Shown one piece after another: positions 1-64,000 of a DNA stretch of 64,000 bases. Source of the stretch: an uncultured Pelagibacteraceae bacterium (lineage in GTDB: Bacteria; Pseudomonadota; Alphaproteobacteria; Pelagibacterales; Pelagibacteraceae); contig CABXTN010000002.1 in the NCBI GenBank assembly GCA_902515185.1, positions 1-64,000 on the forward strand. The letters are read 5' to 3'. Below the pieces are notes generated by a model. The model did not search any database, was not told where the DNA came from, and saw only the letters and a program-made list of their open reading frames with translations. The stretch's first letter is position 1; every line of letters starts with the position of its first letter. The translations under genes and the position numbers were made by a program.

Positions 1-533
1 ATACAATCGGCGCCCAAAGATTTTACTTTTCCTTTAATAAAAATTTCTGTTTCATAAATACTATCTCCTAAGGCCTCACCTGCGTCCCCACATATTAGGA
101 TATTTCCTGATTGAGCCATAAATGCACACATGTGTCCAACCGATCCTTTGACTACAATATTTATACCTTTCATAGATATTCCACATCTGGAACTTGCGTC
201 TCCATCAATTATTAACAATCCTCCATGAGCAGTTGCGCCTGCCGATTGAGAAGCGTTACCTTTAACATGTATTTTTCCAGACATCATATTTTCTCCTACT
301 CCAGTCCCAACATTACCGTCAATTGTTACAGAAGCATTTTGATTCATACCTGCGCAGTAATATCCTGTATGTCCTTTTATTGTAATATCGATGTCGTCTT
401 TTAGTCCAGCGCATATAGCGTGATTTCCTTCAGGGTTTGTAATTGTATAGTTTCTTTGATTTTTTTTTATTCCCACATTTTGTAATTTTTCATTTACATC
501 TCTAAGTTTTAGTTTTTTTAAATCTAAATTCAT
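1..533 (-). CDS. GXGXG-domain protein, second N-methylglutamate-synthase beta-like subunit (partial, 3' end off window)
   Basis: About 177 residues are readable from the ATG at 533 with no stop before the left edge. They show the repeated Gly-rich beta-helix of the glutamate synthase alpha C-terminal (GXGXG) domain, for example GVGENMMSG and GGLLIIDGDASSRCG. In split glutamate-synthase-like enzymes this domain is a separate structural subunit (MgsB/GlxC). It is a paralogue of the protein at 5217-6071. Its ATG overlaps the stop of the upstream amidotransferase gene in a TAATG junction, so the two are translationally coupled. An FMN-binding partner, if one exists, would lie beyond the left edge. 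Confidence 0.85.
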   Translation of the reverse strand, partial: MNLDLKKLKLRDVNEKLQNVGIKKNQRNYTITNPEGNHAICAGLKDDIDITIKGHTGYYCAGMNQNASVTIDGNVGTGVGENMMSGKIHVKGNASQSAGATAHGGLLIIDGDASSRCGISMKGINIVVKGSVGHMCAFMAQSGNILICGDAGEALGDSIYETEIFIKGKVKSLGADC

Positions 534-1417
534 TAATTTCCCCACATATATACAATACCAGGCTCTGGTTCAAAAATTTTTGCATTATTAACTTTAGGTA
601 AATGTGCCATCGCCTGAAATTCAGATGCTATAGCCACATAATCTTTAGTTTCAGCTATTACTGCGGGTTTGCAAGCTATTTCGTCTCTAACTATAGCAAA
701 ACCTTTTCTTGTTCCTGTAATAAAAGTATAAAATCCATCAAGATCTTTCAATCCAGATAGCAGTGTATCCTTTAAATTTTTTTTATTTTTTAAGTTATTT
801 GAAATATATCCTGCAGCAACTTCTGTATCATTATCTGAATTGAATTTAGTGCCTTTTTTTTTTAATTCTCTCCTTAAATTGTTGTGATTAGACAAAGATC
901 CATTGTGAACCAAACATTCATCTTCACCAGTGGAGTAGGGGTGAGACCCATTAGTTGTAATAGCACTTTCCGTAGCCATTCTAGTATGTCCTATTCCATG
1001 GGATCCTTCTAATTTTTCTAAATTAAATTTTTTAACTACTTCTTCTGGATTTCCAACCTGTTTAAATATCTCAATAGATTTTCCATAACCAACCAACGAA
1101 ATATTCTTAAATTTTTCCTGGAGTATTTTTAATACTTTATCAGGTTTTTCATTTGTTTTAATTATTGCGTGATCAGAACTTTGATCAATTTTAACATTTT
1201 TAAGCAATTTACTTAATTGTTTTTTAAAAGACATGAAATTTATATCATTTAGACAAATAGAATATTTGTATTTGAACTTCTTTTCCTCTTTATAAATTGC
1301 AAAACCAGCACTGTCAGGTCCTCTAGATGACATATTTTTTAGCATACCAGATAAAAATTTACCTAAAGACTTTTCAAGATTTTTATTTTTAAGATAAATT
1401 CCAACAATTCCACACAT
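533..1417 (-). CDS. class II glutamine amidotransferase, second MgsA/GlxB-like subunit
   Basis: 294 aa beginning MCGIVGIY, the N-terminal nucleophile form of class II (Ntn) glutamine amidotransferases, where Cys2 hydrolyses glutamine. HTRMATES, the HNGSLSN motif and SDNDTE follow the GltB/PurF-type fold. It is a stand-alone amidotransferase of the GlxB/MgsA kind and is homologous to the protein at 6059-7003, with a more Lys-rich, diverged middle region. It sits between small membrane proteins downstream of amt and a GXGXG protein, so it probably supplies ammonia to, or is regulated by, a second split glutamate-synthase-like complex. The substrate is unknown. Confidence 0.85.
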   Translation of the reverse strand: MCGIVGIYLKNKNLEKSLGKFLSGMLKNMSSRGPDSAGFAIYKEEKKFKYKYSICLNDINFMSFKKQLSKLLKNVKIDQSSDHAIIKTNEKPDKVLKILQEKFKNISLVGYGKSIEIFKQVGNPEEVVKKFNLEKLEGSHGIGHTRMATESAITTNGSHPYSTGEDECLVHNGSLSNHNNLRRELKKKGTKFNSDNDTEVAAGYISNNLKNKKNLKDTLLSGLKDLDGFYTFITGTRKGFAIVRDEIACKPAVIAETKDYVAIASEFQAMAHLPKVNNAKIFEPEPGIVYMWGN

Positions 1418-1427
1418 AAGATTATAA

Positions 1428-1586
1428 TTAGATTAAAGATACTATGTAATCTTTATAATAAACAAAGGTAATCAATACAATAATGATAATTGCGGCAATT
1501 GCTCCGTATTTAGCCTTGGGCCAAGCTAATCTTGCCATTTTGCTTGGAGTCTTGTTTAAGTTTTCTTGAGAACTATTTTTTTCCAT
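1428..1586 (-). CDS. 52-aa single-pass membrane protein
   Basis: Read directly from the minus strand: ATG at 1586, stop at 1428-1430, 52 residues, start MEKNSSQENLNK and a hydrophobic core near residues 29-43 (AIAAIIIIVLITFVYY). The N-terminal half is polar and basic, fitting one transmembrane helix with the N-terminus inside. It fills the gap between the Amt-linked small protein and the amidotransferase, starting 10 nt past a strong terminator-like hairpin and ending 10 nt before the next start. No Shine-Dalgarno sequence is visible. Function is unknown; it may tether or tune the neighbouring complex. Confidence 0.6.
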   Translation of the reverse strand: MEKNSSQENLNKTPSKMARLAWPKAKYGAIAAIIIIVLITFVYYKDYIVSLI

Positions 1587-1595
1587 TATTTTAAA

Positions 1596-1621
1596 AAGGG
1601 CGCATAATTTTATGCGCCCTT
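1596..1621 (-). terminator. perfect 12-bp hairpin, probable intrinsic terminator of amt transcript
   Basis: AAGGGCGCATAA pairs with TTATGCGCCCTT around a two-base loop; in minus orientation it is followed by a short T run (TTTTTAAAA). It lies 11 bases past the stop of the 73-aa gene. It also lies just upstream of the 52-aa membrane ORF, so it may be a partial terminator lowering expression of the downstream genes relative to amt. Confidence 0.75.
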
Positions 1622-1632
1622 AATCTTTTTAG

Positions 1633-1854
1633 TTACCCATCGGTAATATTACTTTTCCAATCATTTGGACCACGTCTTTGTCGAGCAAGTTTTGCAAGTT
1701 TTTCACTTTCTTGCTTTGCTGTTATAACGTGCCATCCTATCCAAATGATAAATCCAAGAATTACTAAAATTCCCTCAGATCCAACACCTGGATAAATTGC
1801 TCCCTGGACTTCAGAGGCGCTTAAATGATCTATCCAGTTTGTTACTGTTGCCAT
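1633..1854 (-). CDS. 73-aa membrane protein linked to Amt
   Basis: 73 residues with one clear hydrophobic segment near residues 26-44 (GILVILGFIIWIGWHVI) followed by a charged, Arg/Lys-rich tail. A strong ribosome binding site (AAGGAGGA, 8 nt before ATG) fixes the start. It begins 12 bases after the amt stop and is followed by a terminator, so it belongs to the amt transcript. No family is recognised; the position suggests an accessory subunit or regulator of the transporter (inference). Confidence 0.75.
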   Translation of the reverse strand: MATVTNWIDHLSASEVQGAIYPGVGSEGILVILGFIIWIGWHVITAKQESEKLAKLARQRRGPNDWKSNITDG

Positions 1855-1866
1855 AAATTATCCTCC

Positions 1867-3267
1867 TTATCTAGTTGCAGAGGCCACAGATTTTTCATCA
1901 TCCTTTGCTGCCTCCATTATTTCATAGTCTAGTCCAGCGATTTCAGCTTCTCTAGGAATTCTAAGTCTACCCATTCCATTAAGAACTTTCGCTATTATAT
2001 ATCCTGGTACCATTCCTAGAACAAAGAACATTATTATTGCTCCAATGAACATTCCCAAAGGATTTATAGATGCATAAGTAGTTCCATCCCACATAGCTCC
2101 AACACTGTATCCAGATGAAGGATAACCATTTAGAACAAATCCACAAATTACTAGGCCTACAAAACCAGCATAACCATGTACTGCTACAGCACCAACCGCA
2201 TCATCAATTTTGAACTTTCGTTCAACCCAGTAATGCAATTTGTATGCGATAACTACACCGATCATACCTATAATCATTGATTGTATTGGGTGATACAAGT
2301 CGTTACCTGCAGAAGCACAAATTATTCCTGCTAGTCCAGATGAATATGTCCAAAAAGGATCGCCCTTTGAAATCACATATCCGGCTAGTAGTCCTCCAGA
2401 AAGCGACATTAAGAAGTTAAAAGTAATACCACTCAATGTTGTTGGAGTTACATAAATGTTTGTTGCGGTAAAGTATGTTACACCTTCCATTCCGTATTCT
2501 GGCCCTAAATCGAATATAGGTATATTACATGCTGCGTAAAATCCCCAGAAACCTGTGTAAATTAGAAATAATCCAATTACAACTAACCAAGGATTTCTTG
2601 GTCCAATGTTTCTTGGTTCACCACTTGATGTAAACTTACCTATTCTTGGTCCTAAAACAGCTAAAATACCAAGAGCAAATCCACCTGCAACAGCATGAAT
2701 TACTCCTGATGCATAAGCATCATGGTAACCTAAAAGTTTTAGCATCCAACCGTCAAAGTGCCAGCCCCATGCAGCATCTATAGTCCAAAAAACTGAACCA
2801 ATTGCAATTGCCAAAATACCGAAAGCAAAAGTAGTTATTCTTTCAATTACGGCTCCTGAAACAATTGAAGCTGCTGTCCATGAGAATAATAGAAACGCTG
2901 CCCAGAATACTCCGCTTATATGATCACCTAAATTGACAGCCATAAGTTGGCTTGTAGCAAGATAGTATTTAGCACTAAAAGCTGAATCGTCTGTTATTAA
3001 CGCATCGCTTCCATTCATTATTGATGGCGCAAGTCCGGGTCCTGTTGGAAAAGCCCAATATATCCACCATCCAAATAAAAACCACGTAACTGTTACCAAT
3101 GGTATCAGTATAGTATTTTTCATTAATGTATGTTGATGATGTTTATATCGAGAAGCTCCAACTTCATAAATACAGAATCCCACATGAATTAAAAACATGA
3201 GTACTACTGTTACCCAGTAGTAGAACTCTGTAAATATGGCCGTCAATGCACCTAGTTCGTCAGTCAT
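1867..3267 (-). CDS. amt: ammonium / methylammonium transporter of the Amt family
   Basis: 466 aa, an Amt/MEP/Rh-family channel with about 11 membrane segments. The pore twin histidines are visible at His191 (VIHAVAGG) and His364 (VAVHGYAGF), and the conserved GAVIERITTFAFG region is near residue 138. It begins MTDELGAL with no cleaved signal. A strong GGAGG site lies 7 nt before the ATG, preceded by a 16-bp palindrome. Amt proteins carry ammonium and often methylammonium; placement beside gmaS/mgs genes suggests uptake or recapture of ammonium or methylamine at the inner membrane. Transport specificity is not decided by sequence. Confidence 0.92.
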   Translation of the reverse strand: MTDELGALTAIFTEFYYWVTVVLMFLIHVGFCIYEVGASRYKHHQHTLMKNTILIPLVTVTWFLFGWWIYWAFPTGPGLAPSIMNGSDALITDDSAFSAKYYLATSQLMAVNLGDHISGVFWAAFLLFSWTAASIVSGAVIERITTFAFGILAIAIGSVFWTIDAAWGWHFDGWMLKLLGYHDAYASGVIHAVAGGFALGILAVLGPRIGKFTSSGEPRNIGPRNPWLVVIGLFLIYTGFWGFYAACNIPIFDLGPEYGMEGVTYFTATNIYVTPTTLSGITFNFLMSLSGGLLAGYVISKGDPFWTYSSGLAGIICASAGNDLYHPIQSMIIGMIGVVIAYKLHYWVERKFKIDDAVGAVAVHGYAGFVGLVICGFVLNGYPSSGYSVGAMWDGTTYASINPLGMFIGAIIMFFVLGMVPGYIIAKVLNGMGRLRIPREAEIAGLDYEIMEAAKDDEKSVASATR

Positions 3268-3278
3268 ATCAAACCTCC

Positions 3279-3294
3279 ATTTGTTTAAACAAAT
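3279..3294. promoter_or_regulatory. 16-bp perfect palindrome upstream of amt
   Basis: ATTTGTTTAAACAAAT is a perfect inverted repeat ending a few bases before the amt Shine-Dalgarno. It could be an operator or an mRNA stem controlling access to the ribosome site. The surrounding 3268-3403 gap holds no gene and must contain the amt promoter. Confidence 0.4.
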
Positions 3295-3403
3295 TATTAT
3301 TATCTTAATTTATGATATAGTTTGTTCAATGCTTAAAAACCTAAGATAGGCATAAACTTTTATTTACAAAACAACCTGCGGTAGATGAAATTTTTATAGA
3401 TTA

Positions 3404-3814
3404 TTAGAATTTTCTATATGCTTTTTTAAGATCAACAAGCGGGTGATTAGGTGACATTTGAAATTTAACTAATAGTTCTCTTGCTATCATATCTCTATCT
3501 TGTTGATTGTTTGGAAGTTTAATTTTTTTTGGAATTGTAACCCATCCATTTGCATTTCTGTCAAATACAGCAGGTCTATCTTCCTCATAACCCATGTGCA
3601 CATCTTCAAGCCAATTTAAGTCATCCCATCCCATTGCTTCAATATATTTTTTAAGGAAAGGTGTTAATCTCGAATAATCAGGTAAAAGATTAACGTCATA
3701 TCTATAGCCAATTGTTTGGCCAATCATCTTTTCTCTAGCTGTAGCTTTTTTTTTACCAAGCTGGCCTTTTACTTCTTTTGATCCAGTTTTTTTATTTTTC
3801 TTTTTTTTAGGCAT
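3404..3814 (-). CDS. 136-aa protein with basic N-terminal tail, unknown function
   Basis: 136 residues. The first 25 are almost all Lys/Gly/Thr (MPKKKKNKK...), followed by a soluble, Trp/Asp-rich domain (GWDDLNWLEDVHMGYEED) and a C-terminal helix ending LKKAYRKF. No family recognised. It is the last gene of the gmaS-mgsABC run, 5 nt after mgsC, and its lysine tail closely resembles the tail of MgsC, suggesting the two proteins share a partner or location. It could be an extra subunit of the N-methylglutamate-synthase-like complex (inference). Confidence 0.7.
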   Translation of the reverse strand: MPKKKKNKKTGSKEVKGQLGKKKATAREKMIGQTIGYRYDVNLLPDYSRLTPFLKKYIEAMGWDDLNWLEDVHMGYEEDRPAVFDRNANGWVTIPKKIKLPNNQQDRDMIARELLVKFQMSPNHPLVDLKKAYRKF

Positions 3815-3819
3815 AAAAA

Positions 3820-5217
3820 TTAAATTTTATGAAAGTCATCCACACCAACAGTGTGATTAGTTCCTGATAATGGAACTTTAGCGAGAGCAGAAGCTTCCAT
3901 TGTTAAAGCTGCTAAATCCTCTGGTTCCAATGAATGTATATTTGTTTTACCACAAGCTCTAGCAAGAAGTTGAGCTTCAAGAGTCATTGCATGTAAATAA
4001 TTATATACTCTTAATGCAGCTTCATCAGGGTTTAATCGTTTTCTTAACTTAGGATCCTGAGTAGCAACTCCTACAGGGCAACGACCAGTATGACAATGAT
4101 AGCAGTGACCAGCTGGAACTCCCATTTCTTTTTCAAAATTTGACTCTGGTATTTCTTTATTACAATTTAATGCCACCATAGCTCCAGTTCCGATAGCTAT
4201 AGCATCAGCACCCAAAGCAAGCGCCTTTGCCATATCTGCTCCATCTCTTACACCGCCCGCATAAATTAAAGTAACTTTACCTGTTTTACCCACATCATCA
4301 ATTGCCCTTCTAGCTTCTCTTATTGCTGCTATTCCTGGAATACCTGTATTCGCAGCAGCTATATGTGGTCCTGCTCCAGTTGAGCCTTCCATACCATCAA
4401 GATAAATTGAGTCTGGATCACATTTTGCAGCCATACGAACATCATCATAAACTTTTGCAGCTCCAAGTTTTAATTGTATTGGTACTTTGTTTTTTGTTAA
4501 TTCTCTTAGCTCTGCCACTTTTAAAGCTAAATCGTCTGGTCCTAGCCAATCAGGATGTCTAGCAGGTGATCTTTGATCAATACCGGCTGGCAAAGATCTC
4601 ATTTCTGCAACTTGGTCAGTTACTTTCTGACCCATCAAGTGACCACCCATACCTACTTTTTGACCTTGGCCAATAAAAACTTCTATTCCATCTGCGAGTT
4701 GTGCATGATGTGGATTAAAACCATATCTGGATTGAATACATTGATAATACCATTTCTCAGAATATCTTCTTTCATCTGGAATCATTCCACCTTCACCTGA
4801 ACAAGTGGCACTTCCAGCCATAGTAGCTCCTCTTGCTAGAGCCGTTTTTGCTTCATAAGATAATGCACCAAAACTCATACCTGTTATGTATACTGGAATA
4901 TCAAGTTCGATTGGATTTTCACATCTTGGACCTATTATAGTTTTTGTTTCACATTTTTCCCTGTAACCTTCGATAACAAATCTCGTAAGTGTACCAGGTA
5001 AAAAAACCAAATCATCAAAAGTTGGAATTTTTTTCATTAATGCCATTCCACGCATTCTGTATCTTCCCAATTGTGCTTTGATATGAATATCGTCTATAAC
5101 TTCTGGGGTAAAAATTGAATTGTAGCCTAGTAAGCTTTTATTTCTTTTTGAAAATTCTGTTTGTCCATTACCATTTGAATGACCCTTTGATTTACCGTTT
5201 TTCTTTTTTTTTGCCAT
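3820..5217 (-). CDS. mgsC: FMN/Fe-S glutamate-synthase-domain subunit (N-methylglutamate synthase gamma, GlxD-like)
   Basis: 465 aa carrying the glutamate synthase central domain: GMSFGALSYEAK near 113, DGMEGSTGAGP near 274 (phosphate-binding loop), GADAIAIGTGAMVAL near 336, and Cys372, 375 and 380 for the iron-sulfur cluster (CPVGVATQ follows). In methylotrophs MgsC makes N-methylglutamate by moving methylamine onto 2-oxoglutarate or glutamate; the same architecture occurs in GlxD proteins of unclear substrate. The first 20 residues form a Lys/Gly/Asn-rich tail unusual for the family. It overlaps mgsB by TAATG. Call rests on gmaS context; an ordinary ammonia-using role is the alternative. 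Confidence 0.85.
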   Translation of the reverse strand: MAKKKKNGKSKGHSNGNGQTEFSKRNKSLLGYNSIFTPEVIDDIHIKAQLGRYRMRGMALMKKIPTFDDLVFLPGTLTRFVIEGYREKCETKTIIGPRCENPIELDIPVYITGMSFGALSYEAKTALARGATMAGSATCSGEGGMIPDERRYSEKWYYQCIQSRYGFNPHHAQLADGIEVFIGQGQKVGMGGHLMGQKVTDQVAEMRSLPAGIDQRSPARHPDWLGPDDLALKVAELRELTKNKVPIQLKLGAAKVYDDVRMAAKCDPDSIYLDGMEGSTGAGPHIAAANTGIPGIAAIREARRAIDDVGKTGKVTLIYAGGVRDGADMAKALALGADAIAIGTGAMVALNCNKEIPESNFEKEMGVPAGHCYHCHTGRCPVGVATQDPKLRKRLNPDEAALRVYNYLHAMTLEAQLLARACGKTNIHSLEPEDLAALTMEASALAKVPLSGTNHTVGVDDFHKI

Positions 5218-6071
5218 TATATAGCTCCTTTCTTTTCTGTAGGTTCTAAAGCGTCATAGTTCCAAAGTTTTTTACCAGAAACAACTTTCGTCATTTTTGA
5301 TACATCAAAATTATCACCAATTTCCGCTACTTTAAGTTTTCTTTTCAGCCAATCCATATCACTTTTTGTCATAGGAGTTTCCACCGCATCACTACCAAAC
5401 GATCCTATTTTTCCACCTATGAATAGTGTCCCATCATACATCGAGTCACCAAGATTTATCCCAACGTCACCTAAGATAATTATTCTTCCTCTCTGCATCA
5501 TAAAACCAGTAAAAGCACCAGCGTCTCCACCGATAATAATAGTACCACCTTTTTGGTCAATTCCAGTTCTAGCTCCTACACTGCCTTTACAAATTAAATC
5601 CCCACCTCTTATTGCTGCTCCAAAACAAGATCCAGCATTTTTTTCAATCACTACTTTTCCAGCCATCATATTTTCTGCACATGACCATCCGACTCTTCCA
5701 TTAATTCTAACTGTTGGACCATCTATAGAACCAACTCCAAAATATCCTAAACTTCCCTCAAAAATTAAATTAAGTTTATTTAAAACACCAACCCCTAAGC
5801 TATGTTTTCCTTGTGGGTTTTTTATAACGATGGTTCCATAACCTTGACTCATTAATTCATCTATTTTTCTATTTGCTTCTTTACAATCTAAATCCTTAAC
5901 ATCAAGATCTATTCTTTTATTAAAATCAACATCATAAGTACCCCAATAATAAAAATTTTCTGCTTCATCAGGATTAAAAAATTTTTGTTGAGTTTTTCCT
6001 GTAAGAACCTCCGTATGGAGGCCCATCGATTGAGCTTTAGTTTTTTTTTCAGTTGTTTTTAAATTTGCCAT
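5217..6071 (-). CDS. mgsB: GXGXG subunit of N-methylglutamate-synthase-like complex (GlxC-like)
   Basis: 284 aa. A short N-terminal extension is followed by the Gly-rich right-handed beta-helix of the glutamate synthase alpha C-terminal domain (GRVGWSCAENMMAG, GGTIIIGGDAGAFTGF, GRIIILGDVGINLG). Split out as its own gene it is the MgsB/GlxC subunit. Its start lies 13 nt inside mgsA and its stop overlaps mgsC, so the three are translated as a unit. The domain has no known catalytic residues; it is structural in glutamate synthase. Confidence 0.85.
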   Translation of the reverse strand: MANLKTTEKKTKAQSMGLHTEVLTGKTQQKFFNPDEAENFYYWGTYDVDFNKRIDLDVKDLDCKEANRKIDELMSQGYGTIVIKNPQGKHSLGVGVLNKLNLIFEGSLGYFGVGSIDGPTVRINGRVGWSCAENMMAGKVVIEKNAGSCFGAAIRGGDLICKGSVGARTGIDQKGGTIIIGGDAGAFTGFMMQRGRIIILGDVGINLGDSMYDGTLFIGGKIGSFGSDAVETPMTKSDMDWLKRKLKVAEIGDNFDVSKMTKVVSGKKLWNYDALEPTEKKGAI

Positions 6072-7003
6072 ACCTTCACCTCTCCGTCGAATGGGTCGTA
6101 TGTATCTATTTCTTGCGGCAACAATGATCTAATAGCAATCTCCTCAGATCCCATAGCAACCAGATTGTCAGACTCATATAAAACTAAAGGTTTTGCAGCC
6201 ATTGTATCTTTTGCCATTCCTAATGAGTCTTTAGTCGCAACAAAATAAGTAAAAACACCGTCTAAACCAGTTAGAGATGCTCTCATACCCTCTTCTAAAG
6301 TTGCACCATTTCTCATTTTGTCAGCAAGATATACAGCTATAAGCTCAGAGTCACACTCAGACATAAATCTCATTCCTTTGTTTTCAAGAAGTCTTCTATT
6401 ATTCCAATAATTTGTTAACTGACCGTTATGAACAACAGAGACATCACTAAATGGATACCCCCAAAATGGGTGGGCTGACTTAATATCTACGCCAGATTCA
6501 GTTGCCATTCTAGCATGACCAATAGCATGTGTTCCAACTACTTTATCTAAGTTATATCTATCACAAACCATTTTTGCGTTTCCAAGATCTTTAATTACTT
6601 CAAGAGATTTTCCCATGGAAAGAATTTCTACACCGGGAATGCTCTCAATCTTTTGTGATAACTCTAATAAATCATCCTTATTATACTCCACTTCATATCT
6701 TAATGAATAAGGCATAACTCTTTCTTCTTTTACAATTTTTACTCCCATATCTGAAAGATAACTTTCAACAATTTTTTTTCTTTTGTCATAAACAGATACA
6801 TCTTCAGCAATCGAGGAACTTCCCTCTCCAACGTTTTCTCCTATCTTAACTCTCATGATAAAATTTTTTCCTTCAGTCTCAGAATATAAAGCATAACCAG
6901 TGGAGTCTTCTCCTCGATGTTTTAAAGCTTGAAGCATTCCCTGAAGTTCGTGCCCAACTTTTGATGACTTTCCTCTATGTATTAAACCTGCTATTCCACA
7001 CAT
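6059..7003 (-). CDS. mgsA: class II glutamine amidotransferase subunit of N-methylglutamate-synthase-like complex
   Basis: 314 aa with catalytic Cys2 (MCGIAGLI), KHRGEDSTGYALY, GHARMATES, VVHNGQLTNYWNNRR and MSECDSE, all class II amidotransferase landmarks. It lies 26 nt after gmaS and overlaps mgsB. In the methylamine pathway this subunit pairs with MgsB and MgsC to build N-methylglutamate from gamma-glutamylmethylamide or methylamine. A paralogue lies at 533-1417, so the enzyme is at least partly duplicated here. Confidence 0.87.
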   Translation of the reverse strand: MCGIAGLIHRGKSSKVGHELQGMLQALKHRGEDSTGYALYSETEGKNFIMRVKIGENVGEGSSSIAEDVSVYDKRKKIVESYLSDMGVKIVKEERVMPYSLRYEVEYNKDDLLELSQKIESIPGVEILSMGKSLEVIKDLGNAKMVCDRYNLDKVVGTHAIGHARMATESGVDIKSAHPFWGYPFSDVSVVHNGQLTNYWNNRRLLENKGMRFMSECDSELIAVYLADKMRNGATLEEGMRASLTGLDGVFTYFVATKDSLGMAKDTMAAKPLVLYESDNLVAMGSEEIAIRSLLPQEIDTYDPFDGEVKVWQI

Positions 7004-7029
7004 ATTTTTTCCTCTATTAATTTAAAAGA

Positions 7030-8499
7030 CTACGGTAGACAATCCAAGTACGTATCTAGATCCCACTGAGTTGTTGCACCTAAAAATTTTTCCCATTCAT
7101 CATTTTTATACCAATGAAATATTTTATACATTTCATCAGGCATTGCTGATTGAACTATTTTATCTTCAGAAAGTCTACTAAGTGCCTCACCTAAACTTAA
7201 AGGTAATTTTTTTACATCTTTACCAGCTTTTTGAGCTTCATAAATATTTCTAGACTCTGGCTTGCCAGGATCAATTTTGTTTGAAATACCATCGTCCATA
7301 GTTTTAAGCAATGCAGCACCCATCAGGTAAGGATTATGCATTGAATCTACAGATCTATATTCAAATCTTCCAGGAGCTGAAACTCTTAAACCACAAGTTC
7401 TGTTTTGATATCCCCAGTCTGCATAAACTGGTGCCCAAAAACCTTGATCCCATAATCTTCTATACGAATTAACTGTTGATGAACCAATTGCAGTTAAAGC
7501 AGGCAAATGTTTCATAATACCACCAATTGATTGTAACCCAATTTTTCCAGGAAGCTGCATATCTTTTGTATCAGGCATAAAAGTGTTTGTCCCACCTTCT
7601 ACGTATGTAAAGACTTCTTCAACGCCTGGTAAAGATTTATGTCCAAGTTTTTTAACTATATCTTTTCCACCTGTCCATAAAGACATATTAGTATGACATC
7701 CACTAGCAGAAACACCCATAAATGGTTTAGTCATAAAACAGGCAATTAATCCATGTTCTCTAGCAACCTGAGCACAAATTTGTCTATAAGTTGAAAGTCT
7801 GTCAGCATTTCTCAAAACATCATCAAACATCCAATTTAATTCTAGTTGACCTGGAGCATCTTCGTGGTCTCCTTGAATCATATCAAGACCCATTGCATTT
7901 GCATATTCAATAACTTTCATAAAAACCGGTCTTAATGATTCAAATTGATCAATATGATAACAGAAAGGCTTTGAAAAACCTTTACCTGTGGGTGTACCAT
8001 CTTCATTTTTAGTCAACCACATCATTTCAGGTTCAGTACCAACTCGCATTTGATATCCATGTTTTTTCTTAAATTCTTGAGCAATTATTCTTAAATTTCC
8101 TCTGCAGTCCGAAGTTAAATGACCACCCGGATTTTCTCTTTCTTCTCTATTTCTAAAACAAGTACAAAAAACTCGAGCAACTCTTTTATCCCAAGGTAAT
8201 TGAACAAAAGTTTCAGGATCAGGTATACCAACTAATTCTTTAGCCTCTGGACCATATCCAATATAATTATTATGACGATCTAAAAACAAGTTTGCTGTTG
8301 CACCATAAACTAATTGAAATCCTTTTTCTGCTGTTCTTTCCCAATGGTCGGCAGGTATTCCTTTTCCCACTACTCTTCCTGTTACAGAAATAAATTGAAA
8401 ATAAATGTAAGTAATTCCTAATTCTTTAATTTTTTCTCTTACTTTTTTTACCAGCTTATCTCTACCTGGTTGATTTACATGTTTTTCTAAATCTGTCAT
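7030..8499 (-). CDS. gmaS: glutamine-synthetase-family ligase, probable gamma-glutamylmethylamide synthetase (GlnT/GmaS type)
   Basis: 489 aa of the glutamine synthetase fold: GTEPEMMW (metal-binding Glu), GDHEDAPGQLELNW, SGCHTNMSLW and the C-terminal GLRVSAPGRFEYRS arginine region are visible. GmaS joins methylamine to glutamate with ATP. It is of the GlnT/type III-like group whose members are hard to separate from true glutamine synthetases by sequence; the mgsABC genes directly downstream and tdm upstream favour methylamine as substrate. A strong purine-rich site (AAGGGGGG) precedes the ATG. Its likely promoter is the one at 9960-9987 or within the 67-base gap upstream. Confidence 0.8.
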   Translation of the reverse strand: MTDLEKHVNQPGRDKLVKKVREKIKELGITYIYFQFISVTGRVVGKGIPADHWERTAEKGFQLVYGATANLFLDRHNNYIGYGPEAKELVGIPDPETFVQLPWDKRVARVFCTCFRNREERENPGGHLTSDCRGNLRIIAQEFKKKHGYQMRVGTEPEMMWLTKNEDGTPTGKGFSKPFCYHIDQFESLRPVFMKVIEYANAMGLDMIQGDHEDAPGQLELNWMFDDVLRNADRLSTYRQICAQVAREHGLIACFMTKPFMGVSASGCHTNMSLWTGGKDIVKKLGHKSLPGVEEVFTYVEGGTNTFMPDTKDMQLPGKIGLQSIGGIMKHLPALTAIGSSTVNSYRRLWDQGFWAPVYADWGYQNRTCGLRVSAPGRFEYRSVDSMHNPYLMGAALLKTMDDGISNKIDPGKPESRNIYEAQKAGKDVKKLPLSLGEALSRLSEDKIVQSAMPDEMYKIFHWYKNDEWEKFLGATTQWDLDTYLDCLP

Positions 8500-8566
8500 T
8501 TTCCCCCCTTAGACTTTTAAGATTAAAAAGGTAACTGAAAAAAAAACATCTGTCTACTTAGATAAG

Positions 8567-9892
8567 TTAACTCCAAGGAAACGGACTGTTCGAAGTAGGG
8601 TGAAGCTCCCCCTTCGCGTATCGGTTGAATCTAAACGGTTTTAACAATTTACTTTCTTGACCTAAAATTTCTTGCGCTACCAAGTGACCAACGCCCAACA
8701 TTTTATACCCATGATTTGCATCCGCAATCATGTAAACGTTTTCTAAAAATCTATCAAAAATTGGAAATGAATCTGGCGTTAAACATCCAAGACCACCCGA
8801 TGGACCTTTTCTATAAAGGTTTGATTTACCCTCAAATCTTTTTTGACAATGAGCTAAAGCTGAGCACCACATATCCGAGAATTCATTTGTAGTTTGAAAT
8901 TCAGGCGATTCTAATCCATAGGGATCAACATTTACTTTATCAAAATGTTTTTGAACAATATAAGGAGAGGTACCACCTTGAACACCCAAACTCTCAATAT
9001 CTGGTTTGTAATATATTCCCCACAGCTTGTCGGTAATTAATTTTTTATCTTTATCTGAATATAGGGGAGCATCAGTATCAACGTGAATTACTGGCGGCTG
9101 TTTACCATCATTAGTTTTAAGATAATCAGCTTCAACACCTAAAACACCTTCTTGTAAAAACCAATACGTCCACATATCCACTTGGTGCATTTTTCCATCT
9201 TTACCTTTGATGTCAGTTGTTTTAGGAAGCTCTAACATATTCCAAAAGTCTCTAACCCATGGGCCAGCACCAACAACTACTTGGTCACAATCAATTGTTC
9301 CTTGATCTGTAATAACACCAGTAACCGCGTTGCTATTACTTCCTTTTTTAAATCCTGTAACTTTTATTCCTTTATGAACTTTTACACCATTTGAATTTGC
9401 TTTATTCTCTAAAGCTTTTATTGAATCTTTATTAAAAGCATAACCACCTTTTTTTTCATGTAAAACTGACGTAATGCCCTTAGCCTGCCAATCATCAAAA
9501 AGGCCTTTCATATATTTCATACAATCTTTTTCACCTTCAATAAATTCAGAATCGTAGCCTATTGCCTTTTGTTGTTTGTAAATACTTGCCACATCTTCGT
9601 GCATAACTTCAGGAGAAATTTGCATATATCCAACTGGATTGTATTTAAATGCTTTTGGATCGCTTTCCCAAACCTCGACAGAATGGGCCATCAACTCTCT
9701 CATTGCTGGCTGAAAATAATTATTTCTGACAACTCCACATGCAATTCCACTAGCTCCAGCTGCAGTATCTTTTTTTTCTATTACAACAATGTCATTTGGA
9801 TTTTTGTAAGTCTCAGATAATTTCCAAGCAGTGCTTAAACCGTGAATACCACCACCTATTACAACTACTTTTGCTTTTGTTGGTAAAGTCAT
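8567..9892 (-). CDS. FAD-dependent oxidoreductase of the DAO / sarcosine oxidase family
   Basis: 441 aa. FAD-binding GGGIHG at residues 13-18, VVVGAGPWVRDF near 208, and C-terminal GPSGGLGCLTPDSFPIFD with DANHGYKMLGVG, the usual DAO-family flavin site. These enzymes oxidise N-methylated amines or amino acids at secondary or tertiary nitrogen. It lies between tdm and gmaS on the same strand, where the pathway still needs dimethylamine demethylation and N-methylglutamate oxidation, so either is a possible role (inference). No membrane segment or signal. Not a member of the DmmDABC dimethylamine monooxygenase families. Confidence 0.85.
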   Translation of the reverse strand: MTLPTKAKVVVIGGGIHGLSTAWKLSETYKNPNDIVVIEKKDTAAGASGIACGVVRNNYFQPAMRELMAHSVEVWESDPKAFKYNPVGYMQISPEVMHEDVASIYKQQKAIGYDSEFIEGEKDCMKYMKGLFDDWQAKGITSVLHEKKGGYAFNKDSIKALENKANSNGVKVHKGIKVTGFKKGSNSNAVTGVITDQGTIDCDQVVVGAGPWVRDFWNMLELPKTTDIKGKDGKMHQVDMWTYWFLQEGVLGVEADYLKTNDGKQPPVIHVDTDAPLYSDKDKKLITDKLWGIYYKPDIESLGVQGGTSPYIVQKHFDKVNVDPYGLESPEFQTTNEFSDMWCSALAHCQKRFEGKSNLYRKGPSGGLGCLTPDSFPIFDRFLENVYMIADANHGYKMLGVGHLVAQEILGQESKLLKPFRFNRYAKGELHPTSNSPFPWS

Positions 9893-9959
9893 TATGATAA
9901 GCTTATTTTTTACACTAAGAAAGTATATAATATTTTTTATATATAAAAATTATAAGTAA

Positions 9960-9987
9960 ATTATATTTCAACCTTGAATTTAGACAA
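9960..9987 (-). promoter_or_regulatory. sigma70-type promoter for the FAD oxidoreductase-gmaS-mgs run
   Basis: On the minus strand TTGTCT is separated by 16 bases from a perfect TATAAT, about 70 bases before the start at 9892. It lies in the 99-base gap after the 116-aa gene. Confidence 0.55.
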
Positions 9988-9991
9988 ATTA

Positions 9992-10342
9992 CTAAAAACT
10001 AAGGTTTTTTAGTGTCGCTAGATAATCATTAAACTCGTCTATAAAAGTTTTACTAGGCTTAATAAATTTTTTTCTTTGATCTTTGAAATTTTTTTCTAAA
10101 TAAAAAAATCCTTTTTCACAAGCCTCATTTATTATTAGAGCTGATTTAGGTCTAGATGTTTTAAAAAGTTTTGTTTTAAGCTCCTCAACAGATAGCTCTT
10201 GTTTGAGTTTATAAGCAGTCATCACCAGTAACATCATATGATAATGAGATGGAGATTTTCTAAAGAAATAATTACTTGATTTATGTGATAGTTTCATTTG
10301 ATCTTCCCAAAACTCAAGTAAGTCTTTAGTTGTTTTGCTCAT
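9992..10342 (-). CDS. 116-aa winged-helix-like protein, possible regulator of tdm
   Basis: 116 aa, all helical in appearance; the stretch SRPKSALIINEACEKGFF followed by KDQRKKFIKPS resembles the recognition helix and wing of MarR-type regulators, where a D-x-R motif is typical. Similarity is weak and the N-terminus lacks the usual dimerisation helices, so this is a suggestion only. Its ATG overlaps the tdm stop (TAATG), so it is co-translated with the demethylase. A dyad at the tmoX/tdm promoter would be an obvious target if it binds DNA. Confidence 0.6.
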   Translation of the reverse strand: MSKTTKDLLEFWEDQMKLSHKSSNYFFRKSPSHYHMMLLVMTAYKLKQELSVEELKTKLFKTSRPKSALIINEACEKGFFYLEKNFKDQRKKFIKPSKTFIDEFNDYLATLKNLSF

Positions 10343-12669
10343 TAAGCTTTGACTTTTAATTTTTGGGGATCATAAAAAGGAAATTGTATTACTTTTGCAG
10401 GAATTCTTTTTTGATGACCATCTATCTTACCGACTTCTACATCTGTACCAATTTCTGCGTACTTCGCATCTATTCTACATAAAGCTATATTTTTGTTTAA
10501 AGTTTTAGATAACATTGCACTTGTAATTATACCAATCTGTCCTCTACCAATATGTACTGAATTTCCATTTGTTGCTGGTTCATGACCTACAAGTTCGAGA
10601 CCAACTAGTTTTTTTTGTGGATTATTTTTTCTTTTTATCAATTCTTCTTTACCGATAAAATCATCTTCTTTTGTTTTCAGTGGAACTGTAAAACCAATCC
10701 CAGCCTCGAAAGGGTCAGTTTTATCATCAAATTCATAACCATAAAAAATCAATCCAGCTTCAATTCGAAGCATATCTAAAGCCTCTAACCCAAGAGGCGA
10801 AATATTAAATTCTTTGCCAGCTTCCCACACTTTATTCCAAACCGTGGAAGCATCTTTTGGGTGACACCAAATTTCGAAACCTAACTCTCCAGTGTATCCC
10901 GTCCTAGATATAACTATTGGAGTTCCTGTAACACTATCAATTCTTGCTATAGTTAATCTGAACCATTGAAGATCATCAATTGAAGGTTGGGTATCAGGTG
11001 TCCAAACAAATTTTTTAAGAATTTTTCTACTATTAGGTCCTTGCACTGCAATGTTGTGAATTTGATCAGTAGATGATTTTACCCATACTTTAAAATTTTT
11101 CTTTTTTGCCTGCTCTTTTAACCACTCACCTCCATATTCTTGTCCACCAACCCACCTAAAATTATCTTGTCCAAATTTAAGTAAAGTCCCATCATCAACC
11201 ATACATCCATTGTCGTAACACATAGCTGAGTAAACAACCTGTCCTGCTGAAAGTTTCTTTACATTTCTTGTTAAAGTATATTGCATTAAATTTTCTGCAT
11301 CTGGGCCTAAAATTTCAAACTTTCTTAGAGGAGATAAGTCAGTTACAATCACACTCTCTCTACATGATGTATATTCTTTAATCGCTCCATAGTTAGTAAA
11401 ATTATTAGCTAACCAGTAACCATTATAATTAGTAAAATTTTTTGTAAGCTTTGAAGTTTTGCTATGAAAGCCTGTCTCTTTAGTTATTTTAGGTTCTGAA
11501 TCTGTATTCACTCTAAAAGCTACCCCCTTCGAGATCTTTTTATCTTTTGCATAAGTTCTAACAAATATATCAGTTGGATTCCATCCATTTGCAGCATCTA
11601 CATCACAAGGACATGCAGAAGATGCGCAAGTAAGATCTTTTAGTGCTCTAAAAAGTACGTAATCACCCGGTCTTGACCAGGGCTCATCAAAGGTAGCAAC
11701 GTTATTAGCATCAATTGCTGTGTTAAAAAATAAATTGATCGCTATCCAACCTTTTCGAGGCTTAACACCATATTTTTCCAAAGAATTATTAAAATTTTCA
11801 GAACAATTAATATGTCCAAGATAACCCATATCTTCGTAATATTTTGATGTACATGCATAATTAAAAGTATCATGCCTACCAACAGTGTCTCTGACAACTT
11901 CAATTACAGGCTCATGACTAGGATCAAAGAATTTTGAGAATAAACCAGGCATCGGATAAGCAGCTCCCATAAATGTTCTGGTTGCCGTTGGATCAATTAT
12001 ACTCTCAATACCCTTATCCAATTTTCTTTTATCGAAAGCTAAAAAATCTGAACATTGCCTTCCACCTGGATCAATAATTTGAATATACTCTCCAGCTTTT
12101 ACATCGTAAGTTTCTGATGACATTCTTTTTATAAATGTTTCAGATATTGGGTTATAAATTGGTTCTGGCAAAACGTACTGTTCCTCTTTAATGTCGAACT
12201 TATCTCTATAGATAAAAGTTGTTAAACTAGTTGCCGGATTTTGATTATGTACGTTCATATCTTCTCCTGGAGAGCCAACCATTAATACACATTTATCTTT
12301 CGATTTAAGAGCAATGGTCTGACCCATAGGACATTCACTATCAAATATTTTTGAAGATTTTGACTTACTTAGTTCTAAATTTTTTTTTTTAAATAAGTTA
12401 AGAATTTTTTGATCTTGGAAGATTGCTTTTTTTAAAAATTCTCCGTCTGAATTTTCTTTTAAATTAAGAAGAGTAAGATCACTTTTACCTTTTGAATTAA
12501 AAACAATTAATTCACAAGTTTGTTTTCCTTCATCATTAACAATTTCAATTTTGTCATCTGGAAAAATTTCAAAAACTTGAATTCCTCCTCCCTGAATTAC
12601 ATATCTTTCAACCCCAGGTGGCAATACTCTCAATCCAGGGTTTTTTACTAAGTTACTAGAAAGCGACAT
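10342..12669 (-). CDS. tdm: trimethylamine N-oxide demethylase (aldolase)
   Basis: 775 aa with two parts. Residues about 1-390 are a DUF1989 domain with Cys273 and a Cys-rich metal site (TCASSACPCDVDAANGWNP, Cys348/353/355). Residues about 400-775 are a GcvT-like tetrahydrofolate-binding domain (GRTGYTGELGFEIW-type region, LEALDMLRIEAGL). This pairing is the known architecture of Tdm, which splits TMAO into dimethylamine and formaldehyde, the folate domain capturing formaldehyde. It is divergent from tmoX (TMAO binding protein), which agrees. Starts MSLSSNLVKN. Length matches the family. Confidence 0.93.
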   Translation of the reverse strand: MSLSSNLVKNPGLRVLPPGVERYVIQGGGIQVFEIFPDDKIEIVNDEGKQTCELIVFNSKGKSDLTLLNLKENSDGEFLKKAIFQDQKILNLFKKKNLELSKSKSSKIFDSECPMGQTIALKSKDKCVLMVGSPGEDMNVHNQNPATSLTTFIYRDKFDIKEEQYVLPEPIYNPISETFIKRMSSETYDVKAGEYIQIIDPGGRQCSDFLAFDKRKLDKGIESIIDPTATRTFMGAAYPMPGLFSKFFDPSHEPVIEVVRDTVGRHDTFNYACTSKYYEDMGYLGHINCSENFNNSLEKYGVKPRKGWIAINLFFNTAIDANNVATFDEPWSRPGDYVLFRALKDLTCASSACPCDVDAANGWNPTDIFVRTYAKDKKISKGVAFRVNTDSEPKITKETGFHSKTSKLTKNFTNYNGYWLANNFTNYGAIKEYTSCRESVIVTDLSPLRKFEILGPDAENLMQYTLTRNVKKLSAGQVVYSAMCYDNGCMVDDGTLLKFGQDNFRWVGGQEYGGEWLKEQAKKKNFKVWVKSSTDQIHNIAVQGPNSRKILKKFVWTPDTQPSIDDLQWFRLTIARIDSVTGTPIVISRTGYTGELGFEIWCHPKDASTVWNKVWEAGKEFNISPLGLEALDMLRIEAGLIFYGYEFDDKTDPFEAGIGFTVPLKTKEDDFIGKEELIKRKNNPQKKLVGLELVGHEPATNGNSVHIGRGQIGIITSAMLSKTLNKNIALCRIDAKYAEIGTDVEVGKIDGHQKRIPAKVIQFPFYDPQKLKVKA

Positions 12670-12702
12670 AATATAAAGTGTTCTATCAGTTTTATTTTCA
12701 AT

Positions 12703-12708
12703 ATTATA
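12703..12708 (-). promoter_or_regulatory. possible -10 box for tdm
   Basis: TATAAT on the minus strand, 34 bases before the tdm start. Its -35 region would fall within the dyad at 12724-12745; no good -35 hexamer is seen, as expected for an activator-dependent promoter. Confidence 0.35.
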
Positions 12709-12722
12709 ATAACCTAAACGAG

Positions 12723-12751
12723 TTGACTATGCATTTAATTAGTCACATAAT
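12723..12751 (+). promoter_or_regulatory. sigma70 promoter of tmoX
   Basis: TTGACT, exactly 17 bases, CATAAT: a near-consensus vegetative promoter placed about 35 bases before the tmoX start. The mRNA leader would be about 28 nt and contains the AAAGGGG ribosome site. Confidence 0.7.
12724..12745. promoter_or_regulatory. dyad TGACTA-N10-TAGTCA, candidate operator between tdm and tmoX
   Basis: Perfect 6-bp inverted arms with centres 16 bases apart, one and a half DNA turns. One arm covers the tmoX -35 and the other abuts its -10; the site also covers the -35 zone of tdm. Position and symmetry fit a dimeric regulator controlling both genes. Confidence 0.5.
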
Positions 12752-12786
12752 CGTTAAACTTAATATTAAGCAAGAAAGGGGAAAAA

Positions 12787-13731
12787 ATGCGAAAAATAAT
12801 ATCGTTAATTTCTGCAGCTATAATATCAGTAGCAAGTTTTGCTGGTTTATCACATGCGGATAGCAAAAAACCCATCGTTATCCCAACTCATAACTGGTCA
12901 AGTCAAATTGTAATGGCTTACGTTATTGGTGGAATAATGGAAGATATGGGAAATAATGTTAAATATGTAAATGCTGACTCTCAAGCAGTTTACGAGTCTA
13001 TAAGAATTGGTGACGTATCAATCTCACACGAAGTGTGGGAATCAGCTTTTGGTAAATCATTTACAACAGCGTTAGATAAAGGTGGTTTGCTTGACTGGGG
13101 TGACCATGAAGCAAGAACTCTAGAGGATATGGGATATCCTAATTGGGTTGCTGAAAAAGGATTATGCCCAGGACTACCGGACTGGACTGCTTTAAAAAAT
13201 CCAGACTGTGCTAAAAACTTTACAACACCTGACTCTCCAGATGGAAAAGGAAGAATGTTGGAAGGTCCACAAACTTGGCATGGTGACTTAATCCCTCAAA
13301 GAGTTGATGCTTTAGGCTTAGGAGATCTTTGGTGGGTTAAATTTGCTGGAAGCGCAGACGCACTTTGGGCAGAGTTATCAGCAGCTGAAAAAGAAGGAAG
13401 AGGAACAATTATCTTTAACTGGACGCCAAACTTTACAGATGGTGCTGGTTTTACATTTATCGACTTTCCTCCATACACAGCGGGTTGTAGACCAGAAGAT
13501 GGTGGTGACGGAAAATGTGGTTCACCAGATGGTTATTTGAAAAAAGCGGTTAACGCTGACTTTCCAAAAACTCATCCAGATGCAGCAGCTATGTTTAAAA
13601 AACTTTCTTTTACAACAAGTCAAATTGGTGCAATGGCAGCTTTAGTTGATGTTGACAAAATGACTCATGAAGATGCTGCAAAAGCATGGTTAAAAAAGAA
13701 CAAGAAAGTTTGGAAAGCTTTTACTAAATAA
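12787..13731 (+). CDS. tmoX: periplasmic substrate-binding protein of TMAO / betaine ABC transporter
   Basis: 314 aa with a typical signal peptide (MRKIISLISAAIISVASFAGLSHA, cut near 24) and the OpuAC/ProX fold: repeated Trp residues (HNWSSQIV, ESAFG, LGDLWWVKFAG, NWTPNF) that build the aromatic cage for quaternary amines. The strong AAAGGGG site, own promoter and own terminator mark it as highly expressed. Divergence from tdm and linkage to the ATPase and permease at 15295-18480 support TMAO as ligand; glycine betaine or other methylated amines are possible. Confidence 0.85.
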   Translation: MRKIISLISAAIISVASFAGLSHADSKKPIVIPTHNWSSQIVMAYVIGGIMEDMGNNVKYVNADSQAVYESIRIGDVSISHEVWESAFGKSFTTALDKGGLLDWGDHEARTLEDMGYPNWVAEKGLCPGLPDWTALKNPDCAKNFTTPDSPDGKGRMLEGPQTWHGDLIPQRVDALGLGDLWWVKFAGSADALWAELSAAEKEGRGTIIFNWTPNFTDGAGFTFIDFPPYTAGCRPEDGGDGKCGSPDGYLKKAVNADFPKTHPDAAAMFKKLSFTTSQIGAMAALVDVDKMTHEDAAKAWLKKNKKVWKAFTK

Positions 13732-13753
13732 GGTTAAAAGCAACTAAATCTTT

Positions 13754-13790
13754 AAATCTCTCCCGACATTGTTGGGGGAGATTTTTTTTT
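13754..13790 (+). terminator. intrinsic terminator after tmoX
   Basis: Thirteen-pair stem (13754-13766 with 13772-13784, two G-T pairs, five-base loop) followed by an uninterrupted run of T to 13790. It lies 23 bases after the tmoX stop and shows that the binding protein can be transcribed alone. Confidence 0.9.
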
Positions 13791-13803
13791 AAGTATTAAT
13801 TAA

Positions 13804-14265
13804 ATGTTTAAATATTTTTTAAGTATATTCATTATTTTATTATTTTTTAATCAATCTTTAGCAAAAGATGTAAATATAAAAGAAAATATTGATCTTATAT
13901 TTACTTGTAATTTAGAAAAAAAAATAATTAAAAACTCAGAATATAATTATCAAACTTTTTCAGCTAATGATTTAGATGAAAAAAATTTAGATAAATTTCA
14001 AATTTTGTCAATAAAACCAGAAACTCTTTTTATAAAAGGATTATCTTCATTTCTTTCAGACTCAGCAAATTTGAGTGTTAAAATTGTAAGTCAGGATATA
14101 GTTTTGTTTAAATCAATTGATGAAAAAAACAACTATTCAGAATCTGGTATAATAACAAGAAAAACAGGTGAATTAATCCATGAAATTACCAAAAATATAA
14201 AAAGTGAAAATGCTGAAAAATATATTTCTATTTATTTATGTAAAAATTATGACAAAAAAGTATAA
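13804..14265 (+). CDS. secreted protein of unknown function, 153 aa
   Basis: Hydrophobic N-terminus ending QSLA (signal cut near residue 20), then a polar, Lys/Asn-rich mature part with two cysteines (Cys35 and one near the C-terminus, LCKNY) that could form a disulfide. No family recognised. It starts just after the tmoX terminator, without an evident Shine-Dalgarno sequence, and is followed by two other envelope genes before the transporter resumes. Confidence 0.65.
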   Translation: MFKYFLSIFIILLFFNQSLAKDVNIKENIDLIFTCNLEKKIIKNSEYNYQTFSANDLDEKNLDKFQILSIKPETLFIKGLSSFLSDSANLSVKIVSQDIVLFKSIDEKNNYSESGIITRKTGELIHEITKNIKSENAEKYISIYLCKNYDKKV

Positions 14266-14298
14266 TTTTTTTTAATTAATTTAGTGTAAAATATCATT

Positions 14299-14676
14299 AT
14301 GAAAAAATATCTCTTCACCATAGTTCTATGTTTGTTAATTACATCAGTAGCGTCAGCAAGAAGCACTGGATGCAAAGAGGGAAATTGTGAAAATGGTTTT
14401 GGTAAATGGGTTTATACTGACAAAACTACTTACGAAGGAGAATGGGTAGCTACAAAAAAAAACGGTCAAGGAGTTGAAACTTGGCCCAATGGATACATTT
14501 ATAAAGGTGAATTTAAAAATAGTGTATGGAATGGAATGGGTGTTTTAACTTTTCCAGATGGATCAACTTATGAAGGTGAATGGGCTGAAGGATTTATGAA
14601 TGGTAAAGGAACTTTTACTTCATCAGATGGAACGCAGATGTCTGGCACATGGAAAAATGGTAAATTACAAGAATAA
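14299..14676 (+). CDS. exported MORN-repeat protein
   Basis: 125 aa. Signal peptide (cut near residue 20, SVASA), then four MORN-type repeats of the form Y.GEW..G..NG.G (residues about 45-120: TYEGEWVATKKNGQG, IYKGEFKNSVWNGMG, TYEGEWAEGFMNGKG). MORN repeats form extended beta hairpins used in lipid or protein binding. Located between tmoX and tmoW on the same strand; no direct functional link is evident. Confidence 0.8.
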   Translation: MKKYLFTIVLCLLITSVASARSTGCKEGNCENGFGKWVYTDKTTYEGEWVATKKNGQGVETWPNGYIYKGEFKNSVWNGMGVLTFPDGSTYEGEWAEGFMNGKGTFTSSDGTQMSGTWKNGKLQE

Positions 14677-15228
14677 ATGTCAAAAGAAAATTATATAAAT
14701 AAAATTAAGGATTTATCAGAGATTACAAAACAGTTTGGTGGTTTAGTACTAATAATTTTAATAATAATTTCTTGTTTTTTTATTCTAAATATAAAGTTTG
14801 GTGGAGGGGATGAACTAGTAAGAAAAATGAAATTAGAGGAAGAGAGAATTGCCCAAGAAAAAAAATTAAGTGAATTAATATCAAAATTACCATCTGGAAT
14901 ATTAGTAACTTTTGATGGCACAGATCATTATAAATTAACAGATGAGGTATACGAGCAAGTATGTAAAGCTACAAAATTAATTCCTCAACGAGCGATTATG
15001 GGTGCAAATTTTCTCAATTTTAGAGCTCATGAAATTTACACAATCAATGGAAATAAAATTGATGAAACATTTGTTAAATGGGATGTTGAAAAAAATAAGT
15101 GTTTTGCTGGCTTTACTGTAAGTGGAGACAATGTTGGAGTTAATGAATCGATAACTGTCAGCGGTGAGGCATTAAGCTTTTTAAGTACAGGTATTGATAC
15201 CAGAGTTTATTTTATTAAAAACTTTTAA
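14677..15228 (+). CDS. single-pass membrane protein with periplasmic domain, unknown
   Basis: 183 aa. One transmembrane helix near residues 22-40 (GGLVLIILIIISCFFILNI), a charged coiled-coil-like stretch to about 70, then a soluble domain with two cysteines (VCKATK, NKCFAGF). It begins at the base after the stop of the MORN gene. No family recognised. Together with the two previous genes it forms a small envelope cassette between tmoX and tmoW. Confidence 0.7.
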   Translation: MSKENYINKIKDLSEITKQFGGLVLIILIIISCFFILNIKFGGGDELVRKMKLEEERIAQEKKLSELISKLPSGILVTFDGTDHYKLTDEVYEQVCKATKLIPQRAIMGANFLNFRAHEIYTINGNKIDETFVKWDVEKNKCFAGFTVSGDNVGVNESITVSGEALSFLSTGIDTRVYFIKNF

Positions 15229-15294
15229 GGGGGCAAAACAAGAATATTATGGATTTAATTTTATCTTAATTTCATATAACTTAATTGATAATTT

Positions 15295-16323
15295 ATGTCT
15301 GAGCCAGTAATCAAATGTGAGAATGTATATAAAATTTTTGGAGCAAATGCTCAAAAAATGCTCCAAGATTCAAATGGCAATGTTGATGCTAAAACCTTTC
15401 AAGAAAATGGTTGCATTGTGGGAGTGAACAATGCTTCTTTTGAAGTTTCAAAAGGAGAGATGTTAGTTGTTATGGGTTTATCTGGTTCAGGTAAGTCAAC
15501 TTTATTAAGATGTATCTCAAGATTAACTGATGCAACAGGTGGTAAAATTTTTATAGAGGGCCAGGACCTGTTAAAATTAAATAATAAAGATCTTATAGAT
15601 CTTAGAAGAAATAAAATGGGTATGGTTTTTCAAAGCTTTGCTTTACTTCCACACAAAACTGTTGTGGAGAATATCGCTTTTCCACTTCAGATTAAGGGGA
15701 TCAAAACTGAAGATAGTATTAATAAAGCAATGGATATGGTTAAACTAGTTGGACTTGATGGAAGAGAAAATTATTTTCCTAGAGAACTTTCAGGAGGACA
15801 GCAACAAAGAGTAGGTATAGCAAGATCATTAGCCGTCGAGCCAGATATTTGGTTTTTAGATGAGCCTTTTTCAGCTTTAGATCCTCTAATTAGAAAAGAG
15901 ATGCAAGATGAGTTTTTAAGACTTCAAGATAAGCTACAAAAAACAATTATGTTTATTACACATGACTTTGATGAGGCTTTAAAACTTGCTGACCGAATAG
16001 CAATTATGAAAGATGGTATAATTGAGCAGTTAGATACTCCTGCTAATATTGTTTTAAACCCAGCTACTGAATATGTCAGAAAATTTACCGAAGAAGTACC
16101 AAGAGAAAAAGTTTTATTGATTAAGGATGTTATGGATGTATCAAAAGATAATTTAGGTGATTTAAAAGTCTCAAAAGATGAAATCATAGAGAATGTTGCA
16201 GAAAAAATTCTTACTCAAGAAAAATCGGTTGCTGTAGTTGATGACAATAATAAAATTATAGGCTCTATTAATCCAACTAAAATAATCAATACAGTCTTTG
16301 GAGGAAGAAAAAATAATAATTAA
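15295..16323 (+). CDS. tmoW: ATPase of TMAO / betaine ABC transporter
   Basis: 342 aa ProV/OpuAA-type ATPase: Walker A GLSGSGKST at 61-69, signature LSGGQQQRVG at 167-176, Walker B ending Asp191-Glu192, switch His in THDFDEA. The C-terminal about 70 residues resemble a degenerate CBS-like regulatory tail. Three bases separate it from the permease gene, so the pair is one transporter; the binding protein is most likely TmoX upstream. Confidence 0.88.
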   Translation: MSEPVIKCENVYKIFGANAQKMLQDSNGNVDAKTFQENGCIVGVNNASFEVSKGEMLVVMGLSGSGKSTLLRCISRLTDATGGKIFIEGQDLLKLNNKDLIDLRRNKMGMVFQSFALLPHKTVVENIAFPLQIKGIKTEDSINKAMDMVKLVGLDGRENYFPRELSGGQQQRVGIARSLAVEPDIWFLDEPFSALDPLIRKEMQDEFLRLQDKLQKTIMFITHDFDEALKLADRIAIMKDGIIEQLDTPANIVLNPATEYVRKFTEEVPREKVLLIKDVMDVSKDNLGDLKVSKDEIIENVAEKILTQEKSVAVVDDNNKIIGSINPTKIINTVFGGRKNNN

Positions 16324-16326
16324 TTT

Positions 16327-18480
16327 ATGGAACTTTTTAAAAAATATCCAAAAACTTTTCAGTGGTTATTCTTATTAATTGTTTTCTTTGCTTTGTGCTT
16401 TGCGATTGAGGTTCCTGAAACATATAGGTTTATAAGGGGTCAAGCAGAATTTATCAAAGACCCTAATCAAAGTAGTTACATATTTTTAGGCAAAGAGGTT
16501 AGATACTATGCTTTTGATGTCTTTTGGAGATTACCCCCATTGCTTGGATGGTTGCCCATTTGGATTAATGATTCATTATTTTTCTTGATGAATGAGTGGA
16601 TGCCAATTGAAGTTTGGAATGAAGATACTCAAGAATTCAAAAGTCGCCCTATAGTTTTACAAATTAGTAGAAATTTAACTGCATTTATGACTTTTTTAAT
16701 AGAATTAATAAGAGAGATTTTATTAGGAGGCCTCGAAACTATTGTTGCTTTTACTAGTTGGGATTGGATAGATAAAAACCCATGGGCTGAACTACCTGGA
16801 CTACCTTGGACTATTGTTGCGGCAGGCGCAGCATTACTTTCTTATAAACTAAGTGGCAAAGGTCTAGCTTTGTTTGCAGCTTTAACCATGATTTATATTT
16901 CTGTATTTGGTCAATGGAAGCCCTCTATGCAAACTCTTTCATTTATATTAGTCGCTGCTCCATTGTCATTTATATTTGGTTTAGGATTAGGGATAGCAGC
17001 TTTTAAAAGTAAACGAGTAGAAAAAGCTTTATATCCAATATTACTGGTGATGCAGACAATGCCACAATATGCTGTATTGGTTCCTGCATTAGTTCTTTTT
17101 GGAGTGGGTGATCATGCTGCTGTAATTATTACTATGGTTGTAGCGATACCACCAATGATATTATTAACTCTATTAGGTTTAAGAGCAGTACCCCCAGAGG
17201 TTATTGAAGCAGGGAGGATGAGTGGATGTAATAATTTTCAATTAATGTTTAAAGTATTAATTCCAACTGCTAGGAGAGACATTTTAATTGGAGTAAATCA
17301 AGTCATCATGGTGTGTTTTTCGATGGCAGTTATTTCAGCATTTATTGGCGCAAAAGGCTTAGGTTTTAATTTATTGTTAGCACTAAACCAATTAAATATT
17401 GGGTTAGCTTTAGAGGCAGGTTTATGTATAAGTTTAATTGCAATTCTTTTAGATAAGATGTCTTTGGCATGGGCTAATAAACAAACAGATTATTTTGGCA
17501 ATCTTACCTTTTATCAAAGAAACAAAAATCTCTTATTTTTTGGTGTCATATTTGTTATTGGAATTGTACTAGCCTATGTTGGAACTTTTTTATTTAAAGA
17601 TACTTTTAATTATTTGTTTGAAATTCCACACAATAAAGGAATATCGACTGCAGATTTTTGGAATAAAGGAGTAGATTGGATTTTTGAAACTTTCTTTGTA
17701 TATATCAAAGCGTTCAATACATGGTTGATACAAGATGTGCTTCAGCCAATGAGAGCATTGTATTTAAGAATGCCTGCAATTGCTACAATAGTTTTAGTTG
17801 TCGGTGCAGGATATTTGATTGGTGGCTTACGTTCAGCATTGGTAGTTTGTGCTTTAACTCTATTTATTGCATTAAGCCCTTGGTGGGATAGAGCTTTAGT
17901 TACAACTTATATGGCAACTTTTGGAGTTATCGTTTCTTGTATTATTGGATTTACGGTAGGAACTTTATGTTTCCAAAATAAACACTCAGCAAACTTTATG
18001 TTAGGAGTTTGTGATATTTTTCAAACATTCCCATCTTTCGTATATTTAATTCCAGTGATGATGTTATTTGGTATTACAGACACATCCGTACTTATTGCAG
18101 TTATAGTTTATGCTACAATACCTGCAACAAGATACACAATTGAAGGACTTAGAAGCGTTCCTGCTGGTTTGCATGATGCAGCAACCATGTCAGGTGTTAA
18201 TAAATTTCAAAGATTAACCAAAATAGAATTTCCTTTGGCATTCCCACACATGATGCTTGGTATAAATCAAACGATTGTATTTGCTTTATTTATGGTAATC
18301 ATTGGAGCGTTTATTGGAACAGAGGATTTAGGTCAATATATATTAAAAGCGTTATCAGATAAAAAAGGTGCAGGAATTGGATTAACCCTTGGTATCTGTG
18401 TAGCCTTCATAGCTTTAATATTTGATAACTTAATTAGAGCTTATGTTCAAAAAAGAAAAAGACATTTAGGTATAGATTAA
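16327..18480 (+). CDS. tmoV: double-domain permease of TMAO / betaine ABC transporter
   Basis: 717 aa, more than twice the usual ProW length. Two complete binding-protein-dependent permease domains are present, each with its EAA loop (EVIEAGRMSGCNNFQLMFKVLI near 290 and GLHDAATMSGVNKFQRL near 620) and each preceded by membrane helices; a long hydrophilic insert with Trp-rich segments sits at the N-terminus. A single polypeptide thus supplies both halves of the channel that a ProW homodimer normally forms. Ends 7 bases from the convergent tmm stop. Confidence 0.88.
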   Translation: MELFKKYPKTFQWLFLLIVFFALCFAIEVPETYRFIRGQAEFIKDPNQSSYIFLGKEVRYYAFDVFWRLPPLLGWLPIWINDSLFFLMNEWMPIEVWNEDTQEFKSRPIVLQISRNLTAFMTFLIELIREILLGGLETIVAFTSWDWIDKNPWAELPGLPWTIVAAGAALLSYKLSGKGLALFAALTMIYISVFGQWKPSMQTLSFILVAAPLSFIFGLGLGIAAFKSKRVEKALYPILLVMQTMPQYAVLVPALVLFGVGDHAAVIITMVVAIPPMILLTLLGLRAVPPEVIEAGRMSGCNNFQLMFKVLIPTARRDILIGVNQVIMVCFSMAVISAFIGAKGLGFNLLLALNQLNIGLALEAGLCISLIAILLDKMSLAWANKQTDYFGNLTFYQRNKNLLFFGVIFVIGIVLAYVGTFLFKDTFNYLFEIPHNKGISTADFWNKGVDWIFETFFVYIKAFNTWLIQDVLQPMRALYLRMPAIATIVLVVGAGYLIGGLRSALVVCALTLFIALSPWWDRALVTTYMATFGVIVSCIIGFTVGTLCFQNKHSANFMLGVCDIFQTFPSFVYLIPVMMLFGITDTSVLIAVIVYATIPATRYTIEGLRSVPAGLHDAATMSGVNKFQRLTKIEFPLAFPHMMLGINQTIVFALFMVIIGAFIGTEDLGQYILKALSDKKGAGIGLTLGICVAFIALIFDNLIRAYVQKRKRHLGID

Positions 18481-18487
18481 TATTGAG

Positions 18488-19819
18488 TTATTTATCTAAA
18501 AAATTTTTTGAAGAGTCATCCATAGCAGTTGCCCATGGGGTATGATGAACGGGAGCAACAGAGCCAGTTACTGGAGATGAAAAAGATTTATTTCTGTAAG
18601 TTGAAATATCCTCAACTTTATGATGTTCCCACTCTTTAAAGTGTTTTCTTATTAACTCAAAATCAATTTTTGGATAGTCAGACATTTCATGAAGCTCTTT
18701 GGTATACTCAGTCTGAAAATCAATCATTTGATCAGGATTTTCTAGTTTTTCTTCCATTGCAACCCATTTATTTATATCTTTTTCAACTTCTCCATTATCA
18801 GGTATTTTTATTTTATTCATAATCACATCTCTTGCGTACCACGCTTGGCAATCAAACATATTAAATGTATGGAATTGATCTTGCATACCAAGATATAAAA
18901 GTTTGTGATTGTCTTGCCAAACTACTCCTTTATATAGTGTTGGTGGATATAATCTGTTTCTAGTTTTTAATTGTAAATTTTCCTCTAAAAAAGGAAAATG
19001 ATGAAGATAACCAGTACATAGAATTACAACATCAGCCTCTTGTTCAGTTCCATCTTTAAATATTGCTTTTTTCCCCTCTAATTTATCTAGATAGTGAACT
19101 TCTTTCATGCCATTAGGCCATTTAAATCCCATCGGATTATGTCGATAACCAATTGTAACACTTTTAGCTCCATATTTATTACATTGAAGTGCAATGTCTT
19201 CTGCTGAATAGCTACTTCCAAGCACTATCACATTTTTATTTCTAAATTCCTCTGCATCTCTAAAATCATGAGAGTGCATTATTCTTCCTGGAAATGTATT
19301 CATACCTTTATATTCTGGAATAAATGGAACCGAAAAATGACCTGTTGAAACAACAACAAAATCAAAATTATCTTTCAATATTTCATTATTAACTTTATCT
19401 TGGTAACTAAGTTCAAATTTATCATTTTTAAAAACGGTATTTATAACTCTGGTATTAAATTTTATCTTCTTTTTTAAATCGCCTTTACTCACTCTTCCAA
19501 CAATATAGTTATATAAAACTTCTCTAGGTGGAAATGATGGTATTGGTTTTCCAAAATGTTCATCAAAGGAATAATCTGCAAACTCCAAACATTCTTTTGG
19601 TCCATTTGACCAAAGATATCTATACATGCTGTTAGGTACAGGATCTCCGTATTGATCAGATCCTGTTCGCCAACTATAATTCCATAAACCACCCCATTCA
19701 TCTTGCTTTTCAAAACAAACAACTTCAGGTATTTTCTCACCATTTTTTTCTGCTAATTCAAAAGACCTTAACATTGATAATCCACAAGGCCCCGCACCAA
19801 TTATTGCTACTTTTGTCAT
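18488..19819 (-). CDS. tmm: trimethylamine monooxygenase (bacterial flavin-containing monooxygenase)
   Basis: 443 aa, the usual length for Tmm. FAD GAGPCG at 8-13, the FMO fingerprint FPGRIMHSHDF at 176-186 (FxGxxxHxxxF), NADPH-binding GSSYSA at 201-206 and CTGYLHHFPF near 270. Tmm oxidises trimethylamine to TMAO with NADPH and oxygen and also accepts DMS in some bacteria. Placed convergent to tmoV and one transporter away from tdm. The 77-base gap upstream is shared with the divergent GpsA-like gene and contains a possible TTGTCA -35. Confidence 0.92.
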   Translation of the reverse strand: MTKVAIIGAGPCGLSMLRSFELAEKNGEKIPEVVCFEKQDEWGGLWNYSWRTGSDQYGDPVPNSMYRYLWSNGPKECLEFADYSFDEHFGKPIPSFPPREVLYNYIVGRVSKGDLKKKIKFNTRVINTVFKNDKFELSYQDKVNNEILKDNFDFVVVSTGHFSVPFIPEYKGMNTFPGRIMHSHDFRDAEEFRNKNVIVLGSSYSAEDIALQCNKYGAKSVTIGYRHNPMGFKWPNGMKEVHYLDKLEGKKAIFKDGTEQEADVVILCTGYLHHFPFLEENLQLKTRNRLYPPTLYKGVVWQDNHKLLYLGMQDQFHTFNMFDCQAWYARDVIMNKIKIPDNGEVEKDINKWVAMEEKLENPDQMIDFQTEYTKELHEMSDYPKIDFELIRKHFKEWEHHKVEDISTYRNKSFSSPVTGSVAPVHHTPWATAMDDSSKNFLDK

Positions 19820-19896
19820 TAATCTACCTAATAAAATAATTAATTATGTATTTTACTAACAAAATGATGACAATTACAATAAAATAATTATTTGTT

Positions 19897-20856
19897 ATGA
19901 AAAATATATTAGTTATTGGTGGAGGCGCAATGGGCTCTGCATTTACAATCCCAAGTTTAGAAAATAAAAATAATGTGACAATTACTGAGCCTTACAGTAA
20001 GAGATTTATAAAAGATTTGTCCTCAAAAAAAAAATTTCATTCTGCACTTCAGATAAAATTACCAAAACAATTAAAATTTAGAAGATTTTCTAAAAATTTA
20101 TTAAAAGAAAATTTTGACTTAATAGTAATAGCTTTAAGTCTTCCTGGTATTGATTTTATTGGTAAAGAATTAAAAGATTTAAAAATTAAAACGCCAATTT
20201 TAATTTTGACCAAAGGATTAAAATTTGAAAAAAAATACAATAAGATTTTGACAATTTCAGAACAACTTAAAAAAAACTATAATTTAAAGAATATTTCGGT
20301 ACTAAAAGGACCTTGCTTAGCTAAGGAATTAGCTAGAAAAAATAAAACTAGTGTAATTATAGCAAATAAAAATATGAGCATTGCAAAATCTATTGGAAGA
20401 AAAATTTCTACGAAATATTATTTAACAGAATACTCAAAAGACGTAGTCGGAGTAGAGGTGTGTTCGGCAATTAAAAATATATATTCAATGATAATTGGAG
20501 CTGGTCAAAGTCTTAACTCCTCATCAAATCTATTTCAAAAATCAGTCCTTGAAATGAGATATTTAAATAGATATTTCAAAGGTAAAGATGAAACAATCTT
20601 CGGCCTTGCCGGTGTGGGTGACATGTATGTAAGTGCGGCTGGCGGAAGAAATAGTAAAATGGGTAGTTTCTTAGGAAAAGGATTTACATTCAAAAATGCA
20701 AAAAAAAAATTTATGCCCAAAGATACAGTAGAAGGAGAGCAGCTAATTAGAGAAATTGCACCTTATATAATTAAAAAAATAAATAAGAAAAAAATTCCTT
20801 TAATGACTAATCTATTTCAGGCAATTTTAAAAAATAAAAAATTAAATATAAACTAA
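19897..20856 (+). CDS. NAD(P)-dependent glycerol-3-phosphate dehydrogenase family protein
   Basis: 319 aa with the GpsA layout: nucleotide site GGGAMGSAF at 8-16, LKGPCLAKELA near 136, EVCSAIKNIYSMIIGAGQ around catalytic Lys near 190, and GLAGVGDMYVSAAGGRNSKMG near 238. It is shorter and more diverged than housekeeping GpsA (GPCLAKE in place of GPSFAKE), and it heads a run with an iron alcohol dehydrogenase and glutathione genes rather than lipid genes. Either the genome's GpsA or a specialised paralogue. Confidence 0.8.
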   Translation: MKNILVIGGGAMGSAFTIPSLENKNNVTITEPYSKRFIKDLSSKKKFHSALQIKLPKQLKFRRFSKNLLKENFDLIVIALSLPGIDFIGKELKDLKIKTPILILTKGLKFEKKYNKILTISEQLKKNYNLKNISVLKGPCLAKELARKNKTSVIIANKNMSIAKSIGRKISTKYYLTEYSKDVVGVEVCSAIKNIYSMIIGAGQSLNSSSNLFQKSVLEMRYLNRYFKGKDETIFGLAGVGDMYVSAAGGRNSKMGSFLGKGFTFKNAKKKFMPKDTVEGEQLIREIAPYIIKKINKKKIPLMTNLFQAILKNKKLNIN

Positions 20857-20863
20857 TATAAAA

Positions 20864-22021
20864 ATGAAATTTAATTGGAATTATCCAACAACTGTTTGGG
20901 TAGGAAAAGATAGAATTAAAGACTTAGAAATTGCTTGCGAAAATTTAAAAATTAAAAAACCACTATTTGTTTCAGATAAAGATCTTATAGAATTGACATT
21001 TATAAAAAAAATTATAAATGATTTAGAAAAAAATTTTAACAAATTAAATATTTTTTCTAACTTTGCTGGCAACCCAATTGGAGAAAACGTCGAGGAGGGT
21101 GTAGAGGAATTTAAAAACAATAATTGTGATGGTGTAATAGCAATCGGTGGAGGAAGCGCACTAGATGTAGGAAAAGCTATTGCATTTATGTCTGCGCAAA
21201 CTTTACCAATTTGGGATTTTGAGGATATTGGTGATTATTGGAAAAAAGCAAATAATGAAAATATTGCTCCTATAATTGCAATTCCCACAACAGCTGGTAC
21301 TGGGTCGGAAACTGGTAGAGCTTCAGCAATTATAAATAGAAAAACAGGAGTAAAAAAAATTATATTTCACCCAAAATTTTTACCTTCAATAGTTATTCTA
21401 GATCCTGTTTTAACCATTGATCTTTCACCAAGGTTAACTGCTGCAACAGGAATGGATGCGCTAGCACATAACTTAGAAGCTTTTTGTGCACCAGGTTTTC
21501 ATCCAATGGCTGATGGAATTGCCTTAGAGGGAATTAAGTTAATTAAGACTTCACTTTTAATAGCATTTAAAGACGGCAAAAATGTTGAAGCTAGACAAAA
21601 TTTGTTAGCAGCCTCATCAATGGGATCAACTGCTTTCCAGAAAGGATTAGGAGCAATACATTCTTTAAGCCATCCAATAAATGCAAAATTTAATGTACAT
21701 CATGGTTTATCAAACGCAGTATTTATGCCTTACGTCTTAACATTTAATAAAAATTTAATAGAGAATAAAATTAAATTAATATGTAGCTATATAGGTATTG
21801 AAAGTAGTTTTGATAGTTTTCTAAATTGGATATTATTTTTAAGAAAAGAACTTAGTATACCTAATAAATTATCAGATTTAGTTGACTTAAAATTAAATGA
21901 AGTAGATGAGCTTTCCCAAATGGCTTTAGAGGACCCTTCAACAAACAGTAATCCAAAAAAGCTATCTTTGAATGATATGAGAATGATGTATAAAAATAGT
22001 TTGAGTGGAGATCTTTTCTAA
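20864..22021 (+). CDS. iron-containing alcohol dehydrogenase
   Basis: 385 aa class III (Fe) alcohol dehydrogenase: GGGSALDVGKA at 96-105 and TTAGTGSET near 142 bind NAD; metal ligands Asp198, His202, His266 and His280 are all present with canonical spacing. Family members oxidise short alcohols or reduce aldehydes. Beside C1-releasing enzymes and glutathione synthesis it may act on methanol, ethanol or formaldehyde (inference). Seven bases after the GpsA-like stop and fused by TAATG to the next gene. Confidence 0.88.
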   Translation: MKFNWNYPTTVWVGKDRIKDLEIACENLKIKKPLFVSDKDLIELTFIKKIINDLEKNFNKLNIFSNFAGNPIGENVEEGVEEFKNNNCDGVIAIGGGSALDVGKAIAFMSAQTLPIWDFEDIGDYWKKANNENIAPIIAIPTTAGTGSETGRASAIINRKTGVKKIIFHPKFLPSIVILDPVLTIDLSPRLTAATGMDALAHNLEAFCAPGFHPMADGIALEGIKLIKTSLLIAFKDGKNVEARQNLLAASSMGSTAFQKGLGAIHSLSHPINAKFNVHHGLSNAVFMPYVLTFNKNLIENKIKLICSYIGIESSFDSFLNWILFLRKELSIPNKLSDLVDLKLNEVDELSQMALEDPSTNSNPKKLSLNDMRMMYKNSLSGDLF

Positions 22022-22809
22022 TGAAAAAAATTTTAATTGTAGAAGGAAATCTTAAAGAGGAAAATCAAGATTTTATTAATTCTGGAATACCAACTCATAC
22101 AGAAAGTTTAAAAGAAAGTATTTCTTACTTTACAAATAATTTTGATATCGATGTAGCAAATCCTTCGTCTGACCAGGACATATCTGAAAAAGTTAAAGAT
22201 TTAAATAAGTATGATGGGCTCATTTGGGGTGGCAGCAGTCTAAATATTTATAATGATACTATCGAAATTAGAAGACAATTAGATTTTATGAAAGAATGCC
22301 AAAAAAAAATTAAAAAAATCTTAGCTATTTGTTGGGGTATGCAGGTTGCAGTTACTGCAGCTGGTGGATTGGTTAAAAAATGTGATAGGGGTTCTCATAG
22401 AGGAATCGCTTATAATATTGAAATAAATCAATACGGCGCAAATCATCAGATATATAAAGACAAACAAAAAAAGTTTAATACACCTGCATTTAATTTTGAT
22501 GAAGTTGTGACTGTGCCAGAAAGTGCTACTATTTTATCTTCAAATCAAATTAACAACATTCAGGGATTAAACTTTAAAATTAATTCTAGCAACGTGTGGG
22601 GCATTCAGTATCATCCAGAAATCCCTTATGAAAAAATGATTAGATTAATTCACTTTCGAAAAGAAAGATTATTAGAGAAAAAGGCTTTTAAAAGTGAAGA
22701 TGAAATTGTTACGCATGTCAAATCTATAGAAGATGAGATATCTAGATCAAATAAAGAACAAAGAATGAAAGAGCTTTATAATTGGATCAATTATTTAAAT
22801 GAAAATTAA
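22021..22809 (+). CDS. class I glutamine amidotransferase-like hydrolase
   Basis: 262 aa with the class I GATase triad intact: Cys104 (AICWGMQV), His198 and Glu200 (QYHPE). It has no synthetase domain. Related stand-alone proteins are amidotransferase subunits or gamma-glutamyl hydrolases. It overlaps the alcohol dehydrogenase stop by one base and the gamma-glutamyl ligase gene by 11, suggesting a role in gamma-glutamyl or glutathione chemistry (inference). The last 60 residues form a charged helical tail. Confidence 0.8.
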   Translation: MKKILIVEGNLKEENQDFINSGIPTHTESLKESISYFTNNFDIDVANPSSDQDISEKVKDLNKYDGLIWGGSSLNIYNDTIEIRRQLDFMKECQKKIKKILAICWGMQVAVTAAGGLVKKCDRGSHRGIAYNIEINQYGANHQIYKDKQKKFNTPAFNFDEVVTVPESATILSSNQINNIQGLNFKINSSNVWGIQYHPEIPYEKMIRLIHFRKERLLEKKAFKSEDEIVTHVKSIEDEISRSNKEQRMKELYNWINYLNEN

Positions 22810-24034
22810 TTCAAAAGAAGATGTTATTAAATATTTTAATAGCGGATGTAAAAATAACTTATCTATAGGTGTTGAAAATGAAAAATTTCTATTTGATATT
22901 AAATCAAATTCTAGGGCTAATTATGATCAAATTAAAAATATTTTAATTTATTTAAAAAAGTTTGGTTGGGAAGAAGTTTATGAAGATAAGAATATAATTG
23001 GTTTAAATAAAAATAGTCAATCAATAACACTAGAACCTGGAAATCAAATAGAATTAGCAGGTGGATTGTGCAAAAATATTCATGATGTTTGCTCTGAGTC
23101 ATATACTTTTCAAAAGCAATTAGACGAAGCATGTGAAAAATATGGATTAAAGACAATGTCTATAGGACATGATCCAATAACAGATATCAAAGATGTGCCC
23201 AATAATCCTAAAAAAAGATATGATGTAATGACAGAGGAGATGCCAAAAAGTGGTGAACTTAGTCTTGAGATGATGTACCAAACATGTGGTACACAAATAA
23301 ATTTAGATTACACTTCAGAAAGCGACTTTAAAAAAAAATTTAAAATTATTTCATTTTTAACTCCATTAACCATTGCACTATTTTCTAATTCACCGATAAA
23401 AAAAAATACTCCAACTGGTTTATTGTCATATAGATCAAAAGTTTGGCAAAGTACTTCAAGAGGAGGTCTGCCTGATATTTTTTTAGAAGATATGGATTTT
23501 GAAAAGTATGCTGATTTCAGTTTAAATTTTAACTTATTATTTTTATTTGAAAATAATAGATATAATTCAGCTAATGGAAAAAATTTTCAAGATTTAATTA
23601 ATGAGCAAAAAGCTAACTCAGAAAATTTTCAACTACATTTATCAACAATATTTACTGAGCTCAGATTAAAAAAATACATCGAATTAAGATCTATAGATGC
23701 TTGTGAATGGGATTGCCATTGTGCAAGCCCTGCCTTTTTTACAGGATTACTGTATGGTGCCTTAGATGAAACATACGACTTAATTAAAAATTGGAATAAA
23801 TTAGATATCAAGCAAGCTTATACAACTTCATACAAAGATGGTTTAAATGTTATGATTAATGAAAAGAACTTACTATTTTGGTCGAAAGAATTATTAAAAA
23901 TTTCAAAAAAAGGTTTAGAAAAAAGATCTTATTTAAATCATAAAAAAAATAATGAGACAGTTTACTTAAAAAATATTGAAAATATTTTATTAAATAATCT
24001 TACTAAGGCACAACAAACATTAAAAGATTTTTAG
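22799..24034 (+). CDS. gshA: glutamate-cysteine ligase (GCS2 type)
   Basis: 411 aa with the alphaproteobacterial/plant type glutamate-cysteine ligase features: GVENEKFLF near 23, EPGNQIELAGG near 79, LSLEMMYQTCGTQINLDY near 155 and ELRSIDAC near 298. It catalyses the first step of glutathione synthesis, joining Glu and Cys through the gamma carboxylate. Slightly shorter than the usual 450 or so. gshB follows after 2 bases, which strongly supports the call. Confidence 0.85.
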   Translation: MKINSKEDVIKYFNSGCKNNLSIGVENEKFLFDIKSNSRANYDQIKNILIYLKKFGWEEVYEDKNIIGLNKNSQSITLEPGNQIELAGGLCKNIHDVCSESYTFQKQLDEACEKYGLKTMSIGHDPITDIKDVPNNPKKRYDVMTEEMPKSGELSLEMMYQTCGTQINLDYTSESDFKKKFKIISFLTPLTIALFSNSPIKKNTPTGLLSYRSKVWQSTSRGGLPDIFLEDMDFEKYADFSLNFNLLFLFENNRYNSANGKNFQDLINEQKANSENFQLHLSTIFTELRLKKYIELRSIDACEWDCHCASPAFFTGLLYGALDETYDLIKNWNKLDIKQAYTTSYKDGLNVMINEKNLLFWSKELLKISKKGLEKRSYLNHKKNNETVYLKNIENILLNNLTKAQQTLKDF

Positions 24035-24036
24035 AA

Positions 24037-24966
24037 ATGAAAAAAATACTTGCTATACAATCAAATACTCTTAGTGAAATCAATGTTGAAACAGATACAA
24101 CTCTCTTATTAGCACTAGAGGCACAAAAAAGGAATTACGAAATAATTTGGTATGAAACTAAAGATTTAAGTTTAATTAAATCAAAAGTTTTTGTTGATGG
24201 TAAAAATGTAAAATTTTTTGATAAAACTAAACATTTTTATAAAGTAAAAAAAAATATTAAGTTTGATTTATCCAAAGCAAAAGTAATTTTGGTAAGACAA
24301 AATCCTCCCTTTAATATGGATTATATTAATTCAACCCATTTCCTAGATCATGTTAATATTAAAAGGGTAGTTAATAACCCTACCTCTTTAAGGAATGTTT
24401 CAGAGAAATTTTACTCAACTAATTTTTTAAAATATATGCCAGACACAATTTTTTCCAAGAATGTAAGGGAAATTTATACATTTTTAAAAAAAAATAAAAA
24501 AATAATAATTAAACCAATTCATGAATATGCGGGAAAAAATATCCTTTTTATTGATAGAAAATTAAATATTAAAATTTTAAATAAATATATTAAAAAATTT
24601 GATCATGTAATGGTTCAAAAATATTTAAGCAAAGTTAAGGAAGGAGATAAAAGAGTTTTTATTATTAATGGTAAAGTTAAAGGAGCTATTAGGAGGTTAC
24701 CTAAAAAAAATTCAATACTTTCAAATATATCTCAAGGAGGTACTGCTTTAAAAACTAATTTAAATTCAAGAGAATTAAAAATATCAAAATTAGTTGCTAG
24801 AAGATTAAAAAAGAGCAAAATTTTTTTTGCTGGCATTGATCTTGTTGGTGGTTATTTGATCGGAGATATTAATGTTACATCCCCAACTGGCTTACCTCAG
24901 TATAAAAAATTAACTGGTATAAATCTCGCTAAAGATTTTTGGAATGAACTCGAAAAACTAAAATAG
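24037..24966 (+). CDS. gshB: glutathione synthetase
   Basis: 309 aa ATP-grasp enzyme. [15 protein letters not shown] near 85, [13 protein letters not shown] near 112, [14 protein letters not shown] near 157 (glycine loop partly diverged), [14 protein letters not shown] near 205, and [20 protein letters not shown] near 267 are the GshB signatures. It adds Gly to gamma-Glu-Cys. It is the last gene of a five-gene plus-strand run and overlaps the convergent fhs gene by 9 bases. Confidence 0.88.
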
Positions 24967-26643
24967 CCCTTCTATCTCACCTTTTTTATTTAGTTTAATA
25001 GAATCTGCAGCTGGTACTTTTGGAAGCCCTGGCATTGTCATTATTTCTCCACATACAACAACTACAAATTCAGCACCAGAGGAAAGTCTTACCTCTCTAA
25101 CTGGCAAAACATGACCACTAGGAGCTCCTTTTAAACTCGGATCTGTTGAAAAACTATATTGTGTTTTTGCAATACAAACAGGAAGGTTTCCGTAACCTTT
25201 CGCCTCAAAATCTTTAAGTTGTTGTCTCACTTTTGTGTCCGCAACAACTTCGCTAGCATGATAAATTTCTAATGCTATTTTTTCAATTTTTTTAAATAAA
25301 GGTAAATCATCTTCGTATAAATATTTAAAAGTTTTATTTTTTTCTTCACAAATTGAAGCTACAGTTTGAGCAAGTTCTTTTGTGCCTTCACCTCCATCAG
25401 CCCAATGAGTACACATAGACGCTTTAATTCCAAGATTTTTACAAAAATCTAACAATGCTTTAGTCTCATTATCAGTATCTAAAATAAATTTATTAACTGC
25501 TACAGTAACGGGTAGACCAAACTTTTTTACATTATTTATATGTCTTTCTAAATTTACAAGACCCTTATTAACTGCCTCGACATTTTCATTTTTGAGATCT
25601 TCTTTAGCAATACCACCGTGCATTTTTAAAGCCCTAATAGTTGCTACTATTACTACACAGTCTGGTTTTAAATCTGATTTTCTACATTTAATATCTAAAA
25701 ATTTTTCTGCACCTAGGTCTGCACCAAATCCTGCTTCTGTAACAACAAAATCTGCAAGTTTTAGTCCAGCTTTAGTTGCAATTACAGAGTTACAACCGTG
25801 AGCAATATTTGCAAAAGGTCCACCATGAATTATTGCAGGATTATTTTCTAATGTTTGCGTAATATTTGGTTTAATAGCATCTTTTAACAAAACAGTCATT
25901 GGTCCCTGTGCATTAAGATCTTTTGCATAAATAGGTTTTTTTTCTCTGGTATGAGCAATAGTAATATTTCCAATTCTTTTTTCCAAATCTTCTAAATTAT
26001 TTGCAAGGCAAAAGATTGCCATTATTTCTGATGCAACCGTAATATCAAAACCATCTTGTCTTGGGTAACCATTTGCAACACCACCAAGATTAATATTTAT
26101 TGATCTTAAAGATCTATCATTCATATCGATTACTCTTTTCCAAGCTACTCTTCTTACATCTATATTAAGTTTATTTCCCCAATAGATATGATTATCTATT
26201 AAAGCAGATAATAAATTGTGAGCCGAAGTAATTGCATGAAAGTCTCCAGTGAAATGTAAATTAATTTGTTCCATAGGAACAACTTGAGCATAACCACCAC
26301 CTGCTGCACCACCTTTCATACCAAATGATGGCCCTAGACTTGGTTCCCTTAAACATACTATAGATTTTTTTCCAATTTTATTTAGACCATCACTTAAACC
26401 TACTGATGTAGTTGTTTTGCCTTCTCCAGCTGGAGTAGGCGTGATAGCAGTAACCAATACAAGCTTACTGTTCTTATTATCTTTAATTCCCTCTAAATAG
26501 TCTAAATTAATCTTTGCTATATGGGGGCCCATAGGGCTAAAAGCCTCAATTTTATTTGGAACGTTGATTTTTGCTAAAATATCTTGAATAGGCTGCATTT
26601 TTGCACTTCTTGCTATTTCTATGTCTGATTTGACTGCGCCCAT
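24958..26643 (-). CDS. fhs: formate-tetrahydrofolate ligase
   Basis: 561 aa, full family length. ATP-binding [13 protein letters not shown] at 68-80, [13 protein letters not shown] near 115 and [16 protein letters not shown] near 184 are typical. It makes 10-formyl-THF from formate, ATP and THF, joining oxidised C1 units to the folate pool. AAGGAGT precedes the ATG. It is divergent from soxBDAG, whose THF-linked demethylation feeds the same pool. Confidence 0.95.
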
Positions 26644-26734
26644 TTTGACTCCTTAAAAAACTTTATAATATGCACGAGATTTCTATACTTAATTATTTAA
26701 TTTTTAAAGAAATAAATTAAGTGTATTATAAATT

Positions 26735-27991
26735 ATGCAAAAGTATTCAGTATTTAACCTCATTAAGAATGCGTTTTCAGGTCACCAAAATTGGGAAGTA
26801 GCCTGGAAAGACCCAACACCAAAAAAAAGTTATGATGTAATTATCATTGGTGGTGGAGGACATGGTCTTGCAACAGCATATTACCTAGCCAAAGAACACA
26901 ATATTACCAACGTTGCTATTATTGAAAAAGGATGGATTGGTGGAGGAAATGTAGGAAGAAATACTACAATTATAAGATCAAATTTTATGCATGATGCCAA
27001 CGGTAGGTTTAATGAATTCTCAATGGATTTATGGAGAAACATGAGCCAAGAATTAAACTTTAACGTAATGTTTTCGCCACGAGGGATTATTAACCTTGCA
27101 CATTCTGACGCTCAAATGAACGTTTACGCAAGAAGAGGTAACTCTATGAGATTAAATGGAATAGATGCTGTTCTTTTAAATAGAGAGGAAATTAAAAAAA
27201 TTATTCCAATGGCAGATTTTTCTGAAGATGTTAGGTTCCCAATTTTTGGCGGGCTGATGCAACCAAGCGCTGGTACAGCAAGACATGATGCTGTTGCCTG
27301 GGGATATGCTAGACAAGCAGATTCAATGGGCGTTGACATAATACAAAACTGTGAAGTCTTAAGTTTTGATGTTGTTGGTGGAAAAATTAAAGGTATTAGA
27401 ACTTCAAGAGGAGATATTAAGGCAAAAAAAATTGGACTGTGTGTTGCTGGGAGTACATCAATTTTAGCAGAAAAGCTCAACATGACTCTTCCAATCGAAA
27501 CACATCTATTACAAGCATGTGTTTCTGAACCAGTTAAGCCACTGTTGGATCATGTGGTTACTTTTGGAGCTGGACATTTTTACTGCAGTCAATCGGATAA
27601 AGGTGAAATGGTAATGGGTGGAGATTTAGATGGTTATAATAGTTATGCTCAAAGAGGAAATTTACCTACACTACAACACGTTTTAACAGAGGGAATAGCA
27701 ATGTTTCCTTTTCTCAGTAAACTAAAAATGTTGAGAACTTGGGGAGGGATTATGGACATGTCAATGGATGGATCTCCAATAATAGATAAAACTCATATTG
27801 AAGGATTATATCTAAATTGCGGTTGGTGTTACGGGGGATTCAAATCGACACCTGCATCAGGATGGACTTTTGCACATACTATTGCTCAAGACAAAGTTCA
27901 TAAACTAAATGCTGATTATAATTTAAACAGATTTAGTAAAGGATATCTATTAGATGAAAAAGGACTTGGAACAAAAACTTGGATATCCTAA
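26735..27991 (+). CDS. soxB: sarcosine oxidase / N-methylglutamate dehydrogenase beta subunit
   Basis: 418 aa DAO-family flavoprotein with FAD site GGGGHG at 39-44, GRNTTIIRSNF near 75, and C-terminal GWCYGGFKSTPASG, all typical of SoxB. The four-gene order B-D-A-G is that of heterotetrameric sarcosine oxidase; the homologous MgdABCD enzyme of the methylamine pathway has the same order. Both demethylate a secondary N-methyl amino acid, passing the methyl group as formaldehyde to THF. Abuts the next gene with no gap. Confidence 0.88.
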   Translation: MQKYSVFNLIKNAFSGHQNWEVAWKDPTPKKSYDVIIIGGGGHGLATAYYLAKEHNITNVAIIEKGWIGGGNVGRNTTIIRSNFMHDANGRFNEFSMDLWRNMSQELNFNVMFSPRGIINLAHSDAQMNVYARRGNSMRLNGIDAVLLNREEIKKIIPMADFSEDVRFPIFGGLMQPSAGTARHDAVAWGYARQADSMGVDIIQNCEVLSFDVVGGKIKGIRTSRGDIKAKKIGLCVAGSTSILAEKLNMTLPIETHLLQACVSEPVKPLLDHVVTFGAGHFYCSQSDKGEMVMGGDLDGYNSYAQRGNLPTLQHVLTEGIAMFPFLSKLKMLRTWGGIMDMSMDGSPIIDKTHIEGLYLNCGWCYGGFKSTPASGWTFAHTIAQDKVHKLNADYNLNRFSKGYLLDEKGLGTKTWIS

Positions 27992-28258
27992 ATGCTTTAT
28001 ATTAAATGCCCATATTGCGGAATAAGAGCACAAACTGAATTTGCTTATGGTGGGGATGCTACCGTTAAAAGACCTGAATTAAATAAAGAAATTACTGATA
28101 AAGAATGGGATGAATTTGTATATTTAAGAAAAAGTTTAAGAGGAAAACATTTAGAATTTTGGCATCATATTTCTGGTTGTAGGCAATGGTTTAAGGTTCA
28201 AAGAGATACAACAACTCACGAAATTTTTAAAACTCTCAAACCACACGAAGAACTTTAA
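27992..28258 (+). CDS. soxD: sarcosine oxidase delta subunit (zinc protein)
   Basis: 88 aa; Cys6, Cys9, His58/59 and Cys63 match the zinc ligands of SoxD. The family sequence HLEFWHHISGCRQWF is clear. It is a small structural subunit of the heterotetrameric enzyme. Starts at the base after the soxB stop. Confidence 0.9.
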   Translation: MLYIKCPYCGIRAQTEFAYGGDATVKRPELNKEITDKEWDEFVYLRKSLRGKHLEFWHHISGCRQWFKVQRDTTTHEIFKTLKPHEEL

Positions 28259-28260
28259 AA

Positions 28261-31257
28261 ATGTCACAAAATTTTAGATTAGAAAAAGAAGGTTTAATAA
28301 ACAGATCAAAAAAAATTTCTTTTAAATTTAATGGTAAAAGTTTTTTTGGTTATGAGGGCGATACACTTGCTTCAGCGTTAATAGCAAATGGTGTGCATTT
28401 AGTTGGTCGTAGTTTTAAATATCACAGACCAAGAGGATTTTTTGGAGCAGGTGTAGATGATCCATATGCTTTAGTTCAATTAATTAGAAATAACGAAAGT
28501 ATCCCAAACGTTAAAGCCACAGAACAGGAACTTTTTGAAGGTTTAGAGGCTAAAAGTGTAAACTGTTGGCCAAATGTAAATTTCGATATTGGTGGAATTA
28601 ATAATTTTTTAAGAATTTTTTTACCAGCTGGCTTTTATTACAAAACATTCATGTGGCCAAAAAGTTTTTGGTATAAAATCTATGAACCATTTATTAGAAA
28701 AGCAGCAGGTTTTGGAGTTGTATCACACGAGCCTGATAAAGAAAGATATGAACATAAATACGAATATTGTGATTTATTGATTACAGGATCTGGACCATCT
28801 GGAATTGCTAGCGCATATTCTGCTGCAAAAAATGGAGCAAAAGTTATTTTAGCTGAGGATAAACCTAGATTTGGTGGAAGCTTGCTTACAAGCGATGTAA
28901 ATATAGGAAATGAAAGTGGAAAAGAATGGGCTGACAAAATTATCACTGAATTAAAAAGTATGCCAAATGTGGTAGTAAAAAATAGAGCACAGGTATTTGG
29001 TTATTATGATCATAATATGTTGGTGATGTCTGAAAGATTAACTGAGCATTTGCCAAAGTCTGACAAATTTACTCCAAAGCAAAAATTATGGTACATAAGA
29101 GCTAAAGAAGTTGTAATTTCATCAGGATCAATTGAAAGACCATTGGTATTTGGCAACAATGATACTCCAGGAGTTTTATTATCATCAGCTGCAAAAGAAT
29201 ATATGAAAGTTTATGGTGTTCTTGTTGGCAAAAAACCAATTATTTTTACAAATAATGATAGCGCATATGAAACTGCCATAGAATTCAAAAAAAATGGTAT
29301 TGATCCAGTAGTTTTAGACTCTAGAAAAGAGCTAAGCTCAGATTTAATTAATGAAGCTAAAAATCTTAATATAAAAATTAAATTTGAACATGTTGTTGTT
29401 AATGCAAACGGCTATAGAAAAGTAAAATCAGCAGATATAGCGAAAATTTCAGATGATAAAACAGCTATTGGAAAGGTTGAAAAAATTGAATGTGATTGTA
29501 TATGTGTTTCTGGTTTTTGGACGCCAACGATCCACTTAGCATCTCAATCTGGAGGAAAAACAAAATTTAGTAAAGAAATAGATGCATTTTTACCAGATAA
29601 ATCAAAACAGAACGAAACAACTGTTGGATCTGCAAATGGAATATTTAATCTACAGGATACTCTAAATAATTCTTTTGAGGTTGGATATAATTTATCAAAC
29701 AAAATAACAAAAAAAGAAAATAAACAATCTACGCCAACTGTTGTGGAGAAGAAAAGCTCTAAACATGATAAGTTTTGGTGTGTACCTTTACCAGAAGGCA
29801 AAAAATATAAACGTTTTTTAGATTTTCAAAATGATGTATCAGTTTCTGATATAGAAATAGCGTTAAAAGAGGGTTATAGATCAATAGAGCATGTAAAAAG
29901 ATATACCACTTTGGGTATGGCCACAGATCAAGGAAAAACAAGTAACTTAAATGGTCTTCAACTTGTTTCTAATATTGAAAACAAAGTAGTTCCAGAAGTA
30001 GGTCACACTACTTTTAGACCACCTTATACCCCAGTATCCATTGGAGCAATAGTTGGAAGAGAGATTGGCAAACATTCTAAACCATTAAGAAAATCACCAA
30101 TGCATTCATGGCATGAAAATAATAATGCAGTTTTTGTTGATGCTGGTTTATGGCTAAGACCAAGATATTATAAAAGAGGAAATGAAAATTTGTTCGATGC
30201 ATCAAAAAGAGAAGCAATGAATGTTAGAAAAAATGTAGGCGTGTGTGATGTTACAACTCTAGGTAAAATTGATGTTAAAGGTCCTGATGCTGCAGAATTT
30301 TTGAATCGTGTTTATACAAATGCTTGGCTCAAGCTTCCAGTAGGTAAAGCAAGGTATGGAGTTATGTTGAGGGAAGATGGGATAGTTATGGATGATGGAA
30401 CGACAACTAGGGTTTCGGAAAATCATTACCATATGACAACAACAACTGCGCAAGCAGCGAATGTTTTATCACATTTAGAATATTATCTACAAATAGTTTG
30501 GCCAGAACTAAATGTTAATGTTGTGTCTACTACTGAACAATGGGCAGGAGCAGCAATTGCAGGTCCCAAATCAAGAGATCTACTTCAAAAACTTTTTCCT
30601 GACTTAGATTGCTCCAATGAAGGTTTACCTTTTATGGGGTTTGTTGAAACAAAATTATTTGGAGTTTATGCAAGAATTTTTAGAATTTCTTTTTCTGGTG
30701 AATTAGCTTACGAGGTAAATGTTGAGTCAAACAACGGTAACTTTATGTGGGAAAAGATTATTGAAATTGGGGAAGAATATAAAATTCAGCCTTATGGAAC
30801 GGAGGCTTTATCTACATTAAGAATAGAAATGGGGCATGTAGCAGGATCAGAATTAGATGGAAGAACAACTCCCTATGATAATTCTTTAGAAGGTCTACTA
30901 AGTAAAAAGAAAGATTTTATTGGAAAAAGATCTTTACAGAAAGAGGCATTTATTGCCTCAAAAAGAGAAAAAATAGTTGGAGTTGTGCCTCTGGATAAAA
31001 AAACAAGTATTCCAGAAGGCTCATATATAGTGAGAGATGCAAATTCTAAACTACCAATTCCTAAATTAGGACATGTTTCAGCATCTTGCTGGAGCGTTGA
31101 ATATGATAACCCTTTTTCACTTGCAATAATTAAAGATGGAAAAAATATGATTGGGCAAAAACTTTTTGCGTTATCACCTTTAAAAAATAAATCAATTCCT
31201 GTTGAAATTGTCTCCTCTCACTATGTAGATCCAAAAGGAGAAAGAGTTCGATCATGA
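28261..31257 (+). CDS. soxA: sarcosine oxidase / N-methylglutamate dehydrogenase alpha subunit
   Basis: 998 aa. An N-terminal ferredoxin-like fold (GYEGDTLASALIANG, FKYHRPRGFFGAG) is followed by an NAD/FAD Rossmann domain (ITGSGPSGIASAYSA near 174), then a GcvT-like tetrahydrofolate domain from about 610 (GVCDVTTLGKIDVKGPDA, FSGELAYEVN) with a GCV_T C-terminal barrel. Length and domain order match SoxA and MgdC. The folate domain turns the methyl carbon into 5,10-methylene-THF. Overlaps soxG by 4 bases. Confidence 0.92.
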   Translation: MSQNFRLEKEGLINRSKKISFKFNGKSFFGYEGDTLASALIANGVHLVGRSFKYHRPRGFFGAGVDDPYALVQLIRNNESIPNVKATEQELFEGLEAKSVNCWPNVNFDIGGINNFLRIFLPAGFYYKTFMWPKSFWYKIYEPFIRKAAGFGVVSHEPDKERYEHKYEYCDLLITGSGPSGIASAYSAAKNGAKVILAEDKPRFGGSLLTSDVNIGNESGKEWADKIITELKSMPNVVVKNRAQVFGYYDHNMLVMSERLTEHLPKSDKFTPKQKLWYIRAKEVVISSGSIERPLVFGNNDTPGVLLSSAAKEYMKVYGVLVGKKPIIFTNNDSAYETAIEFKKNGIDPVVLDSRKELSSDLINEAKNLNIKIKFEHVVVNANGYRKVKSADIAKISDDKTAIGKVEKIECDCICVSGFWTPTIHLASQSGGKTKFSKEIDAFLPDKSKQNETTVGSANGIFNLQDTLNNSFEVGYNLSNKITKKENKQSTPTVVEKKSSKHDKFWCVPLPEGKKYKRFLDFQNDVSVSDIEIALKEGYRSIEHVKRYTTLGMATDQGKTSNLNGLQLVSNIENKVVPEVGHTTFRPPYTPVSIGAIVGREIGKHSKPLRKSPMHSWHENNNAVFVDAGLWLRPRYYKRGNENLFDASKREAMNVRKNVGVCDVTTLGKIDVKGPDAAEFLNRVYTNAWLKLPVGKARYGVMLREDGIVMDDGTTTRVSENHYHMTTTTAQAANVLSHLEYYLQIVWPELNVNVVSTTEQWAGAAIAGPKSRDLLQKLFPDLDCSNEGLPFMGFVETKLFGVYARIFRISFSGELAYEVNVESNNGNFMWEKIIEIGEEYKIQPYGTEALSTLRIEMGHVAGSELDGRTTPYDNSLEGLLSKKKDFIGKRSLQKEAFIASKREKIVGVVPLDKKTSIPEGSYIVRDANSKLPIPKLGHVSASCWSVEYDNPFSLAIIKDGKNMIGQKLFALSPLKNKSIPVEIVSSHYVDPKGERVRS

Positions 31258-31835
31258 AAAATATTTCACCACTAAACAATATTCATCAAATCGGAAAATA
31301 CGGAGACTTCCAAAATGTTAAAGATCATCAAATAATTAAAATAAAAGAAATAAAAAATATATTTATTTATCAATTAGTAAAATTTAAAAACTCATCAAAA
31401 AAAAATAGTGATTTATCAATTCAAAGCTTGAGTTTTCCTAATATTCTTGAAGTTAACGCAAAAAATGATTTGAGAATTTTATGGATGGGTCCAAATAATT
31501 GGTTGATTTTTTCTTCAAAAAATATTTATGAGGAATTGAATAAAAATTTTTCTATGAATGAGTTTGCAGTAACAGATATCTCTCATTCAAGATCTATAAT
31601 TGAGCTGGAAGGTTTAAATGTAAAAGAGGTATTAAAAAAAGGCTCACCATTTGATATCGAGTCTTTAAAACAAAACAATTGCACAAATACAATATATAAC
31701 GGAATTACAATTACGGTTGATTGTGTTGATCAAGATTTAAATAAAATAAGAATTATATCTCTAAGAAGCTTTGGAGAATCACTCTATCATTCAATAGCAG
31801 ATGGATGCCTCGAGTACGGTTACGAAGGCACTTAA
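31254..31835 (+). CDS. soxG: sarcosine oxidase gamma subunit
   Basis: 193 aa, weakly conserved as usual for SoxG; RILWMGPNNWLIFS near 70 and TDISHSRSIIELEG near 106 fit the family and its GcvT-like ancestry. Position and 4-base overlap with soxA make the call secure. No terminator was seen in the 79-base gap that follows, only a short ACAAG/CTTGT stem without a T run. Confidence 0.85.
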   Translation: MKNISPLNNIHQIGKYGDFQNVKDHQIIKIKEIKNIFIYQLVKFKNSSKKNSDLSIQSLSFPNILEVNAKNDLRILWMGPNNWLIFSSKNIYEELNKNFSMNEFAVTDISHSRSIIELEGLNVKEVLKKGSPFDIESLKQNNCTNTIYNGITITVDCVDQDLNKIRIISLRSFGESLYHSIADGCLEYGYEGT

Positions 31836-31914
31836 ACCAACTCATATTGAGCATATTTTAATAACAAGCTTCTTGTAAAAGACATTATTATCAGTAGTAA
31901 TAAATCAGGGAAAC

Positions 31915-32256
31915 ATGAAAAAATTAATTGCTATAGGTGTATATATTTTATTGACTGGTTGCTACCAATCATCCGCATCTTTAATAGGGCCAGCTTATAC
32001 ATTGGGAGCATCAGGGAATATTTATCAAGCAGGGTTAAGTTACGGTCTTAATGAGACACTAGAAAAAACTACCGGCAAGTCTACTATGGAAAACACTAAA
32101 ATTTTGCTCCAAAAAGCAAAAAAATATCAAAATAAAGTAGAAGAATATAAGCAGGATACTAAAAAAAAAATAGAAAGTATTAAAATTAATTCTGATGAAT
32201 TTTTTGCCTCTGTCAAATCTAACATTGAAAAAACTAGAGGAAATTTACTAGATTGA
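31915..32256 (+). CDS. small lipoprotein, unknown function
   Basis: 113 aa with a lipoprotein signal (LLTGC, lipidated Cys16), a Gly/Ser/Ala-rich part (LIGPAYTLGASGNIYQAG) and a Lys/Glu-rich helical C-terminus that looks like a coiled coil. A good AGGG site precedes the ATG. No function known to me; it is not evidently tied to the sox genes. Confidence 0.75.
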   Translation: MKKLIAIGVYILLTGCYQSSASLIGPAYTLGASGNIYQAGLSYGLNETLEKTTGKSTMENTKILLQKAKKYQNKVEEYKQDTKKKIESIKINSDEFFASVKSNIEKTRGNLLD

Positions 32257-32304
32257 AATTTAAGTTGGTTTAAATAATTTTTATAATATACCTATCGATA
32301 TATT

Positions 32305-32760
32305 ATGAAATTAATTGAAGGAAATTTTGAAAATCCTGAAGTAAATATTTTACTTGAAAAGCACTTTAAAGAATTAAGATCAGTATCGCCAGAAGGCAGT
32401 GCTCATGTTTTAGATATTCAAGGTTTAAAAGTAAATAGTATTAAATTCTGGAGTCTTTGGGAAAATAACAAGTTAATTGGATGTGGTGCATTAAAATTTT
32501 TAGAAAATGATCATGGAGAGTTTAAATCTATTAGAGTAATAGATGAGTACAGAAAAAAAGGTTATGGTATAAAAATATTAAAACATTTGATCAATGAAGC
32601 AAAAAAACTAAAAATTAAAAAACTCAGTCTAGAAACGGGCTCTGGAACTTTCTTCCTTCCAGCAAGAACTCTTTTTAAAAAAATAGGTTTTAAAGAAAGC
32701 GATCCTTTTGCGCATTACAAAGAAGATCCTAACTCGTGTTATATGAGTTTAAAAATTTAA
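32305..32760 (+). CDS. GNAT-family N-acetyltransferase
   Basis: 151 aa, a single GNAT domain. Motif A RVIDEYRKKGYGIKILKHLI near 80-99 holds the acetyl-CoA pyrophosphate loop (KKGYG), and LETGSGTFFLPARTLFKKIGF near 113 is motif B. Substrate unknown. Its stop meets the convergent MBL-fold gene exactly (32760/32761). Confidence 0.85.
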   Translation: MKLIEGNFENPEVNILLEKHFKELRSVSPEGSAHVLDIQGLKVNSIKFWSLWENNKLIGCGALKFLENDHGEFKSIRVIDEYRKKGYGIKILKHLINEAKKLKIKKLSLETGSGTFFLPARTLFKKIGFKESDPFAHYKEDPNSCYMSLKI

Positions 32761-33810
32761 TTATTTAAAAATATTGTCTAAATTTTCAATTTGACCAATT
32801 TTAAATATAAGAGCCTCATTTTTTTTAAAACCAAAATTTTCAGCATTATCTTTAAATCTTTTTGGTGGCTCCATTATTGGCTCTAATGATAAAACAAAAG
32901 TTCCCCAGTGGGTTCCTAAAACTTTTTTACTATTAAGATCTCTAGCAACCTGTAATGCCTCTTCAGGAGTAGTATGATAAATTGATTTTTCAAACATAGG
33001 TCTAAAATCATAAGCTCCAATATTGATCATTGTAAGATCTATAGGTCCATACTTCTTTCCTAAATCTTCGTAGATTTTGCCATAACCCGTATCACATGCA
33101 AAAAATATTTTTTTACCATTGTATTCAATTAAAAAATTCCCCCAAAGAGTTTTATTTGTGTCTGTAAGACTTCTTTTTGACCAATGCACAGCAGGCAGGA
33201 GAGTAATCTTTAAATCTTTAATAATCACTTCATCAAACCAGTCTAGCTCTTTGACATCTTTAAAACTATTTCTTGTAAAGTATTTACCTAATTTAAGTGG
33301 AGTTAAAACTTTTGCATCTTTATGAGGAAATTTTCTTATTGTTGATATATCTAAATGATCATAATGATTATGTGTTAGCAAGAATAAATCTATTTTTGGA
33401 ATTTCATTTAACTTCAAAGCAGGGTCGACATATCTTTTTGGCCCAAAAAACAAAGGCCCAGCATTTTTAGAAAAAACTGGATCAGTAATTATAGTAGTTT
33501 CCCCTAATTTTATAATAAAGGTAGCATGCCCAATCCATGCAATGAAATCATTATTTTTATTTTTATTTAAAATTTCTAATACAATTTCTTTCTTTAAAGA
33601 ATGATCTGCAGGTATAGTCATATTAAGTTTTTTCTTTTCTTTATTAAAAGTTCTAAACGACCAATCAACATTTCCTTTTCTTTCTGGTGAGCCTTCAGGG
33701 TTTCTAAATTTTCCCTCTGGCAAATGATGGTAAGGTTTATTTTCCATTGCGATTCCTAAGGATTTAATAGCATAAAATAAAATTATGAAAATTATAAAAT
33801 TAGTTTTCAT
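32761..33810 (-). CDS. metallo-beta-lactamase-fold hydrolase, exported or membrane anchored
   Basis: 349 aa. Hydrophobic N-terminus (residues 1-20, likely signal or anchor), then the zinc motif THNHYDHLD (His147, His149, Asp151, His152), AVHWSKR near 208, DTGYG near 240 and THWGTF near 297. The sequence resembles the NAPE-phospholipase-D-like/UlaG-like branch of the fold (PEGKFRNPEG near 31). Could hydrolyse a phospholipid or other ester; substrate not known. Lies 7 bases after purK. Confidence 0.82.
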   Translation of the reverse strand: MKTNFIIFIILFYAIKSLGIAMENKPYHHLPEGKFRNPEGSPERKGNVDWSFRTFNKEKKKLNMTIPADHSLKKEIVLEILNKNKNNDFIAWIGHATFIIKLGETTIITDPVFSKNAGPLFFGPKRYVDPALKLNEIPKIDLFLLTHNHYDHLDISTIRKFPHKDAKVLTPLKLGKYFTRNSFKDVKELDWFDEVIIKDLKITLLPAVHWSKRSLTDTNKTLWGNFLIEYNGKKIFFACDTGYGKIYEDLGKKYGPIDLTMINIGAYDFRPMFEKSIYHTTPEEALQVARDLNSKKVLGTHWGTFVLSLEPIMEPPKRFKDNAENFGFKKNEALIFKIGQIENLDNIFK

Positions 33811-33817
33811 TTAAAAA

Positions 33818-34864
33818 CTATTTAATAATTTTTGTTACATGACCCATTTTTCTCTTAGGTTTTATATCTTTTTTTTTGTAGTCAAAAAAAAACTCATTAT
33901 CTTTAGCTTTCTTATCCTTATACTTTAAAATATCGTCTCCAATCAAATTATGCATCACAGCATTAAATAATTTTTGTGTAGTTAATTTTTCCAAGCCACA
34001 GACTGCTCTAAGATGGTTTTCAAATTGACTTATGTTATGAGTATTAATTGTAAGATGTCCTGAATTATGAACACGTGGCGCTATCTCATTTACATATAGA
34101 TTATCTTTTTTATCAATAAAAAATTCAACACACATTGTTCCAATATAATCTAATTTTTCAGAAATATGTACAGCCCATTTTTTTGATTTATCTTTTAATT
34201 TTATATCAATCTCAGCAGGAATTTTTGAAGTTCTAAGTATTTGATCTTCATGAATATTTTCAATTGGTTCATATATTTCATAATTATCTTTTTTAAATCT
34301 CGTTATAATTACAGAAATTTCTTTTTTTAAATCAATAAATTTTTCTAAAATATATTCTTTATTAAAATCTATTTCCAAATCATTTATATCTTTAATTGAA
34401 TTTAGTTTATACTGACCTTTGCCATCATAGCCAAGCGTACAAGTTTTAAGCAAACCTGGTATCAAATTTTTACTTTCAATAATCTCTGATTTATTATTAA
34501 TAAATTTATAATTTGTTGTTTTTATATCAAGTTCATTTATGAAATTTTTTTCATATAGTCTATTTTGAATGATTTTATTAACTTCAGGTTTTGGAAAAAC
34601 TTTTTTTTTTGAATTTATTTTATTTAAGGTTTCAAATGGAATATTTTCAAATTCATATGTGACAATATCAACTTTATTAACGAAGGACTCTATTATTTTG
34701 ATATCTTTATAATCTCCAAAAATGAAATTATCACAATAATTTTTTGCAGGAGCATTAAAGTCATCACAAAAAATAGTTGTTTTAATATTTAATTTTTTTG
34801 CTGATATTGCTAATAAACTTCCTAGTTGACCGCCGCCTATAATTCCAAGATTTACTTTGGTCAT
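33818..34864 (-). CDS. purK: N5-carboxyaminoimidazole ribonucleotide synthetase
   Basis: 348 aa ATP-grasp enzyme: GIIGGGQLGSLLA at 7-19, KTCTLGYDGKGQY near 143, YVNEIAPRVHNSGH near 253 and HTINTHNISQFENHLRAV around 272. It carboxylates AIR with bicarbonate and ATP in purine synthesis. One base separates it from purE, the standard pair. Confidence 0.93.
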   Translation of the reverse strand: MTKVNLGIIGGGQLGSLLAISAKKLNIKTTIFCDDFNAPAKNYCDNFIFGDYKDIKIIESFVNKVDIVTYEFENIPFETLNKINSKKKVFPKPEVNKIIQNRLYEKNFINELDIKTTNYKFINNKSEIIESKNLIPGLLKTCTLGYDGKGQYKLNSIKDINDLEIDFNKEYILEKFIDLKKEISVIITRFKKDNYEIYEPIENIHEDQILRTSKIPAEIDIKLKDKSKKWAVHISEKLDYIGTMCVEFFIDKKDNLYVNEIAPRVHNSGHLTINTHNISQFENHLRAVCGLEKLTTQKLFNAVMHNLIGDDILKYKDKKAKDNEFFFDYKKKDIKPKRKMGHVTKIIK

Positions 34865-34865
34865 T

Positions 34866-35363
34866 TTATCTAGGTTTTTTTTTTACTGATTTTGTTTGTT
34901 TAAACTTCCAAATATTGAGACGTTTTTTCAATTTGTTATCTGAAATTGAAATTATCGAAGCCGATAGAAGAGCTGCATTAATTGCACCATCAATACCTAT
35001 AGCAACTGTACCTACAGGAATTCCTTTTGGCATCTGAACAATAGACAATAAACTATCTAAGCCTTTTAATTTCTTGCTTTCTATTGGCACTCCAATTACA
35101 GGCAAATTAGTTAAAGAAGCTATCATCCCCGGCAAATGAGCTGAACCTCCAGCTCCAGCTATAATTACTGAAAAATTATTTTTTTCAGCTTTTTTTGCAA
35201 AATCAAACATTCTCTTTGGTGTTCTGTGAGCTGAAACTATTTTTGTTTCGTGTTTAATTTTGAGTATTTTGAGTACATTAGCTGCAAATTTCATTGTAGA
35301 GTAGTCGGATTGGCTACCCATAACGATTGCGACTTTATAGATTTTTTTATTACTCATCTGCAT
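34866..35363 (-). CDS. purE: N5-CAIR mutase
   Basis: 165 aa with the PurE core: [14 protein letters not shown] near 11, [14 protein letters not shown] near 43, [17 protein letters not shown] near 65 and GVPIESK near 91. Converts N5-CAIR to CAIR. A second ATG two codons on (35357) is an equally good start; no clear ribosome site for either. Divergent from the M19 gene across 42 bases. Confidence 0.93.
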
Positions 35364-35405
35364 GTTTTAATATCAAATAATTAAACACTATTATATATTT
35401 ATAAT

Positions 35406-36374
35406 ATGAATTATAAAATTGATAATCTACAATATTGTAAATGGTCAAGGGATGTATTTCAAATAAATAGAGAAGCTCAGCTTGATGCTGTTCACGTAAC
35501 TGTTGTTTATCACGAAGATTATGACGAATTTTTAGAGAGAATAAAAGAGTGGGACACCCACTTTGAAGAAAATTCTGATTTAATCTTTCTTGGAAAAGAT
35601 TTCAAAGATATTGAAAAGGCCAAAAAAGAAAAGAAAACTGCGATTTTTTTTGGATTTCAAAACTGCTCACCAATTGAAGACGATATAGGATTGATAGAAA
35701 AGGTTCATGAAAAAGGATGTAGATTTATGCAGCTTACATATAACAACCAATCTTTATTAGCTACTGGATGTTATGAAAAAAATGATAGTGGAGTCACTAA
35801 TTTTGGCAAAGAAGCAATCAAAGAAATGAATAAATTAGGAGTAGTTATTGATATGTCGCATTCAGCTGAAAAAAGTACGCTCGATGCAATTGAAATTAGT
35901 CAAAAACCAATCGCTATAACACATGCAAATCCTAACTTTTGGTATAAAGCTTTAAGAAACAAATCAAATGATCTTTTAAAAGCTTTAGCTAGTAGTAAAG
36001 GAATGCTTGGTCTATCTCTATATGCACATCATTTAAAAGATAGTACAAATTGTAGGTTAGAAAGTTTTTGTGAGATGGCAGCAAGAACTGTAGAGATAAT
36101 GGGAGTAGATAATGTTGGAATTGGCTCAGACCTATGCTTATTTCAACCAGATAGTGTTGTAGAATGGATGAGAAATGGGACTTGGACGAAAAGTAAAAAT
36201 TACGGTGAAGGATCAAAAAATAGACCAGGTTTTCCAAAACAACCCGAATGGTTCATCGATGCTAGAGGATTTAAAAATCTAGAGACAGGATTAAAAAATA
36301 TTGGTTTTAATAATGAGGATGTAAATAAAATCTTAGGCAATAATTGGTATAATTTTTATAAGGGAATTAATTAA
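35406..36374 (+). CDS. M19 (renal/membrane dipeptidase) family protein of a betaine-linked subgroup
   Basis: 322 aa. GFQNCSPIEDDIGLIEKVH near 81, FMQLTYNNQSLLATGCY near 106, VIDMSHSAEKSTLDAIE near 146, ITHANPNFW near 172 and VGIGSDLCLF near 238 are M19 landmarks. The usual N-terminal DxHxD metal site is not present; the start reads QYCKWSRDVF...DAVHVTVVYHEDYDE, as in a subgroup often found near dimethylglycine or stachydrine catabolism genes. Peptidase activity is therefore uncertain. Coupled by TAATG to the next gene. Confidence 0.82.
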   Translation: MNYKIDNLQYCKWSRDVFQINREAQLDAVHVTVVYHEDYDEFLERIKEWDTHFEENSDLIFLGKDFKDIEKAKKEKKTAIFFGFQNCSPIEDDIGLIEKVHEKGCRFMQLTYNNQSLLATGCYEKNDSGVTNFGKEAIKEMNKLGVVIDMSHSAEKSTLDAIEISQKPIAITHANPNFWYKALRNKSNDLLKALASSKGMLGLSLYAHHLKDSTNCRLESFCEMAARTVEIMGVDNVGIGSDLCLFQPDSVVEWMRNGTWTKSKNYGEGSKNRPGFPKQPEWFIDARGFKNLETGLKNIGFNNEDVNKILGNNWYNFYKGIN

Positions 36375-38035
36375 TGGAAGTTAGTTTAAGAGAACCTAAA
36401 GAAATTATGAAACTCTCAAAGCTTGGATGTTTTCATCAATCAAAATTGTCATTTTTACGCTCATTTCTTAAAGAATTTAAAAATTGGAAATATAGCAGAG
36501 ATTTATTTGATTTAGATGAAAATGGATATGGTAGGGCAGTTTATTCATTTAGTAAAAATAAAAGAATTTATTCTTTAATTTGTTTTGCTAATAAAATTGA
36601 TGACAACGAAAGATCAGACAGGGTGATTGCAACAAAGTGGGATGCGGCTTTTACTTTACACGATGGGATTCCAGCAAAAAAAGATTTGGATCGTCTTAGC
36701 AACAATGTTCCGAAGCAAGAAGTTGGTAGAATGTCGTACAAAGAATTAACATTATCCAGAGCGAATAAGTCAGTTAGAATTTTTAATCATGTTGTAGAAT
36801 GTCTTTCAAATGGTGAACAGCCCGATAAACATAAAATTTCAGAGGTAGGATATTTGTATAGAACTACAGCTGTATATGGGTCTGGAAAATTTGGTTTGGC
36901 TGACCGTTTTAGAATAAAAGATAGAAATGAAATTTTTGGTCCATTTAGATTAGAAATGATGTTAGTGTATCTTGTAAGACAGTTTACTTTTGATCAAGTA
37001 AATCATATCGCAAAAAATAGAAATCCTAAAAAAGCCATTACTTTAGATAAAAATATATGTAGAAATTTGGGAATTGGAAATTCTACAGGACTTGGAATGG
37101 CTCCATTTATAGTAAACCATCCAACATTATTAAATAATTGGATCACTGCAAGAGAAACTATTTTAAAACAAATTCGAGAAATAGAAAATGTTGATGTTAA
37201 AAGTCAGGATATATTTAAAACCTGTCTAAAAAAATCTTTAAAAAATGTATCATCATGGTCAACAGAAAGTGATTTCCAAAAGAAAAAAATTATAAATCTA
37301 AGTAAAGATTTGAATAAATTTCTTAAATTTTTAGATGAAAGTAACGTATTTGAAAAAAATTATGCTTTTAATGAAGTTTATTTATGGTGTGAAAAAAATC
37401 TTAATGATGAATGTATAGAGTATGTAGTCTCGATGATGATGGAGCCTTTCGACAATATTGTTGATCCCCATATTAACAAAATGAGCTCAGATGAAGATAA
37501 ATACTTTACAATACCAACGAATAGAACTGTAGAAGATTTAAGGACTATTTTAGAGCAAAAATATTCGGATATACTTAAAATTGATTTCTCAAAAAAAAAC
37601 AGTAATAAAAATTTCTGGTTTATTTCAAAAAATAAAGAAGAACCTAGATTAGCAGATCGTTATATCGATAAGGGTTCTGAGCTAGAACAACCATTAGCCA
37701 TAGCAAGGGATATTTGTTTACTTTATTCACGAATATCAAATACTAAAAATAGTTTAAAAATTGGGAGATTCTTATTAGAAAATAATGATCTTAGGCATAT
37801 TATTAGAAGAGTTTTTATAACCGAAAAGTTTCCCTATGCTGAAATACAAGATAATACAATTGGCTCAGAGTTAATGGCTATTGATATGTTAAGACTTAAA
37901 TTATCTTTTTTCGGTGCTCTTAAGTTCGATCCTCGATCTGATAAATGGTTAAGAATTTCTATGTTTCAAGGAGCGCCTTTACCGCAAGATTTAAAATCAT
38001 TTGATGAACATTGGATCTATAATTCTTTAAATTAA
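36374..38035 (+). CDS. conserved hypothetical protein, 553 aa
   Basis: A soluble 553-aa protein with no membrane segment or signal. Two parts can be guessed: residues 1-270 (WDAAFTLHDGIPAKKDLDRLS, GYLYRTTAVYGSGKFGLADRF) and 290-553 (PFDNIVDPHINKM, RLKLSFFGALKFDPRSDKWLRISMFQGAP). I do not recognise the family. It is coupled by TAATG overlaps to the M19 protein upstream and the DUF3726 protein downstream, so the three probably act together, likely in breakdown of a nitrogenous osmolyte (inference from the neighbourhood). Confidence 0.8.
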   Translation: MEVSLREPKEIMKLSKLGCFHQSKLSFLRSFLKEFKNWKYSRDLFDLDENGYGRAVYSFSKNKRIYSLICFANKIDDNERSDRVIATKWDAAFTLHDGIPAKKDLDRLSNNVPKQEVGRMSYKELTLSRANKSVRIFNHVVECLSNGEQPDKHKISEVGYLYRTTAVYGSGKFGLADRFRIKDRNEIFGPFRLEMMLVYLVRQFTFDQVNHIAKNRNPKKAITLDKNICRNLGIGNSTGLGMAPFIVNHPTLLNNWITARETILKQIREIENVDVKSQDIFKTCLKKSLKNVSSWSTESDFQKKKIINLSKDLNKFLKFLDESNVFEKNYAFNEVYLWCEKNLNDECIEYVVSMMMEPFDNIVDPHINKMSSDEDKYFTIPTNRTVEDLRTILEQKYSDILKIDFSKKNSNKNFWFISKNKEEPRLADRYIDKGSELEQPLAIARDICLLYSRISNTKNSLKIGRFLLENNDLRHIIRRVFITEKFPYAEIQDNTIGSELMAIDMLRLKLSFFGALKFDPRSDKWLRISMFQGAPLPQDLKSFDEHWIYNSLN

Positions 38036-38643
38036 TGAAAAGCTTTAGTGAAATAGATACTGTTACAAAAAGAGCTAGTAAAGGAGTTGGTTTTAGCTGG
38101 GGAGTAGCAGAAGAAGTTGGCAAAAATATAAAATTACTAGAAATGTTTGGTTTACCTGGGTTAAAAAATTTAAATGATTATTTTAATTCACTAAAAATAC
38201 AAAAATTTCAAAATTTGACTTTTATTTCTCATCTAAATCAATCAAAAATCCCTTATTGTCCAATTATATCGGGTGTAAGTTTTCTCGATCAAGTCAACGA
38301 GCTAAAAGAATTAATTAATATAAAAATAGAAAATATGTCCTATCCAATTTTATTTTTACCTTTTTTAAGCAGAGCATCAGAAGTTGTTGGAAAAAGAATA
38401 TCCTTCAAATTTGATCAAAATATTTTTTTACTTAATTTTAATCAAAATATTTATTCAAATTATTTTAGCAACAAGGTATTTAAAAATGCAAAAGTAACTG
38501 AAATTAATTTTATAGAAAATTATAATACTTTTAACCTAGAGGAATGGGATAATTTGTACAAATTATCTACTAATACTTTTGTTGAAGAAAGCGAGGAGCT
38601 TAAAAAAAGTGCTGCAGGCGCGGGACTTACTGATAATGACTAA
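38035..38643 (+). CDS. DUF3726-family protein
   Basis: 202 aa. The start (SFSEIDTVTKRASKGVGFSW then GVAEEVGKN) and the end (EESEELKKSAAGAGLTDND) match the conserved ends of DUF3726 proteins as I know them; the middle is poorly conserved. Function unknown. It overlaps the 553-aa gene by one base and the next small gene by eight. Confidence 0.75.
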   Translation: MKSFSEIDTVTKRASKGVGFSWGVAEEVGKNIKLLEMFGLPGLKNLNDYFNSLKIQKFQNLTFISHLNQSKIPYCPIISGVSFLDQVNELKELINIKIENMSYPILFLPFLSRASEVVGKRISFKFDQNIFLLNFNQNIYSNYFSNKVFKNAKVTEINFIENYNTFNLEEWDNLYKLSTNTFVEESEELKKSAAGAGLTDND

Positions 38644-38806
38644 AGAATATAATCAAAAAAAATCCTCAAATGATAATGGAGATGAAATGGATAATATTTG
38701 TGAAGAATGTGAAAAGATAGATGAAAGTGTAAGTCAAAACTTGATTTTAAGTGGATATAAATTGTGTAAATCTTGCAGGATTTCGAAAACCCTATTTCCC
38801 ATTTAA
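38636..38806 (+). CDS. 56-aa four-cysteine zinc-ribbon-like protein
   Basis: Starting at the internal ATG at 38636 gives 56 aa with two CxxC pairs (CEEC at 22-25, CKSC at 44-47), a likely zinc site, and an acidic middle. I chose this start because it overlaps the DUF3726 stop by 8 bases (ATGACTAA) and gives a sensible protein; a longer frame from 38579 is possible. It ends overlapping the convergent Yip1 stop by 4 bases. Function unknown. Confidence 0.65.
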   Translation: MTKEYNQKKSSNDNGDEMDNICEECEKIDESVSQNLILSGYKLCKSCRISKTLFPI

Positions 38807-39348
38807 CTTATATTACCAACCGGCAAAACATCCATTCTACTCATTACAAAAGAAATTGATAAGAAGGCAATAATCAAGAAAGAAAGAAATATAACCCCAA
38901 AAGATTTAAAATTTGATTTCAGATTTAGTATTTGTTTTGTAGAAATAATTAAAGATGCGAATATCCAAAATTGGGTTAAAAAAATTATAGGAAAGACTAA
39001 TTCGGGTATTACAGCAAAAAATCTAATTAATCCTGGTGAGTGTGCATACCCCACGCCTATTAAGATACTCTTAAAAGAAACTTTTGTATTTTTATCTGGA
39101 AATAGCTTTACACCAATCACATAAATAAATATTGCCCATACGAACCAAGCAAAAATTGCAGTAATTCCAGAAATTCCTATAGAAGTTTTTATAACTGTAT
39201 TTGCGGCTATAGCGCCGGCCACCCCATCCAATATCATTATTAAACCAGCAAAGTAAATAGCTGCTTCATTAAAATATTTACTGTCTGAATATAGTGACTT
39301 ATCTAATTTAATTGACTTGAATATTATGTCTAAAAAAAATGCAAACAT
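38803..39348 (-). CDS. Yip1-family membrane protein
   Basis: 181 aa with five hydrophobic segments and the Yip1-like pattern ILIGVGYAHSPGLIRFF near 92, common in alphaproteobacterial YIP1-domain proteins. Inner-membrane; role unknown. It starts 2 bases after the stop of a 33-aa membrane peptide gene and ends the minus-strand proXW transcript. Confidence 0.75.
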   Translation of the reverse strand: MFAFFLDIIFKSIKLDKSLYSDSKYFNEAAIYFAGLIMILDGVAGAIAANTVIKTSIGISGITAIFAWFVWAIFIYVIGVKLFPDKNTKVSFKSILIGVGYAHSPGLIRFFAVIPELVFPIIFLTQFWIFASLIISTKQILNLKSNFKSFGVIFLSFLIIAFLSISFVMSRMDVLPVGNIS

Positions 39349-39350
39349 AT

Positions 39351-39452
39351 CTATTTTTTATTTTTTTGTGCTTTATAAGATATTATTAATGGAAAAAGTA
39401 TTAGAGCAATTGCTATAATTATGCAAATACCAATTAAAAAGATTTTAGTCAT
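39351..39452 (-). CDS. 33-aa membrane peptide
   Basis: Read directly: ATG at 39452, stop 39351-39353, 33 residues, start MTKIFLIGICIIIAIALILF and a Lys-rich tail (SYKAQKNKK). This is one transmembrane helix with a positive C-terminus. It sits between a hairpin after the GcvT-like gene and the Yip1-family gene, 2 bases from the latter, so it may be a genuine microprotein or a leader for it. Confidence 0.5.
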   Translation of the reverse strand: MTKIFLIGICIIIAIALILFPLIISYKAQKNKK

Positions 39453-39459
39453 GGTTTTA

Positions 39460-39482
39460 AGGGGGAAGCTAAATTTCCCCCT
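39460..39482 (-). terminator. GC-rich hairpin after the GcvT-like gene
   Basis: AGGGGGAA pairs with TTCCCCCT around a 7-base loop, 8 bases past the stop at 39491. In minus orientation only a short TT follows, so termination is probably partial. The stem ends 7 bases before the ATG of the 33-aa peptide. Confidence 0.6.
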
Positions 39483-39490
39483 AAAATTAT

Positions 39491-40849
39491 TTAGCCTTTA
39501 ACCACTTCTCTGGTATTAGCATTAAAGGACTCTTTGAATGGAATATCAACTACCACTGCATCCACAGGTGTTCCTGACTTCTCAGAGTATTTTTCTGGCA
39601 GATGAATTTTATATTTGGTTCCAACTTTTCCTTTCGGAAAACCATTGGAATTCAAAGTTCCATCAAAAGGAACATATCCCATAGCAATGTTCTGTTTTTT
39701 TTCAGGGTGGTACCAAGGAGAGGTTATGAAACCTACAGGGTCTCCACCACTTTCTGGCGATACTAGCCAAAAATCAGGAGCATATTCTTCAATAGGTTTT
39801 CCACCCAATTCAAATCCGACTAATTGAAGTTTGTATGGTTTCTTTCCATCTTTAAGTTCTGCTTTCATTTTCTCAAGCGCAGCTTTGCCAACATAGTCAG
39901 CTTTTTTATTCCATTCTCCTTTTCCAGAAAGTGAAACTTGATATCCTAAATTACATTGAAAAGGATTGTGTTGATTATCCATATCCTGACCCCATGAAAG
40001 AATTCCTGCTTGAATTCTTCTGTGGTGGGCTGGAGCAATTACCATTAAGTTATGTTTCTTTCCTGCTTCAAGAACTGCGTTCCACATATCCTCTGCATAT
40101 AAAGTTGAGTTTCTTAAATAAATTTCATATCCCGCTTCGCCTGAAAAACCTGATTGAGAAATTATAACATCTCTTCCACCAACTTTCCCTGCTCCTAGAC
40201 CATAGAAAGGCATGTTATCAAAATCAACTTCATTTCCACACAAATCTTTCATTAGAGCTTTAGCTTTTGGACCTTGAATTTGTACTGGGCTTACATCAAT
40301 TTCATCAATCGTGACATTGAATCTTCCATCTGCATTTACACCTTGAAGATAAAGACCGATATCACTGTCAGATAAACTAAACCAGAATTCATCTTTAGAA
40401 ATTCTTAAAAGAATTGGATCGTTTAAAACCCCTCCATAAGCGTTACACAAAATAACATATCTTGCTCTCATTGGAGAAATTTTTGTAGCATCTCTAGTAA
40501 TTACATAGTCGACAAATTTTTCTGCATCAGGACCTTTAACTTGAATTTGTCTTTCTACAGCAACGTTCCACATAGTTACATGATTTACAATTGCATCATA
40601 CTCTACCATAGCTCCACCATCCTCAGGTTTTACATAACCTCTAGGATGATAAATTCTATTATATACTGTCGCTCTCCAACATCCCGCTTTCATAGATAAA
40701 TGCCAGTAAGGTGACTTCCTAACTCTTGTAGAAATTAGTAATTCAACTTTTGTTGGTCCGCTTTGTCTTAAATTATAAGGCACATTTCTATCGGACTGGT
40801 CTACTGCTGTATTGTGTCTTACTTTATCATAATCAAACTCTTTAGACAT
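39491..40849 (-). CDS. GcvT-family THF-dependent methyltransferase, DmdA-like, substrate unknown
   Basis: 452 aa. GcvT/DmdA fold: MWNVAVERQIQVKGPDAEKFVDYVI... near 92, GVLNDPILLRIS then FWFSLSDSDI near 140-160 (very like DmdA), SGFSGEAGYEIYLR near 240 and a C-terminal barrel. It is about 80 residues longer than DmdA, with extra sequence at the start (WHLSMKAGCWRATVYNRIYHPRGY) and in the C-terminal part. The overlapping MetF-like gene implies that methyl-THF is the product. A proX-proW pair upstream hints that the donor is an imported onium or betaine compound. Confidence 0.82.
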   Translation of the reverse strand: MSKEFDYDKVRHNTAVDQSDRNVPYNLRQSGPTKVELLISTRVRKSPYWHLSMKAGCWRATVYNRIYHPRGYVKPEDGGAMVEYDAIVNHVTMWNVAVERQIQVKGPDAEKFVDYVITRDATKISPMRARYVILCNAYGGVLNDPILLRISKDEFWFSLSDSDIGLYLQGVNADGRFNVTIDEIDVSPVQIQGPKAKALMKDLCGNEVDFDNMPFYGLGAGKVGGRDVIISQSGFSGEAGYEIYLRNSTLYAEDMWNAVLEAGKKHNLMVIAPAHHRRIQAGILSWGQDMDNQHNPFQCNLGYQVSLSGKGEWNKKADYVGKAALEKMKAELKDGKKPYKLQLVGFELGGKPIEEYAPDFWLVSPESGGDPVGFITSPWYHPEKKQNIAMGYVPFDGTLNSNGFPKGKVGTKYKIHLPEKYSEKSGTPVDAVVVDIPFKESFNANTREVVKG

Positions 40850-41570
40850 ATTTGTTCTCCATCAACCACTTGTTAGTTTCCTTCAAGCCGCCGAATGTAT
40901 AAATGTGAAAATAATCAGTATGTGAATTAAGTTTCCCAATTAAATCATTAGGGTCTTTAGGTTTTAATAAATCTAACGCCTTACTAAAATTAGATTTAAG
41001 AAAATTTAAGGAATTTTTTGCTCCAACAATATTAGCAAATTTAATTAAACTTGATATTTTAAGAGGGCCAGTAATTCCCACATGAACTGGTATACTTTGT
41101 TTAGAAATGAAATCTATTATAGGCTGAGGATCCAATAACCATTGGGTTACTATGTAATCAGCATAAGGCTTTTTATCTATCATAGCTTTTTCTAAATCTG
41201 AATCGGATATATCAGGACTCCCCTCTGGATGTCCAGCAATTCCTATCTTCATCTTCTCAAAATAACCAGTCTCTAAAAGTTGATATGAGCTATCAAACTT
41301 ACCCGCAGGTTCACGTCCACCACCTATAACTAGAACTTGTTTAACACCTCCGTCTTTACACATATCAACGTAATCCTTAAGCTGATTATCATTCTCAATT
41401 GACCTAGCTGGAAAATGAGGAATTGGATTATAGCCTTTTTTTACAAGGTTTATTGCCTGTTGAGCCGTTTCTTTATAATCCCCACCTGGAAGCATTGTAA
41501 TATATATGTCTTTTAATGCTGGTAAAGTGCTCAAGTCAGCTTTAGGTCCAATTTCTAATGAAAATTTCAT
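40842..41570 (-). CDS. metF: short methylenetetrahydrofolate-reductase-like protein
   Basis: 242 aa against about 290 for MetF. FSLEIGPK at the start, PHFPARSI near 53 and VLVIGGGREPAG near 79, then YIVTQWLLDPQ near 139, fit the flavin-dependent TIM barrel of MTHFR. It overlaps the GcvT-like gene by 8 bases. It would oxidise methyl-THF to methylene-THF, the direction needed after a methyl transfer to THF, rather than (or as well as) supplying methionine synthesis (inference). Confidence 0.8.
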   Translation of the reverse strand: MKFSLEIGPKADLSTLPALKDIYITMLPGGDYKETAQQAINLVKKGYNPIPHFPARSIENDNQLKDYVDMCKDGGVKQVLVIGGGREPAGKFDSSYQLLETGYFEKMKIGIAGHPEGSPDISDSDLEKAMIDKKPYADYIVTQWLLDPQPIIDFISKQSIPVHVGITGPLKISSLIKFANIVGAKNSLNFLKSNFSKALDLLKPKDPNDLIGKLNSHTDYFHIYTFGGLKETNKWLMENKYV

Positions 41571-41634
41571 TAAGCCGATACTTATTTATTTTATAAAAAC
41601 TGTCTATAAAAATCGTAGAACAAATTGAAACAGT

Positions 41635-42519
41635 TTATTTTTTTTGACCTCTGTGTTTTTGGATCCTTTGACCGTACTGTTGTGTGACTCGGTCAAAAAT
41701 AATTGCTAAAGCAACTATGGCAAGACCATTCATCATGCCAAGAGCTAAATATTGATTAGATATAGACTGGAGTATTGGAATTCCAAGGCCTTTTACACCG
41801 ATCATAGAAGCTATAACCACCATAGCTAATGCCATCATAATAGTCTGGTTAACTCCGGCAAAGATAGTAGGTAAAGATAATGGAATTTGAACTGATTTGA
41901 GTTTTTGCATAGGAGTTGCTCCAAACGCTTCACTGGCTTCTAATGCTTCCTTATCTACTTCCCGAATTCCAAGATTGGTTAATCTTACAACCGGTGGTAA
42001 TGCATAAATACAAACTGCTAATAAACCTGGTACTTTCCCAATACCTAAAAGCATAATAATAGGAATTAGATATACAAAGCTTGGTATTGTTTGCATCATA
42101 TCTAAAATAGGTAGAATTGATTTTTCAGCCCTATTTGATTTTGACATCAAAACTCCAATTGGAATTCCAACTACTATGCAAACTAATGTAGCTACTGAAA
42201 TTATAGCAACTGTAGCCATACAGTTTTTCCACATTCCAAAATAACCAATAACCAAGAAACACAACATAGTTCCTATAACTAATTTTATACTTCTTGAGCC
42301 AATCCATGCTAACAGACCAAAAACCCCAATTACTATAGGCCAAGGACTTGTTATTAATAATTTTTCAAGCCATATTAAAAAAAATAATAATGGATCAAAG
42401 AAACTTTCGATAGCATCGCCATAAGCTCTAGAAAAATCTTTAAAACCTAAGTCAATTCCTTTTTTAAGGTCTCTTAGAGCCTCTCTATCCATTTCAGGAA
42501 TTTTGTTGAAGAAATCCAT
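41635..42519 (-). CDS. proW: ProW-type permease of betaine/onium ABC transporter
   Basis: 294 aa with six or so membrane segments and the permease EAA loop (EVDKEALEASEAFGATPMQKLKSVQIPL near 190). The extended N-terminal region (residues 1-65) is typical of ProW. Located between proX and metF on one strand. No ATPase gene is in this run. Confidence 0.9.
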   Translation of the reverse strand: MDFFNKIPEMDREALRDLKKGIDLGFKDFSRAYGDAIESFFDPLLFFLIWLEKLLITSPWPIVIGVFGLLAWIGSRSIKLVIGTMLCFLVIGYFGMWKNCMATVAIISVATLVCIVVGIPIGVLMSKSNRAEKSILPILDMMQTIPSFVYLIPIIMLLGIGKVPGLLAVCIYALPPVVRLTNLGIREVDKEALEASEAFGATPMQKLKSVQIPLSLPTIFAGVNQTIMMALAMVVIASMIGVKGLGIPILQSISNQYLALGMMNGLAIVALAIIFDRVTQQYGQRIQKHRGQKK

Positions 42520-42535
42520 GTTACCTATTTTTAAA

Positions 42536-42564
42536 TCTGAACCCGTTTATAAAACGGGTTCAGA
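42536..42564 (-). terminator. perfect 13-bp hairpin between proX and proW
   Basis: TCTGAACCCGTTT pairs exactly with AAACGGGTTCAGA around a 3-base loop, 12 bases past the proX stop. Followed on the minus strand by TTTAAAAA. Likely a partial terminator or an RNA-protecting stem that keeps the binding protein in excess over the permease. Confidence 0.75.
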
Positions 42565-42576
42565 TAATTTATATTA

Positions 42577-43587
42577 TTAAAGTGATGCTTTGATTGCTTT
42601 CTTAGCTTTTCCTGACACCCACTTAGACCATACGTCTTCTTGAGTTTTTAGGAATTCTATTGCAGCATCTGCACCTTCGGCTTGGTTTTCACCCATCCAC
42701 ACCAACATTCCATTCATCACTGGACCAGGGTAAACTCTTTTCTTAAGATATTTCATACCATCTTTTCCAGCAGTCTTTTTGAAATTGTCAGTAGTTATTG
42801 TGAAAACTTCAGATTTAACCCATGAAGATTGTTTAGGGTCAGCACATTCTTGCTCTGGTTTAACTAAACAGTTATCCCAGTTATCTTTACCACCCCATTC
42901 TCCCATGTCTACAGCCTGAAGGTTATATTTTCCAACTAAAGAAGTTGGTGACCAATAATAACCAAACCAGTTTTCTCCTCTTTCAGCAGCCTTAGCTATT
43001 GAACCATCTAATCCAGCAGCAGAACCAGTCTCTACTATTTTCCAACCTTTACTCTCCATCTCCCATGCTCTAAAATGGTTTCTGTTACTTATTTCACAGC
43101 TCCATCCCGGAGGACAAATATGAAATCCACCTTTTGATGGATCTTCTGGATGTGGAAAAAGATCTGGTCTTTTTAAAATTTCAGCAGCACTAGTTAGCTC
43201 AGGATTTTTTTCTAATGTAGCAGGTAATACCCACCATCCTTCACCCAAACCAGTAATCGGAGCTTTATTAATTGAATGCATTTTGCCTTCATCTACTGCT
43301 TGATTTAAAGCAACGATTGCAGCATTAGCCCAAAACTCAGGAGCTACATCAGGCTCACCTTTTTCTTGCATAGATGTGAAAGTCGGCATTGTTGCACCAG
43401 GCACAAGCTCTACTTCACAACCATAACCTTTTTCAAGTATAACTTTATCAACTTCAGCCATGAAATTTGCAGAAGCCCAATTCATGTTTGCAATTGATAT
43501 CTTTCCGCAGGCAGCATTCGCAATTCCACTAAAAGAAGTGAAACCTAGAATTACTAAAGCAGAAAGTAATATTTTTTTGATTTTCAT
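42577..43587 (-). CDS. proX: periplasmic substrate-binding protein of betaine/onium ABC transporter
   Basis: 336 aa from the start at 43587, chosen because it gives a clean signal peptide (MKIKKILLSALVILGFTSFS... cut after ANA) and has AAAGGG 6 nt upstream; an upstream in-frame ATG at 43629 adds 14 unlikely residues. OpuAC fold with Trp/Tyr cage residues (NWASANF, EFWANAA, GWWVLPA, NWFGYYWSPT) and four or more Cys for disulfides (HICPPGWSCE). Ligand probably a betaine; DMSP or choline are alternatives. Confidence 0.88.
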   Translation of the reverse strand: MKIKKILLSALVILGFTSFSGIANAACGKISIANMNWASANFMAEVDKVILEKGYGCEVELVPGATMPTFTSMQEKGEPDVAPEFWANAAIVALNQAVDEGKMHSINKAPITGLGEGWWVLPATLEKNPELTSAAEILKRPDLFPHPEDPSKGGFHICPPGWSCEISNRNHFRAWEMESKGWKIVETGSAAGLDGSIAKAAERGENWFGYYWSPTSLVGKYNLQAVDMGEWGGKDNWDNCLVKPEQECADPKQSSWVKSEVFTITTDNFKKTAGKDGMKYLKKRVYPGPVMNGMLVWMGENQAEGADAAIEFLKTQEDVWSKWVSGKAKKAIKASL

Positions 43588-43866
43588 TATTTTCCCTTTG
43601 TTAAATTTAACTATATAATCTGACCACATTGGCCCCTAAAAAGCAAATCAGATTCAACTAAAAGTTGAAATAAAAATGTCTTTTATAAGGTATAATTTTA
43701 TAATAATTTTTAAACTAATGAAAAAAGTATCAATTAATAATCAAATTGGTTTCAAATTTAATTTAAATTGTAAAACAGTTTTTCAACAATCAATCATCAG
43801 AGACAGTTACTAAAATTTTCCTCGAATTAAGAAAAATTAATTACAATTTAATTTAAAGGAGGAAAA
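43588..43866. promoter_or_regulatory. divergent control region of proX and bhmt with long bhmt leader
   Basis: No gene in this 279-base gap. A TATAAT at 43691-43696 (plus) would start a bhmt leader of about 165 bases, long for this genome; a TTGAAA lies 20 bases upstream, wider than ideal. On the minus side a GC-richer patch (GGGGCCAATGTGGTCA) precedes proX. I could not fold a known riboswitch in the leader. Confidence 0.4.
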
Positions 43867-44925
43867 ATGAAAAAAAATTTAATTACAAGATTAAACGAAG
43901 GTCCAATTCTTTGTGCAGAGGGATACTTATTTGCTATGGAAAGAAGAGGATATCTGTCTGCTGGAGCTTTTGTACCAGAGGTAGTCTTAGAGCACCCAGA
44001 AGTAGTTACGCAATTACATAAAGAGTTTATAAGATCTGGTTCGGATGTTGTGCAAGCCTTTACTTATTATGGACATAGAGAAAAATTAAGATTGATTGGT
44101 AAAGAAGATTTACTTGAACCATTACAAAAAAATGCTTTAAAAATTGCAAAAGATGCGGCAAATGAATTTAAAGATTTAGATCTTATGGTTTGTGGTGACG
44201 TTGCAAATACAAATATTTATAACCCAACAGATAAAAAATCTCATGCTGAATGTCAAAAAATGTATGAGGAACAAGTAAAATGGGCAAAAGAAGCTGGTGT
44301 AGATTTTGTGATTGCGGAAACAATTAATTGGACAGGAGAAATGGAAATAGCTTTAAAAGCAATTAAGCAAGAAGGGCTTATTGCTGTTGCTAACTTTGCA
44401 ATACCTAAGGGAGATTTAACTAGAGAAGGTCATACAGCAGAAGATGCTTGTAAAATGATTGAAGATCAAGGAGCAGATGTTGTGGGTTTGAATTGTTATA
44501 GAGGACCTAAAATGACAATGAAATTATTAAAAAAAATTAGAGATAAAGTTTCTTGCCACGTCGCTGCTCTGCCAGTTCCATACAGAACCTCGGAAGAGTA
44601 TCCAGGTTTTTTAAATCAACCCAAAGAAACTGTTGACCCTGACTGCTCTTGTATACCCGGTGATAATATTTTTCCTGTGGCCCTTGATCATTTATATTGC
44701 AATAGATTTGAAATGGGTGAGTTTGCAAAAGACTGTGAAGAAATGAATGTAAATTTTATTGGAATATGTTGTGGCGCTGAACCCCATCATGTCAGAGAAA
44801 TGGCAGTAGCACTTGGAAGAAAACCAGAGTCTTATAAATATTATCCAGACATAAGTAGACACTGGTTACACGGAAAGGATAAATCTTTTTTAGAACTAAA
44901 TACCAGTATGAAGAAAAAATATTAA
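43867..44925 (+). CDS. bhmt: betaine-homocysteine S-methyltransferase
   Basis: 352 aa homocysteine methyltransferase barrel. Zinc cysteines Cys210 (GLNCYRGP), Cys301 and Cys302 (GICCGAEPHH) are present, as is the homocysteine-binding start (EGPILCAEGYLFAMERRGYL). The AAAGGAGG site is the strongest in the region. Transfers a methyl group from glycine betaine (or DMSP in some homologues) to homocysteine, giving methionine and dimethylglycine. First gene of a twelve-gene plus-strand run; the dimethylglycine-dehydrogenase-like gene follows 1 base later. Confidence 0.92.
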   Translation: MKKNLITRLNEGPILCAEGYLFAMERRGYLSAGAFVPEVVLEHPEVVTQLHKEFIRSGSDVVQAFTYYGHREKLRLIGKEDLLEPLQKNALKIAKDAANEFKDLDLMVCGDVANTNIYNPTDKKSHAECQKMYEEQVKWAKEAGVDFVIAETINWTGEMEIALKAIKQEGLIAVANFAIPKGDLTREGHTAEDACKMIEDQGADVVGLNCYRGPKMTMKLLKKIRDKVSCHVAALPVPYRTSEEYPGFLNQPKETVDPDCSCIPGDNIFPVALDHLYCNRFEMGEFAKDCEEMNVNFIGICCGAEPHHVREMAVALGRKPESYKYYPDISRHWLHGKDKSFLELNTSMKKKY

Positions 44926-44926
44926 C

Positions 44927-47332
44927 ATGGAAAAAAATGCAAAAGTAGTAATTATTGGCGGTGGAGTAGTTGGCTGTTCAATACTTTACCATTTAGCAAA
45001 ATTTGGTTTAAAAGATTGCATTCTATTAGAGAGAAATGAACTAACTTCTGGTTCATCTTGGCATGCCGCAGGAAATGTTCATGTAATTTCATCAGATCCA
45101 AATATTTCAAGAATGATGGCTTATACAATTGGCTTATATAAAGAGATAGAAAAAGAGTCTGGCCATTCAGTAGGTTTTAAGCCAAGTGGAGGATTTTATT
45201 TAGCCTCAAATGATGTTTGGGCAGAGTATTTAAAAAGAGAAAGATCTAAAGCAAGATATATGGGCTTAGATCAAGAATTCATTTCATTAGAAGAAGTTAA
45301 AAAGAAAAATCCACTTATTGATCCATCTAGATATTTATTAGCATTATGGGATCCAATTGATGGTGAAGTTGATCCATCAGGTGTGACGTACGCTTTTGCA
45401 AAAGCAGCAAAAGTTCATGGTGGAAAGTATTACACACACACGGTTGTCAAAGATACCAAACAAAAACCAGATGGATCGTGGGATGTATTCACAGACAAAG
45501 GAAATATAAATGCTGAAATAATTATAAATGCTGGTGGTTTATGGGCTAGAGAAGTTGGTAAACTTTCTGGTGTCGACTTACCAGTTCAACCGATGGAACA
45601 TCATTATTTAATTACAGAGGCGATACCTGAAATTGAAGCTATGGGGGATCAAAGACTTCCAATAGGTACAGATTTTGAGGGAAATATTTATTTTCGACAA
45701 GAGGGAAAAGGAATGCTGCTTGGTACTTACGAACCGAAATCAACACCTTGGAAGGTAGATGGAACTCCAATGAATTTTGGTCACGAACTTCTAGAACCAA
45801 AATTAGAAAATATTCAAGATCGCCTTGCAATTGGATTTAAAAGAATGCCAGCATTAGAAAAAGCAGGAATTAAAAATATTGTCAATGGGCCATTTACTTT
45901 TGGACCTGATGGCAGTCCACTTATTGGACCCGTTCCAGGTATGAAAAATTATTGGGTAGCAGTTGGTGTAATGGCAGGATTTTGTCAAGGTGGTGGTGTT
46001 GGGAAATGTATAGCTGAATGGATAATTGATGGAGAACCATCAATTGATGTATGGGCAATGGATGTTGCTCGATTTGGAGAATATGCAACTCCTCAGTATG
46101 GAACTATAAAATCTTCAGAAAATTATGAAAGAAGATTTATTATGACTTTTCCAAACGAGACATTACCAAAAGGTAGAAAACAAAAAACAACTGCACTGTA
46201 CGATCGTTTTGTAAATCAGGGTGCCGTTATGGGAGATGGTTTTGGTTTAGAAAGTGTTCTGTGGTTTGCAAATAATAAAGAAGACGCATATGAAGAACCA
46301 ACAATTAAAAGATCTCGATCTCACAGCTATGTTTCTAAAGAAGTTATTAATGTAAGAGAAAATGTTGGAGTAATGGAACTTGCAAATTTTTCAAAACATG
46401 AATTTAAGGGACCGGACTCTAAAAAATTTTTAGATTATGTAATGGCTGGAAAAATACCTAAACCAGGGAGAATTTCATTAAGCCCAATGTTAACAAAAAA
46501 AGGAAAACTTTATGGTGATCTTACTATAGCTTGTATGGATGAGAATGAGTATATGATTTTTGGATCTGGAGCAGCTCAAGAAATGCATAGAAGATGGTTT
46601 GAAAATCATCTTGGAAAATTTGATGTAAAATATAAAAATCGATCAGATGAATTTCATGGACTAGCTATATCAGGACCTAAATCGCGAGATGTATTACAAA
46701 AAGTTGTGAGAGAAGAAGTTTCAAATAAAAACTTTAAATTTAGAGACTCTAAAAGAATGTATGTGGCAGGCGTTCCAGCGATTGTAAATAGAATTTCTTT
46801 CACAGGTGAACTTGGTTATGAAATCTATGTGGCACCTCACTATCAATTAAAATTATATGAAGAGTTAACCAATGCTGGAAAGGAATTTAACATTAAACCA
46901 TTTGGCCTAAGAGCTCTAATGTCGATGAGACTTGAAAAAAATTGGGGTGCTTGGACACTTGACTATAGACCTGATTTTACTGCAAAAGAGACTGGTTTAG
47001 ATACATTTATTAATTGGGATAAAGAATTTATAGGCAAAAAGTTTGCAAAAGATGACAATAGTAAAAACAAACTTATACCAATGATTGTTGAAACAAATGA
47101 CATAGATGTAACTTATAACGAAGCTGTTTTAAAAAATGATAAAGCAATTGGCTATATTACTTCGGGAGGTTTTGCTCACTTTGTAAATAAAAGTATTGCG
47201 TTTAGTTATTTGGATACAAATGAATTAAATTCTGGAAAAGGTATTCAAGTAGAAATTAATGGTGATCTATTTAATTGCTCAACAATTAAAGAGCCTCTTT
47301 ATGATCCAAGTGGACAGAAAATGAGGAGCTAA
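44927..47332 (+). CDS. dimethylglycine-dehydrogenase-family flavoprotein (copy 1)
   Basis: 801 aa. FAD site GGGVVG at 11-16; WHAAG with His46, the position of the covalent flavin histidine in DMGDH; central FAO domain (about 390-445); GcvT folate domain (about 450-710: GVMELANFSKHEFKGPDS, SFTGELGYEIYV); C-terminal barrel. These enzymes demethylate dimethylglycine or sarcosine, passing the methyl to THF. Following bhmt, dimethylglycine is the simplest substrate, but the paralogue at 59675 has the ETF genes. Stop overlaps the next start. Confidence 0.9.
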   Translation: MEKNAKVVIIGGGVVGCSILYHLAKFGLKDCILLERNELTSGSSWHAAGNVHVISSDPNISRMMAYTIGLYKEIEKESGHSVGFKPSGGFYLASNDVWAEYLKRERSKARYMGLDQEFISLEEVKKKNPLIDPSRYLLALWDPIDGEVDPSGVTYAFAKAAKVHGGKYYTHTVVKDTKQKPDGSWDVFTDKGNINAEIIINAGGLWAREVGKLSGVDLPVQPMEHHYLITEAIPEIEAMGDQRLPIGTDFEGNIYFRQEGKGMLLGTYEPKSTPWKVDGTPMNFGHELLEPKLENIQDRLAIGFKRMPALEKAGIKNIVNGPFTFGPDGSPLIGPVPGMKNYWVAVGVMAGFCQGGGVGKCIAEWIIDGEPSIDVWAMDVARFGEYATPQYGTIKSSENYERRFIMTFPNETLPKGRKQKTTALYDRFVNQGAVMGDGFGLESVLWFANNKEDAYEEPTIKRSRSHSYVSKEVINVRENVGVMELANFSKHEFKGPDSKKFLDYVMAGKIPKPGRISLSPMLTKKGKLYGDLTIACMDENEYMIFGSGAAQEMHRRWFENHLGKFDVKYKNRSDEFHGLAISGPKSRDVLQKVVREEVSNKNFKFRDSKRMYVAGVPAIVNRISFTGELGYEIYVAPHYQLKLYEELTNAGKEFNIKPFGLRALMSMRLEKNWGAWTLDYRPDFTAKETGLDTFINWDKEFIGKKFAKDDNSKNKLIPMIVETNDIDVTYNEAVLKNDKAIGYITSGGFAHFVNKSIAFSYLDTNELNSGKGIQVEINGDLFNCSTIKEPLYDPSGQKMRS

Positions 47333-47961
47333 TGGCACAAAAAGATGTAGGAAATAAAGTTCCAATTTATAAATTAAAAAAAACAGATGAAGTAATGAAG
47401 TATTACGATGAGTGGGGTGAGGACAATAAATATGACAAAGATATGGTCAATTGGAACTATACAGGACCCAAAGAGACAACCGAAGTTTTTATTAAGCATG
47501 AAAAAAATAAAGATGCTAAAATATATGACGCTGGCTGTGGCACTGGTTTAGTTGGTGTTGAATTAAAGAAACATGGGTTTTCAAGTTTTTATGGAGCAGA
47601 CCTTTCTCAAAAACTTTTAGATTTAGTTCCGAAAGGACTATACAAAAGCTTAGATAAGGTAGATTTAAATAAACCAATAAATTGTGAAGATAATTTTTAT
47701 GATGGCGTGATGTGCGTTGGCACATTTACTTTCGGTCATGTAAAACCTCCTGCCTTAGATGAGTTTATAAGAATCACAAAAAATAAAGGTCTTATCTGTT
47801 TTACTATTAATGAAGGAATTCATGAGGAATACGGTTTTGATGAAAAAATAAAAGAGTTAAAAGTTCAAAATAAATGGAAAGAAATTGAATTTTTTAAGTC
47901 AGACTATATTGCAAGTAAAGACGTAAATGCTTGGCTTGGTTTGTATGAAGTGATAAAATAA
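47332..47961 (+). CDS. class I SAM-dependent methyltransferase
   Basis: 209 aa. SAM-binding motif I IYDAGCGTGLVGVELKKHG near 62-80, GADLSQKLLD as motif II, CVGTFTFGHV as motif IV. The start YKLKKTDEVMKYYDEWGE resembles small-molecule methyltransferases. Substrate unknown; in this operon it could remethylate or methylate an amine, thiol or carboxylate intermediate. Coupled to the DMGDH gene by TAATG. Confidence 0.82.
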   Translation: MAQKDVGNKVPIYKLKKTDEVMKYYDEWGEDNKYDKDMVNWNYTGPKETTEVFIKHEKNKDAKIYDAGCGTGLVGVELKKHGFSSFYGADLSQKLLDLVPKGLYKSLDKVDLNKPINCEDNFYDGVMCVGTFTFGHVKPPALDEFIRITKNKGLICFTINEGIHEEYGFDEKIKELKVQNKWKEIEFFKSDYIASKDVNAWLGLYEVIK

Positions 47962-47964
47962 AGT

Positions 47965-49140
47965 ATGTCTGAAATTTACAATATTATAGACAAGAAAAAA
48001 TTAGATATTGTAAGTAAACCTATTCACGAAGCACATGGCTTACCGAACGAGTGTTACACTAATAAAGAATATACATTAATCGAGAGAAAAAAATTATTTG
48101 AGGATAAGTGGATAGTGATTGGCGCTGCAAGTGCTTTACCTGAAATTGGTGATGCAAAGCCAATTGATCTCTTAGGAATTCCAATTTTAATAGTTAGAAC
48201 GAAAGCTAATCAAATTAAAGTTTTTCATAATGTTTGCAGCCACAGAGGTTTAAAATTAGTGAGCAAACCAGGGAAAATTAAAAATTTAATAAGGTGCCCT
48301 TATCATTCTTGGTCATATAATTTGGAGGGTGAGTTGAAGGCCACACCACATATTGGGGGTATGAATATTCATGAAACTCCAAAATTTGAAAAATCAAAAA
48401 GTAATTTGAAAGAAATCAGGTCTTATATTTGGTTAGATCTTATTATGATTAATATTAATAATAATGAAATCTCTTTTGAAGAATACATAAAACCTTTAAG
48501 TGATAGATGGGAAGAGTTCTGGCCGGTAAAAGATAGAGATTTAATAAATCACTCAAATGATTATGGATATTTTAAGTTAAATGCAAAATGTAACTGGAAA
48601 TTTGCAATTGAAAATTATTGCGAAAGTTATCACTTGCCCTGGGTACACCCAGGATTAAATTCTTATTCTAAAATAGAAGATCATTACCATATTCAAGGAT
48701 TACCAAATCGTTTTGCGGGACAGGGAACTGTTGTTTATAATCCTCGATTTAAGGGAAAGGAAAAGTTTCCATGTTTTCCCAATTGGCCAAAAGAGAAAGA
48801 AAATATTGCAGAATATGTAGCTTTATTTCCAAACGTTATGCTTGGAATACATAAAGATCATTATTATGCATATTGGTTAGAGCCAATTAACCATGAGTTT
48901 ACTCTAGAACATATGGAAATATATTATGTAGGAGAAGAGGCAGCCAACGCTAAAAAATTTAAATCTTTGAGGGAGCAAAATCATAAGCAATGGCAAGACA
49001 TACAAAAGGAAGATGTTGATATAATTCAAGGAATGCAGACTGGTAGAAATTCTCCAGTCTATAATGGTGGAAACTTTTCTCCAGTAATGGATAATCCAAC
49101 ACATCATTTTCATAAATGGGTGGCACAAAATTTAATTTAA
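47965..49140 (+). CDS. Rieske non-heme iron oxygenase (quaternary-amine type)
   Basis: 391 aa. Rieske cluster ligands Cys91, His93, Cys111, His114 (CSHRG, CPYHSW) and catalytic iron ligands in NWKFAIENYCESYH, His223 and His228, with the third acid probably in EDVDIIQG. The sequence belongs with the alpha subunits acting on choline, glycine betaine or carnitine, which N-demethylate or hydroxylate quaternary amines. No reductase partner is encoded nearby, so electrons must come from elsewhere. It sits 3 bases after the methyltransferase. Confidence 0.87.
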   Translation: MSEIYNIIDKKKLDIVSKPIHEAHGLPNECYTNKEYTLIERKKLFEDKWIVIGAASALPEIGDAKPIDLLGIPILIVRTKANQIKVFHNVCSHRGLKLVSKPGKIKNLIRCPYHSWSYNLEGELKATPHIGGMNIHETPKFEKSKSNLKEIRSYIWLDLIMININNNEISFEEYIKPLSDRWEEFWPVKDRDLINHSNDYGYFKLNAKCNWKFAIENYCESYHLPWVHPGLNSYSKIEDHYHIQGLPNRFAGQGTVVYNPRFKGKEKFPCFPNWPKEKENIAEYVALFPNVMLGIHKDHYYAYWLEPINHEFTLEHMEIYYVGEEAANAKKFKSLREQNHKQWQDIQKEDVDIIQGMQTGRNSPVYNGGNFSPVMDNPTHHFHKWVAQNLI

Positions 49141-50376
49141 ATGAAATTTAAAAGAAAAATAACTCCAGATACAAAATTTACACCAAAATTTATTACCAAA
49201 AAAAGATTACGAGAGGATGAAATTAATTTTGATAAATTAAGATCTTATAGGCTTGATAGAGTTAAAAAAGAATTAGTAAAGAATAATTTAGAAGCTTGTA
49301 TTTTGTTTGATCCTGTTAATGTTAGATATGCTTTAGACTCGGTTAATATGAGTGTTTATAACATGCATAATTTAACAAGATATTGTTTTGTACCAGTCAA
49401 TGGACCAACAATTTTATATGAATATTTTAATTGTGAGATTTTATCTAAAGGCTTAAATTTAATTGACGAAATTAGACCAGCAATAACTTGGGATTATTTT
49501 AGCAATGGAGATCAAGCTAGCGCTCAATTAAAAAAGTGGATAAACGAAATAAAAGATCTTTCAAAAAATTATTTTAAAAGTAAGCGAGTTGCAATTGATG
49601 TCATAAATGGACCTGCAGTTTCAGAACTTAGTAAAGAAGGAATTAAAGTAGTCGATGCTAAATTGATTTTAGAACAAGCAAGGGTAATTAAGTCACCCGA
49701 TGAACTGACATGTATGAAAGCTGCATTAGAAGTTGCTGATATAGGTGTTGCAAAAATGAGAGAAGAATTAAAACCTGGTATGACTGAAGACGAACTTTGG
49801 TCTATATTACATAAAACAAATATTGAATATGGTGGTGAATGGATTGAATGCAGAATACTTTCTTCAGGTGAAAGAACAAATCCATGGATGCAAGAAAGTA
49901 GTAATAAAATAATCCAAACTGGTGAAATAGTTGCTTTTGATACAGATATGGTTGGTCCATATGGATACTGTGCAGACATTTCAAGAGCATATGTGGTGGG
50001 CCATAAATTTAATGATGAGCAAAAAAAACTTTATTCAATGGCCACTGATCAAATCGATCATAATGCTCGATTAATAAAACCTGGAATGTCTTTTAAAGAA
50101 TTTGTTGAAAAATCATGGATATTACCTGATGAGTATTATGGAAATCGATATTCATGTATGGTTCATGGAATTGGTCTTTGTGATGAGTGGCCACAAATCA
50201 AATATCCAACCGATGGAGGCGAACAGGGTGGAAGTTTTGAAAAAAATATGACAATTACATTAGAAAGCTACATTGGAAAAGTTGGTGGCAAAGAAGGAAT
50301 TAAGCTTGAACAACAATACTTAGTTGGACAAAACGGATTAGAGTTAATGTCTCACCATCCTTTAGAAAAAATATAA
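49141..50376 (+). CDS. dddP: DddP-like DMSP lyase (M24 peptidase fold)
   Basis: 411 aa, M24 creatinase/aminopeptidase fold. Metal ligands of DddP are all present with correct spacing: Asp267, Asp269, Asp279 (FDTDMVGPYGYCADIS), His342, Glu375, Glu390; so are the catalytic Tyr337 (RYSCMVHG) and Asp348 (LCDEWP). GGEWIECRILSSGERTNPW near 231 is also DddP-like. DddP cleaves dimethylsulfoniopropionate to DMS and acrylate. A related lyase with another onium substrate cannot be excluded. Abuts the Rieske gene with no gap. Confidence 0.8.
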   Translation: MKFKRKITPDTKFTPKFITKKRLREDEINFDKLRSYRLDRVKKELVKNNLEACILFDPVNVRYALDSVNMSVYNMHNLTRYCFVPVNGPTILYEYFNCEILSKGLNLIDEIRPAITWDYFSNGDQASAQLKKWINEIKDLSKNYFKSKRVAIDVINGPAVSELSKEGIKVVDAKLILEQARVIKSPDELTCMKAALEVADIGVAKMREELKPGMTEDELWSILHKTNIEYGGEWIECRILSSGERTNPWMQESSNKIIQTGEIVAFDTDMVGPYGYCADISRAYVVGHKFNDEQKKLYSMATDQIDHNARLIKPGMSFKEFVEKSWILPDEYYGNRYSCMVHGIGLCDEWPQIKYPTDGGEQGGSFEKNMTITLESYIGKVGGKEGIKLEQQYLVGQNGLELMSHHPLEKI

Positions 50377-50792
50377 TGAAAATTATTTTAATAATGGGAC
50401 TGCCTGGTGCAGGCAAAACAACTTTAGCAAACGAACTTGCTTCAAAAATTAATGCAAAGAGATTAAATGCAGATGAGGTAAGGAGAACAGCTAATGATTG
50501 GGATTTTTCTGCTGAGGGAAGAAAAAGACAAGCAAAAAGAATGGCAGAACTTGCAATAAAATTAAAAGAGGAAGGAAATTACGTAATTGCAGATTTTATT
50601 TGTCCAACACCTGAGGCACGAAAATTATTTCCAGCAGATTATGTAGTTTGGGTAGATACAATCCAAAAAGGAAGATTTGAAGATACAAATCAAATGTTTG
50701 TAAAACCAGAAAAATTTAATTTTCATGTTACGTCACAAGATGCTAAGAACTGGACACCAAAAATATTAGAGGATATAAAAAATGATATATAA
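50376..50792 (+). CDS. small P-loop kinase (adenylylsulfate-kinase-like)
   Basis: 138 aa. Walker A GLPGAGKTT at 8-16, NADEVRRTANDWDFSAEGRKRQ near 37 like the Asp-x-x-R loop of APS/shikimate-type kinases, VIADFICPTPEARKLF near 90. It is shorter than CysC (about 200) and no ATP sulfurylase is nearby, so a metabolite kinase is as likely as APS kinase. It overlaps dddP by one base and the nucleotidyltransferase by 11, which suggests successive steps. Confidence 0.78.
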   Translation: MKIILIMGLPGAGKTTLANELASKINAKRLNADEVRRTANDWDFSAEGRKRQAKRMAELAIKLKEEGNYVIADFICPTPEARKLFPADYVVWVDTIQKGRFEDTNQMFVKPEKFNFHVTSQDAKNWTPKILEDIKNDI

Positions 50793-51156
50793 ATGGGATA
50801 ATAAAAAACCAACAGCCCAAATGCTTGGTAGATGGCAGCCATTTCACGACGGACACTATGCCTTATTTAAAGAAATAATTAAAAAAACTGGACAAGTCTG
50901 TATTCAGATAAGAGATGTACAGGGAGTAGATGATAACCCATTTGATTTTGAAACTGTTAAAAAAAAAATTGAAGAAAGATTAAATCCAGAATTCGAAGGA
51001 AGATTTAAAGTTATGCTAGTTCCGAATATTACAAATATTTGTTATGGTAGAGGAGTGGGATATAAAATAGAAGAAGTTGTTTTACCTGATGAAATACAAA
51101 AAATATCAGCAACAAAAATAAGAGCAAAAATGAGAGAGGATGGCGATCTTAAGTGA
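50782..51156 (+). CDS. cytidylyltransferase-fold nucleotidyltransferase
   Basis: 124 aa. GRWQPFHDGH at 16-25 is the nucleotide-binding HxGH motif and ISATKIR near 111-117 the second phosphate motif of the nucleotidyltransferase superfamily (NMN adenylyltransferase, CTP:phosphocholine types). Very short for the family. Right after a kinase, it could activate the phosphorylated product to an NDP- or NMP-linked form (inference). Confidence 0.78.
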   Translation: MIYKWDNKKPTAQMLGRWQPFHDGHYALFKEIIKKTGQVCIQIRDVQGVDDNPFDFETVKKKIEERLNPEFEGRFKVMLVPNITNICYGRGVGYKIEEVVLPDEIQKISATKIRAKMREDGDLK

Positions 51157-52004
51157 ATGAAAGATTAGGTTCCATTGTAGATTTAGAAAAATATCCAATT
51201 CATGATCTTGATTCATCAGCTATTAAAGACTTAATTTCAAGGTGTAAAGAAGAATTAAATAATAATAGTTGTGCAGTCATAAAAAACTTTATTTTACCAA
51301 AATCCTTAATGACAATGAACAAAGAGTTAGAATGTCAGTTAGATGAAGTTTATATGTCTAAAGAAAAAATCAATGCCTATTTGTATGCTAAAGACGACCC
51401 ATCATTACCAAAGGAAAATCCAAAAAGAATCTTTATGGAAAGATTTAACGGTTATTTAAATTCAGATTGCTTTTCAGAAAATTCTGAAATGAAATTTCTT
51501 TACGAAACTGATGAATTATTAAAATTTGTATCTAAATGTCTTGGTGTCTCTCCTATTTATAGATGGGCTGACCCTTTAGCAAGGCACGCATATAATGTCA
51601 TGGAGCCAGAGGGAATACTTCCTTGGCACTTTGATAGTTGTGAATTCACATTAAGTTTAATGATTCAAAAACCAGAAAAAGGTGGAATATTTGAATATTG
51701 TCCAAACATAAGATCTCCAGGAAATGAAAACTTTGAAGATGTTGCAAAAGTAATTAGTGGAGATAGGGAAAGAGTTAAACAATTAGACTTAGAACCAGGA
51801 GATCTTCAAATATTTAAAGGAAGGTTCACTTTGCATAGAGTTACAAAAATAGAAGGACAAAAACCAAGATATATGTGCATACCAGCCTATGTATTAGATC
51901 CATACAGAGTTAATACGCCCGAACATTCAAAAGCTATATATGGTAAAGTTTTACCAATTCATTATGAAAGAAATGAAAAAAGATCAGATGGATTGGCAGA
52001 TTAA
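51153..52004 (+). CDS. Fe(II)/2-oxoglutarate-dependent oxygenase-like protein
   Basis: 283 aa. Start is GTG at 51153 overlapping the previous stop (GTGA). Iron triad His159, Asp161 (WHFDSCEF) and His228 (TLHRVT), with Arg239 (KPRY) as the 2-oxoglutarate anchor. Such enzymes hydroxylate or dealkylate small molecules. No close named relative recognised. Four-base overlap with the nucleotidyltransferase ties it to the kinase cassette. Confidence 0.78.
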   Translation: MNERLGSIVDLEKYPIHDLDSSAIKDLISRCKEELNNNSCAVIKNFILPKSLMTMNKELECQLDEVYMSKEKINAYLYAKDDPSLPKENPKRIFMERFNGYLNSDCFSENSEMKFLYETDELLKFVSKCLGVSPIYRWADPLARHAYNVMEPEGILPWHFDSCEFTLSLMIQKPEKGGIFEYCPNIRSPGNENFEDVAKVISGDRERVKQLDLEPGDLQIFKGRFTLHRVTKIEGQKPRYMCIPAYVLDPYRVNTPEHSKAIYGKVLPIHYERNEKRSDGLAD

Positions 52005-52007
52005 ATA

Positions 52008-52784
52008 ATGAGCAATATTAAAATCAAAAAACTTAATGAAGGTGTATCTTCAATCATAATTAACGAGCCAAAAGCTTATAATTCGTTATCATTTAAAAAC
52101 CTAAATGATTTAATAAAAGCTTTCGATAATCTTAATGTTAGCAAATCAACTAAAGTCATTATTATAGAAGGATCGGGCCCAGGTTTTAGCGCTGGACATA
52201 ATTTAAAAGAGGTAAGAGGTCTTAAATCAAAGTCTAAATATCAAAAACTTTTTAATCTTTGTTCAAAATTAATGATAAAAATTGTTGAGGGTAGAAAGCC
52301 TGTAATCGCAAAAGTACATGGTGCAGCTTTTGCAGCCGGATGTCAGTTAGTTGCAAGTTGTGATTTAGCTTACAGTACCAATGATGCAAAATTTGCTACT
52401 CCAGGTGTTAATATTGGATTATTTTGTAGTACACCTATGGTCGCTGTTAGCAGAAAAGTTAGTAGAAAAAAAATGATGAAGATGTTGCTTACAGGAGATC
52501 CAATAAATGCAAAATATGCAAAAGAAATTGGTTTGATTAATGATCATTTCTCAAAATCTAAACTTAATAAAGAAGTTTTAAAGATAGCTAATTTAATTGC
52601 ATCAAAATCTAATTTAACAATTAAAATCGGAAAACAAGCATTTTATAAACAATTAGAAATGCCATTAAGAAAAGCATATGACTTTACTAGTAGGATGATG
52701 ACTTTAAATATGATGGCTATGGATGCTAAAGAGGGAATATCAGCTTTTATAGAAAAACGAAAACCAAAATGGAAAAACAAATAA
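52008..52784 (+). CDS. enoyl-CoA hydratase/isomerase superfamily protein, ECHDC3-like
   Basis: 258 aa crotonase fold. Oxyanion-hole segments SAGHNLKE near 63 and GAAFAAGCQLVASCDLAY near 105. The segment ATPGVNIGLFCSTP matches the ECHDC3 branch; the Glu expected after the Pro in true hydratases is Gly. So hydration of an enoyl-CoA such as acryloyl-CoA is doubtful, and a structural or different lyase role is possible. Coupled to the next gene by TAATG. Confidence 0.82.
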   Translation: MSNIKIKKLNEGVSSIIINEPKAYNSLSFKNLNDLIKAFDNLNVSKSTKVIIIEGSGPGFSAGHNLKEVRGLKSKSKYQKLFNLCSKLMIKIVEGRKPVIAKVHGAAFAAGCQLVASCDLAYSTNDAKFATPGVNIGLFCSTPMVAVSRKVSRKKMMKMLLTGDPINAKYAKEIGLINDHFSKSKLNKEVLKIANLIASKSNLTIKIGKQAFYKQLEMPLRKAYDFTSRMMTLNMMAMDAKEGISAFIEKRKPKWKNK

Positions 52785-53245
52785 TGAGTAATATTGAAAG
52801 CATACTAAGAGATTCAAAAACAATAGCTATGATTGGTGTTAGCTCTATGAAAAAAGGAGAAGACCCTAAAAATCTTAAAAGAAAACCGTCTAATATAGTA
52901 ATGAAGTATATGCAGGATTTTGGATACAAAGTAATACCTATAAATCCATTTGCAAAAGGTGAAATTATTCATGGAGAAAAAGTTATTGGTGACTTAAAGG
53001 ATATAGAAACAAAAATTGATATTGTTGATGTTTTTCGTCCTTCACCAGAAACACCAGAGATTGCAAAGCAAGCTGCAGAAATTGGTGCAAAAACACTCTG
53101 GTTACAATATGGAATTCAACATGAAGAGGCAAAAAAAATTGCCTCAGATAATAAAATGAATTATTTCGAAAATTTATGTATCAAGCAGGAGTATCAAAAA
53201 ATTTTTGAAAAAATGAATCCCGTCTTTCCAGTTTTAAAAAAATAA
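52784..53245 (+). CDS. CoA-binding domain protein (YccU-like)
   Basis: 153 aa from the start at 52784, preferred over an earlier ATG because it gives the usual one-base coupling. Single CoA-binding Rossmann domain: TIAMIGVSSMKKGEDP near 16, GYKVIPINPF near 51, IVDVFRPSPETPEIAKQA near 85 and LWLQYGI near 110. Family binds CoA; enzymatic role unknown. Confidence 0.82.
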   Translation: MSNIESILRDSKTIAMIGVSSMKKGEDPKNLKRKPSNIVMKYMQDFGYKVIPINPFAKGEIIHGEKVIGDLKDIETKIDIVDVFRPSPETPEIAKQAAEIGAKTLWLQYGIQHEEAKKIASDNKMNYFENLCIKQEYQKIFEKMNPVFPVLKK

Positions 53246-53255
53246 AGTTTTAACA

Positions 53256-53834
53256 ATGTATAAAAAAGTTTTCTTTTTTTTATTTTTAATTTTTATAAGC
53301 TCAAACTCATTAGCTAAAGAAACTGATAAAGCATATTTTGGTGGTGGATGTTTCTGGTGTATGGAGGAGTCTTTTGAAAAAGCTGAGGGTGTTATTGAGG
53401 TAATTTCAGGATATTCTGGTGGTACAACAGAAAATCCCACTTATAAAGAAGTAACTTATGGTGACACCGGACATTTTGAGGTTGTAGAGATTATTTATGA
53501 TAAATCACTAACAAATTATAAAAAACTATTAGAAATTTTTTGGATCAATATTGATCCTTTTGATGCCAAAGGCCAATTCTGTGACAAGGGATACAGCTAT
53601 AGATCTGTAGCTTTCTATAAAACAAATGATGAAAAGATAGAAATTGAAGAGAGTATTAAAGAAATTGAAAAAAAATTCAGCAAAGAGGTAGTAACTTATC
53701 TTAGAGAGTTTGATAAGTTTTATAATGCTGAAGTATATCATCAGAATTATTATCAAGAGAACTTTGTAAATTACTTATTATATAAAAAGGGTTGTGGTAG
53801 AGAAAAAAAATTAGATAGTATTTGGAATGAGTAA
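53256..53834 (+). CDS. msrA: peptide methionine sulfoxide reductase A, exported
   Basis: 192 aa. Signal peptide at 1-20 (ends NSLA), catalytic GGGCFWC with Cys32, and TGHFEVVEIIYD near 71, EVYHQNYY near 157, GCGRE at the end with a resolving Cys. Reduces the S-form of methionine sulfoxide. Being exported is unusual and implies an envelope or periplasmic target. Overlaps the following gene by 8 bases. Confidence 0.9.
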   Translation: MYKKVFFFLFLIFISSNSLAKETDKAYFGGGCFWCMEESFEKAEGVIEVISGYSGGTTENPTYKEVTYGDTGHFEVVEIIYDKSLTNYKKLLEIFWINIDPFDAKGQFCDKGYSYRSVAFYKTNDEKIEIEESIKEIEKKFSKEVVTYLREFDKFYNAEVYHQNYYQENFVNYLLYKKGCGREKKLDSIWNE

Positions 53835-54402
53835 AAAAAAAATATTTTTAGTTTATAGTCATTATAGTGATAATTCATTTAACGCAGCTATAAGAGACAC
53901 TTTTATAAAATCACTTAAAGATAAAGGGCACGAAGTTGATTGTGTTGACTTATATAAAGAAAAATTTAATCCAGTTTTTGCGGGTGAGAAGCCTGATGAT
54001 GTAGTTTTAAATCACAGAGATAGAATTGAAAAAAGTGATGTTATTTCAATTATTGCACCAATTTGGAACTTTCGATTACCAGCAATAGCAGAAGGCTGGA
54101 TTGATAAAGTTTTAGCACCACCGTGGGCATTCACATTTAAAAAGCTAGTAGGCAATTATGGTTATCCGATTGGGAATTTAAAAGGAAAAAAAGCTGTTAT
54201 TTTTTGTACATATGGGTCACCTCAATTTGCAATAAGAACTTTCTTTTTAAACATGCCAACAAAAAGATTAAAAAGAGGAGTTTTCAATCTTTGCGGTATT
54301 AGGGATATTGTTTATAAAAGATTTTTTTCTGTCCCATTTGTTTCAGATGAAAAAAGAAAAAAGTTTCTTAACGAAGTAGTCGATACTGCAGATAAAATTT
54401 AA
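53827..54402 (+). CDS. NAD(P)H:quinone oxidoreductase / flavodoxin-like fold protein
   Basis: 191 aa of the NQO/KefF-type flavodoxin fold: LVYSHYSDNSFNAAIRD near 8, VISIIAPIWNFRLPAIAEGWIDKVL near 72-96 (the family signature), GKKAVIFCTYGSPQ near 118. Uses FMN or FAD to pass two electrons from NAD(P)H. Last gene of the twelve-gene run; it meets a convergent gene with 3 bases between stops. It might reduce MsrA partners or the Rieske oxygenase (speculation). Confidence 0.8.
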   Translation: MSKKKIFLVYSHYSDNSFNAAIRDTFIKSLKDKGHEVDCVDLYKEKFNPVFAGEKPDDVVLNHRDRIEKSDVISIIAPIWNFRLPAIAEGWIDKVLAPPWAFTFKKLVGNYGYPIGNLKGKKAVIFCTYGSPQFAIRTFFLNMPTKRLKRGVFNLCGIRDIVYKRFFSVPFVSDEKRKKFLNEVVDTADKI

Positions 54403-54405
54403 ACT

Positions 54406-55374
54406 TTATCTTTGATATTCTACAAATTTTTTTAAAGATTTATTTAAAAACTTTTCAAAATATAGACCTTTTTTATGATTAGGCTTATTTGTAAAAAAAG
54501 ATTTATTCATTTTAAAATCATAAGAAGGCTCAAAGAAAAATGGTATCGACATTCTTTTTGTTTTATTCCAAAGTACTCTATGATTTGTGGCTTTAAATTT
54601 ACCTTTACTTAAAAACTCTAAAGCAAGACCTGTATTTACAATTAAAGCATTACGATTAAATGGAACATCGTACCACTTTTTGTTATTTCTATTTTGAACT
54701 TGCAAACCACCTTTTTTATCCTGATATAAAACTGTAAAAATTCCACTATCAACATGAGTTTCACATCCAAGAGCAACACCATCTTGTTTTGATATTTCAA
54801 CGGGTTTTGTTTGATTTGGGTAAAAATTAAATCTTAAGGTGCTTAATGTTTTTTGTCTTCTAAATGCTATCTTTGATTTAACTATGTCTAGATTGTAAAT
54901 TTTTATAATACTTTTAAATAAAGTTTCACTTAAATTAAAAATATTATCATAATAGTTTTCTAAAACTTTAATCGATTTTTTATTGAGTGATTTTTTAAGG
55001 TCTAGATACTCTATATATTGGTTCTTAAGTTTTGCTGCATAACTTTTTGTTACTTTTAGATCGCCGATGTCCAAACCTTCTTTTCCATTAACATCATTTG
55101 GAAAGTATCCTCTATAAATATTTTTGTTTTTTTTATTCCACTTTTTTGGTGCCAATTTCATTTTATTTAAATTTGATGATTTAAAAAAATTATTACCCAC
55201 AGAAGTTATATCTTTTATATTTTTTTTACTTATTCCATGACTAATAATTTGAAAAAAGCCAACCTCAATGGAGGCCTTTTTGATTTTCAGCAAAGTCTTT
55301 TTTGCACGTTGTGTATTAAAGTTATTACTTATTAATGAGGAGACATTTATTGTTGGAATATAATTTTTACTCAT
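54406..55374 (-). CDS. isopenicillin-N-synthase-like 2-oxoglutarate oxygenase
   Basis: 322 aa. DIOX_N domain at 1-110 (IPTINVSSL, FFQIISHGI), then the iron site HVDSGIFTVLYQD near 212 with the distal His in ATNHRVLW and Arg-x-Ser in RMSIPFF. Typical length. Substrate unknown; family members act on amino acids, gibberellins or nucleobases. Its start overlaps the end of the EamA gene by 4 bases, making an oxygenase plus exporter pair. Confidence 0.85.
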   Translation of the reverse strand: MSKNYIPTINVSSLISNNFNTQRAKKTLLKIKKASIEVGFFQIISHGISKKNIKDITSVGNNFFKSSNLNKMKLAPKKWNKKNKNIYRGYFPNDVNGKEGLDIGDLKVTKSYAAKLKNQYIEYLDLKKSLNKKSIKVLENYYDNIFNLSETLFKSIIKIYNLDIVKSKIAFRRQKTLSTLRFNFYPNQTKPVEISKQDGVALGCETHVDSGIFTVLYQDKKGGLQVQNRNNKKWYDVPFNRNALIVNTGLALEFLSKGKFKATNHRVLWNKTKRMSIPFFFEPSYDFKMNKSFFTNKPNHKKGLYFEKFLNKSLKKFVEYQR

Positions 55375-56327
55375 CTTCTTACTGGTGTTTCAGTTGCAAT
55401 ATATTGATCTCTAACTTTTTCTCTAAAATAAATATAAACACCTGCGCTTATAATGCAAGCAACTCCAAAAAAAGTTCTTCCAGAAGGTATTTCATTAAAC
55501 AAAATATAACCTGGTAGCATAGACATTATAATTAGAGAGTATTCAAAAAGTGATACTACCGAAGGTGATGCAATTATATAGGCAGAAAAAATTGAGACAA
55601 ATGCAACTGATGCTGCTACCCCAAAAAATAAAATAAATTTCCAAGTATAATTAAAGTCTATAAACCACTCTCTAAATATGAATTGCATTGTGGGATCAAA
55701 ATTTGGTTTATTAAATTGTCCATTACCCATTAAAAGAAATATAACTACTAATATTGAGATTGAGATAAGGTAAAAATAAAATAATTGAGTATAAATATTA
55801 TCTTTATCTGATGTATATTTTGTAATTACCATTGAAGCAGCATAAAAAAATGCACTAAGTACAGGTAAAAGATTTTTGTATTCAAAATTAGTGAAATTAG
55901 GATTTAAAACTATATACACACCCATAAATCCAAATATGATTGCAGACCACCTTCTTATACCAATAAATTCCTTTAAAAAAAATTTTGCAAAAATTGAAAC
56001 AAAAAAGGGACTTGAGAAGAATAAAGCATTCGCAGTAGCTAAAGGCATATATGTAAGAGATATAAAAAATGCTGAAAAGGCTAAAAAGTGCAATACAACT
56101 CTTACAATTGTAAGTAACGGATAATTAGTTTTAAGCAAAACTTTTTTTTTTGTAATTTTGATAAAACAAAACAATAAAAAGGCAGCCACAACATATCTTC
56201 CAAAAAAAATCTCGTATAATGCTGATCTTTCAAATATAAATTTAATAAGAGCATCTTGCATTGCAAATAAACTCATTGCAATTATGATCAGTATAATACC
56301 TCTTGGATTATTATTTGTGGTTTGCAT
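55371..56327 (-). CDS. EamA/DMT-family transporter
   Basis: 318 aa from the ATG at 56327 (MQTTNNNPRG); an in-frame ATG at 56342 would add five residues. Ten membrane segments in two EamA repeats; SLTYMPLATANALFFSSP near 94 and a second repeat near 240. Usually an exporter of metabolites or amino acids. Paired with the 2OG oxygenase downstream; may export its product. Confidence 0.85.
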   Translation of the reverse strand: MQTTNNNPRGIILIIIAMSLFAMQDALIKFIFERSALYEIFFGRYVVAAFLLFCFIKITKKKVLLKTNYPLLTIVRVVLHFLAFSAFFISLTYMPLATANALFFSSPFFVSIFAKFFLKEFIGIRRWSAIIFGFMGVYIVLNPNFTNFEYKNLLPVLSAFFYAASMVITKYTSDKDNIYTQLFYFYLISISILVVIFLLMGNGQFNKPNFDPTMQFIFREWFIDFNYTWKFILFFGVAASVAFVSIFSAYIIASPSVVSLFEYSLIIMSMLPGYILFNEIPSGRTFFGVACIISAGVYIYFREKVRDQYIATETPVRR

Positions 56328-56384
56328 ATCGCAAACTATCATTTTTTTTATTTTAAAAAATAAAATTCTATGAGACTATACATA

Positions 56385-56795
56385 ATGAGTGAAAAGATTT
56401 TTGTTCAAAAAACTGGCAGTTGTATTTGTGGGAAAGTGAAGTTTACCGTTAAACTTGATGAAATACCTCGAGTTTTTAATTGTCATTGTGAGGACTGTAG
56501 AAAAAAAATAGGTGGAATAATTTCAATTATAGAATTGAGAGAGAATGCTATTGATCTTAAGATAGATGAATTATCTGTTTATGAACATAATGGTGGAAGT
56601 AATAATAAAATTAAAAAACATTTTTGTAAAATTTGTGCGGCTCCAGTTTTAACATATGTACAAAAATGGGATAAATTTTATCTATACGCTGGATTACTTG
56701 ATGACATCAGTATACTTAAAAAAGCTATCAATATATTTTACGAAGACTCCCATTTTCCTTTTATGGAAATTCAAAATAGCAAACTTAAATTGTAA
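56385..56795 (+). CDS. GFA-family protein (glutathione-dependent formaldehyde-activating enzyme-like)
   Basis: 136 aa from the ATG at 56385. Zinc cysteines Cys13/15 (CIC), Cys33/35/38 (CHCEDC) and Cys81/84 (CKIC) match the GFA fold. The founding enzyme makes S-hydroxymethylglutathione, but most family members are uncharacterised and many do not react with formaldehyde. Given the formaldehyde released by Tdm and the gsh genes, a detoxifying role is plausible. The stop abuts the convergent proV stop. Confidence 0.82.
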   Translation: MSEKIFVQKTGSCICGKVKFTVKLDEIPRVFNCHCEDCRKKIGGIISIIELRENAIDLKIDELSVYEHNGGSNNKIKKHFCKICAAPVLTYVQKWDKFYLYAGLLDDISILKKAINIFYEDSHFPFMEIQNSKLKL

Positions 56796-57824
56796 TTATT
56801 TACCTTTGGTCAAAGACTCTTTTAATTCTTTATTAGTTATATAGCCTTTAACATTTCCTTGTTTATCAACAACTTCACAATTTGCGTTAGTGCAAACAAC
56901 TTGAGGGAGGAACTCTTCAATAAATTGATCCTCTTGCACTTTGACTAAATTCGTTTTATCCATTCCATTCACTTTATCTTTTGGTGTCATAATAACTTTG
57001 GCTTTTATAACTTTCGCTCTATTTACATCTTTAACAAAAGCTGCAACATAATCATCTGCTGGATTCATTATTATATCAACCGGTCTTCCAACTTGAACAA
57101 GTTTTCCTGCATTTAAAATACCTATATGATCCCCTAATCTCAAAGACTCGTCTAAATCGTGAGTTATGAAAACAATAGTTTTTTTTAATTGACTTTGAAG
57201 ATCTAGAAGTTGTTTTTGCATATCACTTCTAATTAGAGGATCTAAAGCAGAAAATGCTTCATCCATTAACATTATGTCAGTATCTGTTGCAAGCGCTCTC
57301 GCAAGACCGACTCTTTGTTGCATTCCCCCTGATAATTGATTTGGATATTGATTTTCAAAACCACTTAAACCTACTGACTCTATTTTTTCCATAGCTGTTT
57401 TATTTCTTTCATTCTCAGTAATACCTTGCATTTCCAAACCATAACCAACATTTTGAATGACAGTTTTATGTGGGAATAAACCAAATCTTTGAAAAACCAT
57501 GCTCATCTTATGTCTTCTAAAATCTATAAGTTTATCTTTGCTCAATGTAAGTACATCAGTACCTTCAACAATTATTTCACCTTCAGTAGGATCAATTAAT
57601 CTATTTAAGTGCCTTATGAGTGTAGATTTTCCTGATCCAGATAAACCCATACAGACAAAGATTTCTCCCTCTTCTATTTTCATTGAAACATTATCGAGAC
57701 CAACTGTGTGACCAGTATTTTCTAAAATTTCCTCCTTAGAAGAACCATCTTTTACTAATGGTAAAACTGATTTTGGATTATTACCAAAAATTTTATAGAC
57801 GTTGTTAATCTCTATTTTTGACAT
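56796..57824 (-). CDS. proV: ProV-type ATPase of betaine/onium ABC transporter, encoded alone
   Basis: 342 aa. Walker A GLSGSGKST at 60-68, signature LSGGMQQRVG near 170, Walker B LMDEAFSALD, THDLDES switch, and a C-terminal CBS-like segment with Cys residues (VCTNANCEVVDKQGNVKGYITNKEL). No permease or binding-protein gene is adjacent. The only ProXW pair lacking an ATPase is 13 kb away on the same strand, so the two probably assemble. The gap upstream contains TTGTAA-N17-CATAAG as a weak promoter. Confidence 0.88.
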   Translation of the reverse strand: MSKIEINNVYKIFGNNPKSVLPLVKDGSSKEEILENTGHTVGLDNVSMKIEEGEIFVCMGLSGSGKSTLIRHLNRLIDPTEGEIIVEGTDVLTLSKDKLIDFRRHKMSMVFQRFGLFPHKTVIQNVGYGLEMQGITENERNKTAMEKIESVGLSGFENQYPNQLSGGMQQRVGLARALATDTDIMLMDEAFSALDPLIRSDMQKQLLDLQSQLKKTIVFITHDLDESLRLGDHIGILNAGKLVQVGRPVDIIMNPADDYVAAFVKDVNRAKVIKAKVIMTPKDKVNGMDKTNLVKVQEDQFIEEFLPQVVCTNANCEVVDKQGNVKGYITNKELKESLTKGK

Positions 57825-57939
57825 GAGTATTTGTAACAGCTGAAACCAACTTATGAAAACTAATAAATTAACTTACAACTAAAAATTGAGGTTATTTACT
57901 TAAGTTTTTATTAATTATGGTAAAAAATAATTAAAAAAT

Positions 57940-58881
57940 TTATATTTCGAAACCTTTTTCCTCAGGCTCATTATCTATTAGCTCATTTGGAAAGTTTGGT
58001 GCCCTAAAGTCAATATTTAATTTATCCTCAAATCTTTTCACAACCATGGAAGACCAGGCTCTTGAACCATATTTTTTTTTAGCATCTTTAAAAATTTCTA
58101 AAATTAATGGAGATATTTCCAAATCAGAGTTTAACTTGTTTGCTAATTCATTAAATAGTCCCACATCTTTTTCAACAAGATCCATTGTGAAATTTATATT
58201 ATAAGAGCCATTAAGTATTACTTGGCTTTCAGTTTCATGTACAAATGAGTTACCAGATGAAACGGCAATACCTTTAAATGTTTTTCCTAAATCCAAATTA
58301 GATTTTTTTGCTACAGCCCACGCTTCACCTAAAGCAGCCAAATGTACGGATGCAAGATAATTTGTTATAACTTTTAAAATTGATGCACTGCCTAGTTCTC
58401 CAGTATGAAGTATTTTTCTTCCCATTGATTTAAGAGCAGGAAGAATTTTATCAAAAGCATTTCTTTCACCCCCAACAAAAATTGCTATGTTACCAGTGGC
58501 TGCTCTATGACATCCTCCGCTCACTGGACCATCAAGAGGTATACCGCCTTTGTCCGATATTAATTTTCCAATTCTTTTAACTTCAGATTCATCGGTTGTA
58601 CTCATTTCAAGCCAAATTTTTTTATTTGAAATCCCTTTAAGTATTCCGTCAGGTCCTTCTATGACTTCGGAACAAATCTGAGGTGATGGTAAACAGGTTA
58701 TAATTAAATCTACATTTTCAGCTAACTCTTTTGATGTTTTAGAGACTTTTGCACCTTTTTTTTTGAATTCTTTTAAAAGATTATCATCCAAATCTCTAAC
58801 CGTTAGATCGAATTTATTTCTTAGTAGGCTTCCAGCTAATTTGCCACCTACATTTCCCAGTCCAATAAAGCCTATTTTCAT
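57940..58881 (-). CDS. 3-hydroxyisobutyrate-dehydrogenase-family oxidoreductase
   Basis: 313 aa. NAD(P) site GFIGLGNVG near 4, substrate loop DGPVSGGCHRAATG near 117, catalytic Lys in KVITNYLA near 170. The family includes 3-hydroxyisobutyrate dehydrogenase, tartronate semialdehyde reductase and 3-hydroxypropionate dehydrogenase-like enzymes. Specificity unclear. A link to DMSP/acrylate C3 metabolism is possible but unproven. Divergent from the DUF4864-like gene. Confidence 0.85.
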   Translation of the reverse strand: MKIGFIGLGNVGGKLAGSLLRNKFDLTVRDLDDNLLKEFKKKGAKVSKTSKELAENVDLIITCLPSPQICSEVIEGPDGILKGISNKKIWLEMSTTDESEVKRIGKLISDKGGIPLDGPVSGGCHRAATGNIAIFVGGERNAFDKILPALKSMGRKILHTGELGSASILKVITNYLASVHLAALGEAWAVAKKSNLDLGKTFKGIAVSSGNSFVHETESQVILNGSYNINFTMDLVEKDVGLFNELANKLNSDLEISPLILEIFKDAKKKYGSRAWSSMVVKRFEDKLNIDFRAPNFPNELIDNEPEEKGFEI

Positions 58882-58939
58882 GTGCGTCCTAATTAGTAAA
58901 TTAATTATTATTTTTACATGATATATTTAAATCTGAAAA

Positions 58940-59425
58940 ATGTATTTAAATAAAATCAAATTTTTTGAAAATATCATATTTGTTATATTAATTTCATTAT
59001 TATTAACAAATCTTGCTAAAGCAGATTTAATTAAACCAAATAGTGGAATTGAACCAATTCAAGTTGTTAAAATTCAATTAAGAGGTTTAAAAAACAATGA
59101 TCAGCTATATAAAGATGGTGGTATTGAACAAACCTGGGAATTTGCTCATCCAAAAAATAGAAAATTTACTGGACCCCTTACCAAATTTAAGAGCATGATC
59201 AAAGGAGACGATTTTTCAATGTTGTTAAATCATAAAGAACATAAAGTAAAAGAAGTTTTTTTGTCAGATGATGTGGCAACGTTTGAAGTAACAGTTTTAA
59301 ATTCAGACAAAGAATATTTTAAATTTAAATGGCAGGTTGAAAAATTTAAAAAAGAAGGGACGCTTAAAAATTGTTGGTTAACAACAGCAGTATCTTCCCC
59401 AATATCGATAGGATCCTCTATATAA
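58940..59425 (+). CDS. exported DUF4864-like protein
   Basis: 161 aa. Hydrophobic leader (about 1-28, ending AKA), then IQVVKIQLRGLKNND and FAHPKNRKFTGPLTKFKSMI, a pattern I associate with DUF4864 (a nuclear-transport-factor-2-like fold). Function unknown. Coupled to a 68-aa membrane protein by TAATG. Confidence 0.7.
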   Translation: MYLNKIKFFENIIFVILISLLLTNLAKADLIKPNSGIEPIQVVKIQLRGLKNNDQLYKDGGIEQTWEFAHPKNRKFTGPLTKFKSMIKGDDFSMLLNHKEHKVKEVFLSDDVATFEVTVLNSDKEYFKFKWQVEKFKKEGTLKNCWLTTAVSSPISIGSSI

Positions 59426-59631
59426 TGCAAAAGATACCTGATTATATAAGAATAGTAATTTTGATGGGAATATTATGCATTCCACCAATTGGAGCGACCC
59501 AAATTGGATGGTTTTTTTGGGGAAAAGAAGTTGGAATTAATTGTGGTATGGTCACAGGAATAATTAGTGTGACTGTGGCGGCATATCTCATGTACCAAAA
59601 GGGATGGAGAGATTCTGATGATGACTATTAA
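59425..59631 (+). CDS. 68-aa two-helix membrane protein
   Basis: Start chosen at 59425 (TAATG overlap with the previous stop), giving 68 aa. Two hydrophobic stretches (RIVILMGILCIPPIGATQIGW and MVTGIISVTVAAYLM) separated by a short loop with FFWGKEVG, acidic C-terminus (DSDDDY). No family recognised. Lies 43 bases before the DMGDH-like gene. Confidence 0.7.
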   Translation: MQKIPDYIRIVILMGILCIPPIGATQIGWFFWGKEVGINCGMVTGIISVTVAAYLMYQKGWRDSDDDY

Positions 59632-59674
59632 ATTTATGTTTCACTAAGATCATAAATTTAGTAGAAATCCAAAT

Positions 59675-62107
59675 ATGAAATCTAAAGCTAAAGTAGTTGT
59701 TGTTGGTGGTGGAGTTGTTGGAGTAAGTGCTCTTTATCACTTGGCAAAAAAAGGATGGTCCGATGTTGTTCTTGTAGAAAGAAAAGAACTGACGTCAGGA
59801 TCTACTTGGCACGCAGCTGGTCTTTTACCATTATTTAACATGAGTTATTCAGTAGGACAGCTTCATAAATATGCAGTCAATCTTTACAAAAAGTTAGAGG
59901 AAGAAACAGGAAAGAATGTAGGTTTTAGTGTAGTTTCAAATATAAGATTAGCAAACAACAAAGATAGAATGGATGAGTATTTCCAATATGCTGGAGTAGC
60001 TCAAACAATTGGTGTTGATGTTAAATTTTTAACACCAGATCAAGTAAAAGAAATTTGGCCTTTATGTAATACATCAGATTTAGTTGGAGCTATTCAACAT
60101 CCAGAGGATGGATATATTCAGCCTGCCGATTTAACGCAAGCTCTAGCAACAGGAGCGAGAAATAGAGGTGCTGAAATTTACAGAAACACAACAGTAGTAG
60201 GAATTAAACAAACTAAAGAAGGTTGGGTCGTTGAAACGGATAAAGGGACAATTGAATGTGAACATGTTATTTCATGTTCAGGAAACTTTGCAAGACAAAC
60301 TGGAAAAATGGTAGGATTAGATATACCTGTTATACCAGTTGAGCATCAATATATTGTGACTGAACCACATCCAGAAATTCAAAAAAGAAAAAAAGATGGT
60401 TTACCAGAAATGGGAGTATTAAGGGATAGTGATAGCAGATGGTACATGAGAGAAGAGGCGGGAGGTTTAATATTAGGACCTTATGAAGATGGTGCACCCG
60501 CTTGTTATGTAAATGGACCGTCAAAAGAATCTGAATATGAGTTATTTCAAGAAGATCTTGATAGACTGGCACCACACATTGAGGGAGCAATTCACAGAGT
60601 TCCTGCATTTGGTGAGGTTGGAGTAAAAAAAGTTTATAATGGTGCTATTTGTTATACTCCAGATGGAAATCCTATTGTTGGACCAGCTTGGGGTTTGAAA
60701 AATTTTTGGATAAACGAAGGACATAGTTTTGGTATTACAGCAGCAGGAGGTGCTGGATGGCAGTTAGCAGAATGGATTGTTGATGGAGAGCCAACAATTG
60801 ATATGTTGGGTGTAGAACCTAGAAGATATGGAGATTATTGTTCAAAATCTTATTTAAAAGAAAAGAATGAAGAAGCTTATAGTCATGTTTTCATCACACA
60901 CTTTCCTGATGAAGAAAGACCTGCAGCAAGACCTCTTAGAACCGCACCATGTTATGACAGAATGAAAAATTTAGGAGCGGTATTCGGTCAAAAATTTGGA
61001 TGGGAAAGACCTAATTTTTTTGCAACTGATGGAATGGAGCAGAAAGATGATTGGTCTTTTAGAAGATCTAATTGGTTTGAAGCAATAAAAAAAGAGTGCA
61101 AAAATGTTAGGGAGAATGTTGGTCTTTTAGATATGTCAGCATTTGCTAAATGTAGAATTAAAGGACCAAAAGCTGAGGAATTTTTAGATAAATTAGTTGC
61201 AAATAAATTGCCAAAAAAAATTGGAAGAATTAATTTATGCCACGCTTTAAATACTAAAGGAGGAGTACATTCAGAATTTACTATTATGCGTGAAGCAGAA
61301 GATAGTTTTTATTTAGTTTCAGCAGGAGCATATCAAAGACTCGATCATGATTGGATATTAAAGTGGATGCCGAGTGATGGCTCAGTACAATTTGAAAACC
61401 TGACAAACAGCATGGGTGTTTTGGTGGTTTCAGGACCAAAGGCTAGAGAGTTAATGACAAGAGTTTCAAAAGATGATTTTTCTAATGAAAACTTTAAATG
61501 GCTAAGTGCAAAAAATGTGGATATTGGCTTTGCTCCTGTAAATGCTATGAGAGTTAACTTTGTAGGTGAGCTGGGCTGGGAACTACATCATCCAATTGAA
61601 TATCAAAATCATATTTTTGATAAGTTAATGGATGCAGGTAAAGATCTTAATCTAGAACCTTATGGAATAAGAGCAATGAATAGCTTAAGAGTAGAAAAAT
61701 CATATAAACTTGTGGGAACGGAACTATCAATAGAATATTCACCTTATGAAAGCGGTTTAGATAGATTTGTTCATCCAAATAAAGGAAGTTTTATTGGATT
61801 AGATGCATTAAACAAATGGAGAGAGAAAGGGTTCGATAATAAATTGATAACTTTAGAAATACATAATGTAACAGATGCAGACGTGTTAGGAAATAATCCA
61901 ATTTATGAAAATGGTAAAGTAATTGGAAGAGCTACAGGTGGCGATTTTGGATTTAGACTTAATAAATCAATTGCGTTAGGAATGGTTAAACCGGAACTAG
62001 CAAATGTTGGACAAAAATTAAAAATTGATATACTTGGCAAAATGCATGAGGCAACAATTCTTGAAGAAAGTCCTTATGATCCAGAAAATAAATTGTTGAG
62101 AGCATAA
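59675..62107 (+). CDS. dimethylglycine-dehydrogenase-family flavoprotein (copy 2, ETF-linked)
   Basis: 810 aa with the same build as copy 1: GGGVVG at 11-16, WHAAG with covalent-flavin His46, FAO central domain (about 400-440), GcvT folate domain (about 455-720; [12 protein letters not shown]), C-terminal barrel. Here the gene is coupled by TAATG to etfB and etfA, and an ETF-ubiquinone oxidoreductase gene follows, so electrons flow from the flavin through ETF to the respiratory quinone. Substrate likely dimethylglycine or sarcosine. The residue at the position after HAAG differs (Leu instead of Asn in copy 1). Confidence 0.9.
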
Positions 62108-62856
62108 TGAAAATATTAGTAGCAGTAAAAAGAGTAATTGATTACAACGTTCAAATAAGAGTTAAAGAGGATGGAAGTGGCGTTGTGACTGATAACGTTA
62201 AAATGTCAACCAATCCACCAGACGATAATGCAGTGGAAGAAGCAGTTAAAATTAAAGAAGCTGGAAAAGCAACTGAGGTTGTTGCAATTACTGTTGGTGA
62301 AGAAAAAGCTCAAGAAACAGTTAGGAAAGCATTGGCAGTAGGAGCAGATAGAGGAATTCATGTTAAAGCTGAAGGCATTCTTGAACCATTAGCGGTATCA
62401 AAAATTTTGCAAAAAGTTGTTGAAAAAGAAAAACCTGATTTAGTATTTATGGGCAAGCAAGCAATAGACGATGATTGTAATCAAACTGGTCAAATGTTAG
62501 CTGCTTTATTAAATTGGCCTCAAGCGACTTTTGCATCAAAGATTGATGTCAAAGATAAATCTTTAGAGGTTACAAGAGAAGTTGATGAGGGATTGGAAAC
62601 AATTTCAGTAAACGTACCAGCGATTATAACCTGTGATTTAAGACTAAATGAACCTCGATATGCATCTTTACCGAATATTATGAAGGCTAAAAAGAAGCCA
62701 TTAGAGCAATTAAGTGCTACAGATTTAGGTATTGATACTAAACCAAGAATCGAGCAAATTAAGGTAGAGGAACCACCTAAAAGAAAAGCAGGGATTAAAG
62801 TAGGAAGTGTTTCGGAGTTAGTACAAAAATTAAAAAATGAAGCAAAGGTAATATAA
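62107..62856 (+). CDS. etfB: electron transfer flavoprotein beta subunit
   Basis: 249 aa: [19 protein letters not shown] at the start, [18 protein letters not shown] near 37, and [23 protein letters not shown] near 115 with the AMP-binding stretch. Heterodimer with EtfA carries electrons from flavin dehydrogenases. Coupled both upstream (DMGDH) and downstream (etfA) by TAATG. Confidence 0.95.
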
Positions 62857-63809
62857 TGTCAGTTTTATTAATTGCAGAACATAATAATAAAGAGCTTAAG
62901 CCTTTTACATTAAATGCAATAACTGCAGCTTCTCAAATAGATCAGGAGTTACATATTTTGGTGATTGGGTATAATGCAGACAATGCAGCAAAGGCAGCAT
63001 CATCAGTGCCTTTAGTTAAAAAAGTTATTCATATAGATAATTCAATCTATGAAAATTATTTAGCTGAAAATTTTACACCTGCAATAATCAAACATGCAGA
63101 AAACTATTCACATATAATTTGTTCAGCTAATACATTTGGTAAAAATTTAATGCCAAGAATTGCAGCTTTAATGGATTGTTCTCAAATAAGTGATATAATC
63201 AAAGTTGTTTCACCAGATACATTTTTAAGACCAATTTATGCAGGCAATGCATTTGCTACAGTTAAAAGTAATGACAAAAAAAAATGCGTTACTATCAGAC
63301 CAACTTCATTTGATGCCGCACCTTCAGATGGTGGTACGGCCGAGATAATTAAAGGGGATGGAGCTGATGAATTTACTTTAACAAAGTTTGTTAAAAAAGA
63401 GGAAATTAAATCTGACAGACCAGAACTAGGAACTGCCAGAATTGTAATATCAGGTGGAAGGGGTATGCAAAGTGGTGATAATTTTAAATTAATTACAGCA
63501 ATTGCAGATAAATTAAATGCAGCAATTGGTGCATCGAGAGCAGCCGTTGATGCTGGTTATATAACTAACGATCATCAAGTTGGTCAAACAGGCAAAGTTG
63601 TTGTGCCAGATCTTTATATCGCAGTTGGAATTTCAGGCGCGATCCAACATCTTGCAGGTATGAAAGAAAGCAAAGTAATTGTTGCAATCAACAAAGATGG
63701 TGAAGCTCCTATATTTAGTGTTGCAGATTATGGACTTGAGGCCGATTTATTTGAAGCGTTACCGCAATTTTTAGAAGAATTGAACAAATTAAACACTATA
63801 CAAAAATAA
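62856..63809 (+). CDS. etfA: electron transfer flavoprotein alpha subunit
   Basis: 317 aa. [14 protein letters not shown] start; FAD-binding C-terminal domain with [20 protein letters not shown] near 198, [23 protein letters not shown] near 230 and [29 protein letters not shown] near 258. Partner of EtfB. Confidence 0.95.
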
Positions 63810-63833
63810 CAAATATTGTAAAAAAATACCATT

Positions 63834-64000
63834 ATGTCTAGAGAAGTAATGGAATATGATGTTGTAATTGTAGGTGGTGGGCCATCAGGTTTATCAACTG
63901 CCATTAAACTTAAACAATTAAATCCTGAAATAAATGTTTGTGTCCTAGAGAAAGCTGCTGAGATCGGCGCTCATATTTTGTCTGGGAATGTTTTTGAAAC
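63834..64000 (+). CDS. electron transfer flavoprotein-ubiquinone oxidoreductase (partial, 5' end)
   Basis: The first 55 or so codons from the ATG at 63834 run off the right edge. They read [19 protein letters not shown] (FAD Rossmann GGGPSG), then [16 protein letters not shown] and [11 protein letters not shown], the conserved start of ETF-QO. The membrane-bound enzyme moves electrons from ETF to ubiquinone. It completes the DMGDH-ETF chain. Confidence 0.88.

Follow-up and report, generated by a model that had tools for sequence, protein, structure and literature searches.

Glycine betaine ranks among the chief nitrogen osmolytes of the ocean, where no heterotroph is more abundant than SAR11. 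Three first steps of glycine betaine breakdown are known, GbcAB, BHMT and MtgBCD, and recent work assigns glycine betaine in SAR11 to BHMT alone (PMC12478193). In haloarchaea, dimethylglycine-oxidase-like genes have been noted beside BCCT transporters, with no first step named (PMC3102087). A gene pair of SAR11 was described by Sun 2011, in which SAR11_1265, a relative of DmdA with unknown substrate, lies next to the metF gene SAR11_1264; the guess made there was that SAR11_1265 demethylates methylmercaptopropionate (MMPA), that is, removes the second methyl of DMSP (PMC3160333). Both genes of this pair were among those with changed expression in a study of sulfur limitation (PMC5069961). The metF-linked pair treated below is not new in itself, as both the pair and its open substrate were already described by Sun 2011.

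The window, the whole stretch of 64,000 nucleotides that was analysed, comes from a Pelagibacterales (SAR11) draft genome of 1.04 Mb, 86.6% complete. ORF calls confirm the layout given in an earlier note on this DNA: a 452-residue GcvT-family protein, for which we use the short name gcvTx (protein and gene), and a 242-residue MTHFR-like protein are encoded with an 8-base overlap downstream of a transporter, proW and then proX lying directly upstream of metF-gcvTx. The features of the window are as follows.

24958..26643, minus strand: formate-THF ligase gene fhs (ORF call)
26735..31835, plus strand: heterotetrameric sarcosine-oxidase operon soxB, soxA, soxG (ORFs; SoxA 1304 bits over cut-off; SoxG by family match)
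39491..40849, minus strand: gcvTx, GcvT-family methyltransferase, 452 aa (ORF call, family profiles, trees, structure model)
40842..40849, minus strand: overlap of the metF stop and the gcvTx start, 8 bases (ORF calls)
40842..41570, minus strand: short MetF/MTHFR-like protein, 242 aa (ORF call; nearest PDB sequence 7xg9)
41635..42519, minus strand: ProW-type ABC permease (NCBIfam ProW/ChoW matches, below cut-off)
42577..43629, minus strand: ProX/OpuAC-type binding protein, DmpX-like (PDB match RnDmpX 7yle)
43867..44925, plus strand: BHMT-like betaine-homocysteine methyltransferase, divergent from proX (Pfam S-methyl_trans 1.2e-41)
44927..47332, plus strand: dimethylglycine-dehydrogenase-like protein (DAO + GCV_T) of a second type (family match)
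59675..62107, plus strand: DMGDH_A, a dimethylglycine-dehydrogenase-like protein, its gene lying near that of gcvTx orthologs from several genera
62107..63809, plus strand: electron-transfer flavoprotein (ETF) beta and alpha genes, directly 3' of DMGDH_A, named by sequence resemblance alone

Through the 8-base overlap, metF and gcvTx are likely to be translationally coupled. The small soxD gene expected between soxB and soxA is absent from the ORF list. Fhs catalyses the next step of THF-linked C1 oxidation, and in other Pelagibacterales its gene adjoins or stands near metF-gcvTx. Two further features of the window were recorded in passing. A 181-residue membrane-type protein (38803-39348), with no match in Pfam or NCBIfam, comes after gcvTx, and its gene is kept in 78 of 80 near-relative loci. 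Small P-loop kinase-like and nucleotidyltransferase-like genes lie at 50376-51156, and the same pair, 75-96% identical, is found near metF-gcvTx in many SAR11 genomes (L049, L052, L062-L068).

By profile and tree, gcvTx is neither a GcvT nor a DmdA, but a member of a wider DmdA-like superclade. Its best NCBIfam match is DmdA (NF009133, 242.6 bits, under the equivalog cut-off of 410), as is its best PDB match (3tfh, 1.3e-45), so the DmdA-like character seen in the earlier note is borne out. It also lies under the cut-offs for GcvT (NF001567, 151.5 bits against 300; TIGR00528, 133.8 against 235.85) and for LigM/DesA (NF047885, 39.5 bits against 580; NF047633, 44 against 800). A true DmdA, which scores 553 bits and so passes the NF009133 cut-off, is encoded elsewhere in the source genome. 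In two maximum-likelihood trees, the gcvTx proteins form a single separate clade (support 100/100), which is sister to a group composed of DmdA, a DmdA-like set of another SAR11 family and a 385-residue paralog group. The superclade that holds all of these comprises 42 rows (support 99/96), and outside it fall E. coli GcvT (on a long branch), Tdm, and the DMGDH and SoxA domains. Placement within the GcvT clade had been named as the outcome that would refute the earlier reading; in the tree gcvTx lies outside GcvT, and the reading is not refuted.

An AlphaFold2 model of gcvTx (pLDDT 86.7) resembles DmdA most closely in fold (Z 44.6, with an rmsd of 2.2 across 366 residues), a likeness that does not by itself establish function. 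At 452 residues against 369, gcvTx is 83 residues longer than DmdA, in agreement with the surplus of about 80 residues and the distinct N-terminus noted before; the additional length consists of some 36 residues added at the N-terminus, with an almost invariant VDQSDRxVPYNLRQSGP stretch, and several loops. The NDP, W-x-S-x-x-D and ERQ motifs occur in gcvTx and the DmdA group and are absent from E. coli GcvT. In the comparison of the gcvTx and DmdA pockets, which covers motifs only, the S-K-Q that follows W/Y197 of DmdA, near the folate Glu204, is replaced by S/T-G-E after F235. As the DmdA of Phaeobacter (Roseobacter) has Tyr at position 197, W197 is not strict for DmdA, and an argument built on the Trp is weakened.

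An ordinary glycine-cleavage T-protein, or a folate-binding protein that is no enzyme, would share the GCV_T fold and the folate glutamate, E242, that gcvTx conserves. Such an assignment is very improbable in view of the scores below all GcvT cut-offs, the position of E. coli GcvT outside the gcvTx clade, the fixed pairing with MetF and the annotated haloarchaeal gcvTx loci, in which no gcvP or gcvH was seen.

The 385-residue group, whose members begin FGFGTQIRKSPYF (L153, L158, L168, L195-L204, L244), is well supported as sister to DmdA. With the DmdA model, the members tested reach about 376-389 bits, slightly short of its cut-off, and are therefore easily mistaken for DmdA. In Phaeobacter P88, the gene adjoins OsmC, enoyl-CoA hydratase and acyl-CoA synthetase genes.

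The MetF-like partner scores 22.6 bits against Pfam PF02219, under the cut-off of 24, and is the sole MTHFR-family (PF02219) match found in the source genome (G000). Its only strong PDB match is 7xg9 (1.2e-32), which we take to be S6MTHFR of Sphingobium lignivorans SYK-6. S6MTHFR oxidises methyl-THF for LigM (PMC12585457). As SAR11 has neither MetE nor MetH (PMC12478193), methyl-THF from any SAR11 demethylase must be oxidised. We propose that the 242-residue MetF works as a 5-methyl-THF oxidase, running presumably in the oxidative direction. The pair had been read as a THF-dependent demethylase, DmdA-related but not DmdA, with a methyl-THF-oxidising MetF, and the sequence comparisons favour that view.

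Orthologs of gcvTx (80-99% identity) are present in 160 of the 197 Pelagibacterales genomes sampled, and a copy 99% identical is found in SAG-MED15. metF adjoins gcvTx in all of the 20 loci first inspected; of the 80 nearest relatives, 79 have it there too, and 79 keep the same overlap. Orthologs in 160 genomes and an overlap retained to this extent indicate that the pairing is not due to chance. In one SAR11-like genome (G006, locus L057, 7021-10296), metF and gcvTx form a tandem with a third gene, DmdA-like but under the DmdA cut-off at 371.9 bits; fhs is divergent from the tandem, and DMGDH_A and soxB lie further along. On an IMG/VR contig of 4024 bp (L234), the last part of metF is followed by gcvTx up to residue 292 (84% identity); the contig is filed as viral, is more likely to be cellular DNA than to hold a phage gene, and plays no part in the argument.

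Outside Pelagibacterales, gcvTx orthologs with 64-84% identity were found in 15 sampled alphaproteobacterial genomes. DMGDH-like and/or sarcosine oxidase (soxBDAG) genes lie within 12 kb of gcvTx in ten of these 15 loci and are absent at the other five. Three loci present a single run, soxB-soxD-soxA-soxG-DMGDH-metF-gcvTx, and three place gcvTx between DMGDH and soxBDA; in one it adjoins sox, metF and DMGDH, and in three more it is near DMGDH. Counted by genus, this company is found in 6 of 11 (p ~6e-6 at a generous 5% chance each). Of 18 alphaproteobacterial genomes with gcvTx, 14 have DMGDH_A itself, compared with 41 of the 367 others (Fisher p 6e-10, uncorrected for relatedness).

In a plasmid search, several haloarchaeal genera proved to have gcvTx orthologs (50-57% identity), and those included in the tree nest inside the gcvTx clade. 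Among nine haloarchaeal plasmid loci inspected, metF lies within ~4 kb of gcvTx in eight and one or two FAD oxidoreductases of DMGDH size lie within 12 kb in seven, the identities of all three proteins being taken from alignment where compared directly and from record annotation in the others. Where compared, the FAD oxidoreductases are DMGDH-like by alignment, and in some clusters annotated ETF genes come after a FAD oxidoreductase. Some loci add a BCCT transporter, fhs, folD, glyA, an ilvA-type threonine/serine ammonia-lyase, ETF or folate-synthesis genes. The Halomicrococcus locus has metF, BCCT, fhs and folD, with no FAD gene in range, and the Haloarcula halophila plasmid locus (one of the nine) has none of this company. 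Read together, the haloarchaeal genes would convert glycine betaine to pyruvate by way of dimethylglycine, sarcosine, glycine and serine. The wider genomic evidence from alphaproteobacterial and haloarchaeal orthologs points to glycine betaine.

The Haloarcula halophila copy (L247, plasmid positions 12001-13347), 50% identical to gcvTx, is not part of a betaine cluster. The CDS annotated for it falls short of the match, which is also overlapped by an ORF on the other strand, so this copy may be decaying or moved.

The same neighbourhoods bear on the suggestion that the protein demethylates MMPA, the second methyl of DMSP, for which kinship with DmdA and adjacency to metF were the grounds (PMC3160333). 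gcvTx is found in genomes without DmdA, in haloarchaea it stands beside betaine-type genes, and most neighbourhoods inspected contain no dmd genes. By general chemistry, a thioether gives up its methyl group far less readily than an onium compound does, and we give MMPA demethylation hardly any credence.

From the gene pair, its clade, fold and genomic company, and the missing alternatives in several genomes, all read directly from the DNA, we infer a substrate, a direction for MetF, a reaction and a flux: gcvTx is probably a cobalamin-independent glycine betaine:THF methyltransferase, with MetF oxidising its methyl-THF, and we prefer this reading to the alternatives. gcvTx would transfer one N-methyl from glycine betaine to THF, leaving dimethylglycine, and the overlapping MetF would oxidise the resulting 5-methyl-THF to 5,10-methylene-THF. 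Dimethylglycine would pass through the DMGDH-like and SoxBDAG enzymes, with one more methylene-THF formed by each, and FolD and Fhs would release the C1 units as formate. DmdA takes its methyl from an onium donor, and glycine betaine chemistry is supported by the position of the gcvTx clade as sister to DmdA and its close paralogs, not to GcvT, and by the NDP and W-x-S-x-x-D motifs it has in common with them. Counted against the proposal are the five alphaproteobacterial loci and the Haloarcula halophila locus without the company, the BHMT gene of the window, the resemblance of ProX to a DMSP-binding protein and the DmdA-like gene in tandem with gcvTx in L057.

Homologs of DMGDH and Sox are not all specific and can use further N-methyl compounds as substrates. 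A THF-dependent enzyme that demethylates a different osmolyte of the quaternary ammonium or N-methyl kind (carnitine, choline, proline betaine, homarine or beta-alanine betaine), with DMGDH and Sox acting on the products, would suit that latitude; it would also suit the BCCT and ProX families, which carry several such compounds, and the Rieske oxygenase genes nearby in SAR11 and H. marismortui. Glycine betaine is the simplest fit to the dimethylglycine-to-glycine-to-serine-to-pyruvate set with its THF C1 genes, and a different osmolyte appears unlikely, if still worth bearing in mind.

The distribution of other first steps bears on the glycine betaine assignment as well. BHMT was found in 64 of the 197 Pelagibacterales genomes and in 49 of the 149 with a completeness of 90% or more, which conflicts with a general use of BHMT for glycine betaine in SAR11. 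Among the 160 gcvTx-bearing Pelagibacterales genomes, BHMT was not found (E 1e-40) in 103, an absence count that incomplete genomes inflate and that includes the complete SAR11 genomes G003 and G005. In seven gcvTx-bearing genomes (G003, G005, G356, G271, G480, G315, G452), no BHMT-level, MttB/MtgB or GbcA-level match was found; Rieske proteins partly similar to GbcA exist in several of the seven. As BHMT is also encoded in the genome of the window, gcvTx would be partly redundant there.

The transporter genes raise the case for DMSP. RnDmpX (7yle, 3e-60) is the only PDB match of ProX, which at 35.8% identity keeps seven of the eight DMSP-pocket residues, with A153 changed to S; betaine-binding homologs use similar aromatic cages. 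With seven of eight pocket residues identical, ProX taken alone would point back to DMSP, and its cargo may be DMSP, glycine betaine or both. Among 73 near relatives, 54 have proW directly upstream of metF, as against 2 of 20 loci drawn mostly from complete or deeper genomes; beside metF-gcvTx in the loci outside Pelagibacterales, no proW was seen. The link is thus partly conserved and does not settle the methyl donor. The earlier note had taken the ProX ligand to be the compound demethylated, a weak point, the link being common in the near relatives, rare in the deeper loci and not seen outside the order; its view that the donor need not be DMSP is upheld, the wider genomic evidence favouring glycine betaine. 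A solitary ProV-type ATPase gene (342 aa, 56796-57824) lies 13 kb from proX-proW, and may complete this transporter, which has no adjoining ATPase gene.

The alternative that gcvTx is a further DMSP demethylase, supplied by the DmpX-like ProX and making methylmercaptopropionate and methyl-THF, has the ProX pocket as its strongest point, together with DmdA as the nearest characterised relative of gcvTx and the tandem in L057. However, the source genome has its separate DmdA, gcvTx scores far below the DmdA cut-off and lies outside the DmdA clade, S-K-Q has given way to S/T-G-E, and the company in haloarchaea and most Alphaproteobacteria is of the glycine-betaine type. In six genomes that carry gcvTx, the DmdA model finds nothing else at E <= 1e-60, which disfavours a role tied to DMSP or MMPA. 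We consider a second DMSP demethylase distinctly unlikely.

On balance, we lean slightly towards a broader view, that a hitherto unrecognised single-protein, B12-free enzyme and not BHMT is the glycine betaine entry step in most SAR11 species, as part of a module common to halophilic archaea. If true, the main SAR11 betaine route runs through a different enzyme, which would free betaine oxidation from the methionine cycle; gcvTx would supply the first step left unnamed in haloarchaeal betaine catabolism (PMC3102087), and would serve as a gene marker countable in metagenomes, where it is now lumped with GcvT or DmdA. In a search of the open literature, with subscription papers outside its scope, nothing was found that describes a glycine betaine demethylase of the GcvT family.

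Compared with known systems, gcvTx is most like DmdA (3tfh), its best sequence and fold match, with which it has NDP, W-x-S-x-x-D, ERQ, the folate Glu and a Tyr in common; it differs in its 28-31% identity, its 83 further residues, its own N-terminal segment and its separate clade. LigM with S6MTHFR likewise joins a THF-dependent demethylase to an unusual methyl-THF-oxidising MTHFR, but LigM is distant from gcvTx (39.5 bits; PDB 4e-07) and has aryl methyl ethers as its substrates. MtgBCD carries out the reaction proposed here, betaine methyl to THF, beside DMGDH/sarcosine genes (PMC12478193), using a cobalamin-dependent MttB-type protein, a corrinoid protein and a second methyltransferase, whereas gcvTx would act as a single GcvT-family protein without B12. 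BHMT (SAR11_1173 type) removes the same glycine betaine methyl as proposed for gcvTx, but belongs to an unrelated family and has homocysteine as acceptor, which ties its flux to methionine. Finally, SAR11_1265/SAR11_1264 of Ca. Pelagibacter ubique HTCC1062 likewise pairs a DmdA-related AMT with an adjoining metF, belongs to the SAR11 core and is, judged by its description, very likely orthologous to gcvTx-metF. Where Sun 2011 left the substrate open and guessed MMPA, the new element here is that orthologs outside SAR11 point to glycine betaine.
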